Positions 1-64,000 of a stretch of DNA of 64,000 bases are shown here, one piece after another. The first letter of the stretch is position 1. Every line of letters starts with the position of its first letter. The notes under the pieces are model-generated. The model was not told the DNA's origin. It saw only the letters and a program-made list of their open reading frames with translations, and made no database searches. The position numbers and the translations under genes were made by a program. Source of the stretch: Luteolibacter luteus (GTDB lineage: Bacteria; Verrucomicrobiota; Verrucomicrobiia; Verrucomicrobiales; Akkermansiaceae). Location of the stretch: assembly GCF_012913485.1 (NCBI RefSeq), contig NZ_CP051774.1:2294001-2358000 (forward strand), given 5' to 3'.

Positions 1-809
1 GGAAGCGAGTGATCGAGCAACCAGCCGGCACGCTGCTCGTGCCCGTGATCCAGCAGATCCACCACGAGATCCGCAATGATCCCGAAATCGGAGGGCTCAA
101 ACCCGGGACACGCGGCGACTTTCTCCAGAAGCCTCGACCAGATCGCCTCGTTCGATAAGCGCTTGGCCATCGAGCTTGCGAGAACCTCACCGACCAATTC
201 CTCCTTCGCGCCCAAGGCCCGAAGCTGCCCCCATCGGAACGCTTGTACGAGATCCAAATGTGCCGGCGAATCCATCGCAAGATGGATGGCCCGGCGGGAG
301 AGTCCGCGGGGAAGGTCCAAGGCACTACGCCAGCTTCCTCCCTCCGCGATGTGGCAATACCAACGACGCTCCTTCCGGACGAGGTCTCCGGGTAGCATCC
401 AGACCGAATCCATAAAGGCGGGCACCGGCCATTTCGCAAAAAGATGCCGCAGCAGGCTGGACCACTGCTCTTCGACTGGAAGATCGGAGCCGGGATTCCA
501 ATCCTGAGGTGAGCGGATCCAATTGCATGAAAATGCTGCCACCCGGATCAATGCAGGGACCATCTGGCGGCTCAAGGTGTGAGCTGTTGAAAGCAAATCG
601 CTCTTTCTGGCTACCGGCAGGAACAGCTCCCTGCAAAAAGGGCGCAAGAGATCCGTCAACTTGGCCTTCCTGTAGAAGGCGCGGTTAAGAATGCGACAGG
701 ATTTACGAAAGTGAAGATTGCGGATTTTGGACGCAATCCAAGGCTGCCCTTCGATGATAGGGACAAGCACGGACACGTCCGCCTCCCGCGAGGCGGAAGA
801 TGGATTCAT
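1..809 (-). CDS. PcfJ-like domain protein, 3' end outside window
   Basis: An open minus-strand frame runs from ATG at 809 to the left edge without a stop (269 complete codons). Around residues 155-235 it shows a pattern I associate with PcfJ-like proteins of Bacteroidota and Verrucomicrobiota: VPAFMDSVW, then CHIAEGGSWR, LPRGLSRRAIHLA and AFRWGQLRALG. The N-terminal part is basic (many K and R). An in-frame TGA lies about 60 bases upstream of the chosen ATG; GTG or TTG codons between them are alternative starts. No Shine-Dalgarno is visible. PcfJ was named from a conjugative plasmid, but chromosomal relatives have no settled role. Family assignment is by pattern only; the stop is not in the window. 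Confidence 0.5.
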   Translation of the reverse strand, partial: MNPSSASREADVSVLVPIIEGQPWIASKIRNLHFRKSCRILNRAFYRKAKLTDLLRPFCRELFLPVARKSDLLSTAHTLSRQMVPALIRVAAFSCNWIRSPQDWNPGSDLPVEEQWSSLLRHLFAKWPVPAFMDSVWMLPGDLVRKERRWYCHIAEGGSWRSALDLPRGLSRRAIHLAMDSPAHLDLVQAFRWGQLRALGAKEELVGEVLASSMAKRLSNEAIWSRLLEKVAACPGFEPSDFGIIADLVVDLLDHGHEQRAGWLLDHSL

Positions 810-1061
810 AACAAGACCAATTCGGATTCTCGAATCAGCCCGCACACAGTCCTGCACGGAGAGCAAGAGTGGTCAGGCCAAGAGGCATCCCTCCTCAAAT
901 AGGGATGCACTTCCAAAGGCCGCACGAGATCGCGCGGCCCTTAGAATCACGAATGGTAAGACGCCAGAAGCATGACGGGACGGGACATACACGGAGCTCC
1001 CTGCCGAATCAATCCGAAACCCTCAAGGCGGACGGGGCTCGACTCGGCTGCCGCCATCTGG

Positions 1062-1424
1062 ATGGATCGGCCCATGGAAATTGACGCGGAGCTGGAAGCG
1101 GCAGCACGAGCCGCAGGAGTAGGCCGCGGGGAGAAACACATCTTCCTCTGCGCCGATGCCTCGAAGCCGAAGTGTTGCGATCCCGCGATTGGCCTGCAGT
1201 CGTGGGACTTTCTCAAGCGCCGGCTCGGGGAGCTTGGCAAGGAAGCGCCGCTCATCCTGCGCACGAAAGCGGATTGCCTTCGCGTGTGCATCCGGGGGCC
1301 TGTCGCGGTCGTTTATCCGGACGGCGTGTGGTATCACTCCTGCACGCCAGAGGTACTCGATCGCGTGGTCACCGAGCACCTGTTAGGCGGATCGCCCGTG
1401 GAAGAATTCCGGATCCGGGCCTGA
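1062..1424 (+). CDS. (2Fe-2S) ferredoxin-like protein
   Basis: Small protein (120 aa from ATG 1062; ATG 1074 is equally possible) with the thioredoxin-fold [2Fe-2S] ferredoxin pattern. A first cysteine group lies in HIFLCADASKPKCC and a C-x3-C group in DCLRVCIRGP, followed by VVYPDGVWYHSCTPE. The spacing is typical of thin ferredoxins that carry electrons in the cytoplasm. The frame stays open upstream to 972, but that extension has no family resemblance and looks non-coding. It stands alone, converging on the glycosidase gene to its right with only 4 bases between stops. The electron partner is unknown. Confidence 0.75.
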   Translation: MDRPMEIDAELEAAARAAGVGRGEKHIFLCADASKPKCCDPAIGLQSWDFLKRRLGELGKEAPLILRTKADCLRVCIRGPVAVVYPDGVWYHSCTPEVLDRVVTEHLLGGSPVEEFRIRA

Positions 1425-1428
1425 GAGA

Positions 1429-3084
1429 TCATTCCCATTCCATTTCCAAAAGCGTCACCCCTTGCCTTGGCAGGGTGAGCATCACGGCGGAGAGATTCTC
1501 TTCTTCGATGAAGCGCGGCTCCTCCTTGAGCTCCGCAAGCTTGCAAGCGTCTTCAAGCTCCGTGATCTGCTGAGCGGTCGGCTGCTGCGGTGAACCCATC
1601 GCTTGCCACGCCGTGAAGGAATTCGAATGCGTCTCATCGACAAGGTAACGCTTCACTTTCGGCAAGCCCTTCGGTGCCCCAAGCAAATCGACACGCACCT
1701 CGGCATCCGGGCCCCGGAGATCGTCATCATGATAGTGCCAGACGAGCACGGTCATCTTCTTGCCCTTCATCGCCGCGAGCGCCGAGACATCCGGCTTGCC
1801 GCGGACTCCGGAGCGCAGCATGTCCGGCAGCGACACCGCGGAATCGCTCGCCACCGGCAGCCGCAGTCCATCCATCTTCGAAAACATGCGGAAGACATTC
1901 AGCACCGGCTTGTCGATGCCATTCGTCGCGAGAGAGCGAAAGCCCGCGAAGTAAGGTTGATCTTCGAACTCAAAGGCCCAGGTGAGTGCCCCTTCCAGAT
2001 TCACGCCATGCTTGTCAGCGAGATCAAGTTTCCTCGGAAAGCTCGCCGCCGTGTAGCTCGAGTACATCGTGCCATTCCGGTATGCCAGATTCGGGCCCTG
2101 GCAGGCAGCGCACCCCTCCGGATCCGACTCTCCGATTACGATCGGCGTGTCCTTGAATTCCGGATAGCGGGCGATCACGGCGAAGGCGCCATCAATATCA
2201 CGGAGTTGATTCGCGATCCCCATCTGCACCCGCCCGTTCACATCTTTCGGCTGGCCCTTCGCATGGAAGGAAATGAAATCGGTAGGAGTTCCGGTTTCGC
2301 CGGTCGCCAGATTCTTGCCCTTCACGCAGTGATCGAGGAAGGCCTTCAGGAAATCCCCGCCCGCACCGCCGGCCAAATCGGGACCACCCACCTTGGCTTC
2401 CGGGATCGCACGGCGCACAGCGCGAACGGCGTGATCGTGCAGCTTGAAGAACTCTTCACGCGAGCCACGCCAGTAGCCGATGTTCGGTTCGTTCCAAGTT
2501 TCCCAGTACCACTTCAGCACCTCGTCCTTGCCGTACTTTTCCGCGGAGTGCCTGGCCCACTGGTAGACAAGCTCTTCCCACTTCGCCCAATCCTTGGGAG
2601 GATACGCCCAGCCGGTGTAAATATCGTCGTACTTCGCGAGCGGCGTCCAATGGTGCCGGTAGGGTTCCGGCTTCACAGACAGTGCCTCAGGCATGAACCC
2701 GATCTGGACGTAAGGCCGCACTCCATTCTTCAGATAGGTATCGAAGATCCGATCCACAATGGTCCAGTCGTAGACGGGTTTACCCTGGGCATCCTCGGTG
2801 TAAGCGTTTGTCGATCCCCACTTCAGCGCCGGCGTTCCATCTCCGGTCACCAACAGGCTATGGGCACGGAAGAAAACTTCTTTCGGCTTCATGGATCCGA
2901 GATGACCCAGCAACTCGTCGCCATTCTTCATGTAGGCGTAGTTCGGCTCATCCGCACCGAAGAATCGCCAGATCGGCTTCAGCTCGGCACCCGGCCGCGC
3001 GGCATCGACGCGGATGGTGACGGGAAAGGATTCCGCCATGGCGGACCCGGCCAGAAGGAGCAGCGCTAGGGTTTTCGAGGTCAT
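1429..3084 (-). CDS. GH39-like glycoside hydrolase, secreted
   Basis: 551 aa from ATG 3084 (ATG 3096 also possible). A signal peptide (MTSKTLALLLLAGSAMA) precedes a TIM-barrel glycosidase of the clan A type. The acid/base motif WETWNEPN lies near residue 195 and a likely nucleophile motif IGESDPEG near residue 315. WRFFGADEPNYAY near the start and WEELVYQWARH before the acid/base fit beta-xylosidase/iduronidase-like GH39 proteins. It probably cleaves a plant or algal polysaccharide fragment in the periplasm. The two candidate starts differ by four residues; a GGAGGGG run touches the second ATG with almost no spacer, so the start is uncertain. Substrate cannot be told from sequence. Confidence 0.75.
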   Translation of the reverse strand: MTSKTLALLLLAGSAMAESFPVTIRVDAARPGAELKPIWRFFGADEPNYAYMKNGDELLGHLGSMKPKEVFFRAHSLLVTGDGTPALKWGSTNAYTEDAQGKPVYDWTIVDRIFDTYLKNGVRPYVQIGFMPEALSVKPEPYRHHWTPLAKYDDIYTGWAYPPKDWAKWEELVYQWARHSAEKYGKDEVLKWYWETWNEPNIGYWRGSREEFFKLHDHAVRAVRRAIPEAKVGGPDLAGGAGGDFLKAFLDHCVKGKNLATGETGTPTDFISFHAKGQPKDVNGRVQMGIANQLRDIDGAFAVIARYPEFKDTPIVIGESDPEGCAACQGPNLAYRNGTMYSSYTAASFPRKLDLADKHGVNLEGALTWAFEFEDQPYFAGFRSLATNGIDKPVLNVFRMFSKMDGLRLPVASDSAVSLPDMLRSGVRGKPDVSALAAMKGKKMTVLVWHYHDDDLRGPDAEVRVDLLGAPKGLPKVKRYLVDETHSNSFTAWQAMGSPQQPTAQQITELEDACKLAELKEEPRFIEEENLSAVMLTLPRQGVTLLEMEWE

Positions 3085-3158
3085 CCCCTCCACCATGAGC
3101 GCTTGCTGTTTCGCCCGCTAGTAGGGAATCACGTCGCAATCATCCTAGCCCGGCCTTC

Positions 3159-4133
3159 TCAGGCCGAAGGGCTCTCCATGGGCGGAGGCTGCGGCACATT
3201 GGGTGACGGTGGCTTCACCCAGGCCGGAGCCTTCGGCGTCGCGTCCGCATACATCGCCACCAGAGTCATCCCGATCAGACCGGTGAATCCGGCATAGCCG
3301 ACCGTCATCGCCGTGGACATCGCCACCACGAAAGGCGTGAAGACGAGCAGACCGATGACCATGTAGCTGGGCTTCACCTCGTAAGCGTGCACCACCAGGC
3401 GCAGTCGAGAGCGGGCCAAGGAAAGCCCTAGCATCGTGTAACAGATCGTCGCAGCCACTCCGTTCAGGTGATAGAAGACTCCGCACTTCTCCTCACGCAT
3501 GGCGCTGAAAAAGAGCGGCACCCAGCAGCCCGCAATCATCGAGCCGGTAAAAAGAAGCATCGCCCCGATGCGGCCCATCAACCCGCGGAACGAAGAGGCT
3601 CCGATCGCCCCGGCGCACATCATCGCGGAAAGTGCGACCACCGTGAGGGAGCACCCGATCTGATCAATCGCCTCAATACCGCCGATCACGTTGAAGCGCA
3701 CGATGACGTAGGGCAGCAGCGACACGAAGGTCAGCACGGAAAGCCCCCAGAGCGTGAGAAATTTCCCCCTCACCACCTTCCAGCGGCTCAGCTTCGTCAG
3801 CAACAGGAGCTCGTGGTTCCCCTCCTCCAACTCCTGGCCCATCAGCACCAGGCCACCCAGCGGCATGATCACGGCGCAGATCACCGCGACCATGATCCAG
3901 AAAGGTCCCGAATCCACCAGCATGTCGATGTTCAGCATGCCGGCATACTTCGCGGAACTGTAGGCAGCCTCCGTCCGCAGTTCATAGAGCAGCGCCATGA
4001 CCGCGAAGAGCTGGATGCCCAGGAAGGGGTAGACGAAGCTCCCGCGCCGCATGTTCTGGCGCAGCTCCTTGACCAGCATCGCGCCGAACCGATCCGGCAA
4101 GTCATCTCTCACGGCTTCCACGCCTGACATCAT
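3159..4133 (-). CDS. ABC-2-type transporter permease-like membrane protein
   Basis: 324 aa with about eight hydrophobic segments. It begins with a cytoplasmic stretch (FGAMLVKELRQNMRR) typical of ABC-2 permeases, which often start 'L..KEl+...R'. A conserved-looking segment GQELEEGNHELLLLTKLSRWKVVRGKF follows the second membrane pair, as in ABC-2 subunits that sit beside an ATPase. The C-terminus is a proline-rich tail (PQPPPMESPSA). No ATPase gene is adjacent, so the ATP-binding partner is either elsewhere or absent. It lies just upstream of the glycosidase on the same strand. Cargo unknown. Confidence 0.6.
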   Translation of the reverse strand: MMSGVEAVRDDLPDRFGAMLVKELRQNMRRGSFVYPFLGIQLFAVMALLYELRTEAAYSSAKYAGMLNIDMLVDSGPFWIMVAVICAVIMPLGGLVLMGQELEEGNHELLLLTKLSRWKVVRGKFLTLWGLSVLTFVSLLPYVIVRFNVIGGIEAIDQIGCSLTVVALSAMMCAGAIGASSFRGLMGRIGAMLLFTGSMIAGCWVPLFFSAMREEKCGVFYHLNGVAATICYTMLGLSLARSRLRLVVHAYEVKPSYMVIGLLVFTPFVVAMSTAMTVGYAGFTGLIGMTLVAMYADATPKAPAWVKPPSPNVPQPPPMESPSA

Positions 4134-4200
4134 TGCGGAAGCTTTCTGCCACGCAAGCCGGAAGCGGGGATGAAAAAGCGGTGAAAACCCTGGGGAATGT

Positions 4201-5664
4201 TCAGGCCAGCAGTTCCTTCACCACGTGGCCATGGACATCCGTAAGGCGGAAACGCCGCCCTTGGTGGAGATAGGTCAGCGCGGTGTGATCGATCCCCATC
4301 AGGTGCAGGATGGTTGCCTGGAGATCATGCACATGCACGGCTCCGGGCGTGTAGATATGCTTGTCAGCGTGAAGGGGATTCCCGTCCGCATCAGCGATGT
4401 TGTAGCCGTAAGCATCGGTGTGGCCGTGAGAAATCCCCGGTTTGATACCGCCACCCGCCATCCAGAGAGTGAAGCAACGCGGGTGATGGTCGCGGCCGTA
4501 GTTGTCCTTCGTCAGCTTTCCCTGGGAGTACGAGGTGCGCCCGAACTCCCCACCCCAAATCACCAGGGTATCCTCCAGCAGGCCCCGCTGCTCCAAATCC
4601 CGTACCAGCGCGGACGAGGCCTGATCGGTCTCCTGACACTGGCCACGGATCGCGCCGGGCAGATTATCGTGCTGGTCCCAGCCCTGGTGATAAAGCTGGA
4701 TGAAACGCACTCCGCGCTCCGCAAGCCGGCGGGCAAGCAGGCAGTTCGCCGCAAAGGTCCCTGGCTTCCGGCTATCTTCCCCATAAAGTTGATAGACCGA
4801 CTCCGGCTCAGCGGAAAGGTCGGTCACATCCGGCACGCTGGTCTGCATGCGATAGGCCATCTCATATTGGGCGATTCGGGATTCGATCTCAGGATCGAGT
4901 TCGCTCTCGAACTGCACCCGGTTGAGCGCGGAAAGCTTGTCCAACATCGCACGCCGTCCCGAACGGCAGATGCCATCCGGATTCGAAAGGTAGAGCACGG
5001 GATCCTTTCCAGAGCGGAACTGGACTCCTTGATATTTCGAGTCGAGGAAGCCGTTCCCCCACAGGCGCGCATAGAGCGGCTGATCCCCCTGCCCTGCCGA
5101 CACGAGCACGATGAAGCCGGGCAGGTTCGCATTGTCGGAGCCAAGGCCGTAGGAGAGCCATGCGCCCATCGAAGGGCGGCCCGCGATCTGCGAGCCGGTC
5201 TGGAAAAAGGTGATCGCGGGATCATGATTGATCGCATCCGTGTACATCGATTTCACGAAGCACAGCTTGTCCGCGATCGCCGCCGTGTGCGGCATGAGTT
5301 CCGACACCCAGGCACCGGATTGCCCGTGCTGGGCGAACTTGAAATGGCTACCGGCCAGTGGGATCGATGCCTGCTGCGCCGACATGCCCGTAAGGCGCTG
5401 GCCGCCGCGAACATGATCCGGCAAGGGTTCGCCATTTTTCTCCACCAGCAGCGGCTTGTAGTCGAAGAGGTCCTGCTGGGCAGGCCCCCCGGACTGGAAA
5501 AGATAGATGATCCGTTTTGCCTTGGGCGCGAACTTCGGAGCCGCCGAGGCGAGGAGGCTCTCGCCAAACATCGAAGCCAATGCTGCCCCCCCGATACCGG
5601 ATGCACCGGACTTGAAGAAATGGCGGCGCGTCAGACCGGACAGGGAATCAGGAGGAGGATTCAT
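4201..5664 (-). CDS. DUF1501 domain protein with Tat-type signal
   Basis: 487 aa. The ATG at 5664 overlaps the stop of the upstream cytochrome gene by four bases (ATGA), which decides the start and suggests translational coupling. The N-terminus has a twin-arginine-like signal, LTRRHFFKSG, then a short alanine-rich hydrophobic stretch. The body has the sulfatase-like alpha/beta fold signatures of DUF1501: IIYLFQSGGPAQQDLFDYKP near residue 55, HDPAITFFQTG, and near the end VIWGGEFGRTSYSQG and GRDHHPRCFTLWMAGGG. These proteins nearly always follow a PSCyt/DUF1553 gene in Planctomycetota and Verrucomicrobiota. Their biochemical role is unsettled; export and polysaccharide-related functions are suspected. 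Confidence 0.9.
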   Translation of the reverse strand: MNPPPDSLSGLTRRHFFKSGASGIGGAALASMFGESLLASAAPKFAPKAKRIIYLFQSGGPAQQDLFDYKPLLVEKNGEPLPDHVRGGQRLTGMSAQQASIPLAGSHFKFAQHGQSGAWVSELMPHTAAIADKLCFVKSMYTDAINHDPAITFFQTGSQIAGRPSMGAWLSYGLGSDNANLPGFIVLVSAGQGDQPLYARLWGNGFLDSKYQGVQFRSGKDPVLYLSNPDGICRSGRRAMLDKLSALNRVQFESELDPEIESRIAQYEMAYRMQTSVPDVTDLSAEPESVYQLYGEDSRKPGTFAANCLLARRLAERGVRFIQLYHQGWDQHDNLPGAIRGQCQETDQASSALVRDLEQRGLLEDTLVIWGGEFGRTSYSQGKLTKDNYGRDHHPRCFTLWMAGGGIKPGISHGHTDAYGYNIADADGNPLHADKHIYTPGAVHVHDLQATILHLMGIDHTALTYLHQGRRFRLTDVHGHVVKELLA

Positions 5665-8600
5665 CGGTTCCAAATCGAGGCATCGAGGTTGAGGATCGCT
5701 TGGCAAACGACGGTCATCGCGGCGGCTTCCACCGGATCGAGATCACGCGCGGCCGGGCTATCGCCGAGCGCGAGGATCTTCTTCGCGCTTTCAGGGTCGG
5801 CCTTGAAGACTTCCAGTTGCTCCTGGTGCAGCGCGGACAACAGCTTGGCTTCCCTCTCGCTGGGAGCACGCGATGCACAGGATTCGAAAGCGGCCGGAAT
5901 GCGCTGTTCCGGCGGAAGAGGATTTACTTTCGCAACCAGGGAGCGCGCTGCTTCCACGAACTGCGCGTCATTCAAAAGCACCAACGCTTGCAGCGGAGTA
6001 TTCGTCTGCGGACGACGGATCGTACAGACCTCACGGGTCGGACTGTCAAAGGCGAGCATGTTCGGCAGCGGAGCCGTGCGCTTCCACACCGAATAAAGCG
6101 AACGCCGGTAAAGGTCCGCCCCCTGCGAGCGCTGGTACGCTGGCGACATCGTATTCGATTCCCGCCAAAGATCTTCACCGGGCTGATAAGGAGAAACCGG
6201 CGGGCCGCCGTCCCGCTGCTGCATCAAGCCGGAGGCCGAAAGGGCAAAATCCCGAATCTGTTCCGAGGAAAGCCGCCGCGACGGCCCGCGCGCCAGCAGG
6301 CGATTCGCCGGATCCTTCTCCCTGAGATCGGAGCGCATCCTGCTATCTTGACCATACGTCGAGCTCAGCGCGATCTGGCGGCATAGCCGCTTGAGATCCC
6401 AACCGTGAGCGATGAAGTCTCGTGCCAGCCAATCCAGCAACTCGGGATGACTCGGCAGCGAACCTTGGAGGCCAAAATTATCCGAAGACTCCACGATCCC
6501 GCTTCCAAAGAAACTCGCCCACACGCGGTTCACAAAGACCCGCGCGGTCAAGGGATGCCGGGAGTCCGTGAGCCACCGAGCCAGCCCCAAGCGATTCCGC
6601 GGTGCATCTTGTGGAAAGGGAATCAGGATCTGCGAGAAGGTGTCGCGTGTGACTTCGTTGTCCTTGCCCCGCGGAGCATCGTAGGCACCGCGAGCGAGAA
6701 CATGAGCGGGTCTCGGCCGCTCCGTGTCCCGCATCACCGGGATCTCGAAGATCGCGTCTTCCGCCGCAATCACTCCCGCGCGGGCCTCCCGAAGCCTTGC
6801 AACTGCATCGCGCGAAACCACGTCTACTGCCGAAAGCCACGCCTCCTTCAAGACCGCACGGCTCGCCGCCGGGTCCGCGATCGCGGCATCCAATCGCTGT
6901 GGCTCCGCGAGAGCAGACATCTCCAGCGGGCTCAAAGCTCTCTTGAAGATCTTCAGGTCATCCACCTCCCCACCCAGAAAGCCGCGATCCCGGAAACGTT
7001 GGCCGATTGTCGCCACCCCATCACCGTGGCCCGGCGTTGCGATTGATTTCCAGATCGCGTCCGCCGTCACCTCGGTTTCCAGCAACACTCCATCCAGATA
7101 GAGCTTCATTCCTTCCGGACTACTGGATCCATCGTAGCTCCACGCCACCTGTGCCCATTGTTCGCGCGGGATCTTCTGCAGGGCACGGACACCTATGGCA
7201 TTGCCCGGCCAGTCCCTCACCACGCGTGCTTCCAGATGGCCATCCGCCAGCAAGAGTTCCACGCCGTTGAAGCCGACGTCCGTTCCAAAGCTGCGGTGCA
7301 GAAGAACCACCGGTGCCGGATTCCCCACGGTATCCCGGATCGTCATCGCGACGGTCCAGGAATCGCAGCGATCAAACTCCAAGCGTCCTGGCAAAGACAC
7401 TCCGGTGTCGCCATCCAGCTTCACCGCAGCTCCCGATTTCCCGCTGACCCGGGCTAATCCGTTGCCCTTGGCTTGGGCAGCGCCCGCCCCGTCATCCAGG
7501 CCTCCGGCCGGACCATCGCCATCGAAGGTCACATGGGACACGAGGTCTCCGGTTGCCGGGAGCGATGGGGCATTCGCAAGCCATGCATCGAAATCGGCGT
7601 CACTCTCTGCCTTCCGCTTCTCCAGCACAGCCCAAGCGCCGGCGGCCTGTCCTCTCGCCTCCTCCAGCTGCTTTTCCTGATCCGCATCAGGCAGTAAAAG
7701 GCCGGGCGATGGCTGGATCGACTGGGAATTGTAGAAGCCGCGCTCCGGGATCGAATTGAAGAACGCACCCAGCGAGTAGTAGTCCCGCATGCTGACCGGA
7801 TCGTACTTGTGATCATGGCAGCGGGTGCACTCCATGGTCAGCGCGAGAAAGACCGAGCCAAAGGTGTGCACGCGGTCTGCCATATTCTCCACAAGGAACT
7901 CTTCGGCTACCGAACCACCCTCGTTTGTAAGACGGTGCAAGCGGTTGAAAGTTGTCGCCAGTTTCTGGTCCCGGGTAGCGTCCGGCAAAAGGTCACCCGC
8001 AACCTGCCAAGTGATGAACTGGTCAACCGGCAGGTTCGCATTGAACGAACGCACCACCCAATCCCGCCACGGCCAGAATGCCGTAAGCTGGTCCGATTGG
8101 TAGCCATAGGAATCCGCATAGCGGGCGGCGTCCAGCCACGGCACGGCGAAGTGTTCGCCAAAACGCGGACTCGCTAGCAAGCGATCCACAATCGCCATCT
8201 TCGCCGAAGGCAGATCGGACGGGGCTGCCGCCTGAAACGCAGCGATGTCTTCAAGCGAAGGCGGCAGTCCGGTCAGGTCCAAAGTCACACGGCGCAGCCA
8301 ACGCAATGGCTCCGCAGCCGGCGAAGGTTTCAGATCCTCCTGATCAAGGCGGGAGAGGATAAAGCGATCGATCGCGTCTTTCGCCCACATTGGGTCTTTC
8401 GGCTCCGGCACCGGAACCTCATTCGGCAGCGGCTGAAAAGACCAGTGGGGTTCGTACTTCGCCCCCTGCTCGATCCATTTCTCCAGCACGGCCTTTTCCT
8501 CATCGCTCAAGCTGAGGTGAGAGGATGGAGGCGGCATCACCTGCTCCGGATCCTTTGAGATAATCCTCTGCCACGCCGCAGACTTCGCCAGATCTCCGGG

Positions 8601-8819
8601 CACGATCGCACTGCCCGGAGAGTCCTTCAGTGGGGCGGATGCGCCCTCCGCCGTATCAATCCTCAGGCCCGATTCGCGCTTCCCCGCATCCGGACCATGG
8701 CAAGCGAAGCACTTGTCGGAGAGGATCGGTCGCACCTCGAAGGCATACGATACCGACTTCTCTGCGGCGCCGGGCGACGACGCAGCAGAGAGAAGCAAAA
8801 ATGGCAATCGGCGAAGCAT
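5661..8819 (-). CDS. Planctomycete-type cytochrome / DUF1549 / LamG / DUF1553 protein
   Basis: 1052 aa exported protein (signal peptide MLRRLPFLLLSAASSPGAAE). Domains in order: PSCyt1 haem-binding segment with CFACHG near residue 40; DUF1549 (PSCyt2) about 145-355 with DAIDRFILSRL, RRVTLDLTGLPP and ARYADSYGYQ; a LamG/concanavalin-like insert about 440-630 with SYDGSSSPEGMKLYLDG and FLGGEVDDLKIFKRALS; DUF1553 (PSD1) about 730-1010 with LARWLTDSRHPLTARVFVNR and RRPQTNTPLQALVLLNDAQF. One c-type haem is likely; its attachment would be periplasmic. It forms a two-gene unit with the DUF1501 gene. The family is large in this superphylum and its substrate is unknown; the LamG insert suggests carbohydrate binding. 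Confidence 0.92.
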   Translation of the reverse strand: MLRRLPFLLLSAASSPGAAEKSVSYAFEVRPILSDKCFACHGPDAGKRESGLRIDTAEGASAPLKDSPGSAIVPGDLAKSAAWQRIISKDPEQVMPPPSSHLSLSDEEKAVLEKWIEQGAKYEPHWSFQPLPNEVPVPEPKDPMWAKDAIDRFILSRLDQEDLKPSPAAEPLRWLRRVTLDLTGLPPSLEDIAAFQAAAPSDLPSAKMAIVDRLLASPRFGEHFAVPWLDAARYADSYGYQSDQLTAFWPWRDWVVRSFNANLPVDQFITWQVAGDLLPDATRDQKLATTFNRLHRLTNEGGSVAEEFLVENMADRVHTFGSVFLALTMECTRCHDHKYDPVSMRDYYSLGAFFNSIPERGFYNSQSIQPSPGLLLPDADQEKQLEEARGQAAGAWAVLEKRKAESDADFDAWLANAPSLPATGDLVSHVTFDGDGPAGGLDDGAGAAQAKGNGLARVSGKSGAAVKLDGDTGVSLPGRLEFDRCDSWTVAMTIRDTVGNPAPVVLLHRSFGTDVGFNGVELLLADGHLEARVVRDWPGNAIGVRALQKIPREQWAQVAWSYDGSSSPEGMKLYLDGVLLETEVTADAIWKSIATPGHGDGVATIGQRFRDRGFLGGEVDDLKIFKRALSPLEMSALAEPQRLDAAIADPAASRAVLKEAWLSAVDVVSRDAVARLREARAGVIAAEDAIFEIPVMRDTERPRPAHVLARGAYDAPRGKDNEVTRDTFSQILIPFPQDAPRNRLGLARWLTDSRHPLTARVFVNRVWASFFGSGIVESSDNFGLQGSLPSHPELLDWLARDFIAHGWDLKRLCRQIALSSTYGQDSRMRSDLREKDPANRLLARGPSRRLSSEQIRDFALSASGLMQQRDGGPPVSPYQPGEDLWRESNTMSPAYQRSQGADLYRRSLYSVWKRTAPLPNMLAFDSPTREVCTIRRPQTNTPLQALVLLNDAQFVEAARSLVAKVNPLPPEQRIPAAFESCASRAPSEREAKLLSALHQEQLEVFKADPESAKKILALGDSPAARDLDPVEAAAMTVVCQAILNLDASIWNR

Positions 8820-8907
8820 GGGAAAAGGAAGACAACGATCCCTACGATGGCAGGAAGCCGCTGTTTTCCTATTATTTCCCGTGTACGCGCTTTGGGTGAT
8901 GCGCGCT

Positions 8908-9759
8908 TCAGCCCGCGAAACCGTGCGAGGGAAGGCCTTTCACGCCCAAGCCGCGGATCACAAAAAGCCGCCCGGCATCCGCCTCTTCCACGCTCTTATG
9001 CAGGCCAGTCGTCACGTAGAGATCTGCCAAATCCGGTCCGCCAAAGGCGCAAGCGGTGGTTTCGAGGCAGGGCAGATCGACCTTCCGTAGTTCCTGGCCG
9101 CTCTCCGGACTAAAACATGCGACGCATGCCCCATGGCAGAAAGCGATCCACAGGTTTCCCTCCGCATCGATGGTCATTCCATCCGGAGAAGCGTCGTGAT
9201 GAGCGGTCGAAATCACGCTGCGCAAGTTTGTCAGGTGACCCGCTTCGTAGTCGAAGGCCAGCACCTCTTTCCGCGGGGTATCGATGTAATAAACCGTGCG
9301 GCCATCCGCACTCCACACGATCCCATTCGAGTTCGTGACCGGACCGAAAACCTCGTGAATCGAAAGATCGGGGTCCAAGCGGTAAAGCCGGGCATCCCCG
9401 GTCTTCTTCACCAAGCTGATCGTGCCGGCAAAGAAGCGACCGTCCGGCGAACACTTTCCGTCATTGAAGCGGTTGTCCGGCTTCTTGTCCGGCTCCGGAT
9501 CGCCTAGCGCGGTCAGCTTGCCGCTCTCCGTGTCGAGAAAGTGGAAACCATTGTCACCGGCAATCACCAGACCACCTGCTTCGCGCGGCACCACGGTACC
9601 GACACGCTCGCCCACTTCCCAGACCTCCTCTTCGCCGGTGGCCGGATCGAAGCGGATCACTCGATGGTTCTCAATGTCCACATAGAGGAGGGAATCCTTC
9701 CACCACAGAGGGCCTTCGCCCCAGCGGGCACGGTAGTCACCAACGGTTTCAACGGTCAC
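8908..9759 (-). CDS. SMP-30/gluconolactonase/LRE family protein
   Basis: 283 aa six-bladed beta-propeller of the SMP-30 family, with no signal peptide, so cytoplasmic. Diagnostic motifs are GEGPLWW at the N-terminus (metal-ligand Glu), KPDNRFNDGKCSPDGRFF (Asn and Asp metal ligands), NSNGIVWSADGRTVYYIDT and DGMTIDAEGNLWIA. The reaction is hydrolysis of a sugar lactone such as gluconolactone with a divalent metal ion. The length is normal for the family. It stands alone between the cytochrome gene and the DoxX gene, so the pathway cannot be read from neighbours. Confidence 0.85.
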   Translation of the reverse strand: MTVETVGDYRARWGEGPLWWKDSLLYVDIENHRVIRFDPATGEEEVWEVGERVGTVVPREAGGLVIAGDNGFHFLDTESGKLTALGDPEPDKKPDNRFNDGKCSPDGRFFAGTISLVKKTGDARLYRLDPDLSIHEVFGPVTNSNGIVWSADGRTVYYIDTPRKEVLAFDYEAGHLTNLRSVISTAHHDASPDGMTIDAEGNLWIAFCHGACVACFSPESGQELRKVDLPCLETTACAFGGPDLADLYVTTGLHKSVEEADAGRLFVIRGLGVKGLPSHGFAG

Positions 9760-9867
9760 ACCGGCAAGCTAGGAGCCGCATCCCGGGAGGGAAAGCGAAA
9801 GGACCGTCAAGGACACTCATCGGTCCGCGCCCTCGTGGAGCGCAGACGAATGGATGATGCTCTTTTC

Positions 9868-10242
9868 TTAGGCGACCCGCTTCCGAAAGAAGACGTAAGA
9901 CGTTGCTGCCAATGCCAGGATCACGAGAGGCGCGAAGGTCGCCCCTTGCAAGCCATCAACATTTGCGTGGGCGATGAAGGCCGAAACCAAGGTGATAAAG
10001 AAGCCGGCATAGGCCCACTCCTTCAGCCACCGGGGCAAGGGCGAGAGCAGCGCGATCGCTCCCAAAGCTTTTGCAGCCCCCAATTCGATCCGGAAATAGT
10101 CCGGAAAACCGACGTGCGCAAAGGCCGCCTTCAGGGCTGGATTCGCGAAGTACGATACGGCGCTCAACCCCATCAGCGCGGCGAATAAACCGGTCGTGGA
10201 CCAATAGGCGATTTTCACGCTCTTCGATTGCGGATTCATCAT
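9868..10242 (-). CDS. DoxX family membrane protein
   Basis: 124 aa with four predicted membrane helices. The segment FPDYFRIELGAAKALGAIALLSP followed by LKEWAYAGFFITLVSAF is characteristic of small DoxX/DoxD-like proteins. It is divergent from an HxlR-type regulator with a 90-base gap, a common arrangement in which the regulator controls the DoxX gene in response to electrophiles or quinones. Two adjacent ATG codons (10242 and 10239) make the start ambiguous by one residue. The exact function of short DoxX proteins is not established. Confidence 0.8.
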   Translation of the reverse strand: MMNPQSKSVKIAYWSTTGLFAALMGLSAVSYFANPALKAAFAHVGFPDYFRIELGAAKALGAIALLSPLPRWLKEWAYAGFFITLVSAFIAHANVDGLQGATFAPLVILALAATSYVFFRKRVA

Positions 10243-10332
10243 TTCTGTAAGTTAGGCTACTTTCGATACCACCTTTGGAATCGGAACTTGCGCTATACTG
10301 GTAATCATCCTAATCCACAAGGAGGCACATTC

Positions 10333-10710
10333 ATGTCACCAGAGCACACCCAGCATACCGGAGAGACTTGCCCGGCTTCGAAACGGGAGATCCTCAGCCG
10401 TATCGGAGACAAATGGAGCCTCGAGATTGTCGGCAATCTGTGGCATGGCCCGAAGCGCTTCAACGAGCTGATGAGAAGCATTGGAGGGATCTCCCAGCGG
10501 ATGCTCACGCTGACCCTCCGCGGCCTGGAGAGAGACGGGCTGATCAGCCGGACCATCCTGCCGACACGTCCACCCCGCGTGGATTATGAGCTCACGGAAA
10601 TGGGCAAAACCCTGATTGATCCGGTTCACGCTCTTGTGACATGGGCCATCAACAACGAAGCGCGGATCCATGCCTGTCGTGCAAAATTCGATGCGGCGGA
10701 GAATTCCTGA
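10333..10710 (+). CDS. HxlR-family winged-helix transcriptional regulator
   Basis: 125 aa. The start ATG 10333 is fixed by a strong AAGGAGG at 10319-10325 with a 7-base spacer. The sequence follows the HxlR pattern: GETCPASKREILSRIGDKWS with the conserved N-terminal cysteine, GPKRFNELMRSIGGISQRML (recognition helix), LTLRGLERDGLISRT and RVDYELTEMGKTL (wing). In YodB/HypR-type members this cysteine senses oxidants or electrophiles. Here it is the only cysteine before the DNA-binding core, with a second one near the C-terminus (IHACRAKF). Divergent DoxX gene is the likely target; a TATACT at 10294-10299 may be the -10 box. Confidence 0.88.
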   Translation: MSPEHTQHTGETCPASKREILSRIGDKWSLEIVGNLWHGPKRFNELMRSIGGISQRMLTLTLRGLERDGLISRTILPTRPPRVDYELTEMGKTLIDPVHALVTWAINNEARIHACRAKFDAAENS

Positions 10711-10847
10711 ACAGGCCAAGCTAAAAGCCAAAGCCTCCGGGTTTTCCCGGAAAACGGATTTGTCATACGCGGGAAAATGAGATAGTGACGCTGTCCTATC
10801 GTTCCGGTCGACAAACCCTGAACCGCCGTCCGGACACTAGCCACTGC

Positions 10848-11870
10848 ATGCAGTCCACTATCCTTAAATCCCCCCTGATCCTTGCCGTGCTGCTCTGGCT
10901 CGGGGTGGGCCAAATGATTGCATGCGCATGGGAGACCCGGACCATCAGCGGCCGCGAATACGTGGCGGTGGACGGCATGAAGGAGTTTTACAATTTCGAC
11001 TCCGTCAAACGTAGCGGCAATCAGATCATCTTCGATAAGACCGACCCGAAGGACAAACGGAAGGGTGTACTTCTGACCCTGCGCACCGGCTCGCAAGAGT
11101 GCTTCATGAACAAGGTGAAGTTCGTGTTCAGCTACCAAGTCGAAGACAACGGTGGCCGTGCTTGGATTTCCCGGATCGACCTCGCCAAACTGGTCGATCC
11201 CGTGCTTCGGCCGAACTATATCGCCAATGCCGGCGCCTTCGACACGGTCATCATCGATGCCGGTCACGGCGGCAAGGATCCGGGTGCCACCAATGGCATC
11301 GGCACCGAGGCGGGCTACAATCTCGATGTCGCCGAGCGCCTGCGAAAGCTTCTCATCGCCCAGAAATACAAGGTGATCATGACCCGCGACTCAAACCGCT
11401 ACCTGACTTTGCAGGAGCGCGTCGATGTCGCCAACCGCGTCCAGGGGAACGCGATCTTCATCTCTATCCACCACAACTCCGGTGGCAGCGCGGCACGAGG
11501 CATCGAGACTTTCACTCTTTCCCCGGTGGGCGTGTCTCACTATGGCCGTGGCCTGAATAGCTCTGACTTCCAAGCTCGCACCGGAAACAGCCACGACTCC
11601 GCAAACGTGGCCCTGGCTACCGCGGTACACGGCCGCGTCTCGCGTCGGCTTGGCAAGAACACCTTCGATCGCGGAATCAAGCGCGCGCGTTTCAGCGTGC
11701 TCACCGGTGTGAAGCATCCCTCGATCCTGATCGAGTGCGGCTTCATGACCCATCAGCTGGAAGCCCGCCTGATCCATAACGAAGCTTATCGGAATGCCGT
11801 TGCCATGGGAATTTCCGAGGCAATCAAGACCTATCAGGTCGCGGTTTCCAAGAAGTCGACGACTCCTTGA
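10848..11870 (+). CDS. N-acetylmuramoyl-L-alanine amidase (Amidase_3)
   Basis: 340 aa zinc amidase that cleaves the bond between muramic acid and the stem peptide. A signal peptide starts at ATG 10848 (MQSTILKSPLILAVLLWLG). An N-terminal domain of about 110 residues comes before the catalytic domain, which shows VIIDAGHGGKDPGATN (zinc His), a glutamate in GTEAGYNLDVAERL, FISIHHNSG (zinc His) and the C-terminal catalytic SILIECGFMTHQLEA (Glu). The length and order match AmiA/AmiC-like enzymes that act in the periplasm in cell separation or wall turnover. It converges on map with 47 bases between the stops. Confidence 0.9.
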   Translation: MQSTILKSPLILAVLLWLGVGQMIACAWETRTISGREYVAVDGMKEFYNFDSVKRSGNQIIFDKTDPKDKRKGVLLTLRTGSQECFMNKVKFVFSYQVEDNGGRAWISRIDLAKLVDPVLRPNYIANAGAFDTVIIDAGHGGKDPGATNGIGTEAGYNLDVAERLRKLLIAQKYKVIMTRDSNRYLTLQERVDVANRVQGNAIFISIHHNSGGSAARGIETFTLSPVGVSHYGRGLNSSDFQARTGNSHDSANVALATAVHGRVSRRLGKNTFDRGIKRARFSVLTGVKHPSILIECGFMTHQLEARLIHNEAYRNAVAMGISEAIKTYQVAVSKKSTTP

Positions 11871-11917
11871 TGCAGACGGCACCCACTCTGCCACGATAGC
11901 AGCAGGAGAAGCACTTC

Positions 11918-12700
11918 TCAGAGACCGGGCACGCCACGTGGCCGCCAAGTCAGCAGCTCCGGTTCGCCCTCGGTAATGAGGACGGTGTGCTCGAAGTGGG
12001 CAGAAGGCTTGCTGTCTGCAGTGACGACCGTCCAACCATCGTCCAAGATCCGGACGGAAGGCGTACCGGCATTCACCATCGGTTCGATCGCCAAGACCAT
12101 TCCCGGCATCAGGATCGGACTCTTGCCTTGTGGACGGTAATTCGGCACCTGCGGCTCCTCATGCAGGTCGCGACCGACACCATGGCCGACAAATTCGCGT
12201 ACCACGGTGAAACCAAGCGGCTTCACGTGATCCTCCACGGCGCCGCAGAGGTCTGCGAGACGCTCGCCGGAGCGGGCATAAGAAATCGCCGCAAAGAGGG
12301 ATTCTTCCGTGGCAATCAGCAGGCGTCGGGTTTCATCGGGGATGTCTCCGACAGCTACCGTGACGGCGTTGTCGCCAATCCAGCCGCCCTTAACAATCCC
12401 GACATCCAGTTTCAGCACGTCGCCGGGCTGGATCTTGCGAGGGCCGCCGATGCCGTGGACCACCTCCTCGTTTACCGAGATACAGATCTGTCCTTTGAAG
12501 CCGCGGTAGCCGAGGAAAGCACTCTTGCAGTCTCGCTCCTTCATCAACTCCTTGGCAAGCTGGTCCATCTCGAGCGTGGTCACGCCCGGCTTCACCGACT
12601 TTGCCAGTTCCATGAGGATCTCGCTCGCGGTCTCCCCGGCCACGCGCATCCGCGTGATCTCATGGGGAGTCTTGATCTTGATCTTATGCCGCTTGGCCAT
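11918..12700 (-). CDS. map: Type I methionyl aminopeptidase
   Basis: 260 aa enzyme that removes the initiator methionine from new proteins. The pita-bread fold signatures are all present: VVHGIGG (substrate His), VLKLDVGIVKGGWIGDNAVT with the two metal-ligand Asp residues, VGHGVGRDLHEEPQVPN with the metal His, GMVLAIEPMVNAG with metal Glu, and HFEHTVLITE with the last Glu. Its start overlaps the end of adk by 17 bases, so it is the last gene seen in the secY-adk-map tail of the ribosomal operon. The genes that often follow (infA, rpmJ, rpsM, rpsK, rpoA) are not here. Confidence 0.96.
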   Translation of the reverse strand: MAKRHKIKIKTPHEITRMRVAGETASEILMELAKSVKPGVTTLEMDQLAKELMKERDCKSAFLGYRGFKGQICISVNEEVVHGIGGPRKIQPGDVLKLDVGIVKGGWIGDNAVTVAVGDIPDETRRLLIATEESLFAAISYARSGERLADLCGAVEDHVKPLGFTVVREFVGHGVGRDLHEEPQVPNYRPQGKSPILMPGMVLAIEPMVNAGTPSVRILDDGWTVVTADSKPSAHFEHTVLITEGEPELLTWRPRGVPGL

Positions 12701-13346
12701 GGGCTTTCAATTGGCTGACGAGTTCTAGAAAACGTTTGGCGACCTCATCCGGGCTGTGGGTCGCATCGAATCGCCTGAGCAGTCCTTCCCTCTCGTAGCG
12801 GGCCACGACCGGGAGGGTGTGTTCCTCATACTCAGCGAAGCGTGAGCGGAAATTGGCTGGGGTATCATCTGCCCGGGGAGCAACCACGCCACCACATTCC
12901 GGGCAACGGCCTGCACCATTCAAATCCTGGCGACGCCCGGACCAGCGGCATTCGGGGCACTCCAAGCGGTTGCTCAGGCGGACGAGTAACTCATCGAAGG
13001 GCACTTCGAGCAGGATCGCGGCGCTCAATTGCTGACCCTTCTCCTCGAGCCAGTTGGCCAGGAAATCCACCTGATCGACGCTGCGAGGATAACCGTCCAG
13101 CACCCAACCGCCACTGTGCCTTGCGAGCCACTCCCCCAACAGAGGATTCATCAGCTCGTCCGGGAGGTATTCGCCTCGCGCGAGAATCGGCTCGGCCTTC
13201 CGACCGAGCTCCGATTTTTCCTCCACCGCCGACCTCAGCAAGGCACCCGTGCTGAGGTAGGCCAAGCCGAGGTCCTCGGCCAAACGCCTCCCTTGGGTGC
13301 CCTTGCCGGAGGCAGGAGGACCAAGAAGGACGAATCGTTGTGGCAT
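12684..13346 (-). CDS. adk: Adenylate kinase
   Basis: 220 aa nucleotide monophosphate kinase that interconverts ATP + AMP and 2 ADP. It has the P-loop LLGPPASGKGTQ, AMP-site LDGYPRSVDQVD and a long LID holding a zinc-type tetracysteine: C-P-E-C near residue 125, then C-P-E-C about 17 residues later. The start ATG 13346 places the P-loop at residue 8 as in the family; the frame is open nine codons further but the extra residues look non-coding. It sits between secY and map, its usual place in the spc operon tail. Confidence 0.95.
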   Translation of the reverse strand: MPQRFVLLGPPASGKGTQGRRLAEDLGLAYLSTGALLRSAVEEKSELGRKAEPILARGEYLPDELMNPLLGEWLARHSGGWVLDGYPRSVDQVDFLANWLEEKGQQLSAAILLEVPFDELLVRLSNRLECPECRWSGRRQDLNGAGRCPECGGVVAPRADDTPANFRSRFAEYEEHTLPVVARYEREGLLRRFDATHSPDEVAKRFLELVSQLKAHGQAA

Positions 13347-13369
13347 GACGGACGAGGTACGACAGGCGA

Positions 13370-14860
13370 TCAATGGCCCGCCTTATAGATCCATGCGGCC
13401 GCAGCCACGACGATGATCAGGCCAACCACCGCCCAAAGATACACGAGCGCCGTGCTGGACGCGGCATTGCCGGTCTGGGCCAGACGGTCGTAGCGACCCT
13501 TCAGCTTGCCCTTGCGCAGGAAGCCGTCGTAGTGGCGTTGCAGCAGGTGGGTTTCCACTTGGCGCATGATGTCAAGCACCACGCCCACAAGGATCAGCAG
13601 GCTAGTGCCACCGAAGAACTGCAGAACCATCGAGCCCGGTGGAAGTTCCACAAGGTGGCCGATCGCTGCCGGAAGCACGAAGATCAAGGTAAGGAAGATG
13701 GCACCCGCAAAGGTGAGGCGGGTCATCGTGAAGTCCAGGAAGTCGGCGGTCGGCTTGCCAGGGCGGACGCCCGGGATGTAACCGCCGTTGCGCTTCAGGT
13801 CTTCCGAGATCTGGGAAGGCTGGAACATGGTAGCCACCCAGAAGTAGGAGAAGAAGAAGATGAAAAGGCCGCCGAGGATGTAATACCATGTGCCGCCGGG
13901 CTGAAGCTCGGTCTGAAGCTTCACAGCCCAAGGCGCACCCTTGGCAAACCAAGTGATCATCATTGCCGGCAACGAGAGAATCGCCGTGGCGAAGATGATC
14001 GGCATCACCCCCGCGTAATTGACCTTGAGAGGCAGGTATTGCGTCTGGCCGCCGAATTGCTTCCGGCCAACCACCCGCTTCGCATACTGCACCGCGATCC
14101 GGCGCTGCGCCTGGGTAATCGCGATGGTCCCGGCAATCACAAGCAGCAGCATCGCAATCATCACCACCATCATGACCGGGCGGTAAGGATTGCCTTCCGA
14201 ACCCACCACGAAGTGGCGCCACGTCTGGACGAGCGCACCCGGAAGGGCCGAAATGATGTTCACCGTAATGATGATCGAAGTACCATTGCCGATACCCCGT
14301 TCGGTCATCTGGTCACCGATCCACATCAGCAACAAGGTGCCCGCTACCAAGGTGATCACCGTGGTGATCTTCCACAGCATATCCGGATTCGGCACCAGCT
14401 GGCCGTATTGGTCGATGCCCTGCATGTAGAACATCGTCGAAGGATTCGCCAAGGTCCGGGTCACGAAGAAACCCTGCACCAGAGCGATCGCGATCGTGAT
14501 GTAGCGGGTATACTGGGTGATCTTCTGGCGGCCGCCGTCCTCACGGGCGAGGCGAGCCAGCTTCGGCACCACCGCCGTCATCAGCTGCACCATGATCGAT
14601 GCCGAGATGTACGGCATGATCCCCAGCGCGAAGATCCCTGCTTGTTGCAAGCCACCACCCGCGAAGATGGTAAGCATGGCGCCGAAGGCATTTCCTCCAT
14701 CCTTGGAGGCATGCTCCATCCACCGCTCGATCACCGAACCATCGACACCGGGGAGGGTGATGTGCACGCCAAGGCGCACAATGATGATCATGGCGAGGGT
14801 GAAGAGAATCCGGTCCCGGAGTTCCGGTACCTTCCAGGTATTCCTGAATGCGGAGATCAT
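13370..14860 (-). CDS. secY: Protein translocase subunit SecY
   Basis: 496 aa, the channel subunit of the SecYEG translocon in the inner membrane. Ten hydrophobic segments can be followed, starting with RDRILFTLAMIIIVRLGVHI. The family signature ALGIMPYISASIMVQL lies in helix 2 and QLMTAVVPKLARL follows it. The C-terminal cytoplasmic motif MRQVETHLLQRHYDGFLRKGKLKGR is normally just before the last helix-free tail; here it is followed by one more hydrophobic segment (ALVYLWAVVGLIIVVAAAAWIY), making the C-terminus longer than in E. coli. No Shine-Dalgarno is visible; the leader before ATG is GCTTTCAC. Confidence 0.96.
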   Translation of the reverse strand: MISAFRNTWKVPELRDRILFTLAMIIIVRLGVHITLPGVDGSVIERWMEHASKDGGNAFGAMLTIFAGGGLQQAGIFALGIMPYISASIMVQLMTAVVPKLARLAREDGGRQKITQYTRYITIAIALVQGFFVTRTLANPSTMFYMQGIDQYGQLVPNPDMLWKITTVITLVAGTLLLMWIGDQMTERGIGNGTSIIITVNIISALPGALVQTWRHFVVGSEGNPYRPVMMVVMIAMLLLVIAGTIAITQAQRRIAVQYAKRVVGRKQFGGQTQYLPLKVNYAGVMPIIFATAILSLPAMMITWFAKGAPWAVKLQTELQPGGTWYYILGGLFIFFFSYFWVATMFQPSQISEDLKRNGGYIPGVRPGKPTADFLDFTMTRLTFAGAIFLTLIFVLPAAIGHLVELPPGSMVLQFFGGTSLLILVGVVLDIMRQVETHLLQRHYDGFLRKGKLKGRYDRLAQTGNAASSTALVYLWAVVGLIIVVAAAAWIYKAGH

Positions 14861-14964
14861 GTGAAAGCGGGGTGCAAAAAGCGACGGGTTTGTAAACGCG
14901 GAAAGGAAGCGATCAAGCGCTTCCTCACCGGGGATCCGTCATGAATTGGACGAACAACAATGCA

Positions 14965-15420
14965 TCAGGCTTCGGCGGCTGCCTGAATGCTGCCGCCGGC
15001 CTTCTCGACCTTTTCCTTGGCGGAAGCGCTGATGGTGCCCACGGCGATGGTGACCTTCTTGGTCAGTTCGCCTTGGCCGAGCACCTTCACCACGTCACAG
15101 GAGCGGTTGATGAGGCCCGCCTTGCGAAGGGCTTCCTCGGTGACGACATCGCCATCGTTGAAGGCCTTGTCGATCTGGGCGAGGTTCACCACTTCGACCT
15201 TGGTCTTGAAGTTGATGTTGTTGAAGCCGCGCTTGGGCAAGCGACGGTGAAGGGGCATCTGGCCACCTTCGAAACCGACGCGGGTGCCGCTACCGGAGCG
15301 GGCCTTCTGGCCCTTGTTGCCTTTGCAAGAGGTCTTTCCGTGGCCGGAGCTTTCGCCGCAGCCGAGACGCTTGACCCGATGCTTGGCGCCCTTGTTAGGA
15401 GCGAGAGTGTGAAGTTTCAT
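14965..15420 (-). CDS. rplO: 50S ribosomal protein L15
   Basis: 151 aa large-subunit protein. The glycine-rich N-terminal half (GCGESSGHGKTSCKGNKGQK, then FEGGQMPLHRRLPKRGF) contacts 23S rRNA in all bacteria, and the C-terminal globular half ends in an alanine-rich tail. It follows rpsE directly; rpmD (L30), which usually lies between them, is absent and the 43-base spacer is an array of 7-base repeats. secY begins about 105 bases downstream. The start has no Shine-Dalgarno motif. Confidence 0.97.
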   Translation of the reverse strand: MKLHTLAPNKGAKHRVKRLGCGESSGHGKTSCKGNKGQKARSGSGTRVGFEGGQMPLHRRLPKRGFNNINFKTKVEVVNLAQIDKAFNDGDVVTEEALRKAGLINRSCDVVKVLGQGELTKKVTIAVGTISASAKEKVEKAGGSIQAAAEA

Positions 15421-15424
15421 AACT

Positions 15425-15466
15425 TTCGACGTTCGATATTGGACGTTCGATGTTCAATATTCCTCA
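15425..15466. repeat. 7-base repeat array between rpsE and rplO
   Basis: On the + strand the spacer reads as six successive 7-base units: TTCGACG, TTCGATA, TTGGACG, TTCGATG, TTCAATA, TTCCTCA. The last unit includes the rpsE stop codon, so the array abuts the 3' end of rpsE and fills the whole gap before rplO. The consensus is TTCGAYR. Arrays of 7-base units (short tandemly repeated repetitive sequences) are known from cyanobacteria; similarity to those is in design, not in sequence. Function unknown. Confidence 0.75.
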
Positions 15467-16150
15467 GATGGCCTTCTCCTTCTTCTTGCCGCGCGTTCCA
15501 AGAATCTGGTCGCGGGTGCGAAGTTGGGTGAGAGCCTTGAGGGTGGCCTTGACCACGTTGGAGTGATTGGAGGAACCCATGGACTTCGCGAGAATGTCGC
15601 GGATGCCCACGGCTTCACAGACGGCACGCACACCACCACCGGCGATAATTCCGGTACCGGGAGAGGCGGGCTTCAGGAGCACCTTGCCACCGCCGAACTC
15701 GGCGTAGATCTCGTGGGGGATGGTTCCTTCCACGATGTTCATCGGCTTGAGAGACTTCTTGGCAGCTTCGCCGGCCTTCTTGATGGCGTCAGCCACTTCG
15801 TTGGCCTTACCGAAACCGAGGCCCACCTTGCCCTCCTTGTCGCCAGCAACGACGAGCGCGGAGAAGCTGAAGCGACGGCCGCCTTTGACGACCTTGGCGC
15901 AGCGGTTGATGAAGACCACCTTCTCGGCAAGCTGGGGACCGTCGGTCTCCTGCGGCTGGCGATCGTCGCGGCGTGGGCCACGAGGACCACGGCCTTGGCC
16001 ACCCTGGCCACCACCGAAGCCACCGCGATTGCGCTGGCCGTAGCCTCCGCGCTGTTGACCTTGGCCCGGACCTTGCTGGCCTTGACCTTGGCCCTGCGGT
16101 CCTTGCTGAGGTGCCGGAGGAGTAGGAGCTGAATCTTGAGATGTCACCAT
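15464..16150 (-). CDS. rpsE: 30S ribosomal protein S5 with Gln/Gly/Arg-rich N-terminal extension
   Basis: 228 aa, against about 165 in most bacteria. The last 160 residues are ordinary S5: [21 protein letters not shown], then [19 protein letters not shown] and [19 protein letters not shown]. The first 65 residues are a low-complexity segment made of Q, G, P and R with several RGG-like spots ([19 protein letters not shown]). Such a tail is probably disordered and RNA-binding. The start is ATG 16150 with no upstream Shine-Dalgarno; an internal later start would be needed to remove the tail, but none with a good context is seen. Confidence 0.96.
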
Positions 16151-16172
16151 GACAGTTTAGGCGAGAATGCGA

Positions 16173-16529
16173 TTAGAATTGGAGACCGGCTTCGCGGGCG
16201 GCTTCCGCCAGCGCCTTGATCTTGCCGTGGTAGAGGTGACCGCCGCGGTCGAAGACGACGGCGCTGACATTGGCTGCCTTGGCGCGCTCGGCGACGAGCG
16301 CTCCCACCTTGGCGGCACATTCGACGTTCGAAGCCGACTTCTCCACGCTCTTGTCGAGGGTGGATGCCGAGGCAAGCGTGCGACCTGCGGCGTCGTCGAT
16401 GACTTGGGCGTAAACGTGCTGGTTCGAGTAGTGAACGGCCAGGCGCGGACGCTCCGCGGTGCCGGACACCTTCTTCCGGATGCGCGCGTGAATGCGACGG
16501 CGTCCTTCCTTGCGATTGATCTTGCTCAT
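16173..16529 (-). CDS. rplR: 50S ribosomal protein L18
   Basis: 118 aa, normal length. It binds 5S rRNA in the central protuberance. The typical N-terminal basic segment ([25 protein letters not shown]) is followed by [26 protein letters not shown], and the C-terminus has [29 protein letters not shown], the strongest family signature. It lies between rplF and rpsE in normal spc order, with short gaps. The leader before ATG (CTTTCCCGAAA) has no Shine-Dalgarno. Confidence 0.97.
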
Positions 16530-16549
16530 TTTCGGGAAAGGTTGACGTG

Positions 16550-17089
16550 TTATTTGCCGACGCTCTTGCCTTCCTTGCGGCGGACGTGCTCACCGACATA
16601 GCGGACGCCCTTGCCCTTGTAGGGTTCCGGCGGATAGTAGCCGCGAACGTCGGCAGCGAACTGCCCGACGAGCTGCTTATCGATACCTTCCACCTTGATC
16701 TTGGTGTTCTCGTTCACGGTCACGGTGATACCGGCCGGGATCGGGTGAAGGATCGGGTGGGACTTGCCCAGGGACAGGTCGAGGTCCTTGCCCTTGACGG
16801 CGGCACGGAGGCCGACGCCTTGGATTTCAAGGTCCTTGACGAAGCCTTGGGAGACTCCGGTGATCATGTTGTTCACCAAGCTACGGACGGTGCCGTGCAG
16901 CGCGCGGTGGGTGCGACCCTCGGTGGCGCGGGAAACGATGACGCTGGTGTCCTCGCTTTTGATGGTGATGCCTTCGGGAAGGGCGAGGTCGAGCGTGCCC
17001 TTCGGGCCTTCGACCTGAACCTTGCCGGATTCGACCTTCACGCTGACCTTCGCAGGCAGGGTGATGGGCTTGAGACCAACTCGTGACAT
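16550..17089 (-). CDS. rplF: 50S ribosomal protein L6
   Basis: 179 aa, normal length. It sits near the L7/L12 stalk base and the sarcin-ricin loop. The sequence opens [19 protein letters not shown] and ends with the family motif [41 protein letters not shown] about ten bases before ATG gives it one of the few Shine-Dalgarno-like leaders in this operon. Order rpsH-rplF-rplR is normal. Confidence 0.97.
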
Positions 17090-17118
17090 GGTATTGTGTT
17101 CCTTTCTCGGGTTGGGGT

Positions 17119-17517
17119 TTACCAGACGTGAGCGATCACCTCGCCGCCGAGTTGGCTGCGCTTGGCCGTGGCGCCGGTCATGACGCCCTTGGAAGTGGAG
17201 ACGATAGCGATGCCAAGGCCGTTAAGGACGCGGGGCATTTCTGCGCCACCGCAGTAAACGCGGCGACCAGGCTTGGAGATGCGCTTCAGGTCGGTGAGGA
17301 CCGGGCGGCCATCGACGTAGCGGGCCTTGACCTTGAGCTGAGGGTGACCGGATTCGGTCACGACTTCGAAGCCCCAGATGTAACCTTCTTCCTGCAGGAT
17401 CTTGGCGATGTCAGCCTTGATGCGGGAGTAAGGAGCCAGGAACTGCTCGTTGCCGGCGCGGCAGCAGTTCTTGAAGCGGGTGAGGAAATCGGAAATTGGA
17501 TCGGTGAGAACGGCCAT
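17119..17517 (-). CDS. rpsH: 30S ribosomal protein S8
   Basis: 132 aa. Binds the central domain of 16S rRNA. Motifs: TDPISDFLTRFKNCCRAGNEQF at the start and GVMTGATAKRSQLGGEVIAHVW at the end, the conserved C-terminal RNA-binding region; RISKPGRRVYCGGAEMPRVLNGLGIAIVSTSKG is typical. It directly follows rplE with only 30 bases between; rpsN (S14), which normally separates them, is missing. An AAGGAAC lies about nine bases before the ATG. Confidence 0.97.
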   Translation of the reverse strand: MAVLTDPISDFLTRFKNCCRAGNEQFLAPYSRIKADIAKILQEEGYIWGFEVVTESGHPQLKVKARYVDGRPVLTDLKRISKPGRRVYCGGAEMPRVLNGLGIAIVSTSKGVMTGATAKRSQLGGEVIAHVW

Positions 17518-17547
17518 AATGGTGGTTCCTTGAGATATTCAGTGGTC

Positions 17548-18132
17548 TCAGGCAGCGGCGCCTTCGGTTGCTCCTTCCGCCTTCTTGGCGTCGCGGAACG
17601 GCAATCCCAGCTCGGTAAGCAGGGCGCGGCCTTCGTCATCGGTCTTGGCCGAGGTGACGAAGATGATGTCGAAACCGATGGTGCGCTTGATCTGGTCGAG
17701 CTCGATTTCCGGGAAGATGGATTGGTCGGCGAAGCCCACCGCGTAGTTGCCCTTGCCATCGAAGTTCTTCGAAGGGATACCACGGAAGTCGCGGATGTTC
17801 GGGGCGGTGATGTTGATGAAGCGGTGCAGGAACTCCCACATGCGCGGGCCACGAAGGCTCACGCGGGCACCAAGGGCTTCACCCTCGCGCAGCTTGAAGT
17901 TTGCAACGGCCTTCTTCGAGTAGGTGATCGACGGCTTCTGGCCGGTGATCTTGCTGATTTCAGCAACGGCATCGTCCACGGCGACCTTGCGGTCCGGGGC
18001 CTTGCCCATGCAGGAAGTCACGACGATCTTCTCGAGACGCGGGATTTGATGGGGATTGGCGTAACCGAGCTTCTCCTTGAGAGCCGGCACGACCTTATCC
18101 TTGTAATGCTTTTGCAGTACTGGGGTGCTCAT
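17548..18132 (-). CDS. rplE: 50S ribosomal protein L5
   Basis: 194 aa 5S-rRNA-binding protein. It begins MSTPVLQKHYKDKVVPALKEKLGY and holds the family segments KIVVTSCMG, TGQKPSITYSKKAVANFKLREGE, and FADQSIFPEIELDQIKRTIGFDIIFVTSA. The C-terminus runs on a few residues into an alanine/glutamate tail (KKAEGATEGAAA). Normal place after rplX. The leader before ATG is AAAACAAA, without a Shine-Dalgarno. Confidence 0.97.
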   Translation of the reverse strand: MSTPVLQKHYKDKVVPALKEKLGYANPHQIPRLEKIVVTSCMGKAPDRKVAVDDAVAEISKITGQKPSITYSKKAVANFKLREGEALGARVSLRGPRMWEFLHRFINITAPNIRDFRGIPSKNFDGKGNYAVGFADQSIFPEIELDQIKRTIGFDIIFVTSAKTDDEGRALLTELGLPFRDAKKAEGATEGAAA

Positions 18133-18192
18133 TTTGTTTTAGCGGGTCAGCGCTTTGGTTGGTGCGCTTAAGCGCGGGCAAAGGCCGTAGCC

Positions 18193-18417
18193 TCAGCCCA
18201 GTTTCTTGACATTGGAGATATGGACCGGGCCATCCTGCTCGATCAAACCGCCATCGGGGTTCTTCTCGGAGCGGCGGATAGCCTTCTTGATGGTGCGGCC
18301 GCCTTCGACGACGACCTTGCCCTTGGCAGCGTCCACGGAGACCACGGTGCCGCGCTTGCCCTTATGGCTGCCGGCAATGATCTCGACTTGGTCGCCCTTT
18401 TTGACGTGAGTCTTCAT
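18193..18417 (-). CDS. rplX: 50S ribosomal protein L24
   Basis: 74 aa from ATG 18417, the start that places the KOW motif at the usual place: [20 protein letters not shown], then [19 protein letters not shown]. The frame is open upstream to 18480, but that part overlaps the end of rplN and is not family-like. L24 starts large-subunit assembly by binding domain I of 23S rRNA. At 74 aa it is shorter than the ~104 aa E. coli protein, like other compact L24 proteins. Confidence 0.95.
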
Positions 18418-18451
18418 GGGAAATGGATGCGTGGGAACGAGAACCTTGGGC

Positions 18452-18817
18452 TCAGAGAACCTCGGGTGCAAGAGAGACAATCTTCATGAACTGCTTTTCA
18501 CGCAGTTCGCGGGCGACGGGTCCGAAAATACGGGTACCCTTCGGGTTGTTGTCCTTGTCGATGATGACAATCGCGTTGCCATCGAAGCGAAGGACGGAGC
18601 CGTCGGAACGGCGGATCGGGAAAGCAGTGCGGACAACCACGGCCTTCACCACGGAGCCCTTCTTGACCGAAGCGGTCGGGATCGAGTCGCGGATGTGAGC
18701 GGTGATGATATCGCCGACCTGAGCGGTACGGGAGCGCTTGCCGAGGACACCGATCATCTTGGCAGAGCGGGCGCCGGTATTGTCGGCGACCGTGACGAGG
18801 GATTCCATCTGGATCAT
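18452..18817 (-). CDS. rplN: 50S ribosomal protein L14
   Basis: 121 aa, normal length and highly conserved. Signatures: [22 protein letters not shown] at the N-terminus (ends ATG 18817), [28 protein letters not shown], and [30 protein letters not shown] at the C-terminus. It lies at the 30S interface and binds release/anti-association factors such as RsfS. Leader reads TTTCTGCC before ATG, with no Shine-Dalgarno. Confidence 0.97.
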
Positions 18818-18866
18818 GGCAGAAAAAGCGTAGGTGGTGAATTGATCGGGCGGACCGGCAATCGAT

Positions 18867-19139
18867 TTAGTGCGAGAGCACCTTCTCGAGCGTCCAGCGC
18901 TTCAGTTTGGAAAGAGGGCGGGTTTCGACGATGCGGACCTTGTCGCCGATCTGGGCCTCGCCCTTCTCGTCGTGCACGTAGTACTTCTTCGACCGCTTGA
19001 CGATCTTGTTGAACTGCGGGTGCGGGACGCGTGCGACGTGCTCGACCACGAGGGTCTTGCTCATCTTGTTGGAGGTGACCACGCCGACGCGCGTCTTGCG
19101 GACGTGCTTGGCGGTTTCCTGCTGCTGCTGCTCGCTCAT
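18867..19139 (-). CDS. rpsQ: 30S ribosomal protein S17
   Basis: 90 aa primary 16S rRNA binder. The core [69 protein letters not shown] is divided by the usual motifs '[11 protein letters not shown]' and '[11 protein letters not shown]', both of which are present at the expected places. A short glutamine-rich head ([11 protein letters not shown]) is a small local addition. It follows rpmC in normal order. Confidence 0.97.
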
Positions 19140-19184
19140 GGAAATGGAATCGCTGGTGGTTGCTGCTTAGTGCTGCGCGTCGGC

Positions 19185-19391
19185 TCAGGCCTGGGCGTTG
19201 CGGCGCTCGGTGAGCACGGTTTGGATGCGGGCGGCCTCACGGCGGACCACGCGGATGCGGGCGGAGTTTTCAAGCTGCCCGGTGGCCTGCTGCAGGCGAA
19301 GGTTGAAACCTTCTTCCTTGAGGTCGCGGAGTTTGGACTCGAGCTCCTTCACGGCGAACTCGCGGATGTCCTTGATCTTGGTCTGAGGCAT
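19185..19391 (-). CDS. rpmC: 50S ribosomal protein L29
   Basis: 68 aa two-helix protein at the exit tunnel. IREFAVKELESKLRDLKEEGFNLR and NSARIRVVRREAARIQTVLTER fit the family at both helices. The leader AGAAAGAAGCAACATC before ATG holds a weak purine-rich stretch. It lies between rplP and rpsQ as usual. Confidence 0.95.
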   Translation of the reverse strand: MPQTKIKDIREFAVKELESKLRDLKEEGFNLRLQQATGQLENSARIRVVRREAARIQTVLTERRNAQA

Positions 19392-19420
19392 GATGTTGCT
19401 TCTTTCTAAAGGTTGGTGCC

Positions 19421-19831
19421 TCAGGCGTGCGGATTGCGGACGACGAAGCGGGTCGGGAGACCGAGCTTGTAGGAAGCAAGGCGCATGGCCTCCTTGGCCT
19501 GCGACTCCGGCACGCCGGCGACTTCGAACAGCATGTTGCCGGGGCGGATCACGGCGACCCAGGCCTCGACGGCGCCCTTGCCCTTACCCATACGGGTTTC
19601 CGGCGGGCGGGCGGTGATCGACTTGTGAGGGAAGATCCGGATCCAGACCTTTCCTTTACGCTTGAGGAAGCGGTTGATCGCGATACGGCAGGCTTCGATC
19701 TGGCGGTTGGTCATCCAGCCGCGGTCGAGGGCCTGGAGACCGAAGTCACCGAAGGCGACCGTGGTTCCGCGCTGCGCGTTACCGGCGCGGCTGCCGCGGT
19801 GCGACTTGCGGAACTTCGTGCGTTTGGGCAT
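19421..19831 (-). CDS. rplP: 50S ribosomal protein L16
   Basis: 136 aa from ATG 19831, which gives the canonical [13 protein letters not shown] start; an earlier ATG at 19840 adds three residues and has the better AGGAGG (about 7 bases upstream), so the real protein may be MPLMPKRT. Motifs: [51 protein letters not shown] and FVVRNPHA at the end. L16 shapes the A-site of the large subunit. The AGGAGG before it is one of the few real Shine-Dalgarno motifs in the operon. Confidence 0.96.
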
Positions 19832-19881
19832 CAAGGGCATGGCTCAGTCCTCCTGGGAAATGGTTCGGGTTGAAATGTAAC

Positions 19882-20589
19882 TTACTGGTTGCCGCGCGGG
19901 CGGCGGGGTCCGCGATTGTCGCGGTCGCGGCGATCACCACGCTCCGGGCGCGGGGAGCTGCCGTCGTCTTCCTTCTTGTTGACCCAGCACTTGATGCCGA
20001 TCACACCGTAAACGGTGCGGGCTTCGGCGAAGCCGTAGTCGAGAGGGACACGCAGGGTCTGAAGCGGCACCTTGCCTTCGCGGTACCACTCCGAACGGGC
20101 GATATCAGCACCACCGAGGCGGCCGGCGCAACGGATACGGATGCCATCGGCACCGAAGTCCATCGCGGTTTGCACGGCGCGCTTCATGGCGCGGCGGAAA
20201 GAGATACGGCGCTCGAGTTGGACAGCCACCTGCTCGCAGATGAGCTGGGCATCGAGCTCCGGCTTGCGGATTTCGACAATGTCGATCTTCACCTGGGCAC
20301 CCTTGCAGATGTCGGAAAGCTCCTTCGTCATGCGCTCGATTTCCGAACCCTTGCGGCCGATGATCAGGCCCGGGCGGGAAGTGTGGAGCGTCACGCGGAC
20401 GCTGTTCCAAGCGCGCTCGATCACCACGCGGGCAAGCGCGGCGAACTGCAGGCGCTCACGCATGTAGCCACGGATCTTGAGGTCTTCGTGGAGCTTCTCG
20501 GCATAATCCTTGCCGGAGGCGAACCACTTGGAGCGCCAGTCCTTGGAGACGGCGAGGCGGAAACCGATGGGATTGACTTTCTGGCCCAT
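19882..20589 (-). CDS. rpsC: 30S ribosomal protein S3
   Basis: 235 aa. Contains the KH domain near residues 60-90 (RPGLIIGRKGSEIERMTKEL) and the C-terminal S3 domain with AQLICEQVAVQLERRISFRRAMKRA and GADGIRIRCAGRLGGADIARSEWYREGKVPL. The C-terminus carries an R/D/G-rich tail (PRPERGDRRDRDNRGPRRPRG). S3 helps form the mRNA entry channel with helicase activity. The leader CACCGCATTTCATC has no Shine-Dalgarno. Normal place after rplV. Confidence 0.97.
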   Translation of the reverse strand: MGQKVNPIGFRLAVSKDWRSKWFASGKDYAEKLHEDLKIRGYMRERLQFAALARVVIERAWNSVRVTLHTSRPGLIIGRKGSEIERMTKELSDICKGAQVKIDIVEIRKPELDAQLICEQVAVQLERRISFRRAMKRAVQTAMDFGADGIRIRCAGRLGGADIARSEWYREGKVPLQTLRVPLDYGFAEARTVYGVIGIKCWVNKKEDDGSSPRPERGDRRDRDNRGPRRPRGNQ

Positions 20590-20614
20590 GATGAAATGCG
20601 GTGAGAGTGTGGGA

Positions 20615-21007
20615 TCAGGCCTTGTTCTCGGCCTTCTTGGAAACGTTGACGCGCTTTGGCTTCGCCTCGCCTTCCGGCGCTTCGGCGAGGGTGATGAAAA
20701 TGTGGCTGGTGCGCTTCAGGATGCCACCGGCGGAACCCTTGGCACGCGGGGAGAAACGCTTCAGCACCGGACCGGCACCGATGACAGCTTCCTTCACGAT
20801 CAAGGACTCGGCGCTCAGGGAGAAGTTGTTCTCCGCATCGGCGATCGCCGTCTTGAGGGTCTTGTTGATGTGAAAGGCAGCCTTCTTCGGGGTGAAGGTA
20901 AGGATGTCGAGTGCGCTCGACACGGGCAGCCCCTGGATTTCACGGGCGACGTCGCGCGCCTTCTTCGGGGACAAGCGGACGTATTTGGTGGTGCTCTTGA
21001 CTTCCAT
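20615..21007 (-). CDS. rplV: 50S ribosomal protein L22
   Basis: 130 aa from ATG 21007 (MEVKSTTKYVRLSPKKARDV), the start that matches the family; upstream codons to 21130 overlap the inserted coiled-coil gene and are not L22-like. The beta-hairpin that lines the exit tunnel is visible around VLKRFSPRAKGSAGGILKRTSHIFITL. A short lysine-rich tail follows. In other bacteria rplV directly follows rpsS; here a 236-codon gene stands between them. Confidence 0.96.
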   Translation of the reverse strand: MEVKSTTKYVRLSPKKARDVAREIQGLPVSSALDILTFTPKKAAFHINKTLKTAIADAENNFSLSAESLIVKEAVIGAGPVLKRFSPRAKGSAGGILKRTSHIFITLAEAPEGEAKPKRVNVSKKAENKA

Positions 21008-21048
21008 GGATCTGGGTCGGTGAGGCGTTAGCGTGGGCCTTGCAGGCG

Positions 21049-21759
21049 TTATTCGGTGATGAGGATGGCGGTATCGCCGAATTTCACGGGCCCTTGTCCG
21101 GGCTCGAGTTCTTCGACGAAGGCACCGCACACGTTGCGGCGAACGTCGGCTACGATGGCGGAGCCGAAAGGTTGTGCCCCGCGGACGAGGCGATAAGTGG
21201 TGCCGATGCGGGCTCCTTGGGCTTCCCCGACGTTCAGGACGAGTAGGCCGCTTTCCGCATCGATGTTCATCACCCTCGCGTTTCCGGCTGAGCCGGCGGT
21301 TGCGGGGGCGGGCTTCTGCCTTAGTCCGAGGACTTCGTCAAGCTCGCGGATAGCAGTTTCGACGCGAAGCCGGGCGTCGGGGTCCGCCGCAACCGCCTGA
21401 CGGAGATAATCCGTGATGGCGGCGATGAGGCGGGATGAGGATTCCTCCAAGTTCTTGGCGCGCTCCTGGTGCAGCAAGAGGTCGGCGGCGGCTTGCACCT
21501 GCCGTTCCTCCCCACCGTCCAGAAGATCGCGTCCCAGCGCCGCGAGGCGCAGGCGGACCTTGGCGAGCTGCTCGGAAGCTTCCTTCTCCGCGCGATTCGC
21601 TTGGACAAGGCTCTTCTCGAGCGACTCGTTCTGACGCTGCAGGTCTTCGACAGCCCTCTGCAGCGTCGCCACATCCGTCCCCTGTGCGGCACAGGTCCAT
21701 GCTCCTGCCAGCAGTCCGGAGACCGTGGCAGTGAGAGCGATGGAACGCAGGCGGAACAT
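21049..21759 (-). CDS. Secreted coiled-coil protein inserted in the S10 operon
   Basis: 236 aa protein of unknown family located between rpsS and rplV, with gaps of 24 and 41 bases, so it must be co-transcribed with them. Residues 1-25 form a signal peptide (LTATVSGLLAGAWTCAAQG). Residues 28-90 are a strong coiled coil with heptad leucines (LQRAVEDLQRQNESLEKSL). Residues 160-236 look like a small beta-rich domain: GLLVLNVGEAQGARIGTTYRL, then AIVADVRRNVCGAFVEEL, similar in flavour to SH3-like domains of envelope proteins such as the FlgT C-terminus (weak). It is predicted to be periplasmic, which is odd for an operon of ribosomal proteins. Function unknown. Confidence 0.85.
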   Translation of the reverse strand: MFRLRSIALTATVSGLLAGAWTCAAQGTDVATLQRAVEDLQRQNESLEKSLVQANRAEKEASEQLAKVRLRLAALGRDLLDGGEERQVQAAADLLLHQERAKNLEESSSRLIAAITDYLRQAVAADPDARLRVETAIRELDEVLGLRQKPAPATAGSAGNARVMNIDAESGLLVLNVGEAQGARIGTTYRLVRGAQPFGSAIVADVRRNVCGAFVEELEPGQGPVKFGDTAILITE

Positions 21760-21783
21760 GGGGAACGGAGGCGTTCGGAATTC

Positions 21784-22053
21784 TTACTTCTTGCCGATAC
21801 CGCCGTGCTGGCGGAACAGGCGGGTCGGGGCGAATTCGCCGAGCTTGTGGCCGACCATGTTCTCGGTGACATACACCGGGACGAAGGTCTTGCCGTTGTG
21901 CACGGCGAAGTTCAGGCCGACGAAGTCCGGAGTGATCATCGAAGCGCGGCTCCAGGTCTTGATCGGCTTCTTGTCGCCAGCGGCGGCAGCAGTATCGATC
22001 TTGGCCAGCAGCTTCTGGTCGATGAACGGACCCTTCTTGAGAGAGCGAGGCAT
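21784..22053 (-). CDS. rpsS: 30S ribosomal protein S19
   Basis: 89 aa. Begins [20 protein letters not shown] and ends in the conserved block [26 protein letters not shown], which contacts S13 at the 30S head. Length is normal. The 30 bases upstream (ACCTTTACTAACCGAACTC) contain no Shine-Dalgarno. It is followed by the inserted coiled-coil gene rather than by rplV. Confidence 0.97.
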
Positions 22054-22076
22054 GAGTTCGGTTAGTAAAGGTTAGC

Positions 22077-22919
22077 TTAGCGCTTCTTGGCGTGGCGGCT
22101 TTCGACGATGAAGGTCGAGGTCTGCTTCTTCGGCTTGCGGGTCTTCTGGCCCTTCGCGTGGCCCCATGGGCTGAGAAGGTGCTGGCGACCACCACCGGAC
22201 TTCGACTTACCTTCACCACCACCGTTCGGGTGGTCGACGGGGTTCATGCACATGCCGCGGACGGTCGGGCGGACGCCCTGCCAGCGGGTGCGGCCAGCCT
22301 TGCCGGACACTTCGTTCATGTGATCGCGGTTGCCCACGGTGCCGATGGTGCAGAAGCACGCTTCGTTGAAGCGGCGGATTTCACCGGAAGGCATCTTGAC
22401 CAGCGCCCAGCCGCCTTCGCGGTTGGAAAGGATAGCCTGCTGGCCGGCAGCACGGGCGACCTTGCCGCCATTGCCCGGGATCAGCTCGATGTTGTGGATC
22501 GCGGTGCCGAGCGGGACGCTCTTCAGCGGCATCGCATTGCCCACCTTAGGTGCGGCCTTTTCGCCGGACACCACGGTGGCACCCACTTCAAGACCGGCAG
22601 GAGCCAGGATGTAGCTCTTCTGGCCGTCCTTGTATTGGATCAGCGCGATGCGGCAGGTGCGGTTTGGATCGTACTCGATGCCCACCACGGTGGCGGACAC
22701 ATCGTACTTGCCGCGCTTGAAGTCGATCAGGCGGTAGTGACGCTTGTGGCCACCGCCGATGTGGCGGGTGGTGATACGGCCGGTGTTGTTACGACCGCCG
22801 CTCTTCTTGAGCGGGGAAAGAAGGCTCTTCTCCGGCTTGTGCTTGGTGATTTCGTCGAAGGACGGAAGCACCTTGTAGCGTTCGGACGGGGTATTCGGTG
22901 TGAACTCCTTGAGAGACAT
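22077..22919 (-). CDS. rplB: 50S ribosomal protein L2
   Basis: 280 aa. Contains [23 protein letters not shown] and [21 protein letters not shown] in the RNA-binding domain and the C-terminal signature [20 protein letters not shown] with the peptidyl-transferase-region His of MNPVDH. Length is normal. The sequence before ATG (CAACCCTCAAGCGAGCC) has no Shine-Dalgarno but ends CC-ATG like many starts in this operon. Confidence 0.98.
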
Positions 22920-22959
22920 GGCTCGCTTGAGGGTTGTTCGGGGTTAGCCGGTTAGAAAA

Positions 22960-23244
22960 TCAGACGAGGTCGAAGGATTCGCCCTCCTTGAGGCGAACCA
23001 CGGCCTTCTTCCAGTGGTTGGTACGGCCCTCGTCGGCGCGGCGCTTGCGCTTGGCCTTGCCGCTGTAGTTGAGGGTGCGGACGTCGGCGACCTTCTTGCC
23101 CAGCAGGGTTTCGACGGCACGCTTGATGTCGAGCTTGTTGGCCTTGCGGTCCACTTCCAGGACGACCTCGTTGTTGGTCTCCTGAAGCATGGTGGCCTTC
23201 TCGCTGAGGCGGACGTTCTTGATGACTTGGTAGATGTCTTTCAT
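22960..23244 (-). CDS. rplW: 50S ribosomal protein L23
   Basis: 94 aa. The typical N-terminus DIYQVIKNVRLSEKATMLQE and the segment VVLEVDRKANKLDIKRAVETLLGKKVADVRTLNYSGK are present. L23 surrounds the exit tunnel mouth and docks SRP and trigger factor. It lies between rplD and rplB as usual. Confidence 0.96.
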   Translation of the reverse strand: MKDIYQVIKNVRLSEKATMLQETNNEVVLEVDRKANKLDIKRAVETLLGKKVADVRTLNYSGKAKRKRRADEGRTNHWKKAVVRLKEGESFDLV

Positions 23245-23267
23245 GGCGCGGTATCAGCGATAAGGGG

Positions 23268-23876
23268 TCAGGCGGTGCGCTTGGAGAGGGTCTCGAGCGC
23301 GTCTTCCACCACGAGGACGGATTTGGCGTGAAGCAGTTCCTCGACGTTGACGCTTTCAGCGGTCACCAGTTGCGCCCAGCCCACGTTGCGGGCGGCCAGG
23401 TAGGTGTTGTCGTCGAAGCTCTTGGCGACGATCAGGACCTTCTTGGCCTCGACCTCGGCGGTCACGGCGGCAACGAAGGACTTGGTCTTGCCATCGGCGA
23501 TGGAGAAGGAAGCAAGGGTCTTGATCGACTCCTCGCGGACGAGGTCGCCAAGCACGCGGCGCAGGGCAAGCTTGCGGACGTTCTTCGTCACGTGCTTGGA
23601 GTAGTCGCGCGGACGAGGACCGAAGACGACACCACCACCGACGAAGATGGGAGCGCGCTTGTCGCCGTGACGGGCGTTACCGGTGCCCTTCTGCTTGTAG
23701 ATCTTCTTGTTGTTACCGCGGACTTCGCCACGGGTCTTGGAGTTCGCGGAACCGGTGCGGCGGTTGGCGCGGTAAGCGGTCACGAGATCGTGCACGGCCT
23801 GACTGCCCTTGTCGGCATCGGCGAGCTGGATGTTCGCGCTCTGCGCGGCGTCAGCGGTGAAAGTTTTCGCGGGCAT
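23268..23876 (-). CDS. rplD: 50S ribosomal protein L4
   Basis: 202 aa. The conserved extended loop QAVHDLVTAYRANRRTGSANSKTRGEVRGNNKKIYKQKGTGNARHGDKRAPIFVGGGVVFGPRPRDYS is present in the normal place, with the recognizable blocks 'KQKGTGNARHGD' and 'FGPRPRDYS'. The C-terminus has VEELLHAKSVLVVEDALETL. L4 lines the tunnel constriction. Normal position after rplC. Confidence 0.96.
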   Translation of the reverse strand: MPAKTFTADAAQSANIQLADADKGSQAVHDLVTAYRANRRTGSANSKTRGEVRGNNKKIYKQKGTGNARHGDKRAPIFVGGGVVFGPRPRDYSKHVTKNVRKLALRRVLGDLVREESIKTLASFSIADGKTKSFVAAVTAEVEAKKVLIVAKSFDDNTYLAARNVGWAQLVTAESVNVEELLHAKSVLVVEDALETLSKRTA

Positions 23877-23917
23877 GACTAGGATGCGTTTGAGAGTTAC
23901 GGTTCAGACGCTGTGCC

Positions 23918-24562
23918 TCAGGCGGCGGCGGTCTTCTTCTTCTTGGCGGGGCGGACAGTGACGTAGCTGCCTTTGGCACCGGGGACGGCGCCGGAAATCA
24001 GGATCACGCCATCCTCCGGACGCACGGCGACGACCTTCAGGTTCTGCGTGGTGCGCGGCACATCACCCATGTGTCCGGGCATCTTCTGGTTCTTCCAGAC
24101 GCGGCCCGGGGTGGAACGGCAACCAATGGCGCCCGTCCGGCGGTGCATCATGGATCCGTGGGTCATCTTCAGACCGCCGAAACCGTGGCGCTTCACCGCA
24201 CCTTGGAAACCACGGCCCTTGCTGGTGCCGATCACGTCGACCCACTGGCCGGCGGTGAAGGTGTCCAGACCGGTGTGGGTCTCCGGAGCAGCTTGGTCAG
24301 CCGGGAAGCGGAACTCCTGCACCTTGTACTTCGGGGTGGAGCCGTACTTCTTGAAGTGGCCGAGCGAAGGCTTGTCCGTGCGGGACTCCTTCTTGTCATC
24401 ATAGCCAACTTGGACAGCGGAGTAGCCGTCCTTTTCAACGGTCTTCACCTGCAGGCAGGTGTTGCCGCTGACTTCAATCACGGTGACGGGAATCATGGCC
24501 TGGCTCTTCTCATCGAAGAGGCGGGTCATACCGAGCTTTTTGCCGAGAAGTCCGAGAGACAT
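23918..24562 (-). CDS. rplC: 50S ribosomal protein L3
   Basis: 214 aa. N-terminal GLLGKKLGMTRLFDEKSQAMIPVTVIEVSGN and the loop FQGAVKRHGFGGLKMTHGSMMHRRTGAIG, then GRVWKNQKMPGHMGD, are characteristic of L3. It helps nucleate large-subunit assembly and reaches the peptidyl-transferase centre. The C-terminus ends in a lysine/alanine tail (RPAKKKKTAAA). Confidence 0.97.
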   Translation of the reverse strand: MSLGLLGKKLGMTRLFDEKSQAMIPVTVIEVSGNTCLQVKTVEKDGYSAVQVGYDDKKESRTDKPSLGHFKKYGSTPKYKVQEFRFPADQAAPETHTGLDTFTAGQWVDVIGTSKGRGFQGAVKRHGFGGLKMTHGSMMHRRTGAIGCRSTPGRVWKNQKMPGHMGDVPRTTQNLKVVAVRPEDGVILISGAVPGAKGSYVTVRPAKKKKTAAA

Positions 24563-24619
24563 GGCGGGAAACGATATAAGAGATTTAAGGAATGAGCGGC
24601 GAGATACCGGATCTCAGGC

Positions 24620-24928
24620 TCAGATGCGGATGGCGATATCGACACCGGCGGGCAGGTTGAGCTTCTTCAGCTCATCGACGGTGCGTGCGGTGGGATCGAC
24701 GATGTCGAGGACACGCTTGTGGGTGCGGATCTCGAACTGCTCGGCGGACTTCTTGTTGACGTGCACGGAGCGGTTCACGCTGAACTTCTCAATGCGGGTA
24801 GGAAGCGGGATCGGGCCGGCCACCTTGGCACCGGTGCGCTTGGCGGTTTCGACAATCTCCGCGGCAGAGCGGTCGATGGCGCGGTGGTCGAAAGCGCGCA
24901 GGCGGATGCGGATCTTCTGGTTTTCCAT
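24620..24928 (-). CDS. rpsJ: 30S ribosomal protein S10
   Basis: 102 aa, the first gene of the S10 block. [20 protein letters not shown] at the N-terminus and [32 protein letters not shown] at the C-terminus match the family, including residues used as the NusE transcription factor. It follows fusA with a 35-base gap; tuf, which often stands here, is absent. Confidence 0.97.
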
Positions 24929-24963
24929 GGCGGTGGATTAGGTTAGAGATGTTGGGTAAAGTT

Positions 24964-27111
24964 TCAGTGACCGCGGTCGGTGACGATCTGCGCGACGATG
25001 TTGTTTGGCACCTGCTCGAAGTGCGACGGCGTCATCGAGTAGGATGCGCGGCCGGACGAAATGGTCCGCACGTCGGTGGAGTAGCCGAACATTTCCTTCA
25101 GCGGCACGTTCGCGCGGATCACGGCGAGCTTGCCCTTGGTTTCCATGTTCTGGATCTGCCCGCGGCGGCGGTTCAGGTCGCCCATCACATCGCCCTGGTA
25201 GTCGTCCGGAGTGGAGACTTCCACGGCCATGATGGGCTCGAGGAGGATGGACTTCGCTTTCTTGAAGGCGTCCTTCATGGCGAAGATGGCGGCCATCGTG
25301 AAGGCGTTCTCGTTCGAGTCGACTTCGTGGAAGGATCCGCCCAGCACGTCCACGTGCACGTCGATCACCGGGTAGCCGGCGATGATGCCATTCGTCATGG
25401 CTTCGCGCACGCCTTTGAAGACGGCATTGTGGAAATCTTTGGGAATTTCGCCACCCACGATCTTGTTCTCGATCGTCAGACCCTTGCCCTTTTCATTCGG
25501 GCGGATCGTCAGGCGGACGTGTCCGTATTGGCCGCGGCCACCGGACTGCTTGACCAGCTTGCCTTCGCCCGGGGCCTCGGCGGTGATGGTCTCGCGGTAG
25601 GCGATCTGGGGAGCGCCGGTATTGGCCTCCACCTTGAATTCGCGCTTCAGGCGGTCGACGATGATCTCCAAGTGGAGCTCGCCCATGCCCGAGATGATGG
25701 TCTGACCGGTCTCTTCGTCGGTCTTGACTTGGAAGGTGGGGTCTTCTTCCGAAAGCCGTGCCAGCGCGTTTGCCAGCTTCTCTTGGTCGGCTTTGGTTTT
25801 TGGCTCAACCGCCATGGAGATGACGGGATCCGGGAAAGTGGGAGGTTCGAGAACGACGTCGTAGCCTTCTTTGGCGAGGGTGTCACCGGTGGTGACGTTT
25901 TTGATCCCTACCATCGCGGCGATGTCGCCGGCGTAACAGGCTTCGATGTCTTTATGCTCGTCAGCTTGGATCTGGATCAGGCGGCCGACTCGCTCCGAGC
26001 GGCGGGTCCGCGGATTATAGACCGTATCACCCTTCTTGATGACACCGGAGTAAACACGGAAGAAGACGAGCTTGCCGACGAATTTGTCAGCCCAGAGCTT
26101 GAAGGCGAGGGAGCAGAACTTCTCGTTGTCGCTCGTGTGGACCTCGATCTTGTGCTCCTCGTTGTCGGGATCCATGCCGATCGCCGGCGGGATATCGAGC
26201 GGGCTCGGAAGGTAATCGACGACCGCGTCGATGAGATATTGGACACCCTTGTTCTTGAAAGCGGAACCACCGGCGACAGGCACCAGCTTGTTCGCGATTG
26301 TGGCGCGGCGGATACCTTGCTTCAGCTCGGCCTTGGAGATCGGTTCCTCCATGAGGAACTTCTCGCCGATTTGGTCATCCACATCGGCCACGGCGCTCAC
26401 CAGTTCGGTGTAGGCTTCTGCGGCGATGTCCTTCAGCTCGGCGCTGAGTTCGCGGACCTCGTAGGTCGAGCCGAACTTGTCACTATCGCTGAAGTGGATT
26501 TCCTTCTGGTTCACCACGTCGATCTGGCCGCTGAGCTGATCTTCGGCACCGATCGGGATGAGGATGCGCACGGCGTTCGCGCCGAGCTTCTCCTTCACTT
26601 CGGCGAAGACGTTGCCGAAGTTTGCGCCAGTCCGGTCCATCTTGTTGACGAACACGATACGCGGCACGTGATACTTGGTCGCTTGGCGCCAGACGGTCTC
26701 GGTCTGCGGCTGAACACCGGCCACACCGCAGAACACCACGATCGCGCCATCAAGCACCCGCAGGGAGCGCTCCACCTCGGCCGTGAAGTCCACGTGGCCG
26801 GGTGTGTCGATGATGTTGATGCGCTGCTCTTCCTTCGGGAAAAGCTTGGTCACACCCTCCTCCTCGCGCTGGAACCACTTGGTGGTCACAGCGGCGGAGG
26901 TGATCGTGATACCGCGCTCCCGCTCCTGCTCCATCCAATCGGTCGTGGCGGCACCATCGTGCACCTCGCCGATCTTGTGGATCACACCCGTGTAGAAAAG
27001 GATGCGCTCCGTGAGCGTGGTCTTCCCGGCGTCGATGTGCGCCGCAATCCCAATGTTCCGCGTCCGCTCAAGCGGATACGGACGATCAGGACTGTTGAGA
27101 TTGGAAGACAT
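24964..27111 (-). CDS. fusA: Elongation factor G
   Basis: 715 aa translational GTPase that moves tRNAs and mRNA after peptide transfer. GTP-binding motifs: P-loop [10 protein letters not shown] (residues about 17-27), switch II region DTPGHVD, and FVNKMDRTG. Domain IV contains [14 protein letters not shown]. Domain V near the C-terminus has [29 protein letters not shown]. It is transcribed with rpsL and rpsG upstream (str operon) and rpsJ downstream. Leader reads TCTCATCCCGCC before ATG, with no Shine-Dalgarno. Confidence 0.98.
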
Positions 27112-27145
27112 GGCGGGATGAGACTGAGAGCCCCGTTCTAGGAAT

Positions 27146-27619
27146 TTACCAGCGGAAGTGAGCGAAGGCGCGGTTGGCCTGGGCCATCTTGTGCACGTCG
27201 TCGCGCTTGCGGACGGACGAGCCTTGGTTGTTGGCGGCGTCCTTCAGCTCGTTGGCAAGAGCCACGTGCATCGGGGTGCCTTTGCGACCGCGGGCGTAAC
27301 CGACGATCCAGCGCAGGGCGAGGGACTCGGAACGATCGGCGGCAACTTCAAGCGGAACCTGGTAAGTGGCACCACCAACACGGCGGCTCTTCACTTCCAC
27401 GCGTGGCTTGGCGTTCTCGATCGCGCGGGTGACGACTTCGAGCGGATCAACGGTATCAACGCCTTCGCTGGCCTTATCGATGGCTGCGTAGACGATGCGT
27501 TCCGCGAGGGACCGCTTGCCGTCCTGCATCACCTTGGAAATCAGGTGACCCACGAGGGAGCTGTCGTAACGGGAATCCCGGCGGTCGGGCTTGTGGAAAG
27601 TGCGCTTGCGGCGTGACAT
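27146..27619 (-). CDS. rpsG: 30S ribosomal protein S7
   Basis: 157 aa. [45 protein letters not shown] and [26 protein letters not shown] are typical of S7, which nucleates the 30S head. The C-terminal [18 protein letters not shown] is the conserved mRNA exit-site region. Short intergenic spacing to rpsL and fusA. No Shine-Dalgarno; ATG follows TTTCCGACC. Confidence 0.97.
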
Positions 27620-27656
27620 GGTCGGAAAGGATTAGATTAAGGCTTTCGACGCGGGA

Positions 27657-28076
27657 TTACTTCTTGCCGCCCTTGCCACCCTTGGCAGGAGCTGCAGCCT
27701 GACCCGGCTTCGGACGCTTGGCGCCGTACTTCGAGCGGCTCTGGCGACGCTTGTCGACGCCGAGGGTATCGAGCGAACCACGGACGATGTGGTAACGCAC
27801 ACCGGGAAGGTCCTTCACACGACCGCCGCGGACGAGCACGATGGAGTGCTCCTGGAGGTTGTGACCTTCACCACCGATGTAGGCGATGACTTCGTAGCCA
27901 TTGGTGAGGCGGACCTTCGCCACTTTCCGGAGAGCCGAGTTCGGCTTCTTCGGCGTGCGGGTCATGACCTGAAGGCAGACGCCGCGGCGCTGCGGGCAAT
28001 TGGTCATCGCCGGAGACTTCGACTTTTCGATCGGAGTCTGCCGTCCTTTACGGACGAGCTGGTTAATAGTCGGCAT
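27657..28076 (-). CDS. rpsL: 30S ribosomal protein S12
   Basis: 139 aa, first gene of the ribosomal run. The decoding-centre motifs [17 protein letters not shown] (with Lys of the streptomycin site) and [17 protein letters not shown] (with the Asp that is often methylthiolated) are present. The C-terminus is extended by about 15 residues of lysine/alanine/glycine ([11 protein letters not shown]). A weak AGGA lies six bases before the ATG. The likely promoter of the operon is at 28243-28270. Confidence 0.97.
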
Positions 28077-28242
28077 TGGATTCCTGCGTGGTTCGGTGTT
28101 CGCTTTGGGGCGTACCGGACAGGCGGCGAGCGAAAAATCCCTCGCAGGAGCCTGTTATCCGGAGCTGCACCCGATAGTGTTTGGAGAATGAAGCCATCCT
28201 GACAGCGTTTGGTGCCTAGTCAGGGGGCGATGTGGGGCGGCG

Positions 28243-28270
28243 AATCTAAGTACCGCGACCAAGCTGGCAA
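28243..28270 (-). promoter_or_regulatory. Probable sigma-70-type promoter of the str-S10-spc run
   Basis: On the minus strand TTGCCA (28265-28270) is separated by 16 bases from TAGATT (28243-28248), a fair fit to TTGACA-17-TATAAT. An A/T-rich run (AATTTTTTTCTAAATA) lies just upstream of the -35, like the UP elements of strong ribosomal promoters. It would give a leader of about 160 bases before rpsL. The match is by eye; start-site mapping has not been done. Confidence 0.5.
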
Positions 28271-28358
28271 GACCTATTTAGAAAAAAATTCGGCCGGTCG
28301 ATTTGCTTTCGCAACCCGAAATTTTTAAGACTTCCCACAAGGGCAACTCTCCGGAAAG

Positions 28359-28373
28359 CACTGAAAATCAGTG
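28359..28373. repeat. Short perfect palindrome upstream of the rpsL promoter
   Basis: CACTGA, AAA, TCAGTG form a 6-base inverted repeat with a 3-base centre. It lies about 90 bases upstream of the proposed rpsL -35 box, in the 531-base gap 28077-28607 between rpsL and the sulfatase. It might be an operator or only a chance hairpin; no T-run follows. I see no gene in this gap. Confidence 0.3.
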
Positions 28374-28607
28374 ATAATCGAGTCACCCCGCCCCCTTTTT
28401 GTTTTGAAAGGCTGACCGGATCCGGCTGCCCGGACCACGTTGGAGCTCCGCTTTTGGATCACTTGATCACTCCCAGTTTCGGATTTTGCGCTCGTAAGAC
28501 GGGAAAATGACAGTCGGCGATGTCATCACGACCATCGACCTCGAGAAGAGTTAATAGCATGGCGGCGAATCGGCCGCGATCGCTCCAATATTTGCCTCAG
28601 GATCCCC

Positions 28608-30182
28608 ATGCTCTTGCGACTCAGGCTCTCAAATTTGCTCCCTTTGCTGCTCTTCGTCACCGGACTCACCCCGGCCCGAAGCGCCAATCGCCCTAATGTC
28701 CTCTGGATCACCAGCGAGGATAACGCCGCCCATTGGCTGGGCTGCTACGGAAACAAGGACGCATCCACCCCACGCTTGGACGCCTTGGCTGCGGACGGCC
28801 TGAAGTTCACCCGCGCCTATTCCAATGCCCCGGTCTGCGCCGTCGCCCGCTCGACCATTCTCAATGGAGCCTACGCGGTGACCCAGGGCACCCAGCACAT
28901 GCGCAGTCGCCCGAAGATCCCAGCGAGTTTCCGGCCCTACGTCTCCTACCTGCGCGAGCAAGGCTACTACTGCACGAACAACGCGAAAACAGACTACAAC
29001 TTCAAAGGAAAGGACGCCGCCATCTGGGACGCTTGCTCGGGAAAAGCCCACTATAAGGACCGGCCCGAAGGAAAGCCCTTCATGGCCGTCTTCAATCTAA
29101 CCCTCACCCACGAGAGCAACCTGTTCCCGGCCACGGTCAGAAAGAACCGCCAGAACGGTACCATCCCGGAAAAAACCCGCCTCGATCCCGCCGCACTCAC
29201 CCTCCCACCCCACCAACCGGATCTTCCCGAGTTCCGCAGCGACACCGCCATCTATCACGACTGCCTCAGCGCCATGGATCGCCGGGTCGGCGAGCTTCTC
29301 GACGAGCTGAAAGCCAATGGCCTCGCGGAAGACACGATCGTCTTCTATTATTCCGATCACGGCGGCGCGATGGCCCGCGGAAAGCGTTACCTTCAAGACA
29401 CCGGCACCCGGGTCCCGCTTATCGTGCATTTCCCGGCGAAATGGCAGCACCTCTCCCCCTTTAAACCGGGCTCGGAGGTGCCAGAGCTGGTGAGCTTCGT
29501 CGATTTCGCACCCACCCTGCTCTCGCTCTGCGGAATCGAAACCCCGGTCCAGATGCAAGGCCGCGCCTTCCTCGGTGCTCATCGTGCCCCGGCAAAGCCC
29601 GAAGTCTTCCTCTTCGGAGACCGCTTCGACGGCACTCCGGGAATGCGCCGGGCGATCACCGACGGTCGCTATAAATACATCCGCTGCTTCACCCCCGATC
29701 TGCCGGGTGCCCCGTACAGCAGCTACGCCCTCGGCCAGCCTTCATGGAAAGCCTGGCAAAAGGCTTGGCAGGACGGAAAGCTGGAGGGCGATTTCAAGAA
29801 GATCTGGGAACCGGGCCAACCCGTGGAACAGCTCTTCGACACTCAATCGGACCCTTGGGAGATCAAGAATCTCGCCGACCAACCGGAGCATGGAGAGCGC
29901 CTCGCGACCCTGCGCGGTCGCCTGAAAGCACTCATGATCGAAACCCGCGATACCAGTGTGATCCCCGAAACCCTCTGGCCGGAGCTCATAAAAGACGGTA
30001 CTATCTTCGATTTCGTCCGAGCCCCCGGCTTCGACCACCGCAAGCTCGTGGAGCTCGCCTTCGAGGCCACCACCCCGGCTCAGAACCTCTCTCCCGGCAT
30101 GACTGCGGCCTTGGAATCCGGATCACCCGCCGAGCGGCATTGGGCGGAAACCGCAAAACACCTCCAAAAAGCCGATCCCTAA
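28608..30182 (+). CDS. Sulfatase, heparan N-sulfatase-like, secreted
   Basis: 524 aa alkaline-phosphatase-superfamily sulfatase with a signal peptide (LLPLLLFVTGLTPARSA). The formylglycine motif is C-A-V-A-R-S-T (residue about 84) in SNAPVCAVARSTILNG; the third position is V, not the commoner P or A, which is a known variant type in this superphylum. NVLWITSEDNAAHWLGCYGN provides metal ligands, as does YYSDHGGAMARGKR, and GRYKYIRCF is typical near the C-terminus. It would remove sulfate from a sulfated polysaccharide outside the cytoplasm. No maturase (FGE or anSME) gene is adjacent. Confidence 0.9.
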   Translation: MLLRLRLSNLLPLLLFVTGLTPARSANRPNVLWITSEDNAAHWLGCYGNKDASTPRLDALAADGLKFTRAYSNAPVCAVARSTILNGAYAVTQGTQHMRSRPKIPASFRPYVSYLREQGYYCTNNAKTDYNFKGKDAAIWDACSGKAHYKDRPEGKPFMAVFNLTLTHESNLFPATVRKNRQNGTIPEKTRLDPAALTLPPHQPDLPEFRSDTAIYHDCLSAMDRRVGELLDELKANGLAEDTIVFYYSDHGGAMARGKRYLQDTGTRVPLIVHFPAKWQHLSPFKPGSEVPELVSFVDFAPTLLSLCGIETPVQMQGRAFLGAHRAPAKPEVFLFGDRFDGTPGMRRAITDGRYKYIRCFTPDLPGAPYSSYALGQPSWKAWQKAWQDGKLEGDFKKIWEPGQPVEQLFDTQSDPWEIKNLADQPEHGERLATLRGRLKALMIETRDTSVIPETLWPELIKDGTIFDFVRAPGFDHRKLVELAFEATTPAQNLSPGMTAALESGSPAERHWAETAKHLQKADP

Positions 30183-30229
30183 CGGATTCGGGGCGCACGA
30201 GCCCTACGCGGGCTGTCCAAGAAAGGATT

Positions 30230-30304
<75 letters not shown>

Positions 30305-30421
30305 GTTACCAAATTCACCGCCCTTGCGGGCGGGGCGAAGGCAGTAGCGTCGCCGGACGATTCTGTCCATTGAAAAATCGTTCCCTTGCAGCGCGGATTT
30401 CCCGTGGCACCCTCCTGCTTC

Positions 30422-30931
30422 ATGAATCCTCTGCGCGCTCTTTCCGCCGTTGCCGGTCTTCTCGCCCTCCCTTTCGCGGCCATGGCCGCGGAGCCAATCG
30501 ACACCGGAGCCTCTATTCCCGTGATCACCGCAAAGGATCAGGACGGTAGCGACGTCAAACTCGCCGAAGCCGGGAAAGACGGCTTCACCCTCGTTTATTT
30601 CTATCCGAAGGCCGATACCCCGGGCTGCACCAAGCAGGCCTGCTCGCTCCGCGACTCCTACGAAAAGCTCACCGAACAAAAGGTGAAGGTCTACGGGGTC
30701 AGCATGGACACCGTGGAAGCCCAAAAAGCCTTCAAGGAGAAGTACAAGCTCCCCTTCACCCTCCTCTCCGACAAGGAAGGCAAGGTCGCCGATGCCTTCG
30801 GAGTGCCTCACGTGGGCGGTGTGGCCAAGCGCCAAGCCTTCCTCTTCAAAGAGGGCAAGCTCGTCTGGCGTGACCTCACGGCCTCCACCGACGAACAAGC
30901 GGCGGACGTGCTGAAGGAACTGGAGAAGTAA
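30422..30931 (+). CDS. Bcp/PrxQ-type peroxiredoxin, exported
   Basis: 169 aa from ATG 30422. A signal peptide (LSAVAGLLALPFAAMA) comes before the AhpC/TSA fold. The peroxidatic Cys is in ADTPGCTKQACSLRD and a second Cys five residues later fits the atypical 2-Cys PrxQ/Bcp arrangement. The other motifs FTLVYFYPK, VSMDTVEAQKAF and FTLLSDKEGKVADAFGV are standard. It would reduce peroxides in the periplasm with thioredoxin-like reductants. The frame is open to 30386, but that part is not signal-like. It is alone between the tRNA and the metallo-hydrolase. Confidence 0.9.
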   Translation: MNPLRALSAVAGLLALPFAAMAAEPIDTGASIPVITAKDQDGSDVKLAEAGKDGFTLVYFYPKADTPGCTKQACSLRDSYEKLTEQKVKVYGVSMDTVEAQKAFKEKYKLPFTLLSDKEGKVADAFGVPHVGGVAKRQAFLFKEGKLVWRDLTASTDEQAADVLKELEK

Positions 30932-31033
30932 GGAATTTCCCCGACTTCCGGCCATTGCACCCGCAATAGCGCCTGAAATTCAGCATTCGACATTTCCCGC
31001 CCCTCCCCCATGGTGCCGGGGCTTTCACGTCCC

Positions 31034-32401
31034 ATGCTGTTTCGTAGCCTTTGCCGCCACGCCGAGATCGGCGCGAATTCTTACCTTCTGGATACCGGCA
31101 ACGCTCGCGTAGTCCTCGATGCCGGTCTTCACCCGAAGCATGACGGCCTGGAAGGCATCCCGCGGTACGATCTGCTGGAGGAAGGCTCGGTTGATTCCGT
31201 GGTCGTGACCCACGCCCACCTCGACCACATCGGCTCCCTCCCCGTCCTGCTGCGCCGTCAACCGCAGGCAAAAGCCTTCTTTTCCCCGGCCGCGGCCGAG
31301 CTTGCCACCGCGATGCTTCACAATTCCGTGAACGTCATGCAGGCCAAGCGCACGGAGCTCGGCATCACCGAGTATCCCCTTTTCACCCACCGGGACATCG
31401 ATGAAATCGAGCGCTCCTTCGAGACCCGGAATCTCGAGCGCCCCTTCGATCTCGATCCGGAAGGCCATATCCGCGCCACTTTCCACGATGCCGGCCATGT
31501 CCTCGGCTCCACCGGCATCACCATGCAGTGCAATGGTCACCGGGTGATGTACACCGGAGACGTGAATTTCGAGGACTCTACCCTGATCAAGGGCGCGATT
31601 TTCCCGGAAGAGCACGTCGATGCCCTGATTATCGAGACCACCCGCGGCGATAGCGCGCGCCGCCCGGACTACACCCGTGAGGATGAGGAAGCCCGCCTCG
31701 CCGAGGCTATCGCCCGCACCTTGGACCGCCGGGGCTCCGTCCTGATTCCGGTTTTCGCCATGGGGAAGACCCAGGAGATCCTCACGATGCTCCACCGCTT
31801 CAAAAAGCGTGGTCTGATCTCCCGGAAAACCCCCATCTACATCGGCGGCCTGAGCACGAAGATGACCGTCATCTACGATAAGTTCGCAAAGGGCCGCACC
31901 CGCCGCAGCGACGAAAGCTTCCGCATCTTGGAGGACATGGAGTTGGAGGCCGGAACCCGTAAGCGAAAGGGTCCCATGCCCCTCCAGCCCGGCGCCATCT
32001 ACTGCCTCTCCAGCGGCATGATGAGCGAGAATACCGTCTCGAACGAATTCGCCCGCGCCGGTTTCCTCGAAAACGCCAAGAACTCCCTCTTCTTCGTCGG
32101 CTACGCCGACCCCGATTCTCCAGCCGGCCAGATCCGTGCCGGTGCTCAGGGCGAAAAGATCCTGCTCGATCCCAAGCATCCCGCCGTGCCCCGTCGTTGT
32201 GAGATGGAGGTCTTCGACTTCAGCGGCCATGCCACCCGCGAGACGCTCCTCGAATACATCATGAAGGTCCGCCCAAAGAAGGCCTTCCTGGTGCACGGCG
32301 ACCCGAAGGCCAGCGCATGGTTCGCAGCACAGCTCAGGGAGAAGCTGCCGTCGACCGAAGCCATTATCCCGGAGCCCGGTAAGGACTACGAGATAGGCTG
32401 A
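31034..32401 (+). CDS. MBL-fold / beta-CASP metallo-hydrolase (RNA-processing type)
   Basis: 455 aa cytoplasmic protein. Metal motifs in order: THAHLDHIG (motif II), FHDAGHVLGS (III), YTGDVNFEDS (IV), then beta-CASP motifs A (IIETTRGDSARR, residue about 195), B (DFSGHATRETL) and C (LVHGDPKAS). RVLIPVFAMGKTQE-like sequence (SVLIPVFAMGKTQEIL) follows motif A. These are signatures of exo/endo-RNases of the YhfI/CPSF-73-like group. It may process RNA; the specific substrate is unknown. ATG 31034 gives the family-like start MLFRSLCRHAEIGANSYLL. Confidence 0.9.
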   Translation: MLFRSLCRHAEIGANSYLLDTGNARVVLDAGLHPKHDGLEGIPRYDLLEEGSVDSVVVTHAHLDHIGSLPVLLRRQPQAKAFFSPAAAELATAMLHNSVNVMQAKRTELGITEYPLFTHRDIDEIERSFETRNLERPFDLDPEGHIRATFHDAGHVLGSTGITMQCNGHRVMYTGDVNFEDSTLIKGAIFPEEHVDALIIETTRGDSARRPDYTREDEEARLAEAIARTLDRRGSVLIPVFAMGKTQEILTMLHRFKKRGLISRKTPIYIGGLSTKMTVIYDKFAKGRTRRSDESFRILEDMELEAGTRKRKGPMPLQPGAIYCLSSGMMSENTVSNEFARAGFLENAKNSLFFVGYADPDSPAGQIRAGAQGEKILLDPKHPAVPRRCEMEVFDFSGHATRETLLEYIMKVRPKKAFLVHGDPKASAWFAAQLREKLPSTEAIIPEPGKDYEIG

Positions 32402-32419
32402 AGAGAGGGAGCCGGGAAT

Positions 32420-32602
32420 TCAGCTTTTCCGGATCCAGCGCCGCAGTTGGGACGGACGCTCCTTGTCCTTGGAGGGACATGAAGTGGCGCTCTCGGAACG
32501 GTCGGCAGATCCGTGGGCAGATGGCTCCTGCGGTTTCGCACGACCACCGGGCCTGGGCCCGTCGAGGTCGCCGAACCACGCAAGGCAGATGCGACGTTTC
32601 AT
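32420..32602 (-). CDS. Small basic hypothetical protein
   Basis: 60 codons from ATG 32602 (MKRRICLAWFGDLDGPRPGG) with codon use similar to neighbours (mostly G or C at third positions). Rich in S, R, P and K; no domain recognized. Upstream is a long C/T-run (TCCCTCCCCCCCAAAAAA) rather than a Shine-Dalgarno. It converges on the metallo-hydrolase with about 18 bases between stops. Could be a chance frame; kept because codon use is good and nothing else fills the gap. Confidence 0.3.
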   Translation of the reverse strand: MKRRICLAWFGDLDGPRPGGRAKPQEPSAHGSADRSESATSCPSKDKERPSQLRRWIRKS

Positions 32603-32718
32603 TTTTTTGGGGGGGAGGGAGGTTGAGGGAAGCAGATTAGATAGTTCCCCCACCCGAATCAAGTACGCGATGCCGTATGGGAGTTGCTCCCATCGACCGA
32701 GCCACCGGCTGCCTCTCC

Positions 32719-33234
32719 CTACTCTCCAATCAGATCCGCGAGCCTCAGCTTGGCGATCTGGTGGATCTGCCGCAGGGCCTCGGAAATCTCGGCGTTGACC
32801 TGATTTCCCAAGCGCTGCTCGAAGGCACTCAAGATCCCGGACCGGTCGGCCATCCGGACGCAGATCACGAAAGGAAAACCAAACCGCTCGCGATACCGGT
32901 CATTAAGATTGCTGAAGCGTTCATACTCCTCATCCGAAAGCCGGTCCAGACCAAGTCCGGCCTGCTCACGGGTGGAGGATTCGCTCAGCTGCCCGGCGCG
33001 CGCCAGTTTCCCGGCGAGGTCGGGATGCGCCCGGATCAGCGCCAGTTTCTCCTCGTCGGTCCCGGTTTCGACCGCCATCCGCATCGCGGAGGCGATCGCG
33101 GCGCGGTCTTGGAACGGCCTTTGCTCAGCCACTTTCCAAGCAACCCATTCCGAATGCTCGTAGATCGCTCCGAGGCTGGCCACGAAGCCATCTTTCTCCA
33201 TCGCATTCAGATCCGCTGTCGATAGCCTATCCAT
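32719..33234 (-). CDS. uraD: 2-oxo-4-hydroxy-4-carboxy-5-ureidoimidazoline decarboxylase
   Basis: 171 aa from ATG 33234. OHCU decarboxylase makes (S)-allantoin from the HIU hydrolase product. Family motifs: FVASLGAIYEHSEWVA (N-terminal helix), ALIRAHPDLAGKLA with the catalytic His and Asp, LNDRYRERFGFPFVICVR. The frame continues upstream, but that is antisense to the urate oxidase gene. It is divergent from that gene with only 30 bases between starts, so both probably share a control region. With uraH at the far end of the cluster it completes urate breakdown. Confidence 0.93.
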   Translation of the reverse strand: MDRLSTADLNAMEKDGFVASLGAIYEHSEWVAWKVAEQRPFQDRAAIASAMRMAVETGTDEEKLALIRAHPDLAGKLARAGQLSESSTREQAGLGLDRLSDEEYERFSNLNDRYRERFGFPFVICVRMADRSGILSAFEQRLGNQVNAEISEALRQIHQIAKLRLADLIGE

Positions 33235-33264
33235 CAATCGTCTAATTCCCAATAACTGCTGCCC

Positions 33265-34110
33265 GTGGCAACGCTCGAATCCAACCGGTACGGAAAGTTC
33301 CGCGTCAGGGTGATGAAAGTCATCCGGCACGACGAAACCCACCACGATGTTTGCGAGATCGAGGCGGACGTGCTCCTGCAGGGGGAACTGGATGGCTCCT
33401 ACCTCAGCGAGGACAACCGCTCGATCATCCCCACGGATACGGTAAAAAATACGGTACACTTTCTCGCCCACGATCAGCTCGGCACCTGCCGCACCAGCTT
33501 CGCCCAGGTGATCGGGAAGCACTTCTTGGAAACATATCCCCACCTCGCCGGCGCGGAGATCGAGCTGCGCGAGCGGAAATGGGACCGCCTGAGCATCGAT
33601 GGCACGCCGCATCCCCACGCCTTCGCCCACTCTGCCAACGGTGAGTTCTTCTCGCGTGGCAGCTTCTCCCGTGGCCAGGCACCGGTCCTATCGTCCGGCA
33701 TCCGGGGGCATCTGATAATGAAGACCACCCAATCCGGCTTCGAAGGCTACAATATCTGCGAGTTCACCACCCTGCCGCCAACCAGTGACCGCGTCTTCGC
33801 CACCCGCTTGGGCGCGGAGTGGTCCTTTGATTCCACCGCCACCGATTACTGCAGCGCGGATGCCGCCATCCTCACCGCCGCCCACGAGGTCTTCGCCAAC
33901 ACCTACAGCCCCTCGGTCCAACGCACCCTCTTCGAGATTGGCGAACTCGCCCTTGCACGTGTGCCCCACATTTCCCGCATCGAACTGAAAATGCCGAACG
34001 TCCACTTCCTAAGCCTCGACCTCACCAAGCTCAGCCGCCCGAACCAGAACGCAGTGCTCCTACCCACCGATGAACCCCACGGCGAAATCGAAGCCGTGAT
34101 CACGCGCTAG
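33265..34110 (+). CDS. Urate oxidase (uricase)
   Basis: 281 aa cofactor-free oxidase that converts urate to 5-hydroxyisourate. Two T-fold repeats are visible: YGKFRVRVMKVIRHDETHHDVCEIEADVLLQG, then NRSIIPTDTVKNTVHFLA (the catalytic Lys-Thr region), and SGFEGYNICEFTTLPPTSDRVFATRLGAEW; the C-terminal IELKMPNVHFLSLDLTKL is family-specific. The start is GTG 33265; no better start is seen and there is no Shine-Dalgarno. It is divergent from uraD and belongs to the same pathway. Confidence 0.95.
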   Translation: MATLESNRYGKFRVRVMKVIRHDETHHDVCEIEADVLLQGELDGSYLSEDNRSIIPTDTVKNTVHFLAHDQLGTCRTSFAQVIGKHFLETYPHLAGAEIELRERKWDRLSIDGTPHPHAFAHSANGEFFSRGSFSRGQAPVLSSGIRGHLIMKTTQSGFEGYNICEFTTLPPTSDRVFATRLGAEWSFDSTATDYCSADAAILTAAHEVFANTYSPSVQRTLFEIGELALARVPHISRIELKMPNVHFLSLDLTKLSRPNQNAVLLPTDEPHGEIEAVITR

Positions 34111-34269
34111 TCACGCGCCAGCGCCCGGGAGCGCGGAGCCTCCGGCTCGCAGAATGGTCCCTCCCGACACGCCGTCCATCGACCCTCAAATCACCCCTTG
34201 GTCACGAATCCCCCGCTCATCATCCTTCAGCACGCTTCGACTGATGATCGGTGACCGCACCTTTCCCCG

Positions 34270-35040
34270 ATGAATCCCTGGCAAGAGATCACCCGCTGCA
34301 TGGAAATCGGCACCGAACTCGTCGTCGTCACCGTCGCTGCCGCACGTGGCAGCGTTCCCGGCGAGACAGGCGCCAAGATGCTCGTGAGCCGCGAGGGACT
34401 TCTCTCCGGCACGGTAGGCGGTGGCCGCATCGAAGCCCGCGCTTTGGAAGAAGCGGGGCAACTACTAGATTCATCGGAGGCCACCAGGCTCCACTGCTGG
34501 AATCTCCAGCAAGACATCGGCATGACCTGCGGCGGCGAGATGACCCTGCTCTTCGAACGCATCGCCGCCAAGCCACCCTGGCACATCGCCATCTTCGGCG
34601 CCGGTCATATCGTCCAAGCCCTTGTTCCGGTGCTCGCATCCCTTTCCTGCCAGATCGATGTCGTCGATACACGGCGGGACTGGCTCCAACGCCTTCCTTC
34701 CTCCGCCAATATCACAACACATCACCTCGCCACTTTCGAGGCCGGCGCCTCCCTGCTCAACGAATGCTCCTTCGTGCTCTCCATCACAAAGGGCCACGGC
34801 AGCGACGTTCCCGTTCTAAGGGAAGTCCTCACCCTCTTCCCAGGCATTCCCTTCCTTGGCGTCATCGGCAGCGCCTCGAAGCGCGCGGCTCTCCTGCGGG
34901 ATCTTCGCGAAGCGGGCATCAACGAGTCGCTACTGGAAAAAATCACCTGTCCCCTCGGCCTTCCCATCGGCGATAACGACCCCCATGAGATCGCCATCAG
35001 TGTCGCGGCGCAGCTTCTCGAAAGGCGGGACAGGCGCTGA
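34270..35040 (+). CDS. xdhC: Xanthine dehydrogenase accessory protein XdhC
   Basis: 256 aa. XdhC proteins bind the molybdenum cofactor, protect its sulfuration and insert it into xanthine dehydrogenase. N-terminal domain: TVAAARGSVPGETGAKMLVS, then GLLSGTVGGGRIEARALEEA. C-terminal Rossmann-like domain: WHIAIFGAGHIVQALVPVLASL and FLGVIGSASKRAALLRDL, with PIGDNDPHEIAISVAAQLLERR near the end (usually IGA-x-x-P-E-I-A). It is on the + strand, apart from the xdh gene on the minus strand but in the same locus. Confidence 0.93.
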   Translation: MNPWQEITRCMEIGTELVVVTVAAARGSVPGETGAKMLVSREGLLSGTVGGGRIEARALEEAGQLLDSSEATRLHCWNLQQDIGMTCGGEMTLLFERIAAKPPWHIAIFGAGHIVQALVPVLASLSCQIDVVDTRRDWLQRLPSSANITTHHLATFEAGASLLNECSFVLSITKGHGSDVPVLREVLTLFPGIPFLGVIGSASKRAALLRDLREAGINESLLEKITCPLGLPIGDNDPHEIAISVAAQLLERRDRR

Positions 35041-35086
35041 ATCGCTTTTTGATTGAGCGGTTGTTGTACACCGCCTCGCAACCCCG

Positions 35087-35578
35087 CTATCTCACACCCT
35101 TCCTGAACTTCCGCTGCCCTCGATTCGTTGCTTGGAGTCTCTGTGCAGCCTCAAGGTCCTCTTTTAGTTCTTTTGGAAGGGCGTGTTGCAGATTCTTGAG
35201 CTCCACTTGAAAATGCGTCGCCGCCTTGGCAAACCAAGAGCCGCCTTTAAGATGACCTTCAAGCTTCGTATTCGCATAACAGAAAACCGCTCTCCGCTCG
35301 GGATCTTCTGCTTTCAACATTGCTAGCTTCAGAATATCGCGCGCCACTTTCTTCTTCTGACCATCGAGAAGAGACCCTTGTCGGCAGAAAACCTCGACTA
35401 TGGTTAAACCATCATCCGACAAGCCGTCGACACTCACGTGCGATCCATCTGACAGAATGATTTTCCCAGGTTTCAAGTCGCCATACTCTTCCCTTAGAAG
35501 CAGGCGAATCGGCTCTTCCGCTGCTAGTTGAATCCCGCTAATGGCGGTGTGATCTTTTCTCATCGCTTCCAAAGACAT
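35087..35578 (-). CDS. Hypothetical protein with nuclease-like pattern
   Basis: 163 aa from ATG 35578 (MSLEAMRKDHTAISGIQLAAEEPIRLLL). The central part HVSVDGLSDDGLTIVEVFCRQGSLLDGQKKKVARDILKL follows a pattern seen in small PD-(D/E)XK-like proteins (D, then E-V, then a Lys-rich helix), which is only a hint. The C-terminus is basic (NRGQRKFRKGVR). The gene is AT-richer than its neighbours, and it lies alone among purine genes, so it may have come by transfer. A weak AAGG sits upstream of the ATG. No function assigned. Confidence 0.65.
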   Translation of the reverse strand: MSLEAMRKDHTAISGIQLAAEEPIRLLLREEYGDLKPGKIILSDGSHVSVDGLSDDGLTIVEVFCRQGSLLDGQKKKVARDILKLAMLKAEDPERRAVFCYANTKLEGHLKGGSWFAKAATHFQVELKNLQHALPKELKEDLEAAQRLQATNRGQRKFRKGVR

Positions 35579-35793
35579 GATTGGGACCTTACCTCGGTCA
35601 AGACGACATCTGGAATATGAATGGACCACCGTTATCGCGCATTGTGTCTGTTTCCCCTGTCATCTCGGCATCCTCCGGCACGGCATGTCGAATCTCGACC
35701 ATCTGATGCTCTCGCCTCAGAACTAACACTCCGGGCTACCACGACCATCCAAATTCCCCTAGCCATCGCTTGCAGAAAGAAACCCCGAAAATC

Positions 35794-36399
35794 ATGAAGG
35801 CGATCATCCGGCAGGCCACGCCACAAGACGCGGAGGAGATCCAGGCGATCTACGAACCGGTCGTGCAGGATAGCGTCATCTCCTTCGAAATCGATCCGCC
35901 TTCGGCGCAAGAGATCCGGAAGCGCATGGCCGCCATTCAGCAACGATTCCCTTGGCTGGTCTGCGAGATCGACGGGAAAGTTGCTGGCTACGTCTATGCC
36001 TCTCCCCACCATGAACGCGCCGCCTACCGGTGGTCCTCGAATGTCTCCGTCTATATTCACCAAGACTATCACCGCCGCGGCATCGGCCGCGCACTCTACA
36101 CCTCGCTGTTCGCTTTGCTAAAGCTTCAAGGTTTCTACAATCTCTATGCGGGCGTCACCCTACCGAACGAAGGCAGCGTCGGCCTCCACGAATCGATGGG
36201 CTTCGAGCCCGTCGGCACCTACCGGAACGTCGGCCACAAGTTCGGAGCCTGGCATGATGTGGGGTGGTGGGCCCTCACGCTTCGACCACACGATGCCCAG
36301 CCCGCTGCTCCTTTCCCGGCACCGTCGCTCCAAGGCAGCATGGAATGGCAAGCCGCCATCGACGAAGGAAGGGCACACCTCGCCCCCGCGGGGCTATAG
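35794..36399 (+). CDS. GNAT N-acetyltransferase, phosphinothricin-acetyltransferase-like
   Basis: 201 aa. Signatures: KAIIRQATPQDAEEIQAIYEPVVQDSVISFEIDPPS, then VAGYVYASPHHERAAYRWSSNVSVYI, the acetyl-CoA loop YHRRGIGRALYTSL, and the C-terminal HESMGFEPVGTYRNVGHKFGAWHDVGWW, which is typical of Pat/YwnH-like enzymes acting on methionine sulfone/sulfoximine or phosphinothricin. ATG 35794 chosen (an earlier ATG at 35770 adds 8 residues). Convergent overlap of 6 bases with the next minus-strand gene. The true substrate is probably a metabolite, not a herbicide. Confidence 0.85.
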   Translation: MKAIIRQATPQDAEEIQAIYEPVVQDSVISFEIDPPSAQEIRKRMAAIQQRFPWLVCEIDGKVAGYVYASPHHERAAYRWSSNVSVYIHQDYHRRGIGRALYTSLFALLKLQGFYNLYAGVTLPNEGSVGLHESMGFEPVGTYRNVGHKFGAWHDVGWWALTLRPHDAQPAAPFPAPSLQGSMEWQAAIDEGRAHLAPAGL

Positions 36400-36972
36400 T
36401 CCACTCGCGGACCTGACGCTATCCTCCTGCCTCAATCGATCGAAGTAGCGTCGATAGCAGCGGATGTAATTTGTATCGATCTGGCAGCAGGTAATCCGAT
36501 CCATCACTACCCAAGGCAACGGCTCCTCAACGACGCCGGTACTTGTGAAATGGCGGATCTCTACGGCATCGGCATCCATGCCGGCGACCGAACCGATCCA
36601 GAAACCCGGATCGTCTTCCGATTCTTCCGCAAGAATAATGATCTCGTCGTCCTCGCGCGTCTGCAGGAAGGATTCAAAGGAGGCGATCGGAACCCTGAAA
36701 CCAAATTCAATCTGATCAAAGACACCCTCGACTTCGAGCAGCTCTTTCTGAAAGCGATCCGCGGGATCACACCTGACCTCGGAAAGATCGCAGCGCCTCA
36801 AGATCTTGTACCCGTCCAGACGAAAGTCGTAGACGTATTGGATGAGGACAAGGCTTTCAGAACAATCGAGCACGACCCCTTGCATCCCGTTTCTATCGAC
36901 GCTTTCCCTTCGGATGCTTACGAGGTCGCGATTCTTGATATGGGCTCGCAAGAGCCTTGTGGAGATAGCCAT
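36394..36972 (-). CDS. Hypothetical protein
   Basis: 192 aa from ATG 36972 (MAISTRLLRAHIKNRDLVSIRRE). Not recognized. It is mixed alpha/beta by appearance, with many acidic residues (TREDDEIIILAEESEDDPGFWIGSVAG) and repeated short hydrophobic strands (GVVLDCSESLVLIQYVYDFRLDGYKIL), which could form a beta-barrel or SH3-like fold, and 'GYKILR' is reminiscent of Hfq/Sm-like or WYL-adjacent domains (weak). The upstream open frame to 37200 is low-complexity and overlaps xdh, so it was not used. Slightly AT-richer than neighbours. Confidence 0.7.
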   Translation of the reverse strand: MAISTRLLRAHIKNRDLVSIRRESVDRNGMQGVVLDCSESLVLIQYVYDFRLDGYKILRRCDLSEVRCDPADRFQKELLEVEGVFDQIEFGFRVPIASFESFLQTREDDEIIILAEESEDDPGFWIGSVAGMDADAVEIRHFTSTGVVEEPLPWVVMDRITCCQIDTNYIRCYRRYFDRLRQEDSVRSASGL

Positions 36973-37139
36973 GGATGGGATTTTGAAAGTTAACGCTGAA
37001 ACTACCCCTTCGTCGACACCGACTCTTTCTCCACCGCTCATGCAACCTCTTCCACGGAGAGATCGACCTCCTTCTCCACCTCCCCTAGGTCGGACTTTCT
37101 GATGCTGAGACAAATTTCCACGAACCGCGCCTTGGACAC

Positions 37140-40100
37140 CTACCTCTCCCGAAGATCCGCAATTGAGCGTAGGGACAACTTCACTGCCTCCCCAGTGCAA
37201 GGGGACCCCAGATCAAAATCCCCTTTCCGTCCGAAGGCCGACACCGCATCACGCATCGCCTCCCGCACCGAGATCGCCAGCATCAACGGCGGCTCTCCCA
37301 CCGCCTTGCTGCCATGAATCGTGCGCTCTTGGCTCGCATTCTTGAGCAGCGAGACACGGAAATCCTCCGGCACATCGCTGACCGTGGGAATGGCATAAGA
37401 GCTCGCGCTATGGGAAAGCAGCACGCCCTTCTCATTCCACTTCAGTTCTTCTCGCGTAAGCCAGCCCATCCCTTGCACGAAGCCACCCTCGATCTGTCCG
37501 CGATCCACCGCGGCATTCAGGGAGTCACCCACATCATGCAGGATATCCACCCGCTTGACCTTGTTCATGCCGGTGAAGCCATCGATCTCCACCTCGCTCA
37601 CCGCCGCACCACAGGCATAATAGTGGAAAGGCTTCCCCTTCCCTACCTTCCAATCCCACTTCAAATCGGGCGTGGCATAGAAGCCGGCCGCCGAAAGCTG
37701 GACACGCCTTTGATACGCAAGCATCGCCAAGTCCGCGAAGCCGATGGAACCGCCAGAACCCTGCGCTGATCCCTCGGAGAAGCGGATCTCTTCCGGCCCA
37801 CAACCGATCTTCTCCGCGGCAAGCGGTGCCAAGCGTTCGCGGATCTGCCGGCAAGCATCCGCCACCGCCATCCCATTGAGATCGGATCCCGAACTCGCCG
37901 CCGTGGCAGAGGTGTTCGGAACCTTGTCGGTCCGCGTGTGCATCAGACGGATACTCGCCGCAGGGAGACCGAGCTCGCGCATCGCGATGCCCAGGATCTT
38001 CGTATGCAGGCCCTGCCCCATCTCGGTGCCGCCATGGTTCACCTGCACCGAGCCATCTGCATAGACCAGAACGAGAGCACCCGCCTGGTTGTAGTGAGTC
38101 AGCGTAAAGCTGATGCCAAACTTCACCGGCGTGATCGCAAGGCCTCGCTTGCGATGCGGGTGAGCTTCATTCCAGGCATCTACCTCCCTCCTTCGCACGG
38201 CAAACTCTGAAGTCTCCAGTAGCTCATCCCAGATCCGGCAGATCCGATTGTCACCGATCTCCGCCCCGTAGTGGGTCGTATTCGCCTCGCCCCTACCATG
38301 ATAGAGATTCTTCCGTCGCACTTCCTCAGGAGGCATTCCCAGCCTCAAGGCAATGCGTCCCACGATCTCCTCGATGACCAGCATGCCTTGCGGCCCGCCA
38401 AACCCTCGGAAGGCGGTATTCGAAGCGATATTCGTCTTCGCGACCCGGCCCTCGAAATGAACGTTGGGGATGTAGTAGGCGTTATCGAGATGGAACAAGG
38501 CCCGATCCGTCACTGGCAGTGAGAGATCGAGTGACCATCCGCCATCGGAGAAGAGTCTTACCTCCGCGGCCTGAAGCATGCCGTCCTCACCATAGCCCAC
38601 CCGGTACTTCGCCAGGAAAGGATGACGTTTGCCCGTTGAGACCATGTCTTCGTCCCGATCCAGCTGCCAGCGGACCGTCCTGCCCGTCTTCAGCGCCGCT
38701 ACGGCACACAGCGCGGCAATCGCATTCCCCTGGGTCTCCTTTCCTCCGAATCCCCCGCCCATCCGTGGAGACTCGACCACCACCTGATGACGATGCATGC
38801 CCAGTGCCTCCGCAATAATCGTCTGGATCTCGGAAGGATGCTGCGTGGAACTGGAAACATACATGCCTCCTTCCCCGTCCGCCTCCGCCCAGGCAGCATG
38901 TGTCTCTAGATAAAAGTGCTCCTGCCCGCCAAAGGAAAACTCGCCTTCCAGAACCTGTGGCGACCTCGCCAAGGACTCTCCCACGTCGCCGCGCGACAGC
39001 ACATGCGGGTCCGTGTGAAAGGAGTCCGCTTCAATGGCCGCCTTTACCCCGAGGATCGGCGGAAGCTCTTCAATCTCGATCTCCACCTTTGCCGCCGCGA
39101 TCCGGCAAGCCTCCAGGGACTTGCCAACCACCAAAGCCAGCGCCTGGCCGTGAAAGAGGATCTCATGCTCCGCCAGCAGCGGCTCATCATGCCGCGAGGG
39201 ACCGCTGTTGTTCGCTCCGGGAATATCCCCGGCCAGCAGGACCGCCACGACACCCGGCGATTTCCTCACTGCGGAAACATCCAGCTTCCGCAAGCTCCCG
39301 CGCGCCACCGTCGAACGGATGGCCCACACCTCCAGCATCGGTCGGCCCAGCGCGGTGTCATGCACATAGCGCGCTGAACCAGTCACATGTCCACGCGCGC
39401 TCTCATGCACCATCCCGCCGCCACCATCAAAATGTGCAGCCGGCACTCGAGTCTCCGTTACTTCATCCGCAACGAATTTCTCAAACAACCCGCGTATCAC
39501 CGCGCACCGGTAGTCCGCACTTCCTCGCACATCGCTCAGTGGCGTGAACGACCTCTCCAAAAAATCCAGCACCGCCTCGTCTATCAGCAGCGGCCTGCCG
39601 ATCAGCGCCTCCTCCACTGCCATCGCCCGCATCGGCCTCTCCGCCACGCCACCAAAGGCCAGCCGGGCCTCCTTGACGATCCCAGTCTCGTCCTGCACCA
39701 CGCGGAATCCCGCCGCGACGATCGAGATATCCATCTCACAACGCTTCGAGACCTTGTAGAAGGCAACCCTACCTTTGGGACTCCTCGGAATCCGGATCGC
39801 ACGGATCAATTCCTCCGCCCTCAGCACGGTCTTCCTGTAGCCCGTGAAAAACTCCGCGATCGGCACCTCGCGCTCGCCATCCGCGGAAACGAGCACCATC
39901 ACCGCATCCAGCGCTAGCAGGATCGGCGCGCTATCCCCGATCGGCGATGCCGTGGCCAAGTTCCCGCCCAGCGTCGCACGATGCCGGATCTGCCGGGAGC
40001 CAAACCAACGAAACATTTCATCCAGCGCTGGATACTCTCCGCCGAGGGCATCCTGGATATCCGTCAGCCGCGCCGCGCCGCCGATCTCCCAAGCATCTTC

Positions 40101-40835
40101 ATACCGCCGGATCACCGCCAACTCCCGCACTCCATCCAGCGCGATCATCACGGTGGGTCGAGCATGACGCTTGTTTACCAGCACCGCGACCTCCGTAGCA
40201 CCCGCCACAAAAACCGCATCCGGATGCTGCTTCTTGAAAGCGAGTGCATCGGCAATCCGCGCCGGCCTCAGAAAAACTCCACCGTCCACATGGCTGCTCG
40301 CCGCAGGCGCAGGAATCTCACCCGCCTTCATCCAGTCATCCCACTCATCGCGCGTCTCGTGTTTCTCGAGCGAACGCTTCATCGCCTCATGAATCGGACG
40401 ATACCCTGTGCATCGGCACAGGTTCCCGCAAAGCCGGTCAGCGATCGCCGCATCACCCGGAGCCTCCGGTGCGTGCCACGCTTCCGTCATCGAGGCAATA
40501 AAGCCCGGCGTGCAATAACCACACTGCGACCCATGGCATGAAATCATCGCCTCCTGTACCGGATGCAAGTTCTCACCCTTTGCGATTCCCTCCACCGTCC
40601 GGATCTCGCGGCCCGCAAACACATGCACGAAAGCCAGGCACGAGTTCACCGCACGCAGCTTCCCATCCGGCTCCACCAGCAACACCGAGCAGGCCCCGCA
40701 GTCCCCCTCATTGCAACCGCACTTCGTTCCCGTGCGACCGCTTCGTCTCAGAAAATCCAGCACCGTCTCGTGCAGCGGCACCGCGCTCACATCGAGTGCC
40801 TCGCCATTCACGCGCAGGATCGCAGGACTCGTCAT
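37140..40835 (-). CDS. Xanthine dehydrogenase, single fused polypeptide
   Basis: 1231 aa with all three xanthine dehydrogenase parts in one chain, in the order of eukaryotic enzymes. N-terminal 2Fe-2S domain: GTKCGCNEGDCGACSV, then GSQCGYCTPGF and LCGNLCRCTGYRP. FAD domain about 190-480: FVAGATEVAVLVNK, SRQIRHRATLGGNLATASPIGDSAP, FFTGYRKTVL. Molybdenum domain: GGGFGGKETQ, SNTAFRGFGGPQGM (substrate Arg), GGTEMGQGLHTK and the catalytic Glu in GSKAVGEPPL. It oxidizes hypoxanthine and xanthine to urate. The ATG overlaps the stop of the upstream hydrolase by four bases (ATGA). Most bacteria split this into xdhA and xdhB. Confidence 0.95.
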   Translation of the reverse strand: MTSPAILRVNGEALDVSAVPLHETVLDFLRRSGRTGTKCGCNEGDCGACSVLLVEPDGKLRAVNSCLAFVHVFAGREIRTVEGIAKGENLHPVQEAMISCHGSQCGYCTPGFIASMTEAWHAPEAPGDAAIADRLCGNLCRCTGYRPIHEAMKRSLEKHETRDEWDDWMKAGEIPAPAASSHVDGGVFLRPARIADALAFKKQHPDAVFVAGATEVAVLVNKRHARPTVMIALDGVRELAVIRRYEDAWEIGGAARLTDIQDALGGEYPALDEMFRWFGSRQIRHRATLGGNLATASPIGDSAPILLALDAVMVLVSADGEREVPIAEFFTGYRKTVLRAEELIRAIRIPRSPKGRVAFYKVSKRCEMDISIVAAGFRVVQDETGIVKEARLAFGGVAERPMRAMAVEEALIGRPLLIDEAVLDFLERSFTPLSDVRGSADYRCAVIRGLFEKFVADEVTETRVPAAHFDGGGGMVHESARGHVTGSARYVHDTALGRPMLEVWAIRSTVARGSLRKLDVSAVRKSPGVVAVLLAGDIPGANNSGPSRHDEPLLAEHEILFHGQALALVVGKSLEACRIAAAKVEIEIEELPPILGVKAAIEADSFHTDPHVLSRGDVGESLARSPQVLEGEFSFGGQEHFYLETHAAWAEADGEGGMYVSSSTQHPSEIQTIIAEALGMHRHQVVVESPRMGGGFGGKETQGNAIAALCAVAALKTGRTVRWQLDRDEDMVSTGKRHPFLAKYRVGYGEDGMLQAAEVRLFSDGGWSLDLSLPVTDRALFHLDNAYYIPNVHFEGRVAKTNIASNTAFRGFGGPQGMLVIEEIVGRIALRLGMPPEEVRRKNLYHGRGEANTTHYGAEIGDNRICRIWDELLETSEFAVRRREVDAWNEAHPHRKRGLAITPVKFGISFTLTHYNQAGALVLVYADGSVQVNHGGTEMGQGLHTKILGIAMRELGLPAASIRLMHTRTDKVPNTSATAASSGSDLNGMAVADACRQIRERLAPLAAEKIGCGPEEIRFSEGSAQGSGGSIGFADLAMLAYQRRVQLSAAGFYATPDLKWDWKVGKGKPFHYYACGAAVSEVEIDGFTGMNKVKRVDILHDVGDSLNAAVDRGQIEGGFVQGMGWLTREELKWNEKGVLLSHSASSYAIPTVSDVPEDFRVSLLKNASQERTIHGSKAVGEPPLMLAISVREAMRDAVSAFGRKGDFDLGSPCTGEAVKLSLRSIADLRER

Positions 40836-42070
40836 TGCAGGCTCAATTCCTTCAAGCACTCCTTCAAAACCTCCACCCCCTTCGCAATCGCCTCCGGCGA
40901 GCTATATTCGTCCGGCCGATGGCTATAGCCCTTGAAGCACGGGATGAAGATCATCGCCGTCGGACAAACCCGCGCCATGAAAAGCGAATCATGATAAGCC
41001 CGGCTCACCATCCGGCTCGTGGAAAACCCGGCAGCCACTGCTTTCGCCTCCACCATTTTCACCAATCCCGGATCACAAAGCGCAGGCGGATCCTGATTGA
41101 GCACTTGCCACTCAATCTTCACGCCGCGACGCCTGCACAGCGCATGCGTTCCGTCACCGATCCGCGCCAGCGCACGATCCCGCGCCTCGCGATCGGTATC
41201 GCGGAAGTCCACCTCCAGCTTCACATCGCAGGGGATGCTATTGATCGCGCCGGGCCTCACTTCCACCACACCTACGGTACCTACCGTATCAGAACTGCCA
41301 CTCTCCAGCGCCGCCTTCTCCACCAGCAGCGCGATCTCCGCCGCCGCCATGAAAGCATCCTGACGCTCCCGCATCAGCACCGCACCCGCATGACCGCCCG
41401 CACCCTTCAGCAGGAGCCGGAAAGCCGATGGTGCCGCAATCTTCTCCACGATCCCGATATCGATCTGCTTCTCCTCAAGCATCGGGCCCTGCTCAATGTG
41501 CAGCTCCACGAACGCCCGATACGCGCCCGTCGAAAGCTTCACCGCACCCAAATTCCCGCGACATCCCGCAGCCTCCCGCAGCTCATCCAGCGAACGCCCC
41601 TCCGCATCGCGCAAGGCACCCGCCTCTTCCGGCGAAGTCGTCCCCGCCATCAAGCGGCTACCCAGACAACCGATCCCGAAACGCGTCGGCTCCTCCGAAG
41701 TGAACATGATCAGCTCGATCCCCCGCTTCGGCACGTGCCCCGCTTCCTTCAACTGACGCATCGCCTCCAGGCCACCCAGCACACCCACCACGCCGTCATA
41801 CTTCCCTGCATTCGGGATCGCATCCGTATGCGATCCGGTCGCAACTGCAGGCAGACAGGGCTCGCTGCCTTCCCAGCACACGAAAAGATTCCCCACCGGA
41901 TCCTTCCGCACGCGGAAGCCCGCGTCCTTCGCCCGCGCCGTCAACCACTCGCGGGCCCTCAAATCCTCCGCCGAGAAAAGCACCCGCGTCACCGCCGGCG
42001 CAGGATGCGCGGAGATCGCGGCAAGCTCCTCGATCTCACGATCGAGCCGGCTAAGGGAGACGGTGGACAT
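40832..42070 (-). CDS. M20-family ureidoglycolate amidohydrolase (probable)
   Basis: 412 aa from ATG 42070. Zinc M20/allantoate amidohydrolase family: SHTDAIPNAGKYDGVVGVLGGLEA (metal His and Asp), MFTSEEPTRFGIGCLGSRLMAG (Glu pair), FVELHIEQGPMLEE, GGHAGAVLMRERQDA, and RAYHDSLFMARVCPTAMIFIPC. The string SEEPTRFGI-CLGSRL is close to that of plant ureidoglycolate amidohydrolases. This supports ureidoglycolate to glyoxylate plus 2 NH3 and CO2. It overlaps the upstream gene by 20 bases and xdh by 4, in a coupled run. An exchange of role with the other M20 gene at 44322-45689 cannot be fully ruled out. Confidence 0.8.
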   Translation of the reverse strand: MSTVSLSRLDREIEELAAISAHPAPAVTRVLFSAEDLRAREWLTARAKDAGFRVRKDPVGNLFVCWEGSEPCLPAVATGSHTDAIPNAGKYDGVVGVLGGLEAMRQLKEAGHVPKRGIELIMFTSEEPTRFGIGCLGSRLMAGTTSPEEAGALRDAEGRSLDELREAAGCRGNLGAVKLSTGAYRAFVELHIEQGPMLEEKQIDIGIVEKIAAPSAFRLLLKGAGGHAGAVLMRERQDAFMAAAEIALLVEKAALESGSSDTVGTVGVVEVRPGAINSIPCDVKLEVDFRDTDREARDRALARIGDGTHALCRRRGVKIEWQVLNQDPPALCDPGLVKMVEAKAVAAGFSTSRMVSRAYHDSLFMARVCPTAMIFIPCFKGYSHRPDEYSSPEAIAKGVEVLKECLKELSLQ

Positions 42071-42791
42071 CCTTGTAGTAGAGATAGCTGGCAGGCTCGT
42101 CCCCCATTGCGACGAACCACTGCGGGCAATACGGCGCCATCCAGATCGCATCACCCTCCTTCACGGGAAAATACTGCTCGTCCAGCCGGTAAACGCCCTG
42201 CCCGGAAAGCATCAGCAGACCGTGTTCCATCACGTGCGTCTCCACAAAGGGCAGCGTCGCTCCGGGCTGATACGTGAAAATATTCATCGCCAGGTCATAG
42301 CGCGAATCGATCGGCAGCAGCGTCTGCAGCATCGCCTTCTCATTGCCGAGAAATGGCTCGGCCGGAATGTCCGCGATATGCCCGTGCACCGCCGGTGGCG
42401 CCTCGATGTTGTCCACCGGCTCGAACATCTTGCGAAAGATCGTCAGACGCGTGCCTTCCGTGCCATGCAGCGCCAGCACGTTCTCGGACGGCACGAAAAG
42501 GAAGCCACCATCCGCCAGCGTCACATCGCCATCATCCCACACTGCGCGCACATCTCCCGCCTCCACGTAGATCGCGTGCTCATGCTCATCTGCGGGAAAC
42601 CACGCCGTGCCACCTTCCGCCTCATAGACCACCAGCATCTGGCTCATCTCCGCCCCCATCGCCGGGGAAATCAGGACGTAAGCCGTCGCACCCTCCCAAC
42701 CGGGAAAGGCACTCGGCACGTGGCCGTCCGGAGTGATCAAGGCATGGCGGAGGGCGACGCGGGTGCGGGTATTGCCGAAAAGCGGAGTCAT
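42051..42791 (-). CDS. allE: (S)-ureidoglycine aminohydrolase
   Basis: 246 aa two-cupin enzyme that releases ammonia from (S)-ureidoglycine, giving (S)-ureidoglycolate. The family signature is clear: TRTRVALRHALITPDGHVPSAFPGWEGATAYVLISPAMGA at the start, FPADEHEHAIYVEAGDVRAVWDDGDVTLADGGFLFVPS in cupin 1 and FVETHVMEHGLLMLSGQGVYRLDEQYFPVKEGDAIWMAPYCPQWF in cupin 2 with manganese ligands (E-x-H...H) in pieces THVMEHG. The C-terminus ends SYLYYKDVHRLP as in bacterial and plant members. It overlaps allB by 4 bases. Confidence 0.94.
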   Translation of the reverse strand: MTPLFGNTRTRVALRHALITPDGHVPSAFPGWEGATAYVLISPAMGAEMSQMLVVYEAEGGTAWFPADEHEHAIYVEAGDVRAVWDDGDVTLADGGFLFVPSENVLALHGTEGTRLTIFRKMFEPVDNIEAPPAVHGHIADIPAEPFLGNEKAMLQTLLPIDSRYDLAMNIFTYQPGATLPFVETHVMEHGLLMLSGQGVYRLDEQYFPVKEGDAIWMAPYCPQWFVAMGDEPASYLYYKDVHRLP

Positions 42792-44116
42792 GTGTCGGGT
42801 GTCAAAAGCTGGCCGTGCGTCGCGGGGGATACCGGGTTCCCCCGGAGCCAGGTGGCCTCCACCCGCCACGCGCTGCGCATCCCCACATACGGGGAAATCG
42901 GATGACGGGCCAGCAGGTCTTTTTCCTCGATCACATGAGGGTCCAGCCTCAGCAGGCAAAAGTCCGCATCCAGCCCCGGAGCGATCGCACCCTTCCGCGA
43001 GGAAAGCCCGAAGCGGCCCGCCGGCTTCGCCGCACACATCAGCGCCAGCTGCTCCCAGTTTGTCACTCCCAGCGCCCGCTCCAGCAACAGCGGAAAACCA
43101 TGCTGGCACCCCGCAATCCCGCCCCACATCGAAAAAACATCATCGCCCTCCTTCAGCTCCGGCGGCGATGGCGAGTGATCGGACCCGATCGTATCGATAT
43201 CCCCCGCCACCAAGGCCCGCCACAAGCCATCCACGGACCCCGCTTCGCGCAGGGGCGGTGCGCACTTCGCCGCAGGGCCGATCCGGATCGCCGCCTCCGT
43301 GTCCAGCAGCAGGTAGTGGGGACAGGTCTCCGCCGTCACGTTGATCCCCGCCTTCTTTGCGGAGGAAACCAGCGCCACCCCTTGCGCCGTGCTGATGTGC
43401 ACGATGTGCAGCGCGCAGCCCGTGTCCTTCGCGCATTGGATCGCCATCTCGATCGCCGCGAGCTCCGCAGCCACCGGCCGCGATCTCAGCCAATCCGCCA
43501 TGCTCCCCGGGCTGGGCGGCGGATACACCTTCTGGTGCGCCGTGATCGCCGCAGGACTTTCCGCATGCACCGCCACCGGCAGGCCAAATTCCGCTGCCAC
43601 ATGCATGCCCATCCGCAGCGTGTGCTCACCCGCGGCCGCAAATTCATCCAGCCCGCTCGGACACATGAAGGCCTTGAAACCCACCACACCCGCCCGCGCC
43701 ATGTGCGGCAAATGCGGCAGCGATCCCGGCGTCAATCCGCCCCACAGCGCGAAGTCCAGCCGGCTATTCGCCTCACCCGCCCGCCGCTTCGCCTCAAACG
43801 CCACCACATCCAGCACCGGCGGCGTCGAGTTCAACGGCATATCGATGAATGTCGTCCCGCCTCCCGCAGCCAGCGCCGTCGATCCCGTCGCGAAGCCCTC
43901 CCACTCCGTCCGCCCCGGCTCGTTGAAGTGCACGTGCGCATCCACTAGCCCGGGAAACATCACCTTCCCGCTCACATCGATCTCCACCGCCGCGCTCCCC
44001 CTCAGGTCCGGCGCCATGTCCGCGAAGATCTCCCCGGAAATCCCCACATCCATCGTCTGCAGGCCGGTAGCCGTAACCACCGAAGCCCGGCGGAGGATCG
44101 TGTCGAAGTGGCTCAT
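42788..44116 (-). CDS. allB: Allantoinase
   Basis: 442 aa cyclic amidohydrolase that opens (S)-allantoin to allantoate. Metal motifs: VDAHVHFNEPGRTEWEG, GGGTTFIDMPLNSTPP, the carboxylated-Lys segment AGVVGFKAFMCPSG, ALHIVHISTAQG, TAETCPHYLLLD and DTIGSDHSPSP. They are all intact. ATG 44116 starts MSHFDTILRRASVV; the frame is open upstream but the added part reads His/Phe-rich and is unlikely. It is coupled to allE by a 4-base overlap. A 205-base gap with a repeat array separates it from allC. Confidence 0.95.
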   Translation of the reverse strand: MSHFDTILRRASVVTATGLQTMDVGISGEIFADMAPDLRGSAAVEIDVSGKVMFPGLVDAHVHFNEPGRTEWEGFATGSTALAAGGGTTFIDMPLNSTPPVLDVVAFEAKRRAGEANSRLDFALWGGLTPGSLPHLPHMARAGVVGFKAFMCPSGLDEFAAAGEHTLRMGMHVAAEFGLPVAVHAESPAAITAHQKVYPPPSPGSMADWLRSRPVAAELAAIEMAIQCAKDTGCALHIVHISTAQGVALVSSAKKAGINVTAETCPHYLLLDTEAAIRIGPAAKCAPPLREAGSVDGLWRALVAGDIDTIGSDHSPSPPELKEGDDVFSMWGGIAGCQHGFPLLLERALGVTNWEQLALMCAAKPAGRFGLSSRKGAIAPGLDADFCLLRLDPHVIEEKDLLARHPISPYVGMRSAWRVEATWLRGNPVSPATHGQLLTPDT

Positions 44117-44294
44117 GGGGAGGTAGAAAAAGACAAAGTGCCGGGTCATCCGGCATCGATGCCGACAATGGAAAATGTGACGCGGAAAGTGAAAGTGATA
44201 AATACCAGCCACCCCTCGGAAAGCAGCGATCCGGCCATCATTCGGTGCCCCCTAAAAATGCTGACCTCTCCCAGCTCCCCTTCTTTCGATAGTC

Positions 44295-44315
44295 ACTCGG
44301 CACTCTGCCTTTCCT
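44295..44315. repeat. 7-base repeat array 1 (allC-allB spacer)
   Basis: Units on the + strand: ACTCGGC, ACTCTGC, CTTTCCT, preceded by GATAGTC. The array abuts the 3' end of allC (stop at 44322). The pair ACTCGGC, ACTCTGC followed by CTTT recurs at 45114 and, with one change, at 45948. Part of the family described at 45934-46009. Confidence 0.7.
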
Positions 44316-44321
44316 CCCCGC

Positions 44322-45689
44322 TCACCCTTCGTCCAGCCCAAGCAGGAAATCCACCAGCACCCTCAATGCCACCCCGATATCCTCCGGCGAGGCATACTCG
44401 TCCGGATGATGGCTCAGCCCGTCCCGGCAACGCACGAAGAGCATCCCGATCGGCATCGCCTTCGACATCATCACGCCGTCATGCCCGGCCCCGCTCGTCA
44501 GCATCAGCGGCGTCCCCGTATACGGCTTCGCCGCCTCCTGCAGCCGCTTCGTCAGCGCCTCGTCACAGGCCACCGCCCCCGTCTCCTGCACCACCTCGCT
44601 CACCAGCTCCAATTGCCGCTCCTCCGCGATTCCCGCGTAGCTTCCTAGCAACTCCGCCAGCAAACGCTCCCGCTCCCCATCCGCCGGATGCCGGAAGTCC
44701 AGGGTAAAGCTCACCTCCCCCGGGATCGCATTCGATGCCCCCGGCTTCACCTCCAGCTTCCCCACCGTCGCCAAGAGATTCGGCTGCTCCCGCGCGATCC
44801 GCTCCGTCGCCAGGATACACTCCGCCGCCCCCGCCAGCGCATCCTTCCGGATCTCCATCGGCGTCGTCCCCGCATGATCCGCCTGACCGTTCAAAGTGAT
44901 CAAAAGCCGGCTCTGCCCGCTGATCCCCGAAACCACGCACACCGGCTCCCTCCACACCTCCAGCACCCGCCCCTGCTCGATGTGCACCTCCACATACCCC
45001 AGCGCATCGCCGGGAGCATAATGAAATGACGAACTCGCCAGCGACACCGCAGACCCCGCCTCAGAGCCATCCCTCCCACGCTCCTGCCTCTCACTGATCA
45101 CTGCTGACTGATCACTCGGCACTCTGCCTTTCTCGAGCGCCTCCCTCACACTCACCCCCTTCGCATCCCTCAAATTCAGCACCCCCTCCGTCAGCTCCCC
45201 CACACAAGCCCGGCTCCCCAGATACGTCGCATGAAAGCGCACCCCCTCTTCATCGGAGAAACCCAGCACATGCACCGGAAACGAAAGCGCCCCCGTCACC
45301 TCCAGCGCCGCAATCGCGATCAAAACCCCCAGCGGTCCATCATACTTCCCCGCATCGATCACAGTATCCAAATGCGACCCCAGCACCAAAGCCCTCCCAT
45401 CACCTTCCTCCTCACCCTCTTCTTCCTGCCTCTCACTGAAAACTGAACCCTGAACCCTAGCAAACTCCCCCTGCCTTTCCCGCATCACCCCCCTCACCGT
45501 CCCCCCTCGGTCAAACCCCACCTCCATCCCCGCCGCCCTCATCCACTCCCCCACCCGGCGCGCCGCCTCCAGATTCGCCGGGGACAGGAAACCCCGGCTC
45601 AAGCCATCACCCGGCGTATCCGTCAACTCACCCAGCTCCTCGATCCGCTCCAGCAGCCGGTCCAAGGCATCCTCAAGCTTCTCATCCAC
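44322..45689 (-). CDS. allC: Allantoate amidohydrolase with repeat-derived insertions
   Basis: 455 aa from GTG 45689 (VDEKLEDALDRLLERIEELG). M20-family enzyme: LVLGSHLDTVIDAGKYDGPLG, GFSDEEGVRFHATYLGSRA, YVEVHIEQGRVLE, NGQADHAGTTPMEIRKDALA, TSGAGHDGVMMSKAMPIGML and LSHHPDEYASPEDI. This matches AllC/HyuC enzymes (allantoate to ureidoglycine, CO2, NH3). Two inserts, at about residues 70-99 and 186-213, are acidic and Q/R/S-rich (both contain SERQE) and are encoded by 7-base repeat arrays that keep the frame. The frame is open to 45935, but that upstream part is repeat and hairpin sequence and was not used. The normal protein is about 410 aa. Confidence 0.88.
   Translation of the reverse strand: MDEKLEDALDRLLERIEELGELTDTPGDGLSRGFLSPANLEAARRVGEWMRAAGMEVGFDRGGTVRGVMRERQGEFARVQGSVFSERQEEEGEEEGDGRALVLGSHLDTVIDAGKYDGPLGVLIAIAALEVTGALSFPVHVLGFSDEEGVRFHATYLGSRACVGELTEGVLNLRDAKGVSVREALEKGRVPSDQSAVISERQERGRDGSEAGSAVSLASSSFHYAPGDALGYVEVHIEQGRVLEVWREPVCVVSGISGQSRLLITLNGQADHAGTTPMEIRKDALAGAAECILATERIAREQPNLLATVGKLEVKPGASNAIPGEVSFTLDFRHPADGERERLLAELLGSYAGIAEERQLELVSEVVQETGAVACDEALTKRLQEAAKPYTGTPLMLTSGAGHDGVMMSKAMPIGMLFVRCRDGLSHHPDEYASPEDIGVALRVLVDFLLGLDEG
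45093..45127. repeat. 7-base repeat array 2, inside allC
   Basis: Five exact 7-base steps on the + strand: ACTGATC (45093), ACTGCTG (45100), ACTGATC (45107), ACTCGGC (45114), ACTCTGC (45121), then CTTT. Flanked upstream by CTCCTGCCTCTC, the same flank as array 3. It is read through on the minus strand as part of allC insert 2. Confidence 0.85.
45435..45462. repeat. 7-base repeat array 3, inside allC
   Basis: Four steps on the + strand: ACTGAAA (45435), ACTGAAC (45442), CCTGAAC (45449), CCTAGCA (45456). The same CCTGCCTCTC flank as in array 2 comes just before. It is translated on the minus strand as allC insert 1, followed by a Glu-rich run (QEEEGEEEGDG) from neighbouring CTTCTTCCTC-type sequence. 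Confidence 0.8.
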
Positions 45690-45782
45690 CCCACCATTCA
45701 AACCCGAATCCCGCCCCAAATTCAACGCCCGATCTTCCACCTCCACACCAAAGCGACCCGGTCCACAGGGCTTTCCCCTCCG

Positions 45783-45830
45783 CGCTCCGCAGGAGCGGTC
45801 CGCATAAAATGTAGCGTCGCTCGATGAGCG
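45783..45830. repeat. Two GC-rich palindromes between allC and uraH
   Basis: CGCTCC-GCA-GGAGCG (45783-45797) and CGCTC-GAT-GAGCG (45818-45830) are perfect inverted repeats about 20 bases apart. They resemble REP-like extragenic palindromes. A related short one, GAGCC-TCC-GGCTC, lies after the uricase gene at 34136-34148. They lie in the 318-base gap 45690-46007, which otherwise holds only array 4; I see no gene there. Confidence 0.5.
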
Positions 45831-45933
45831 TCGGAAACTCGCGGCACCGGCCGCATCGAGAGATTCCCCCAAGATCACTCTCGGCCAAAGCCGCGACACG
45901 CCCTCTTCGTCCCCCTCATCCCTCCTGACTTTC

Positions 45934-46009
45934 ACTGATCACTGATCACTCGGCACTCCGCCTTTTCCTCTTCCTCTCCGCTCCTAGCTCTCCGTTCTCC
46001 GCTTCCCTC
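45934..46009. repeat. 7-base repeat array 4, abutting the uraH 3' end
   Basis: Units on the + strand: ACTGATC (45934), ACTGATC (45941), ACTCGGC (45948), ACTCCGC (45955), CTTTTCC (45962), one 6-base step, then TCTCCGC (45975), TCCTAGC (45982), TCTCCGT (45989), TCTCCGC (45996), TTCCCTC (46003). The array ends in the uraH stop codon (46008-46010). It shares ACTGATC, ACTCGGC and ACTCYGC with arrays 1 and 2. Confidence 0.75.
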
Positions 46010-46337
46010 AACTCCCCCGATACGTCGAATACGCGTACGGTGAGCAAACCAGCGGCACGTGATACGACTGCCCCGCCTCCACCCGGAAGCGCACGGGAAC
46101 CACGTCCAAAAAGGGTGAGTCCACCCCCAACTCCCTGAAGTAGGCCCCCGCGTGGAAATGCAGCTCGTAGGTTCCCGGCACCAGCGCGTCTCCCTTCAGC
46201 AGTGCCTCACCACTACGCCCGTCCGCATTGGTCACGATCGAAACCACAGCCGCCCCATCTTTCAGAAGATCCACTCGCATGCCCTCCGCGGGCCGGCCAT
46301 GGGCGGTATCGAGGACGTGGGTGGTAAGCTTCCCCAT
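46008..46337 (-). CDS. uraH: 5-hydroxyisourate hydrolase (transthyretin-like)
   Basis: 109 aa from ATG 46337. It hydrolyses 5-hydroxyisourate, the uricase product. N-terminal KLTTHVLDTAHGRPAEGMRVDL with the catalytic His, and the C-terminal signature HVPLVCSPYAYSTYRGS (conserved Y-R-G-S end) match the family. It is the first gene of the minus-strand purine run (uraH-allC-allB-allE-UAH-xdh). The open frame upstream to 46472 is not family-like. Confidence 0.96.
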   Translation of the reverse strand: MGKLTTHVLDTAHGRPAEGMRVDLLKDGAAVVSIVTNADGRSGEALLKGDALVPGTYELHFHAGAYFRELGVDSPFLDVVPVRFRVEAGQSYHVPLVCSPYAYSTYRGS

Positions 46338-46492
46338 CGGTCCAACATCAGCAGAACCCGTCCCGTGGAGCAAGCGCAGGGAAGGAGGGCACTCTTGTCT
46401 GCCGGGTTGAGCCTCGGTCGCGTCCTCCAACCCGTATTGTCTCAAAGGTTGGCCCAAACAGCAAAACCTCACTCAGTGATTGACTCCGGGGT

Positions 46493-47017
46493 TCACTTGA
46501 GAAGCCCAAGAAGTGCTGATGCCGAACTCCCGACTATCGTAGTAGTCAAAGGATGGGAAAGAAATCTTTCTAACCTGCTTTTGACTTCTTTCTTTTCATC
46601 GTCGGTCGCTTCCGAAGCTTGGATACGTTCTATCAGAGTTTGAATGGAGCTGGAAATCGACTGGGAATTGTGGTCACCAATTTGAAAACCGGTTGAGCCC
46701 GAAATATTGATCGTCCGGGCGACGGAAAATTGAAGAGGGACGGGCGAGTCAATTCCCTTTGTCTCAACAGCGTTGATGCCGAATGCGGTCAATTCAATTT
46801 GGGCTCCCCTTGTGAGATACCCCCCCAATTGGGAAGGAACGCTATATTCCTCCCATCAAAGCATTCCCGCCTCTACAAGCTGTTTACAAATTCTGAAAAA
46901 TTCATCATCAGGCGCTTCCTTTAGCACCGGAGAAATTCCGTCCTTCGGAGTGAAGGGTTTCCGCCGTTGCTCATAGAGGAATTCCAATACTATTGCCCTA
47001 GCTTCAGAATCTTTCAT
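46493..47017 (-). pseudogene. Winged-helix protein with QIG (RHIM-like) motif, split by an in-frame TGA
   Basis: One frame runs from ATG 47017 to stop 46493 but has TGA at codon 54 (46856-46858). Before it: MKDSEARAIVLEFLYEQRRK ... QLVEAGML; directly after it: WEEYSVPSQLGGYLTRGAQIELTAFG. Together they read as one winged-helix domain (helices, then wing), so the stop breaks a real gene. After it come GSTGFQIGDHNSQSISSS, a core like RHIM/amyloid signalling motifs (QIG-x-x-N), then a helical EATDDEKKEVKSRLERFL and a hydrophobic tail SHPLTTTIVGSSASALLGLL. Re-initiation at TTG 46828 could make the C-terminal part alone. It lies beside a restriction-modification pair in AT-richer DNA. Confidence 0.7.
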
Positions 47018-47068
47018 GCGGATTTTGGGAGAGGAAGGACGAGAGTTTTATGAAATGAGCAACCCTAC

Positions 47069-48064
47069 TCATTTTGGCCCAGGCGTTACATCCGGGTAAG
47101 GCCCCAGAAACCTCTCGCCGTTGAAGTGGATCATGTGCTCCGGGTCTTCAGAGATCCAGACCTCGGATTCCCAAGCGATGCGCGAAACGAAGGACTGCAT
47201 CGTGCGACGGTTCTCGAAGGCCGTGACAAATACCAACCCTGCTTTGCAGCCTGCAAACAAGTCCTTGAGTTCCTTGCGCCGCTTCCCATCAACCGGCCCG
47301 GCGCTTGTAACGGCTTCGATCAGCAGGAGCCAGTTCTTTGCTGTGTAGTGGACGATAACATCCGGGATCTTTGCGGCGGAATCCAAGGTAACTCCCAGCG
47401 CTACCAATCCGGCGCTTTCCAAGTGGACGAATTTGTTCTCGGTATCTCCGATGTAGATCACCACGCCACCGGGTGCAAAGATCGGGCAGAAATGTTCGAT
47501 GACTGCCTTGATGAGTGGGTTCTGGCCGCCCGGAGAGAGCGCCACCTTCGAACCGTCGGGCAGGGTCACTGGAACACGAGCCAAGTTCCGCTTACGGACA
47601 ATCTCGTGCTTGAGGCTTTCGCGGCTCGCCAAGTACTGCTGCAAGGCAGATTGCCAACCAGGGGTTCCAAACTTGCGAAGCAGAGCGAGGGCTGTCGGCT
47701 CAATTTGATACACTGTCCTCCCGCTATTGGTCGGGCGGTTGGGATCATCCGGATTGCGTAGCAACAGTCCTTCTTCAACGAAGAACTTTACGGCATCGTC
47801 ACGGATGGTTTCGCGGGTGTTTGGAGCGTAGCGGACGCCGTAAGCTGTCGCGACAAAGCCAATGACCGGCGTAATGCCGCGAAGCGGAGCCTGCGCCTCG
47901 GCCCACGGAACGTCAGGCTGCAAATCCAGCAAGGCAAGAAGCGTGTAGGCTGCCGTTTCGTTCCGTTGCTTGGGAGCAAATTGCAACTCGGTGAGGACTT
48001 CGATGGCTTCCGCAAGCCGCCGCTTTCCGGCTCCTGCCTTTCGGTTGGGTTTATCGGTTGCCAT
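47069..48064 (-). CDS. BsuBI/PstI-family type II restriction endonuclease
   Basis: 331 aa. N-terminal helical domain (ETAAYTLLALLDLQPDVPWAEAQAPLRGITPVIGF, with an HTH-like look) and a C-terminal catalytic domain: VIYIGDTENKFVHLESAGLVALGV, then KIPDVIVHYTAKNWLLLIEAVTSAGPVDGKRRKEL, which holds the PD...E-A/x-K-type arrangement (D in PDV, E in IEAV), and FVTAFENRRTMQSFVSRIAWESEVWIS. These match the BsuBI/PstI family, whose known members cut CTGCAG; the exact target is inferred only. Its start overlaps the methyltransferase stop by 14 bases. Confidence 0.88.
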   Translation of the reverse strand: MATDKPNRKAGAGKRRLAEAIEVLTELQFAPKQRNETAAYTLLALLDLQPDVPWAEAQAPLRGITPVIGFVATAYGVRYAPNTRETIRDDAVKFFVEEGLLLRNPDDPNRPTNSGRTVYQIEPTALALLRKFGTPGWQSALQQYLASRESLKHEIVRKRNLARVPVTLPDGSKVALSPGGQNPLIKAVIEHFCPIFAPGGVVIYIGDTENKFVHLESAGLVALGVTLDSAAKIPDVIVHYTAKNWLLLIEAVTSAGPVDGKRRKELKDLFAGCKAGLVFVTAFENRRTMQSFVSRIAWESEVWISEDPEHMIHFNGERFLGPYPDVTPGPK

Positions 48065-49550
48065 GGAGATGCCGGGAGACGAGTTGGTCGATCTCGTCTT
48101 GGGAGAGGTCGAGGGCCTTCATTTCGCTTCCCATCGCTTCCAAAATGTGACGGTCAGGATAGGCAAGTGTCCGGATGTCGGTAGCATTCACTTGGGTATG
48201 TCCGCTAAAGCGGCGGAAATACTGGTCCACCATTGTGGAGTTCAGAAAGGCGAACAAACCCCGTGCCAAGCTCCGATCCAAGCCATGGCCGCTTGCATGG
48301 AAGTAATTCAGATGATTTTCAATGCCGATCCACTCGGCTTCCACCAGCTCGGGCTCGAAGAGACAGGCAACCACCCGACGACGCTCTTCCTTAGAGGTGA
48401 AGCGTTTCGTGAGCAGATAGACTCCCGATGGCACGAGCCAAGGGCGGGTTTCATCATTGTCGACGATGGCATTTGGCTTGCGAGCCTCCGGTTTCGGCCA
48501 ATTCACTGTTCCGTGGTTGAAGTGGCAGGGATAGAGCAATGGCACCGTTCCGCTTTCGGCTTCCTTCCGCAGGGCCGATTTGAGGCGGAAATCAACCACT
48601 CTCCCCGTCGAGACGGTCACGCCCAACGAGGCCAAAGTGGATTTGAGGATACCCATCGCTTCTTTTGCCTCTGCGTGGCCTTCTGCGGAAGGGATGTGAA
48701 TGAACTTCTCGACATCCTGGGGATGAACGATCTCCACGAAAGGAATGGAAGCTTCAGAGATCACGCCCCCCAACTCTCCGCTACTGCTAGAGACGACCAA
48801 CTGTCGGGGTTGCTTCCGGCCCTTCACCGCATGGAAAATGATGTTCTCTTGAAGCACGCTGTCCTCGCGGAAGGCTGCCTTCCGAGATTCAAAAACGTGA
48901 ATCCGACGGAGTTCCATCCCAGCTAGGAAATCTTCGCGGAATGGCCGAAAATAGGGCCCATTGCAGAAGCTCCTCGGCGTAATCCCCACAAGTTGACCAC
49001 CAGGAACCAACAAGCGCTGGATGAGCGCAATGAATCCGGTGTAGAGGTTGCTGGTTTCGACTCCGACGGAACGCAGTGAGCGCCTCTCGGGTGATCCCGT
49101 ATTGATCTTGCGATATGGCGGATTCGCAATGGCAGCATCAAATTCCGGAGGCCCTTTCCCGAAAAGATCCCCGGCCAACCGGACCGACATCTCTTGGATG
49201 AAATCAGTCGCGTGAATGGTGAAGGTGAAGCGAATGCCCGCCTTTTTGCACCGACGCTGACATTCACGCATGGTTGCCGAAAGGGCGTCTAGAATATGAG
49301 GATCAAGCTCGTAAGCCGTAGTTTCGATAGCCCGAACCCCATGATCCTCCTCGCACAGCCTCGAAACAAATGCACTGGTGAGTGCTCCAGCTCCAGCTCC
49401 GGCGTCTAAAAGTCGGACTATGCTGGGGAGCGGTCCGAAGATAGAAGCCATGAAGCCAGCCACCGGAGGGGAAGTCAGAAACTGGCCAAGTTCCTCCTTC
49501 CTGCTCCTTGGATCGACAGCGATGACCTTCATTCCTTGAGATTGTTCCAA
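48051..49550 (-). CDS. N6-adenine DNA methyltransferase of the PstI/Eco57I type
   Basis: 499 aa modification enzyme of the restriction-modification pair. SAM site IVRLLDAGAGAGALTSAFVS (motif I), EFDAAIANPPYRKIN (motif IV, N-P-P-Y catalytic), LVPGGQLVGITPRSFCNGPYF. The C-terminal target-recognition part includes ALRKEAESGTVPLLYPCHFNHGTVNWPK and FFRRFSGHTQVNATDIRTL-like sequence (QYFRRFSGHTQVNATDI). ATG 49550 starts MEQSQGMKV; a second ATG six codons later is possible. It protects host DNA from the adjacent endonuclease; co-transcribed, methylase first. Confidence 0.92.
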   Translation of the reverse strand: MEQSQGMKVIAVDPRSRKEELGQFLTSPPVAGFMASIFGPLPSIVRLLDAGAGAGALTSAFVSRLCEEDHGVRAIETTAYELDPHILDALSATMRECQRRCKKAGIRFTFTIHATDFIQEMSVRLAGDLFGKGPPEFDAAIANPPYRKINTGSPERRSLRSVGVETSNLYTGFIALIQRLLVPGGQLVGITPRSFCNGPYFRPFREDFLAGMELRRIHVFESRKAAFREDSVLQENIIFHAVKGRKQPRQLVVSSSSGELGGVISEASIPFVEIVHPQDVEKFIHIPSAEGHAEAKEAMGILKSTLASLGVTVSTGRVVDFRLKSALRKEAESGTVPLLYPCHFNHGTVNWPKPEARKPNAIVDNDETRPWLVPSGVYLLTKRFTSKEERRRVVACLFEPELVEAEWIGIENHLNYFHASGHGLDRSLARGLFAFLNSTMVDQYFRRFSGHTQVNATDIRTLAYPDRHILEAMGSEMKALDLSQDEIDQLVSRHLHGNR

Positions 49551-49654
49551 CTACCCTAGGCGGATGCTAGGGAACTCGATGACCGTGGTCAATTGAACGC
49601 TCCACGAAATTGTCTAATGCCTTGAATCTACTCTCGATCTGATGCGATGCCCGG

Positions 49655-49804
49655 TCAGCCCCGAGGCTTCGCTACAGATGCCTTAAAGATGCCAGATTTG
49701 TTCGACTCTGCCTCCACTTGGGTGTACCCCGGCCGGTGCTTGTAGAAGCGGAAGGATGGCACCTGGGTGGCGTCCCAATTCGCAGGCAGTAACGCAATCA
49801 ATCG
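49655..49804 (-). pseudogene. Possible gene remnant
   Basis: A minus-strand frame ending at 49655 reads LLPANWDATQVPSFRF, then YKHRPGYTQVEAESNKSG, then IFKASVAKPRG. It looks protein-like (balanced composition, aromatic-rich) but has no convincing start: upstream it runs into the leader of the DUF937-like gene. Family not recognized. It may be the 3' end of a gene whose front was lost beside the restriction-modification island. The rest of the gap 49551-49830 shows no feature. Confidence 0.25.
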
Positions 49805-49830
49805 AATGGAACCAAAAATACTCCACGCAC

Positions 49831-50826
49831 ATGGACTCCCTCGTGAAATCACTCGGTGGACTGGTGACACCGGAGATCGCCGGCAAGCTGGCGAAGTTCC
49901 TCGGCATCGATGCCGGGTTGGTCGATAGGGCGGTGAAAATTCTCAGCGCCCTCGCCGTCGGAAGCATGGCCCGCAAGGTGGCAACGCCCGAAGGGGCCGC
50001 CGCCGCGATGCAGGCCCTGCCGCAAAAGGAGGAGCCGGGCCTGATGAGCTCCCTCTTCTCCGCGTTGAAGGGAAACATTCCCACCGAAACCCCGGCGGAT
50101 AAAATGCACTCGATGTTCGGCTGCGGGGTGAACTCGATGGTCTCCGCCCTGAGCAAGAAGATGGGCTTCGACCTGGCACCGCTGGCCGGGATGTTGACCC
50201 CGCTGATGAGCCAGCATCTGGCGAAGGAAGCACGCGACCGGAACCTCGATGCCACCGGCTTCGCCAAGATGCTGCAGCAGGGAAACGATGAGTTCCTCGC
50301 CGATCCCTCCAATGCCGGCCTCGCGACCATGGTCCGCAGCGCGATGGAAGTGGGCGATCAGGCGGAAAGCCTCCGCTCCCAATTCACCGAGCACGAGCTG
50401 GAGGAAATCCACATCGCGCCCATGGCCGCCTATTGCCTGGTCGCGAAGGCCTCGCCCTCCGGCATCAAGGGCTCCATGGAAGAGATGAAGGCCGCCAACC
50501 AAGTCAGCATCGAGCTGCTCAAGGACGTTGCCCCGATTTCCCTCCTCGGCACCCTCTTCGGCGGCGGCCTGACCTCTGCCGAGGCGCAAGAGCTGAAGCG
50601 AGAGACGGAACGCGACGAACAACTGCTCCAGACGATCCGCGAAAGCACCTCGCTGATGCGCACCAAGGCACCGGACGAGGCGGAGACCTTCCGCAAGCTC
50701 GTCAACGACGTCGCCCGCAAGACAGCCGAAGCCAGCAAGGAAGGCGGCTTCCTCGGCTTCGGAGGCAAGCAAGTCAGCGACAAGGAGAAGATGGCGCTCG
50801 AAAAAGTTGCCGCGGCGCTCGTCTAG
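49831..50826 (+). CDS. DUF937-like protein, copy A
   Basis: 331 aa from ATG 49831 (MDSLVKSLGGLVTPEIAGKL). The N-terminal 65 residues (AKFLGIDAGLVDRAVKILSALAVGSMARKVATPEGAAAAMQAL) have the look of the DUF937 repeat. A central part (MLQQGNDEFLADPSNAGLATMV) and a long helical C-terminus with EAQELKRETERDEQLLQTIRES follow. Glycine-rich GFLGFGGKQVSDKEK near the end recurs in copy B. Soluble, probably cytoplasmic; function unknown. No Shine-Dalgarno. It is paralogous to the next gene, about 50-60% alike by eye. Confidence 0.8.
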   Translation: MDSLVKSLGGLVTPEIAGKLAKFLGIDAGLVDRAVKILSALAVGSMARKVATPEGAAAAMQALPQKEEPGLMSSLFSALKGNIPTETPADKMHSMFGCGVNSMVSALSKKMGFDLAPLAGMLTPLMSQHLAKEARDRNLDATGFAKMLQQGNDEFLADPSNAGLATMVRSAMEVGDQAESLRSQFTEHELEEIHIAPMAAYCLVAKASPSGIKGSMEEMKAANQVSIELLKDVAPISLLGTLFGGGLTSAEAQELKRETERDEQLLQTIRESTSLMRTKAPDEAETFRKLVNDVARKTAEASKEGGFLGFGGKQVSDKEKMALEKVAAALV

Positions 50827-50989
50827 CGCGCTTCGCGAAATCACAAAATCATTAACCGGTCCGCGCGCCTTGCGTGGATGGGTCTGTAGTTGGCGAGGTC
50901 TCACTGGGTGGGCCCTCGCCTTTCAGTGGCTGCTCGCAGGTGGGTCCGCCCGGAACTTTCCCATCCACCTCCCGCGCGCCTCGCACTTC

Positions 50990-51024
50990 GATTGAGGATT
51001 GGAATATCAGTGATTGGTGATTTC
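50990..51024. repeat. Possible degenerate 7-base repeat array upstream of copy B
   Basis: On the + strand the units are GATTGAG (50990), GATTGGA (50997), ATATCAG (51004), TGATTGG (51011), TGATTTC (51018). The steps are 7 bases but the match between units is weaker than in the other arrays. It lies just before the start of DUF937-like copy B, in the 206-base gap 50827-51032, where I see no gene. Confidence 0.35.
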
Positions 51025-51032
51025 CTCCCGAA

Positions 51033-52034
51033 ATGGATTCCCTCGTGAGATCGCTCGGTGATTTGGTAACCGCAGAGAATACCACCAAGCTGGCCAAGTT
51101 CCTGCACACCGACGCCGCCTCGGTCGGGAAAGCCGCAAAAGTTCTCATCGCCCTGTCCGTCGCCAGCATGGTCCGGAAAGCGGCGACTCCCACAGGTGCC
51201 GCAGCGATGGAATCGCTTCCTCAGGAAGAAGCGCCTGGGATGCTAAAGTCGGTGTTCTCTGCCCTTTGGGGCCAAGCTCCCGATGAGACCCCGGCCGATC
51301 AGAGGAAGACCATTTTCGGCAGCGGAGTGAACTCGATGCTAACCGCGCTAACCCAGAGGCTCGGCTTCAATCTGGCACCCTTGGCGGATTCCCTGACCCC
51401 GCGGATCGGCGAACTCCTCCTGAGGGCCAGCCGCGATCAAGGGTTGGATGCTTCGGGATTCTTCACCATGCTTCAGCAAGGGCAGCAGGAGTTTCAGAAG
51501 GATCCCGCCAATGCCGAAACCATCGCCATCGTTCGGGAAACTCTCGCGATCGGCGACCAGGCCCTGACCCTCCGTGAGCAATTCACCGAAGCCGAACTGG
51601 AGGCCATCCATCTCGCACCCCAGGCCGCCTATTGGCTCGTCGCACAGGCCTCCCTCTCCGGGATCCGCGGCACCATCCGCGAGATGAAGGCCGCCAGCCA
51701 GGTCGGCATCGACCTCATGAAAACCGTCCCGCCCGTCTCCCTCATGGCCCTCGCTTTCGGCGGTGGCAGCGGCCTCAGCGCCGCGGAGGAAGAAGAACTC
51801 CTGGAGGACACCCGCAGCGAGGACGACCTGCTCGACAACATCCGCGCCGCCAGCGCGGTCATCGCCGCCAAGGCCCCGGACGAACTCGAAATTTTCCGCA
51901 CTCTGATCCGCGAGGTCGCCCAAAAGACCGCCGAAGCCGCCAAGGAAGGCGGCTTCCTCGGCATCGGCGGCGTCCTGGTGAGCGAGAAGGAGAGGGCTGC
52001 CATCGCCAAGGTCGAGGCAGCCCTCGCGCCCTGA
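51033..52034 (+). CDS. DUF937-like protein, copy B
   Basis: 333 aa. Collinear with copy A over its whole length: MDSLVRSLGDLVTAENTTKLAKFL, GVNSMLTALTQRLGFNLAPLADSLTPR (A: GVNSMVSALSKKMGFDLAPLAGMLTP), SRDQGLDASGFFTMLQQGQQEF, IREMKAASQVGIDLMKTVPPVSLMALAFGGG, APDELEIFRTLIREVAQKTAEAAKEGGFLGIGG. A tandem duplication is clear; divergence in the middle shows it is not recent. Function unknown. No Shine-Dalgarno before ATG (TTTCCTCCCGAA). Confidence 0.8.
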   Translation: MDSLVRSLGDLVTAENTTKLAKFLHTDAASVGKAAKVLIALSVASMVRKAATPTGAAAMESLPQEEAPGMLKSVFSALWGQAPDETPADQRKTIFGSGVNSMLTALTQRLGFNLAPLADSLTPRIGELLLRASRDQGLDASGFFTMLQQGQQEFQKDPANAETIAIVRETLAIGDQALTLREQFTEAELEAIHLAPQAAYWLVAQASLSGIRGTIREMKAASQVGIDLMKTVPPVSLMALAFGGGSGLSAAEEEELLEDTRSEDDLLDNIRAASAVIAAKAPDELEIFRTLIREVAQKTAEAAKEGGFLGIGGVLVSEKERAAIAKVEAALAP

Positions 52035-52114
52035 ACTGCCTGTCACGGCGTCCCCATCACCCCTCCCTTCGCAACCAAGGACGACGCCTCAGCCTGTACG
52101 CCCCTCAAAGGTAG

Positions 52115-52136
52115 GGACGAGCGCCCTCGCTCGTCC
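52115..52136. repeat. Inverted repeat downstream of DUF937 copy B
   Basis: GGACGAGCG, CCCT, CGCTCGTCC: a 9-base perfect inverted repeat with a 4-base centre, about 80 bases after the stop of copy B. It could form a strong RNA hairpin, but no U-run follows, so it looks more like a REP-type palindrome than a terminator. Confidence 0.5.
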
Positions 52137-52200
52137 GCGAGCGGTCCCCTGCATCTCACCCCTCTTCAAGGCATCGGCCCTTCAACGCATCGCATCTTCA

Positions 52201-52213
52201 GCGCCAAAGGCGC
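52201..52213. repeat. Small palindrome GCGCC-AAA-GGCGC
   Basis: A 5-base perfect inverted repeat around AAA in the repeat-rich gap between the DUF937 pair and the PEP-CTERM gene. Possible hairpin; no function implied. Confidence 0.35.
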
Positions 52214-52420
52214 GTCCTATACCTGCCTAGGCCGCAAGACCCGCAATATCGAGGGTTGAACGCACGACCGATCCGCACGGTTCCCAAGCTCCGATTCAAA
52301 CCCTCGGCGCCCCACCTCCCCGCCCGGCAGAAAGCGGGGACCACAGCACCCGCTTCCGGAGAACCGGCCCTTCCCCTATACATCATCCAAAGCGCCCACA
52401 CGGCGCGAGAGGGGAGACGA

Positions 52421-52452
52421 CCGCCTGTTATTTTCCCTGTTATAACAGGCGG
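52421..52452. repeat. 11-base perfect inverted repeat
   Basis: CCGCCTGTTAT (52421-52431) and ATAACAGGCGG (52442-52452) with a 10-base centre TTTCCCTGTT. The centre repeats part of the arm (CTGTTA appears three times in either sense). It lies in the 763-base gap 52035-52797, which holds no convincing gene. The region is a patchwork of small repeats and may be the landing or scar site of mobile DNA. Confidence 0.55.
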
Positions 52453-52565
52453 AACAGGCGCCAACCCGGCACCCCTTTTCACCGCTCTTCGCGCGTGGAG
52501 ACCACGGAAACCGATCCCCCTTCAGCCCCCTTACACCCACCCTCCCCTAAAACCACTTCCATGAA

Positions 52566-52601
52566 AATCCGTGGAATCCTTCAAATCCGTTCAATCCGTC
52601 C
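52566..52601. repeat. 9-base tandem repeat, four units
   Basis: Units on the + strand: AATCCGTGG, AATCCTTCA, AATCCGTTC, AATCCGTCC. Four steps of nine bases, consensus AATCCGTNN. It is a third kind of short-period array in the window, different from the two 7-base families. Confidence 0.7.
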
Positions 52602-52797
52602 CCATCTGCCCGAAGCCTCAAAAAACGGCCACTTCACCCGGAATCCCACACAGTCAGGACTCTCCAGCCACAACCCGAACTCCCTATCCCAACCCCTTCC
52701 ACAAAACAAAGCGTCCGCAGGAGCACTAGGCCCATGCGGACGATTTTGGAAACCGGATCAATCGGGGCGGAAGCAGGCCTCCACCTTTCCGATGAGC

Positions 52798-53670
52798 TTA
52801 CGCGCGGCGGCGGCGCAGGCAGGCCAGCAGGACGCTCGAGGCACCGAGGAAGAAGGCGGAAGGCTCCGGAACCGCCGGGACGGGGGTGCCATGGGCCGAA
52901 ACCGTCGGAGAGAAGCCGCCCAGGTCGCTCCAGCTCGTCGGCGAATTCACTCCGCCATTCACGCCGCCAAGGTCTTGGTTCAGGCTGTTCATCTGGGTGG
53001 AGGTGGCCACGACGTAGCGGAGTCCGCTCTGGTCGGTGATGCTGATGCCCTTCGTGCCGAGGAAGTTCACCAAGTCACGGAAGTTCACCATGAAGCTGAG
53101 GTAGTAGTCCGGATCGCCCGTGGTGCTCGTCGTCGCGTCGTTCGTGGTTCCACCGTCGGTGGTGTAGTCGACCGGACGGTAGTTATAATTCGACGAATCG
53201 ATCGAGTAGCTCTTGTAGGCAGTGCTGGCGACCGACGTGGTGGCCGGCGAGGTATTCAGGTCCGTGCCCGGGGCATAGATGCCAAGCGTGCTCGAGCTGC
53301 CCTGCATCCCGAGGCCGATGAAGGCATCAAGCACAGCATCGTTGTTCGCATCGATGCCCACCCAGGCAACTCGATCGAAGGCGATGTTGTTCTTGTTGCC
53401 GCCGGCCGCGTCAAGGCGCAGGCGGAAGCCGAGGGTGCCGTCGGTATTGCTGGCGGAACCGTTGTCGTTGAAGGTGGTGAAGAAACCACCATTGGTGCCG
53501 CTGCCAACAATGTCACCGGCCGGTTGGCCAGTCTGTTGGTCCGCGAGGTAATCGTAGTTGCCGGAAAGTACCGTCCAGGAGCTGCTGGGAGCAGAAACGG
53601 TAGCGGCAGACACAGTAAGGGTAAGGCATGCAGTCGCGCATACGGCGACCAGCCAGGCTGGGGCGTTCAT
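52798..53670 (-). CDS. PEP-CTERM surface protein
   Basis: 290 aa exported protein. Signal peptide LVAVCATACLTLTVSAA; body rich in S, T, N, D and G with repeated short beta-like strands (AFDRVAWVGIDANNDAVLDAFIGLG), suggesting a beta-sandwich. The C-terminus is a clear PEP-CTERM sorting signal: VPEPSAFFLGASSVLLACLRRRRA (P-E-P, hydrophobic helix, basic end). An exosortase would cut and anchor it at the surface; none is in the window. Upstream minus-strand DNA carries ATACGTGATGAC (53786-53797), shared with the Verru_Chthon-like gene. Confidence 0.88.
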   Translation of the reverse strand: MNAPAWLVAVCATACLTLTVSAATVSAPSSSWTVLSGNYDYLADQQTGQPAGDIVGSGTNGGFFTTFNDNGSASNTDGTLGFRLRLDAAGGNKNNIAFDRVAWVGIDANNDAVLDAFIGLGMQGSSSTLGIYAPGTDLNTSPATTSVASTAYKSYSIDSSNYNYRPVDYTTDGGTTNDATTSTTGDPDYYLSFMVNFRDLVNFLGTKGISITDQSGLRYVVATSTQMNSLNQDLGGVNGGVNSPTSWSDLGGFSPTVSAHGTPVPAVPEPSAFFLGASSVLLACLRRRRA

Positions 53671-53785
53671 GTGGGGCGGAGCAGGGTGAGATTACCGGCG
53701 GTGAGAAGAGTCGCCGGGCGGGGTGGGCAGGCGCAGAGTGACTGCCGAATTTGGCAAAGACAAGCTTATTTAAGGTCCCTGAGAT

Positions 53786-53800
53786 ATACGTGATGACGTA
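53786..53800 (-). promoter_or_regulatory. TACGT palindrome, possible operator 1
   Basis: TACGT-GATG-ACGTA (53787-53800) lies about 116 bases upstream of the PEP-CTERM start. The 12-mer ATACGTGATGAC that overlaps it recurs with one change (ATACGTAATGAC, 62762-62773) about 102 bases upstream of the Verru_Chthon-A-like gene in the same orientation. Possibly a shared regulator site. Confidence 0.35.
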
Positions 53801-53889
53801 GGGGAAAGCCTGCAAACCTTGTAATACAGGGCTCATTCCGGGTATTGACCGGGTACCCGAGGGGCAGAAGATATATCAATTTGCAATAT

Positions 53890-53932
53890 ACTGTCTTAGG
53901 AAATACACGTAGAAATCACTACGTGAGACAGT
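53890..53932. repeat. Nested inverted repeats in the PEP-CTERM/Hsp70 gap
   Basis: CACGTAG-AAATCA-CTACGTG (53906-53925) is a 7-base perfect inverted repeat. ACTGTCT (53890-53896) and AGACAGT (53926-53932) form a second pair around it, off-centre. The gap 53671-54045 is much AT-richer than neighbours, and a further small repeat TGACA-GAAAG-TGTCA lies at 53961-53975. Probably divergent promoter/operator DNA for the PEP-CTERM gene and the Hsp70 gene; no gene seen in it. Confidence 0.4.
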
Positions 53933-54045
53933 GACGAAAAGGGAAAATCTTCATTTTACATGACAGAAAGTGTCAATTTTAGCTTATCGCCATTCTGCCA
54001 AGCAGAAGCTTGGCGAGGCCGGAGCCCCTGAGCAGGCTTAGCGGT

Positions 54046-55836
54046 GTGAGCGGCGAGCTGATTCTGGGGATTGATTTGGGGACCACGAACTCCGCGGTCG
54101 GGGCGGTGGAATCGGGCTTTCCCATCTTGCTGGCCGATGCCGAGGGCAAGCGGATCACTCCAAGCGCGGTGTGGTTCGGCCCGGAGGGCATCGAGGTCGG
54201 CCGGAAGGCGCTGCGCCGGCGCAGTGCCGATCCCAGCCGCGTGATCACCAGCGTGAAGCGCCTGATGGGCCGCCGCCATGGCGAGGAGCAAGGGTTCTGC
54301 GTCCCGATGGAACGCGGTGCCGATGGCGGCGTGAGGGTGCTGGGCCGCAGCCCGGAAGAGGTAAGCGCGGAGATCCTGAAGGAGCTGAAGAGGATCGCCG
54401 AGATGCGCTTGGAGCGTGAGGCCGGCAAGGCCGTGATCACGGTGCCCGCCTACTTCAACGACGCCCAGCGCGCGGCCACCAAGCGCGCCGGCGAGCTGGC
54501 AGGCCTGGAGGTGGTGCGCATCCTCAGCGAGCCGACCGCCGCCGCGCTGGCCTACGGCCTCGACAAGCTGGGCGAGCGCAGCCGCGTGGCGGTGTACGAT
54601 CTCGGCGGCGGGACCTTCGATCTCTCCGTGCTGGAGATGCAGGATGGCGTTTTCCAAGTCCTCTCGACGCGGGGCGACACCCATCTCGGCGGCGATGACA
54701 TCGACTTGGAGTTGGCGCGGCTGGCAGCGAGGTCCGCGGAGCTGGACTTCGATGCGCTGGACGCCGCGGCACGCATCCGCCTGATCGAGGAAGCGGAGCG
54801 GGTGAAGATCGCCCTTTCCGAGTCGGAGAGCGTGGAGTTTCTCGCGCCCTTCTACGATGGCTCCCGTAGCTTGAATCTCACGATCGGACGCGGGGCCCTC
54901 GACGCGCTTTTGCAGCCGCTGGTTTCGCGGACGATCCTCTGCTGTCGTCAGGCGCTCGCCGATGCCAATTTGAAGCCTGAAGAGCTGAATGCCGTCGTCC
55001 TCGTCGGCGGCAGCACCCGCATCCCCGCGGTGCGCAAGGCGGTGGCGGAATTTTTCGGCCAAGAGCCCGACCTTTCCCAGCACCCCGACGAAGCCGTGGC
55101 CCTCGGTGCCACGATCCAGGCCGGCGTGCTCGGCGGCACCCTGCGCAAGATGGTGCTGCTCGACGTGACACCGCTGAGCCTTGGCATTGAGACTTTCGGC
55201 GGCCTGATGAATGTCCTGATCCCGCGCAATACCACCATCCCCTGCAAGGCGGGCGAGATGTTCACGAATGCCGCCGCCGGCCAGCAGTCGATGCGCGTCC
55301 GCGTGCTCCAAGGCGAACGGGAGATGGCCCGGGACAACTGGGAACTTGGCAACTTCGAAGTCCCCTTCGAGCCTGCCCCCAAGGGCCAGGCCCGCGTCGG
55401 CGTACAGTTTCGCATCGATGAAAACGGCATCCTCGAAGTCCTCGCCCGCGATGTAACGACCGGCATCGATACCGTCGTCGAGATCCGCAACGCGGCCGTG
55501 GATGTGGACGACGAAGCCGTGGAAAAGATGGTCGGCGAATCCGTCGAGCACGCCTTCGAAGACATGGCCGAACGGATCTTCACCGAGGCAAAGATGAAGG
55601 CAGAGGAGCTGCTTCCCGCCGTCGATCAAGCACTCGCCGCTGCGGGCAATCTCGTTTCACCGGAGAGCAGGAAAGAGATCGAGGAAGCCGCCGCGGGAGT
55701 AAGAACGGCCCTCGCGGAAGGCCTGCCGAATCCACTCAAGGCAGCCGTACAAAGACTGGATGCTGCGACCGAGGCACTGGCTGCAGCCTTGGTGGAACGG
55801 GCCATGGAAGAAGCCATGGAGCGGCGGCTGGGATGA
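54046..55836 (+). CDS. Hsp70-family chaperone (DnaK/HscA-like)
   Basis: 596 aa from GTG 54046 ([19 protein letters not shown]); TTG 54010 is an alternative. ATPase domain: GIDLGTTNS (phosphate 1), [28 protein letters not shown] (phosphate 2), [15 protein letters not shown] (adenosine). Substrate domain: [34 protein letters not shown] and [19 protein letters not shown]. The C-terminal lid is shorter than in DnaK (about 610-640 aa) and ends EEAMERRLG, without EEVD or a disordered tail. A short-lid HscA-like or accessory Hsp70; no J-domain gene is adjacent. Confidence 0.9.
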
Positions 55837-55889
55837 GCAAACCGGAAGGCCAGGGCAAAGACGGACTTCTTAACACTCCCAAAGGGAGG

Positions 55890-55964
55890 TGGTACACGAG
55901 GACGGGATTGAACCGCCGACCAACCCGGTGTAAGCGGGCCGCTCTACCGCTGAGCTACTCGTGC
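55890..55964 (-). tRNA. tRNA-Val (UAC)
   Basis: 75-base cloverleaf with encoded CCA. Acceptor GCACGAG/CTCGTGT (G1-U72 wobble), D-arm GCTC/GAGC, anticodon stem GCCCG/CGGGT around loop CTTACAC (anticodon TAC), T-arm GGCGG-TTCAATC-CCGTC. It shares the stretch TTGGTCGGCGGTTCAA-like (GGTCGGCGGTTCAA) with the CAU tRNA at 30230-30304. Transcribed toward the Hsp70 gene; a 5-base hairpin CTCCC-AAA-GGGAG follows its 3' end. Confidence 0.95.
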
Positions 55965-56084
55965 ATTCGCCGTGCGACGGGGGAACTCATTGCCGAAGAC
56001 CGCGGCGGGTGCAAGCGCGGAAAAGCATGCAACCGCTGAGGGCTTGCGGCGTGGGAGATCCGGTGGTTTTCTCCCCGCCCGAAC

Positions 56085-56549
56085 ATGCATCTGCGTTTCA
56101 CGGAAGAAGAACTCGGCACGCTCGTCGAAATGGTCAGCCTGGCAGCCGAGGTGGCGTCGTGGAACGAACGCCCCGGCTCCGAAGAGGGCGTGGGGGCCTA
56201 CGAGGCTCTGGAGGAAAAGGTGCTGGAGAAGGCCAAGCATGCGGGACACGGCACCCACATCAGCTTCGACGAGGAGAAGCAGCGCCACCACCTCACGCCG
56301 GAATATCAGGACGGCTCCTTTTACCAGCAGTGCTATGACGAGTTCCGGAATGAAGTCTTCTGGGAAGAACTTGTGATCCGTCTGGCTGATCGCGACTTGG
56401 CAAAGGCGATCGGAATGCAGGCATGGCAAAACCTCACCGAAGAGCAGCGCCGCTCCCGCACCCAGGATCTGGAAAAGCGCTACTGGGAGGAGTTCTCAAA
56501 AAACGGGATCGAACGCGTGGCCGTGATCTTCCCTCCGGGCGAAGGCTGA
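56085..56549 (+). CDS. Hypothetical soluble protein before the membrane-protein cluster
   Basis: 154 aa, acidic, mostly helical by appearance. It has MHLRFTEEELGTLVEMVSLA at the start and the segments FDEEKQRHHLTPEYQDGSFYQQCYDEF, EELVIRLADRDLAKAIG and QDLEKRYWEEF. Not recognized. It is followed after 14 bases by the first of three small membrane-protein genes on the same strand, so a common transcript is likely. No signal peptide. No function can be assigned. Confidence 0.7.
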   Translation: MHLRFTEEELGTLVEMVSLAAEVASWNERPGSEEGVGAYEALEEKVLEKAKHAGHGTHISFDEEKQRHHLTPEYQDGSFYQQCYDEFRNEVFWEELVIRLADRDLAKAIGMQAWQNLTEEQRRSRTQDLEKRYWEEFSKNGIERVAVIFPPGEG

Positions 56550-56563
56550 GATAGAAGCCAGCC

Positions 56564-57052
56564 ATGGATCCCGCCGACATCTTTGGAGAGACGATTTGGC
56601 ATTGGATCAGGCGCGTTCTGATTTTCGTTTCCGGACTCGTACTCGGCGGCAGCTTGGGGGAAATGATCCATGCCGCTTCAGGCAGCTCTTTTTCCCCTGA
56701 TGATGTGCTGGATGGCCTGCTTGAGGGACCAGAGTGGATCCTCGGGTCGCTGCTGTCGTCGATCGGACCGCTGGTGATCGGTTTGCTTTGCGTCTTCGTG
56801 ATCTCGTCGTGGTCAGGTTATTGGTGGTGGTTCGCTACCGTGGCCCTGGTTTCTGCCCACGTGATTTTCGACGAAGAGGAAATCCTCGCATGGGGGATCT
56901 GGGTTCTGCTCCTCGCGATGCTGGCGGCAGGCATCCGCACCTGGCAGATGTGGAAGAGGAACAAATGGGCACAAGAACTGGCCGTCCTCCAGTCGGAGAA
57001 CTCCGTGATGCTGGCCGAACTGGTGTCCGCTGAAGCGGATGACGACGACTGA
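56564..57052 (+). CDS. Small membrane protein, cluster member 1
   Basis: 162 aa with four predicted membrane segments (VLIFVSGLVLGGSLGEMI; LGSLLSSIGPLVIGLLCVFVI; WWWFATVALVSAHVIF; WVLLLAMLAAGI) and a cytoplasmic helical tail: RTWQMWKRNKWAQELAVLQSENSVMLAEL, ending in a run of Asp. The W...EL..L..ENSV tail recurs in member 3. It is the most divergent of the three tandem copies. Not recognized as a known family. Confidence 0.65.
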   Translation: MDPADIFGETIWHWIRRVLIFVSGLVLGGSLGEMIHAASGSSFSPDDVLDGLLEGPEWILGSLLSSIGPLVIGLLCVFVISSWSGYWWWFATVALVSAHVIFDEEEILAWGIWVLLLAMLAAGIRTWQMWKRNKWAQELAVLQSENSVMLAELVSAEADDDD

Positions 57053-57116
57053 TCCCCTCGCACCGCCCCGCTACGATCTTGCTTTATCCCGCAGCAACTG
57101 CGAAGTTATCCCAATC

Positions 57117-57668
57117 ATGAAATCCGGGATCATCGATATCTTCGCGGAGAGCTTCGGCTGGGTGCTCGGAAAGACCGCCCTCTTTGCGATCGCCGTATTC
57201 CTCGGTGTGGGAATTGGCGGTCTGGCGCTGATGGCCGGAACTTCTGCAGGCGCCGGGGAATTCCGCTTCGACAGCGGGGATCTTCCTATCCACCAGCATC
57301 TCTCGGTGGTAACCGCTATCTTGCCCCAAGTGCTGGTCATTTTTTGGGCCGGGATCATTTTTGTGAAGTCGGAACAAGCCTCCGCCTACCACTGGGTGAC
57401 CGTGATCGGCCTGGAAGCCTTGGCCATGACCGGAAGTTTTTCGCGGGCGCTCCCCGAAGGCTGGCTGTCCCAGATGACCGCATGGACGGTAGCGATCAGC
57501 GGAATCGCGGCGGTCGCATATCTCGTGAAAATTTTGGAGCGCCGGAAACTGAAGCGCGGCCTCGATCATCTCCAGCGGCTGCAGATGGCCAATGCGATCC
57601 GGCGCGAGGAGCTAAGGCACAAGTATGGCACGCATAGCGCCAGCGCCCATGACCTGGGGATTCTCTAG
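57117..57668 (+). CDS. Small membrane protein, cluster member 2
   Basis: 183 aa from ATG 57117. Four membrane segments: ALFAIAVFLGVGIGGLALMA, LPQVLVIFWAGIIFV, VTVIGLEALAMTGSF, AWTVAISGIAAVAYLV. A conserved block VIGLEAL, DGW/EGWLS, AW lines up with member 3 (VVGLEAVL, DGWLSLSVAW). The cytoplasmic tail is a coiled-coil-like helix ending ANAIRREELRHKYGTHSASAHDLGIL. The string YGTHS/FGTHS near the end is shared with member 3. Unknown function; the repeated tail suggests a common partner. Confidence 0.7.
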   Translation: MKSGIIDIFAESFGWVLGKTALFAIAVFLGVGIGGLALMAGTSAGAGEFRFDSGDLPIHQHLSVVTAILPQVLVIFWAGIIFVKSEQASAYHWVTVIGLEALAMTGSFSRALPEGWLSQMTAWTVAISGIAAVAYLVKILERRKLKRGLDHLQRLQMANAIRREELRHKYGTHSASAHDLGIL

Positions 57669-57694
57669 GCCGCGGTCTTCCGTACTCCCTCCCT

Positions 57695-58249
57695 ATGAAA
57701 ATTGATTTCGCCGATGTGTTCGCGAGCGGGATCGGCTTCATCTTCAAGCAGATCTTCCTGCTGCTCGTGGCGATCTGGGCAGGCTGCACCGCGGGCGCGA
57801 TTTCCTTGATCGCGGCGGAAGTGGTGGCTTCCGGGAAGCTCAACATCGATAGCTTGGCGGCCATCGTCACAAGCCCGATGCTGCTGCTCTCCATTTGGAT
57901 TATCCCGAATATACTTCTACTCGGAGTCGCGGCGTTCCTGTTTTTCCACACCGAGTCCCCTCTCTATGTGAACTGGGGAGTGGTGGTCGGACTTGAGGCG
58001 GTGCTCGTCATCGCAGGAAATCTCGGCAGAGTCGCGGATGGCTGGCTCTCGTTGAGCGTGGCTTGGATCGCATGCGTGATCCTCCTCGGAATGGTGGGCA
58101 CCGGACTCTGGTTCCTGCGGCAGTGGCACATCAATCGTTGGGCGAACGAACTGACGATGTTAAAGGCGGAGAATTCCGTGCGGAGGACCCAGTTGAAGGA
58201 GACCTTCGGAACGCACAGCGTCGGGAACGACGAGTGGAGCTTGGATTGA
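57695..58249 (+). CDS. Small membrane protein, cluster member 3
   Basis: 184 aa, paralogue of member 2: FKQIFLLLVAIWAGCTAGAISLIA, MLLLSIWIIPNILLLGVAAFLFF, VVVGLEAVLVIAGNL, then DGWLSLSVAWIACVILLGMVGTGLWFL. The tail is NRWANELTMLKAENSVRRTQLKETFGTHSVGNDEW. It links members 1 and 2: tail ENSV as in member 1, R-R-x-x-L and GTHS as in member 2. It converges with the next minus-strand gene, with 5 bases between. Unknown function. Confidence 0.7.
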   Translation: MKIDFADVFASGIGFIFKQIFLLLVAIWAGCTAGAISLIAAEVVASGKLNIDSLAAIVTSPMLLLSIWIIPNILLLGVAAFLFFHTESPLYVNWGVVVGLEAVLVIAGNLGRVADGWLSLSVAWIACVILLGMVGTGLWFLRQWHINRWANELTMLKAENSVRRTQLKETFGTHSVGNDEWSLD

Positions 58250-58254
58250 GCGTC

Positions 58255-59001
58255 CTAGCGCTTCGCAGGATCGACGGGCTCGCGCTGGACGATGGCCTTG
58301 AGCGCGCGACGCGGATCAACCCCGTCAGCCTTGTAGACAGCCACGAGGGTGCGCTCGCCAGCGTTCTGAAAAACGCTTCCGGAATGAATTCGACGAAGAT
58401 TTCCCGAAGCATCGACGGCACCGACTTGAATCGTGGCGTCCTTCCCGGTCGGGATGGCCTTTTGCCAAGTCTTCCCCACCGGAAGCTGGATTTTGTCTCC
58501 CTCGAAGATTATCGCGAGGGTGACCGGTGAAATATTGACGACGCGGACCGTACCTTCTGGCGCGACTTCGGCGCTATCCGGCAAGACAAGCGCACGCGGG
58601 GCATCCCAGCTTTTCTTGTCCGGGTCTCTCCACAGGAGGACCAGGAAGTCACCCTTCTCCGGCTTCTCGACGTTGAGCCAGGCAGCGGTCTTCTCCCCCT
58701 CCCCCTTGCGGCGCAGGGACAGCACCCCAACTCCCGGCGCGACCTTCAAGGGGGCGCTCACGCGCCCCAAAGACAGCGGGGATTCATCGTTCCCGGTCGT
58801 GTTCGCGCCAAAGACAACTTCACGCGGCGGGATACTTCCAGCTGGCGGCTCCTGTTCGTAAGCCACGCCATCGCGGATCTCCTGACGATAGGGAGGACTG
58901 TCACCCAAGGGCAGGAAACGCATGGTCCGCGGACCGGCCTGCGCAAAGAGGGAACCCGAAAGCGACAAGAAGCTGCAGAGACGGAGAAGCGTGGAAAAGC
59001 G
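58255..59001 (-). CDS. Secreted hypothetical protein next to the Verru_Chthon-A-like gene
   Basis: 248 aa from ATG 59001 with a signal peptide (LLRLCSFLSLSGSLFAQAG). The body reads RFLPLGDSPPYRQEIRDGVAYEQEPPAGSIPPREVVFG with later FLVLLWRDPDKKSWDAPRALVLPDSA and VRVVNISPVTLAIIFEGDKIQLPVGKTW. It has a beta-rich look with repeated short hydrophobic strands. It follows the large gene after 17 bases, so they are probably co-transcribed. I do not recognize its family; an envelope or assembly role is inferred from context. Confidence 0.75.
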   Translation of the reverse strand, partial: RFSTLLRLCSFLSLSGSLFAQAGPRTMRFLPLGDSPPYRQEIRDGVAYEQEPPAGSIPPREVVFGANTTGNDESPLSLGRVSAPLKVAPGVGVLSLRRKGEGEKTAAWLNVEKPEKGDFLVLLWRDPDKKSWDAPRALVLPDSAEVAPEGTVRVVNISPVTLAIIFEGDKIQLPVGKTWQKAIPTGKDATIQVGAVDASGNLRRIHSGSVFQNAGERTLVAVYKADGVDPRRALKAIVQREPVDPAKR

Positions 59002-59018
59002 CATGGAAAAATCGCGTT

Positions 59019-62000
59019 TTAGATTTCGGCAGGCTGCAGCCACCGGAATCCGGTAATGGCAAAGCGGCGGCCGAAATCACCCGCCTGATTCGGATTTTCC
59101 GGATTGATCCCGCTCTCATCTGCCTTCACCGGGACGGGCGTTCGCTGGATCACAGCCTCACACCAGGCGCGGGCTTGCACCTCGCCGTGGCCATCGAGGG
59201 CATCGCCATAGGCGCGGACGACGAAGGTATCCGAGCGCGCGGAAAGCGCGGGGCCGATTACTTGCAGCACGTCTGCCTGGGTCAGGTAGGCAGGTGCACC
59301 CCAAGCTTTTGAGGACGGCTTCAGCGTCTGCTCCAGACGCGTGGCATCCTGGATGTTGTCGGGATGCTGGTAGTCCGGCAGCGAGTGCTTGTTATCCAGC
59401 GGGAAGGCAGAGATCAGGCTGCGGTTGAGATTGGCGCGCTCGATTGCGGCCTGCAGGGCCCCCATGCGACCGGTCTCGTCTTCGGCCAAGCGGCGATTCA
59501 CGAAATCTGCCATCGAAAGGAAGGGCCCGCGCAGCTTCACTTCCTGCACGATTGCCTGGGCAAGGGTATCAATCTCCCCCTCGGTCAATTCACGATGGCC
59601 GGCCCACGCTTCATCGCCATCCACCATCTGGCCGGTCTTCCATGCTCCTCCCGGCGCATTGAGCACGCGCGGAAAAGGAATGCCGCCCTCTTTGCCATAG
59701 CCGCTGCGGCGAGTGGAGGCGAGCAGGGCCTTCCACGCTTCGACCCGCGTCGAGTTCACATTGAACGCGCCGTCCACCATCAGATGATAGGCTGCCCGGT
59801 GGAAATCGGAGATCCCGGCAGTATCTGCCGTGCCGCGGGTCGCCGGAGCGAGCTTCATTCGGCCGTTGGGAAGAGGCTCTCCTTCAGGATCACCCATGAA
59901 AGCTGTCTTCTGAACCTCATTTCCACTAGAAAGGTAGTAGCGATCCCAAAGGGTTCTATTCACCTCGAAGGAAAGATCATAGACCAGATTGTCTTGGGCC
60001 GGGGCATTGGCGAGGATCGAGCGGGCAGCCAGCGCCCAACCGCCGTCGCCACCCGAACGCTGGCTATCACTCGACCACCCGAGGTCCCTTTCATGGAAAC
60101 CGCCGAGTTGGGCCGAAGCAGGGTTTGACGCGATCGCCGCCGTGCGGCTCATGCCCTGGTTCTCCCCGTTGCCGAGACGGGGATCGACAAGCGAATTCCC
60201 GATCGCGTTCGAAGGATGCCAGATCAGATCGGAGATTTTCGCATGCTGGAGTTGGGCGAGCGAAATGACGCCGGTCTCGTTCCTCGGTACATCGAAGAGC
60301 ACATAGCGACCGGTGCCCTCCTGAGGAGTTCCGAAGGGATTGCCACAATAGCGACCGTCATGGGGAACCGGCACTTGTTCCGGCCAGCTCACCGCCTGGT
60401 CGAAGAGATCCCGGGTATAGGCTCCGAAGAACCAGGGGCCACCCCCACTTCCCGTGGTCGGCAGCGTACCAGCGACATTCTCCCACGGGGAGCGGATCAC
60501 AAAAGAGGCACGCGGGTTCCAGTTCGCGAGCAAAGCTTCTTCGAAATGCGGAGTTCCCGAGAGCTTGCCAGAGCCAAGCAGGTTCGAAGGATGCTCATCG
60601 AACCAGCGCAGCCGGATTCCCTCGCGGGTGCGCACGTTCGGGATATCGGTCGGCTTGGGACTGGCGCGGTCGAGGAGCTGGATCGGCATCCGCTCGTAAT
60701 TGCTCCATGCGATCCGCGGTTCGCGGCCTGCACCAAATTGCAGGGAAGCGGAGACCACCGCGACCTGGGGCAAGGCATCGAACTCCTCGAAAGTCACCTT
60801 GCTCCTGTTCCCCATGCTCTTGAGGATCACGCGGGTGTCATCGCTCTGGTTCTCCACGCCATTGCGGCCGCCGCTGCTCCAGTAGGGTGTGGGAGCGTAC
60901 CAATATTTGATGGGCTGGAAATTGATGCCGCCACCGATCTCGCTGGCGGAGACATAATAGCATCGGCTCGGATCCGGAGGCACGTTGCAGGCCAGATCGT
61001 TGTTCGCGAGGTCGTAGGAACCCAGGCGGTACGCGCTCAGCCCGTCATACTCTGCCGAATGGGACGGCGAGAATACCAGGCACTCGCCGGGCTCGAAGGT
61101 GGTGGACGGAACGCTGAAATAATACGAGCCCATGTAGGGATCGTTATAGCCTTCGGAATTCATGATGCTGCCCGCTCCATTAAAGGCGGTGCTGCGGCCG
61201 CCCTCGAACATCAGCCACTGTGTCTCCTTGCGGAAGGCATAGGCGGGCAGGTTGTTGGCATTGAAGTTCTCCGTCCACATCTCCTGCCGCCCATTGCCCT
61301 GGATCATCGCGATCATGCGATCGCTCTTCATCCGGACATTGTACGGGTTCCATAGTACCACGCGCGGATACATCAGCTGCCGGATCTGGAAGATCTTCGT
61401 CGCCCCGTCGATGTGCACATAAGTGCTCATGTGGGTGAAGTTCGTCGCCTCAACCAGGATTGGCTGGAGGCTGGACAAGTGGTTGCCGGCAAGCTTGACC
61501 GCCGATTCATTGGCCAGTGCCAAGTTGCGGCTCAAGCCGGCCGCGGAGGTATCGAGCTCCGGCAAGCGGCTGGGCGCATCGCCACGATTGAAAGAAGTCG
61601 TGGCACGCACCCAGTCCCTCAAGACTCCGAAACGAGGTGCGGAACGGGCGTGACGGGGTGAAACCGAACTCTTCTGCTGGTCCGCATCCACACCCACAAG
61701 GGCATCGTCATCGCGAAGTCCCCCGGCATTCGGAATCTCCGGAATGTTTCCCGTGCTCTGGAAATAAGCCGTGAGATCCCGCTTCAGGCCCCCGGAAGCC
61801 ACATCTGCCAGTACCCCGCTGGATTCCACTGTGAAATCAAAAGCATGTTCACGGCTCCATGACTTGCCCGCCGATGAAAGCGTCGCCGTGCCTCTGCTGG
61901 CCAGACGGCGCTCCTCGCCCTCGTCAAACTTGGCACCCGCTCCCATCATTGACGCATCTGCCGCCTGCGAGGCCATGACCCGATACATCCCGCCGTTTCC

Positions 62001-62660
62001 CGGATCTGCGGGCTGGGCCGCCACCGCCGCATGCGGATCGCTGGTCGAGATATTGGCCCGCACTCCCAAGTCACCCGTCCACCAGGCGTAGTGACCGGTG
62101 GCGTCCCCATGCTCGTCTTCCAAGGCAAGTTTTTCCACCTGCACGGCGGGCTTTGCGGAATCCACGCTGCCGCTGCCCACCAAGGTCACGTGATCCTTAC
62201 CCGGCCGGTCGGACGGCTTGGCCGCGCCGCTGACCAACCAAGCCAACGCCTTGCCCTCCCGGTTGACTCCCTCCGATTGCCGTGTGTCCCTCAGACCGCC
62301 GTTGAGATCGTCCCGTTTCAGGACCGGAGTCCCATCGGCAAGGGTCGAACGCCATACACCGGTCCAATGAGGCTGGGCAATTTGGTCACCCAAGATTTCG
62401 GCGGTGGCCGTGACCCGCTGATCCGGTCCGGCATGACGCTGGAGTTGGCCGATGGCCTCCGCCAAGGCAAGCCGCGCATTCGCTCGGGCAACCGCCGCAT
62501 AACTCTCTCGTCCCGTCCGCTGCAGCTCGATCGAACTGAGGCCCAGAAGTCCAAACACAATAAGGGTCAGGAGCATCAGCAAGATGATGCTCACGACGAG
62601 AGCGAATCCCTTATTAGGAAAGACGCCGGGGGGCCTCTTCGGCTGGCCGGGACCAGTCAC
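59019..62660 (-). CDS. Verru_Chthon cassette protein A-like, prepilin-type N-terminus
   Basis: 1213 aa from GTG 62660. The N-terminus KGFALVVSIILLMLLTLIVFGLLGLSSIELQRT has a prepilin-like K-G-F, then a hydrophobic helix (PilX/GspK-like; no Glu at +5). The first 60 residues after it (AVARANARLALAEAIGQLQRHAGPDQRVTA) and the closing part AFVNSTRVEAW-like (GAFNVNSTRVEAWKALL) fit the long 'Verru_Chthon cassette protein A' proteins of this phylum. Proteins B-D of that cassette are not adjacent. Between lie long stretches rich in aromatic and Gly residues. Likely exported through a type II/IV-pilus-like machine; role unknown. Confidence 0.78.
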   Translation of the reverse strand: MTGPGQPKRPPGVFPNKGFALVVSIILLMLLTLIVFGLLGLSSIELQRTGRESYAAVARANARLALAEAIGQLQRHAGPDQRVTATAEILGDQIAQPHWTGVWRSTLADGTPVLKRDDLNGGLRDTRQSEGVNREGKALAWLVSGAAKPSDRPGKDHVTLVGSGSVDSAKPAVQVEKLALEDEHGDATGHYAWWTGDLGVRANISTSDPHAAVAAQPADPGNGGMYRVMASQAADASMMGAGAKFDEGEERRLASRGTATLSSAGKSWSREHAFDFTVESSGVLADVASGGLKRDLTAYFQSTGNIPEIPNAGGLRDDDALVGVDADQQKSSVSPRHARSAPRFGVLRDWVRATTSFNRGDAPSRLPELDTSAAGLSRNLALANESAVKLAGNHLSSLQPILVEATNFTHMSTYVHIDGATKIFQIRQLMYPRVVLWNPYNVRMKSDRMIAMIQGNGRQEMWTENFNANNLPAYAFRKETQWLMFEGGRSTAFNGAGSIMNSEGYNDPYMGSYYFSVPSTTFEPGECLVFSPSHSAEYDGLSAYRLGSYDLANNDLACNVPPDPSRCYYVSASEIGGGINFQPIKYWYAPTPYWSSGGRNGVENQSDDTRVILKSMGNRSKVTFEEFDALPQVAVVSASLQFGAGREPRIAWSNYERMPIQLLDRASPKPTDIPNVRTREGIRLRWFDEHPSNLLGSGKLSGTPHFEEALLANWNPRASFVIRSPWENVAGTLPTTGSGGGPWFFGAYTRDLFDQAVSWPEQVPVPHDGRYCGNPFGTPQEGTGRYVLFDVPRNETGVISLAQLQHAKISDLIWHPSNAIGNSLVDPRLGNGENQGMSRTAAIASNPASAQLGGFHERDLGWSSDSQRSGGDGGWALAARSILANAPAQDNLVYDLSFEVNRTLWDRYYLSSGNEVQKTAFMGDPEGEPLPNGRMKLAPATRGTADTAGISDFHRAAYHLMVDGAFNVNSTRVEAWKALLASTRRSGYGKEGGIPFPRVLNAPGGAWKTGQMVDGDEAWAGHRELTEGEIDTLAQAIVQEVKLRGPFLSMADFVNRRLAEDETGRMGALQAAIERANLNRSLISAFPLDNKHSLPDYQHPDNIQDATRLEQTLKPSSKAWGAPAYLTQADVLQVIGPALSARSDTFVVRAYGDALDGHGEVQARAWCEAVIQRTPVPVKADESGINPENPNQAGDFGRRFAITGFRWLQPAEI

Positions 62661-62761
62661 AATTACGTAGTTACATCGTGACGCCCCGGGACGCTAGCGG
62701 GAAATGTCAGCAGAAACCCCTGAAATCGCGTAGGTTGCAAGGTGCCACGCCGCGTGCACGA

Positions 62762-62773
62762 ATACGTAATGAC
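62762..62773 (-). promoter_or_regulatory. ATACGTAATGAC element upstream of the Verru_Chthon-A-like gene
   Basis: This 12-mer differs by one base from the element at 53786-53797 before the PEP-CTERM gene, and lies at a similar distance and orientation. Between it and the gene, TTACGTAGTTAC (62663-62674) contains another TACGTA. Possible operator; function inferred only from recurrence. Confidence 0.3.
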
Positions 62774-62781
62774 ACCATCTC

Positions 62782-63663
62782 CTAAGACCCTTCCTCTGCC
62801 ACCCTAACCAACTCTCGGATAAATACTTCCACAACATTGGAGGCTTCTCTCGCGGTGGAAACTCCAGCCGCGACACAAACCGGCTCGGGAGTTGGATCAA
62901 TGGGAAGCATGACCACCCGATCAAAGCGGCTGCCCGAAGCCATCAGCGCGACGCCCAAACCGGCTTCCACTGCTGCGGCGAGGCTGCTGACGCCATCGAA
63001 CTCTCCCGCCACCTTCGCCTGAAGCCCGTTTTCCCGGAACATGCGGGTCACACCCTGCCAATATTCCGGATATTCATTCCGCGAGTAGAGCAGCAAGCGC
63101 TGGCCATCGAGATCTGCCAGCTTGATCTTCTTCTTCGAGGCAAAAGGATGGGAGGCAGGAACGGCGAGGACCATGCCGTGATGACGGATCGGCGTCCATT
63201 TCAAGGCTTGGCTATCGCCTTCCCAGGGAACGGTCACGGCCACATCGATTTTCCCTTGGGCGAGGGCATCCCGCATTTCCGTGCTGGAGAGATCCGAAAG
63301 TTGGACACGGGCGCGGGGGTGCAATTGGGAGAAGCGTTCCAATGCGAGGCCGAGCAGGGGACCCGCCAAAGAAGGCGCGTAGCCGACCCGGAGTGGCTCC
63401 CCTTCAGCACTGGCGCGGACCAGTTTCACCACCCGCTCCGCACGTTCCAGCAGCTTGCTGCCTTCCTCCAGAAGCACGCCGCCAGCCGGAGTGAGCGTGA
63501 CCGAGTGGGCACCACGAGTGAAAAGCTCCACGCCCAGTTCTTCCTCCAAGGCCTTGATCTGGCGGCTCAGCGCCGGCTGCGTCAGATGCATCCGCTTGGC
63601 AGCCGCGGTGATGCTCCCCTCCTCTGCTGCCGCGAGAAACAACTGCAACTGCCGTAATTCCAT
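62782..63663 (-). CDS. LysR-family transcriptional regulator
   Basis: 293 aa. N-terminal winged helix: MELRQLQLFLAAAEEGSITAAAKRMHLTQPALSRQIKALEEELGVELF, then LTPAGGVLLEEG. The effector-binding part has LRVGYAPSLAGPLLGLAL and a typical RHHGMVLAVPASHPFA. It is divergent from the pirin gene with a 113-base gap, so it probably controls that gene. Its effector cannot be told. Length is normal. Confidence 0.93.
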   Translation of the reverse strand: MELRQLQLFLAAAEEGSITAAAKRMHLTQPALSRQIKALEEELGVELFTRGAHSVTLTPAGGVLLEEGSKLLERAERVVKLVRASAEGEPLRVGYAPSLAGPLLGLALERFSQLHPRARVQLSDLSSTEMRDALAQGKIDVAVTVPWEGDSQALKWTPIRHHGMVLAVPASHPFASKKKIKLADLDGQRLLLYSRNEYPEYWQGVTRMFRENGLQAKVAGEFDGVSSLAAAVEAGLGVALMASGSRFDRVVMLPIDPTPEPVCVAAGVSTAREASNVVEVFIRELVRVAEEGS

Positions 63664-63776
63664 GCTCGTGGTCTAGCAGAACGAAGCCGGGCTGGCCACA
63701 GGGCAATGACCGCCTGGCATGCTGAGCCTGCGGACACGGCATTAGCCGCGGGCGGAAATCATGGCAGGATGGCGGC

Positions 63777-64000
63777 GTGAAAACGAACACCGACCTCACG
63801 ATCCGCCGCTCCGGCGAACGCGGCCACGTCGATCATGGCTGGCTGGACAGCCGCTTCACTTTTTCTTTCGCCGACTACTACGACCCGTCCCACATGGGCT
63901 TCCGCTCGCTTCGGGTGATCAATGACGACCGTGTCGCCCCCGGCGGCGGCTTTCCGACTCATCCGCATCGCGACATGGAGATTTTCTCCTACGTGCTGGA
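63777..64000 (+). CDS. Pirin-family protein, 3' end outside window
   Basis: The frame starts with GTG 63777 ([23 protein letters not shown]) and is open to the right edge. [49 protein letters not shown] is split here into its known parts: '[13 protein letters not shown]', '[13 protein letters not shown]' and the metal site '[10 protein letters not shown]'. These are the N-terminal cupin motifs of pirin/YhaK-type proteins, some of which are quercetinases. An AGGA lies about nine bases before the start. Divergent from the LysR gene. The rest is outside the window. Confidence 0.9.

What the first reader, a model, noticed from the sequence alone, without database searches (positions are those of the whole stretch)
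44289..46009. Arrays of 7-base repeats invade a purine operon, two of them inside allC without breaking the frame
Four arrays with 7-base period share units ACTGATC, ACTCGGC, ACTCYGC, ACTGAAM. Arrays 1 and 4 abut the 3' ends of allC and uraH; arrays 2 and 3 lie inside allC and share the flank CCTGCCTCTC. Translated on the minus strand they give extra loops (both with SERQE) at two points that are loops in this enzyme family. 7-base tandem arrays are known as STRR elements in cyanobacteria; here they appear in a Verrucomicrobiota-like genome as protein-coding inserts. This could be an undescribed mobile or slippage-driven element.
Basis: partly seen in the sequence, partly recalled or inferred. 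Interest (0 to 1): 0.78.

Follow-up and report, generated by a model that had tools for sequence, protein, structure and literature searches.

The report
Stray arms of S23-gene heptamer elements
The seven-base repeats in this bacterium's allC gene look like stray ends of a small, widespread and apparently undescribed genetic element whose complete copies carry a gene for an S23-like protein between two mirror-image repeat arrays, which offers a testable origin for the unexplained seven-base repeats of many bacteria.

Summary
The four heptamer arrays are real. They belong to two sequence-specific dispersed families, not to generic slippage repeats: A (ACTGATC-ACTGATC-ACTCGGC-ACTCTGCC) and B (ACTGAAC-ACTAGCA-AACTC). 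About 20 type-A copies lie in the 6.41-Mb genome and many more across the genus; reversed-pattern controls give almost none. In allC the inserts are absent from most orthologues. The closest orthologues carry other combinations of the same elements at the same two loops.

The new result is their source. One complete copy in this genome (between nrdA and nrdB) has an S23/IVP four-helix-bundle gene (PF05635) between two inverted type-A arrays. Of 82 S23/IVP loci from several phyla, 63 have matching inverted flanks, against 1 of 138 control genes, and the period is specifically seven. Related S23 proteins tend to share their heptamer. The window arrays are best read as solo arms of S23-gene elements, relatives of 23S rRNA intervening sequences.

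How they spread is not shown. Solo arms follow local GC skew (157 of 182), not gene strand. One genome with about 53 solo arms has no detectable S23 gene. No paper in the held library makes the link.

The parts
44294..44312 (+). Array 1: end of a type-A arm (CACTCGGCACTCTGCCTTT), just after the allC stop codon
   Evidence: ACT strand is +, as for all four
45083..45132 (+). Array 2: type-A arm with flank CCTGCCTCTC, inside allC (coding-strand peptide KGRVPSDQSAVISERQ)
   Evidence: absent from most orthologues
45425..45479 (+). Array 3: type-B arm (ACTGAAAACTGAACCCTGAACCCTAGCAAACTC) with flanks CCTGCCTCTC and CTGCCTTTC, inside allC
   Evidence: absent from most orthologues
45932..45965 (+). Array 4: type-A arm in the uraH-allC spacer; the G015 genome has a type-A arm at the equivalent spacer
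44322..45746 (-). allC (allantoate amidohydrolase / hydantoinase-carbamoylase family) with two in-frame inserts; the open frame runs on to 45935
46008..46337 (-). uraH (hydroxyisourate hydrolase), whose 3' side faces array 4

Best explanation
The arrays are single arms of a family of short dispersed elements. A complete element is about 0.45-0.5 kb: an array of heptamers, a gene for an S23/IVP four-helix-bundle protein, and the same array inverted. Its transcript would fold into a long rod closed by the two arrays, the same plan as the S23-bearing intervening sequences of 23S rRNA. Partial copies (one arm, or a short inverted pair without the gene) are spread through intergenic DNA, often right beside a gene boundary. 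In allC two single arms survive as in-frame inserts because the G-rich strand of these arms has an open frame and both sites fall in variable loops. Shown here: the two families, the S23 bracket, the period of 7, arm-to-arm matching, shared arm type among close S23 relatives, and orientation with local GC skew. Inferred: that the elements move or are copied; that S23 (a homologue of Avd, the partner of a reverse transcriptase in diversity-generating retroelements) binds the arm hairpin; and that copying uses single strands at replication forks, which would give the strand bias.
For: Genome-wide families against reversed controls. Own S23 gene bracketed by type-A arms between nrdA and nrdB. 14 of 14 inverted pairs have the same polarity. 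S23/IVP flanks: inverted score >=13 in 23/26, 11/20, 16/22 and 13/14 loci, against 0/60, 0/17 and 1/61 for control genes; period 7 and no other. Close S23 relatives share arm types, and in G012/G013/G014 both arms carry the same changed unit. Predicted RNA rods with z -5.0 and -4.7. Cyanobacterial plasmid stretches carry an S23 copy with arms and, in two of three, solo arrays elsewhere, some with the same unit. Solo-arm orientation agrees with local skew in 157 of 182 and is uniform, 49 of 49, in one 174-kb stretch. allC occupancy varies between species with A, B or B+A at the same loops.
Against: G007 has about 53 solo arms but no PF05635 hit, so S23 is not needed for their persistence. The own genome has type-B arms, but no type-B S23 gene was seen. 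No target-site duplication or clean empty/filled pair was obtained; the empty nrdB-nrdA spacers of G007 and G004 do not visibly align with filled ones. About a quarter of S23 loci lack clear inverted flanks, among them the third own copy. Over 72 loci the correlation of protein and arm similarity is weak (Spearman 0.04, 38 of 500 permutations as high); the link shows only above about 60% protein identity.
Confidence: 0.72

Rival explanations
1. Plain slippage-driven heptanucleotide SSRs: chance seeds expanded by polymerase slippage, without any element.
For: Heptamer SSRs are over-represented in many bacteria, and slippage linked to the polymerase footprint has been proposed (discussed in PMC4692102). 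Array length varies between loci.
Against: Exact unit order (ACTGATC-ACTCGGC-ACTCTGCC; ACTGAAC-ACTAGCA-AACTC; B then A) is shared between species. Period-7 DNA is otherwise not enriched in the genome sample. Both arms around an S23 gene match each other.
Confidence: 0.1
2. Cis-regulatory repeats acting on translation or mRNA, like the TAACTGA repeats proposed for Beggiatoaceae, kept by selection at gene boundaries.
For: Many copies end a few bases before an ATG (L202, L209, L211, L212, L219, L234, L247). Precedent in PMC4679880.
Against: Orientation follows the chromosome strand and not the gene: 49 of 49 in G007:C5. Copies also sit after stop codons and inside genes.
Confidence: 0.12
3. REP/RAYT- or IS200/605-type elements spread by a Y1 transposase in trans.
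For: Every genus member has Y1 transposases. Strand bias would fit single-strand transposition.
Against: Y1 counts do not track element counts: G013 has 19 Y1 and no A or B copies, G007 has 3 Y1 and the most copies. The gene found between the arms is S23, not a transposase.
Confidence: 0.08
4. S23/IVP genes and heptamer arrays merely share the same permissive intergenic sites; the arrays are targets, not parts of the element.
For: Solo arrays exist without S23 genes, even in a genome with none.
Against: Left and right arms match each other but differ from locus to locus in one genome, beyond mismatched-pair controls, and follow S23 clades among close relatives.
Confidence: 0.15

Closest known systems
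23S rRNA intervening sequences with an S23/IVP ORF (e.g. Leptospira, Coxiella burnetii; PMC4990558)
   Same: S23/IVP gene inside an element of similar size (428-444 nt in Coxiella) whose ends are complementary and form a stem; patchy distribution; a mobile origin has been suggested.
   Different: Here the elements lie in intergenic DNA and not in rRNA, the stem is made of heptamer arrays that differ between loci, and gene-less arms are dispersed. Excision by RNase III was not tested.
Heptamer repeats of bacteria: cyanobacterial STRRs, TAACTGA in Beggiatoaceae (PMC4679880), GGGAATC/GGGGAYT in Xanthomonas and Nostoc (PMC4692102)
   Same: Seven-base units, mostly intergenic, some in frame inside genes. 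Plasmids of Nostoc, Calothrix and Anabaena carry S23 genes with heptamer arms, and the closest solved S23 relative, 2GSC, is XCC0516, a Xanthomonas campestris gene by its locus tag.
   Different: As far as held, those reports do not link the repeats to S23/IVP genes or to an inverted bracket.
Avd protein of diversity-generating retroelements
   Same: PF05635 (2GSC) is reported to resemble Avd (4DWL) (PMC10053308).
   Different: No reverse transcriptase, template repeat or variable repeat was sought or seen with these elements.
REP/BIME elements and MITEs
   Same: Short, dispersed, intergenic, often in inverted pairs.
   Different: Arms are tandem heptamers, and no transposase association was found.

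Membership tests
S23/IVP-bearing intervening-sequence elements | Encodes a PF05635/TIGR02436 protein | tested here: met
   Own full copy outside the window: TIGR02436 4.1e-29, PF05635 2.4e-27. The window copies themselves lack the gene.
S23/IVP-bearing intervening-sequence elements | Complementary ends closing a stem around the ORF | tested here: met
S23/IVP-bearing intervening-sequence elements | Located in a 23S rRNA gene | tested here: not met
   Own copy lies between nrdA and nrdB; others in varied intergenic sites.
S23/IVP-bearing intervening-sequence elements | Excised from RNA by RNase III | not testable with these tools
   Needs RNA experiments.
STRR-type heptamer repeats | Tandem seven-base units dispersed in the genome | tested here: met
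STRR-type heptamer repeats | Same unit sequence as a published STRR | not tested
   The original STRR papers are not in the held library.
REP/RAYT elements | Copy number or location linked to a Y1 transposase | tested here: not met
   counts do not track. Sequences flanking Y1 genes were not examined.
Mobile element | Presence/absence at a defined site, with an empty site or target duplication | tested here: inconclusive
   allC and nrdB-nrdA sites differ between species, but the sequences are too diverged to define the ends.

The most novel reading that the evidence does not exclude
Heptamer repeats across bacterial phyla, including cyanobacterial STRRs, are the arms of one class of S23/IVP-encoding elements, which copies its arms into new sites through an RNA or single-stranded hairpin intermediate bound by the S23 protein.
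Probability: 0.35. Interest if true: 0.9.

Novelty: new variant of a known kind. Interest (0 to 1): 0.76.

Why it matters
Heptamer repeats have been catalogued in cyanobacteria, Beggiatoaceae, Xanthomonas and elsewhere without a known source, and solitary S23/IVP genes are common without a known role. If the link found here holds, one class of tiny element explains both, predicts which repeat family belongs to which gene, and gives a direct experimental entry. It also shows such arms entering an enzyme gene and staying in frame.

Tried and rejected
Generic slippage repeats: no general period-7 excess in the genome sample. REP/RAYT: Y1 counts do not track. A strictly gene-regulatory reading: orientation is set by strand skew, not by genes. 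Insert as a normal AllC feature: absent in most orthologues. A Mantel-type test of arm against protein similarity over 72 loci was weak. The attempt to define insertion ends from empty nrdB-nrdA spacers failed; my motif did not parse most nrdB loci there. Literature searches found no paper that makes the link. Two scripts failed for trivial reasons (in part, 62), and a plasmid search with the first 60 bases of the window was uninformative.

Full report
What is in the window. Four arrays lie in or beside the minus-strand allC gene: 44294-44312 after its stop codon, 45093-45132 and 45435-45467 inside the gene, and 45932-45965 in the spacer to uraH. The pattern ACTNNNNACTNNNNACT occurs five times in the 64 kb against 0.07 expected. 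Arrays 2 and 3 share CCTGCCTCTC and both read SERQ on the coding strand. allC and uraH are identified by family models. The allC coding region proper starts near 45746.

The arrays belong to two sequence families. Type A is ACTGATC-ACTGATC-ACTCGGC-ACTCTGCC-TTTC; type B is ACTGAAM-ACTGAAC-ACTAGCA-AACTC. In the 6.41-Mb genome CACTCGGCACTCTGCCTTT has 14 places at up to 3 mismatches against 5 for the reversed control, and ACTGATCACTGATCACT has 42 overlapping hits against 1. Among 57 genomes (own included) a longer type-A pattern is found in 16 and a type-B pattern in 13, largely in the same genus but also in other families of the order; the reversed controls give none for A and one hit for B. Tandem period-7 DNA in general is not enriched in 864 kb of the genome. 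These are therefore specific dispersed elements and not a sign of a repeat-rich genome.

allC. Most orthologues lack both inserts. The nearest ones carry elements at the same two loops in other combinations. G003 has B then A at both loops, with further heptamers. Haloferula sp. BvORR071 (L052, with an allC like that of G015) has A at the first loop and in the uraH spacer. The G010/L053 orthologue has ATGGCAG and CATCTAC heptamers there. The sites look recurrently occupied. Only the G-rich strand gives an open frame through arrays 2 and 3. An AlphaFold model of modest overall confidence (pLDDT 67) drops to about 30 at both inserts, which agrees with disordered loops.

Anatomy. On the G-rich strand A and B often form one composite in fixed order, B then A (GAGTTTGCTAGTGTTCAG...GGAAAGGC...GAGTGCCGAGTGATCAG), in G003, G007, G015, G005 and G009. 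Two elements of opposite orientation often bracket a short stretch, and all 14 such pairs have GAGTGCC or GAGTTTG at the outside. Two of the 14 bracket a gene of the S23/IVP four-helix-bundle family: one in the own genome (type A) and one in G029 (type B).

The S23/IVP link. A search for PF05635 in relatives and inspection of the flanks showed these genes bracketed by heptamer arrays that are reverse complements of each other, with a unit that differs between loci (AGGGGTC, GATGGTC, AGTAGCG, AAGTTCA, AGACGCA, AGGGTTC, GGTGATC and others). With one scoring scheme, the inverted-flank score is 13 or more in 23 of 26 Verrucomicrobiota loci, 11 of 20 loci from assorted genomes, 16 of 22 from Gammaproteobacteria and 13 of 14 plasmid loci (mostly cyanobacteria), against 0 of 60 allC loci, 0 of 17 nrdB loci and 1 of 61 annotated genes on cyanobacterial plasmid stretches. 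Only period 7 is raised; all other periods from 4 to 13 stay at 0.14 or less of loci. Of 244 genes called in the own genome, 0.8% have such an array. Against mismatched left/right pairs from the same sets, 59 of 82 loci exceed the 95th percentile. Publicly annotated plasmid stretches show arrays at the S23 gene and, in two of three, elsewhere, some with the same unit.

The own complete copy. C1:2548376-2548768 encodes a 130-residue protein (TIGR02436 4e-29; nearest solved chain 2GSC, XCC0516, 2e-13) between nrdA and nrdB, flanked by type-A arms. By coordinates the same nrdB-adjacent site holds an S23 gene in G003, G009, G011, G012, G013 and G014, and a Nostoc plasmid has one between its own nrdB and nrdA. 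Close S23 relatives share an arm: MSEIETFEDLDVWKRGC with type A; MATTTFEDLEVWKR with type B; MHSHNFENLEVWRR with AGAGACC/AGAAACC; HNFEELEVWKRSS with AGACAGA. In G012 and G013 the outer end resembles type A, while the unit has changed in the same way on both arms. Over all 72 loci the correlation is weak and shows only above about 60% protein identity. The RNA of two complete elements is predicted to fold into a rod closed by the arms (z -5.0 and -4.7).

Strand. In G007:C5, 49 of 49 elements have one orientation over 174 kb although genes run both ways, in a region of GC skew +0.17 to +0.48. Gene calls there come from a home-made caller. Over 182 elements, 157 have their G-rich arm on the locally G-rich strand. 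allC has the highest coding-strand skew (0.43) of 592 genes sampled.

How it may work. Shown: a bracketed S23 gene, matched arms, dispersed solo arms, strand bias, and in-frame arms in allC. Inferred: the arms pair in RNA or single-stranded DNA; S23, a homologue of Avd (PMC10053308), recognises its own arm; copying happens at replication forks. Against a simple helper role for S23: G007 has about 53 solo arms and no PF05635 match. Actual movement has not been seen.

Known or new. S23 genes within complementary ends are known inside 23S rRNA (PMC4990558). Heptamer repeats are known as STRRs and as TAACTGA and GGGAATC repeats (PMC4679880; PMC4692102). In the held library no paper joins the two. 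Most subscription journals are missing from it, so priority is not assured.

Noticed in passing
G007:C5:1-174000 (L262-L270) and further along the contig (L291-L296): GC skew of +0.17 to +0.48 over 174 kb and still +0.14 to +0.28 beyond, very high for a bacterial chromosome, with many other purine-rich intergenic repeats (e.g. CGCGGAGGCGCAGAGGTCGCGGAGG, ACCACGGAATACACGGAA).
   Followed up: partly
window 28000-46000: The purine catabolism operon is a local peak of strand asymmetry (2-kb bins down to -0.37); allC, the second hydantoinase-family gene and the dehydrogenase rank 1, 2 and 10 of 592 genes for coding-strand skew.
   Followed up: partly
L285:13002-18217; L384: S23/IVP genes sit next to nrdB, before nrdA, in several Haloferula-like genomes and also in a Nostoc edaphicum plasmid.
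   Followed up: partly
L388, L392 (Pseudanabaena and Anabaena plasmids): S23/IVP genes with heptamer arms lie between cas6 and cas4 of type I-D CRISPR loci; a published CRISPR-association screen names 23S rRNA IVP in a figure legend (PMC10910872).
   Followed up: no
window 45770-45900: The uraH-allC spacer holds palindrome-like DNA (GCGCTCCGCAGGAGCGGTCC, GTCGCTCGATGAGCGTC) that may be another dispersed repeat.
   Followed up: no
L135:1066-2250: The G010/L053 allC has heptamer arrays (ATGGCAG, CATCTAC) at the first loop, and its N-terminal part is not in the same frame; the gene may be interrupted.
   Followed up: no
G419:C1: A 1.5-Mb gammaproteobacterial genome has 11 weak PF05635 matches, several with identical scores, which suggests recent multiplication of an S23-like gene.
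   Followed up: no
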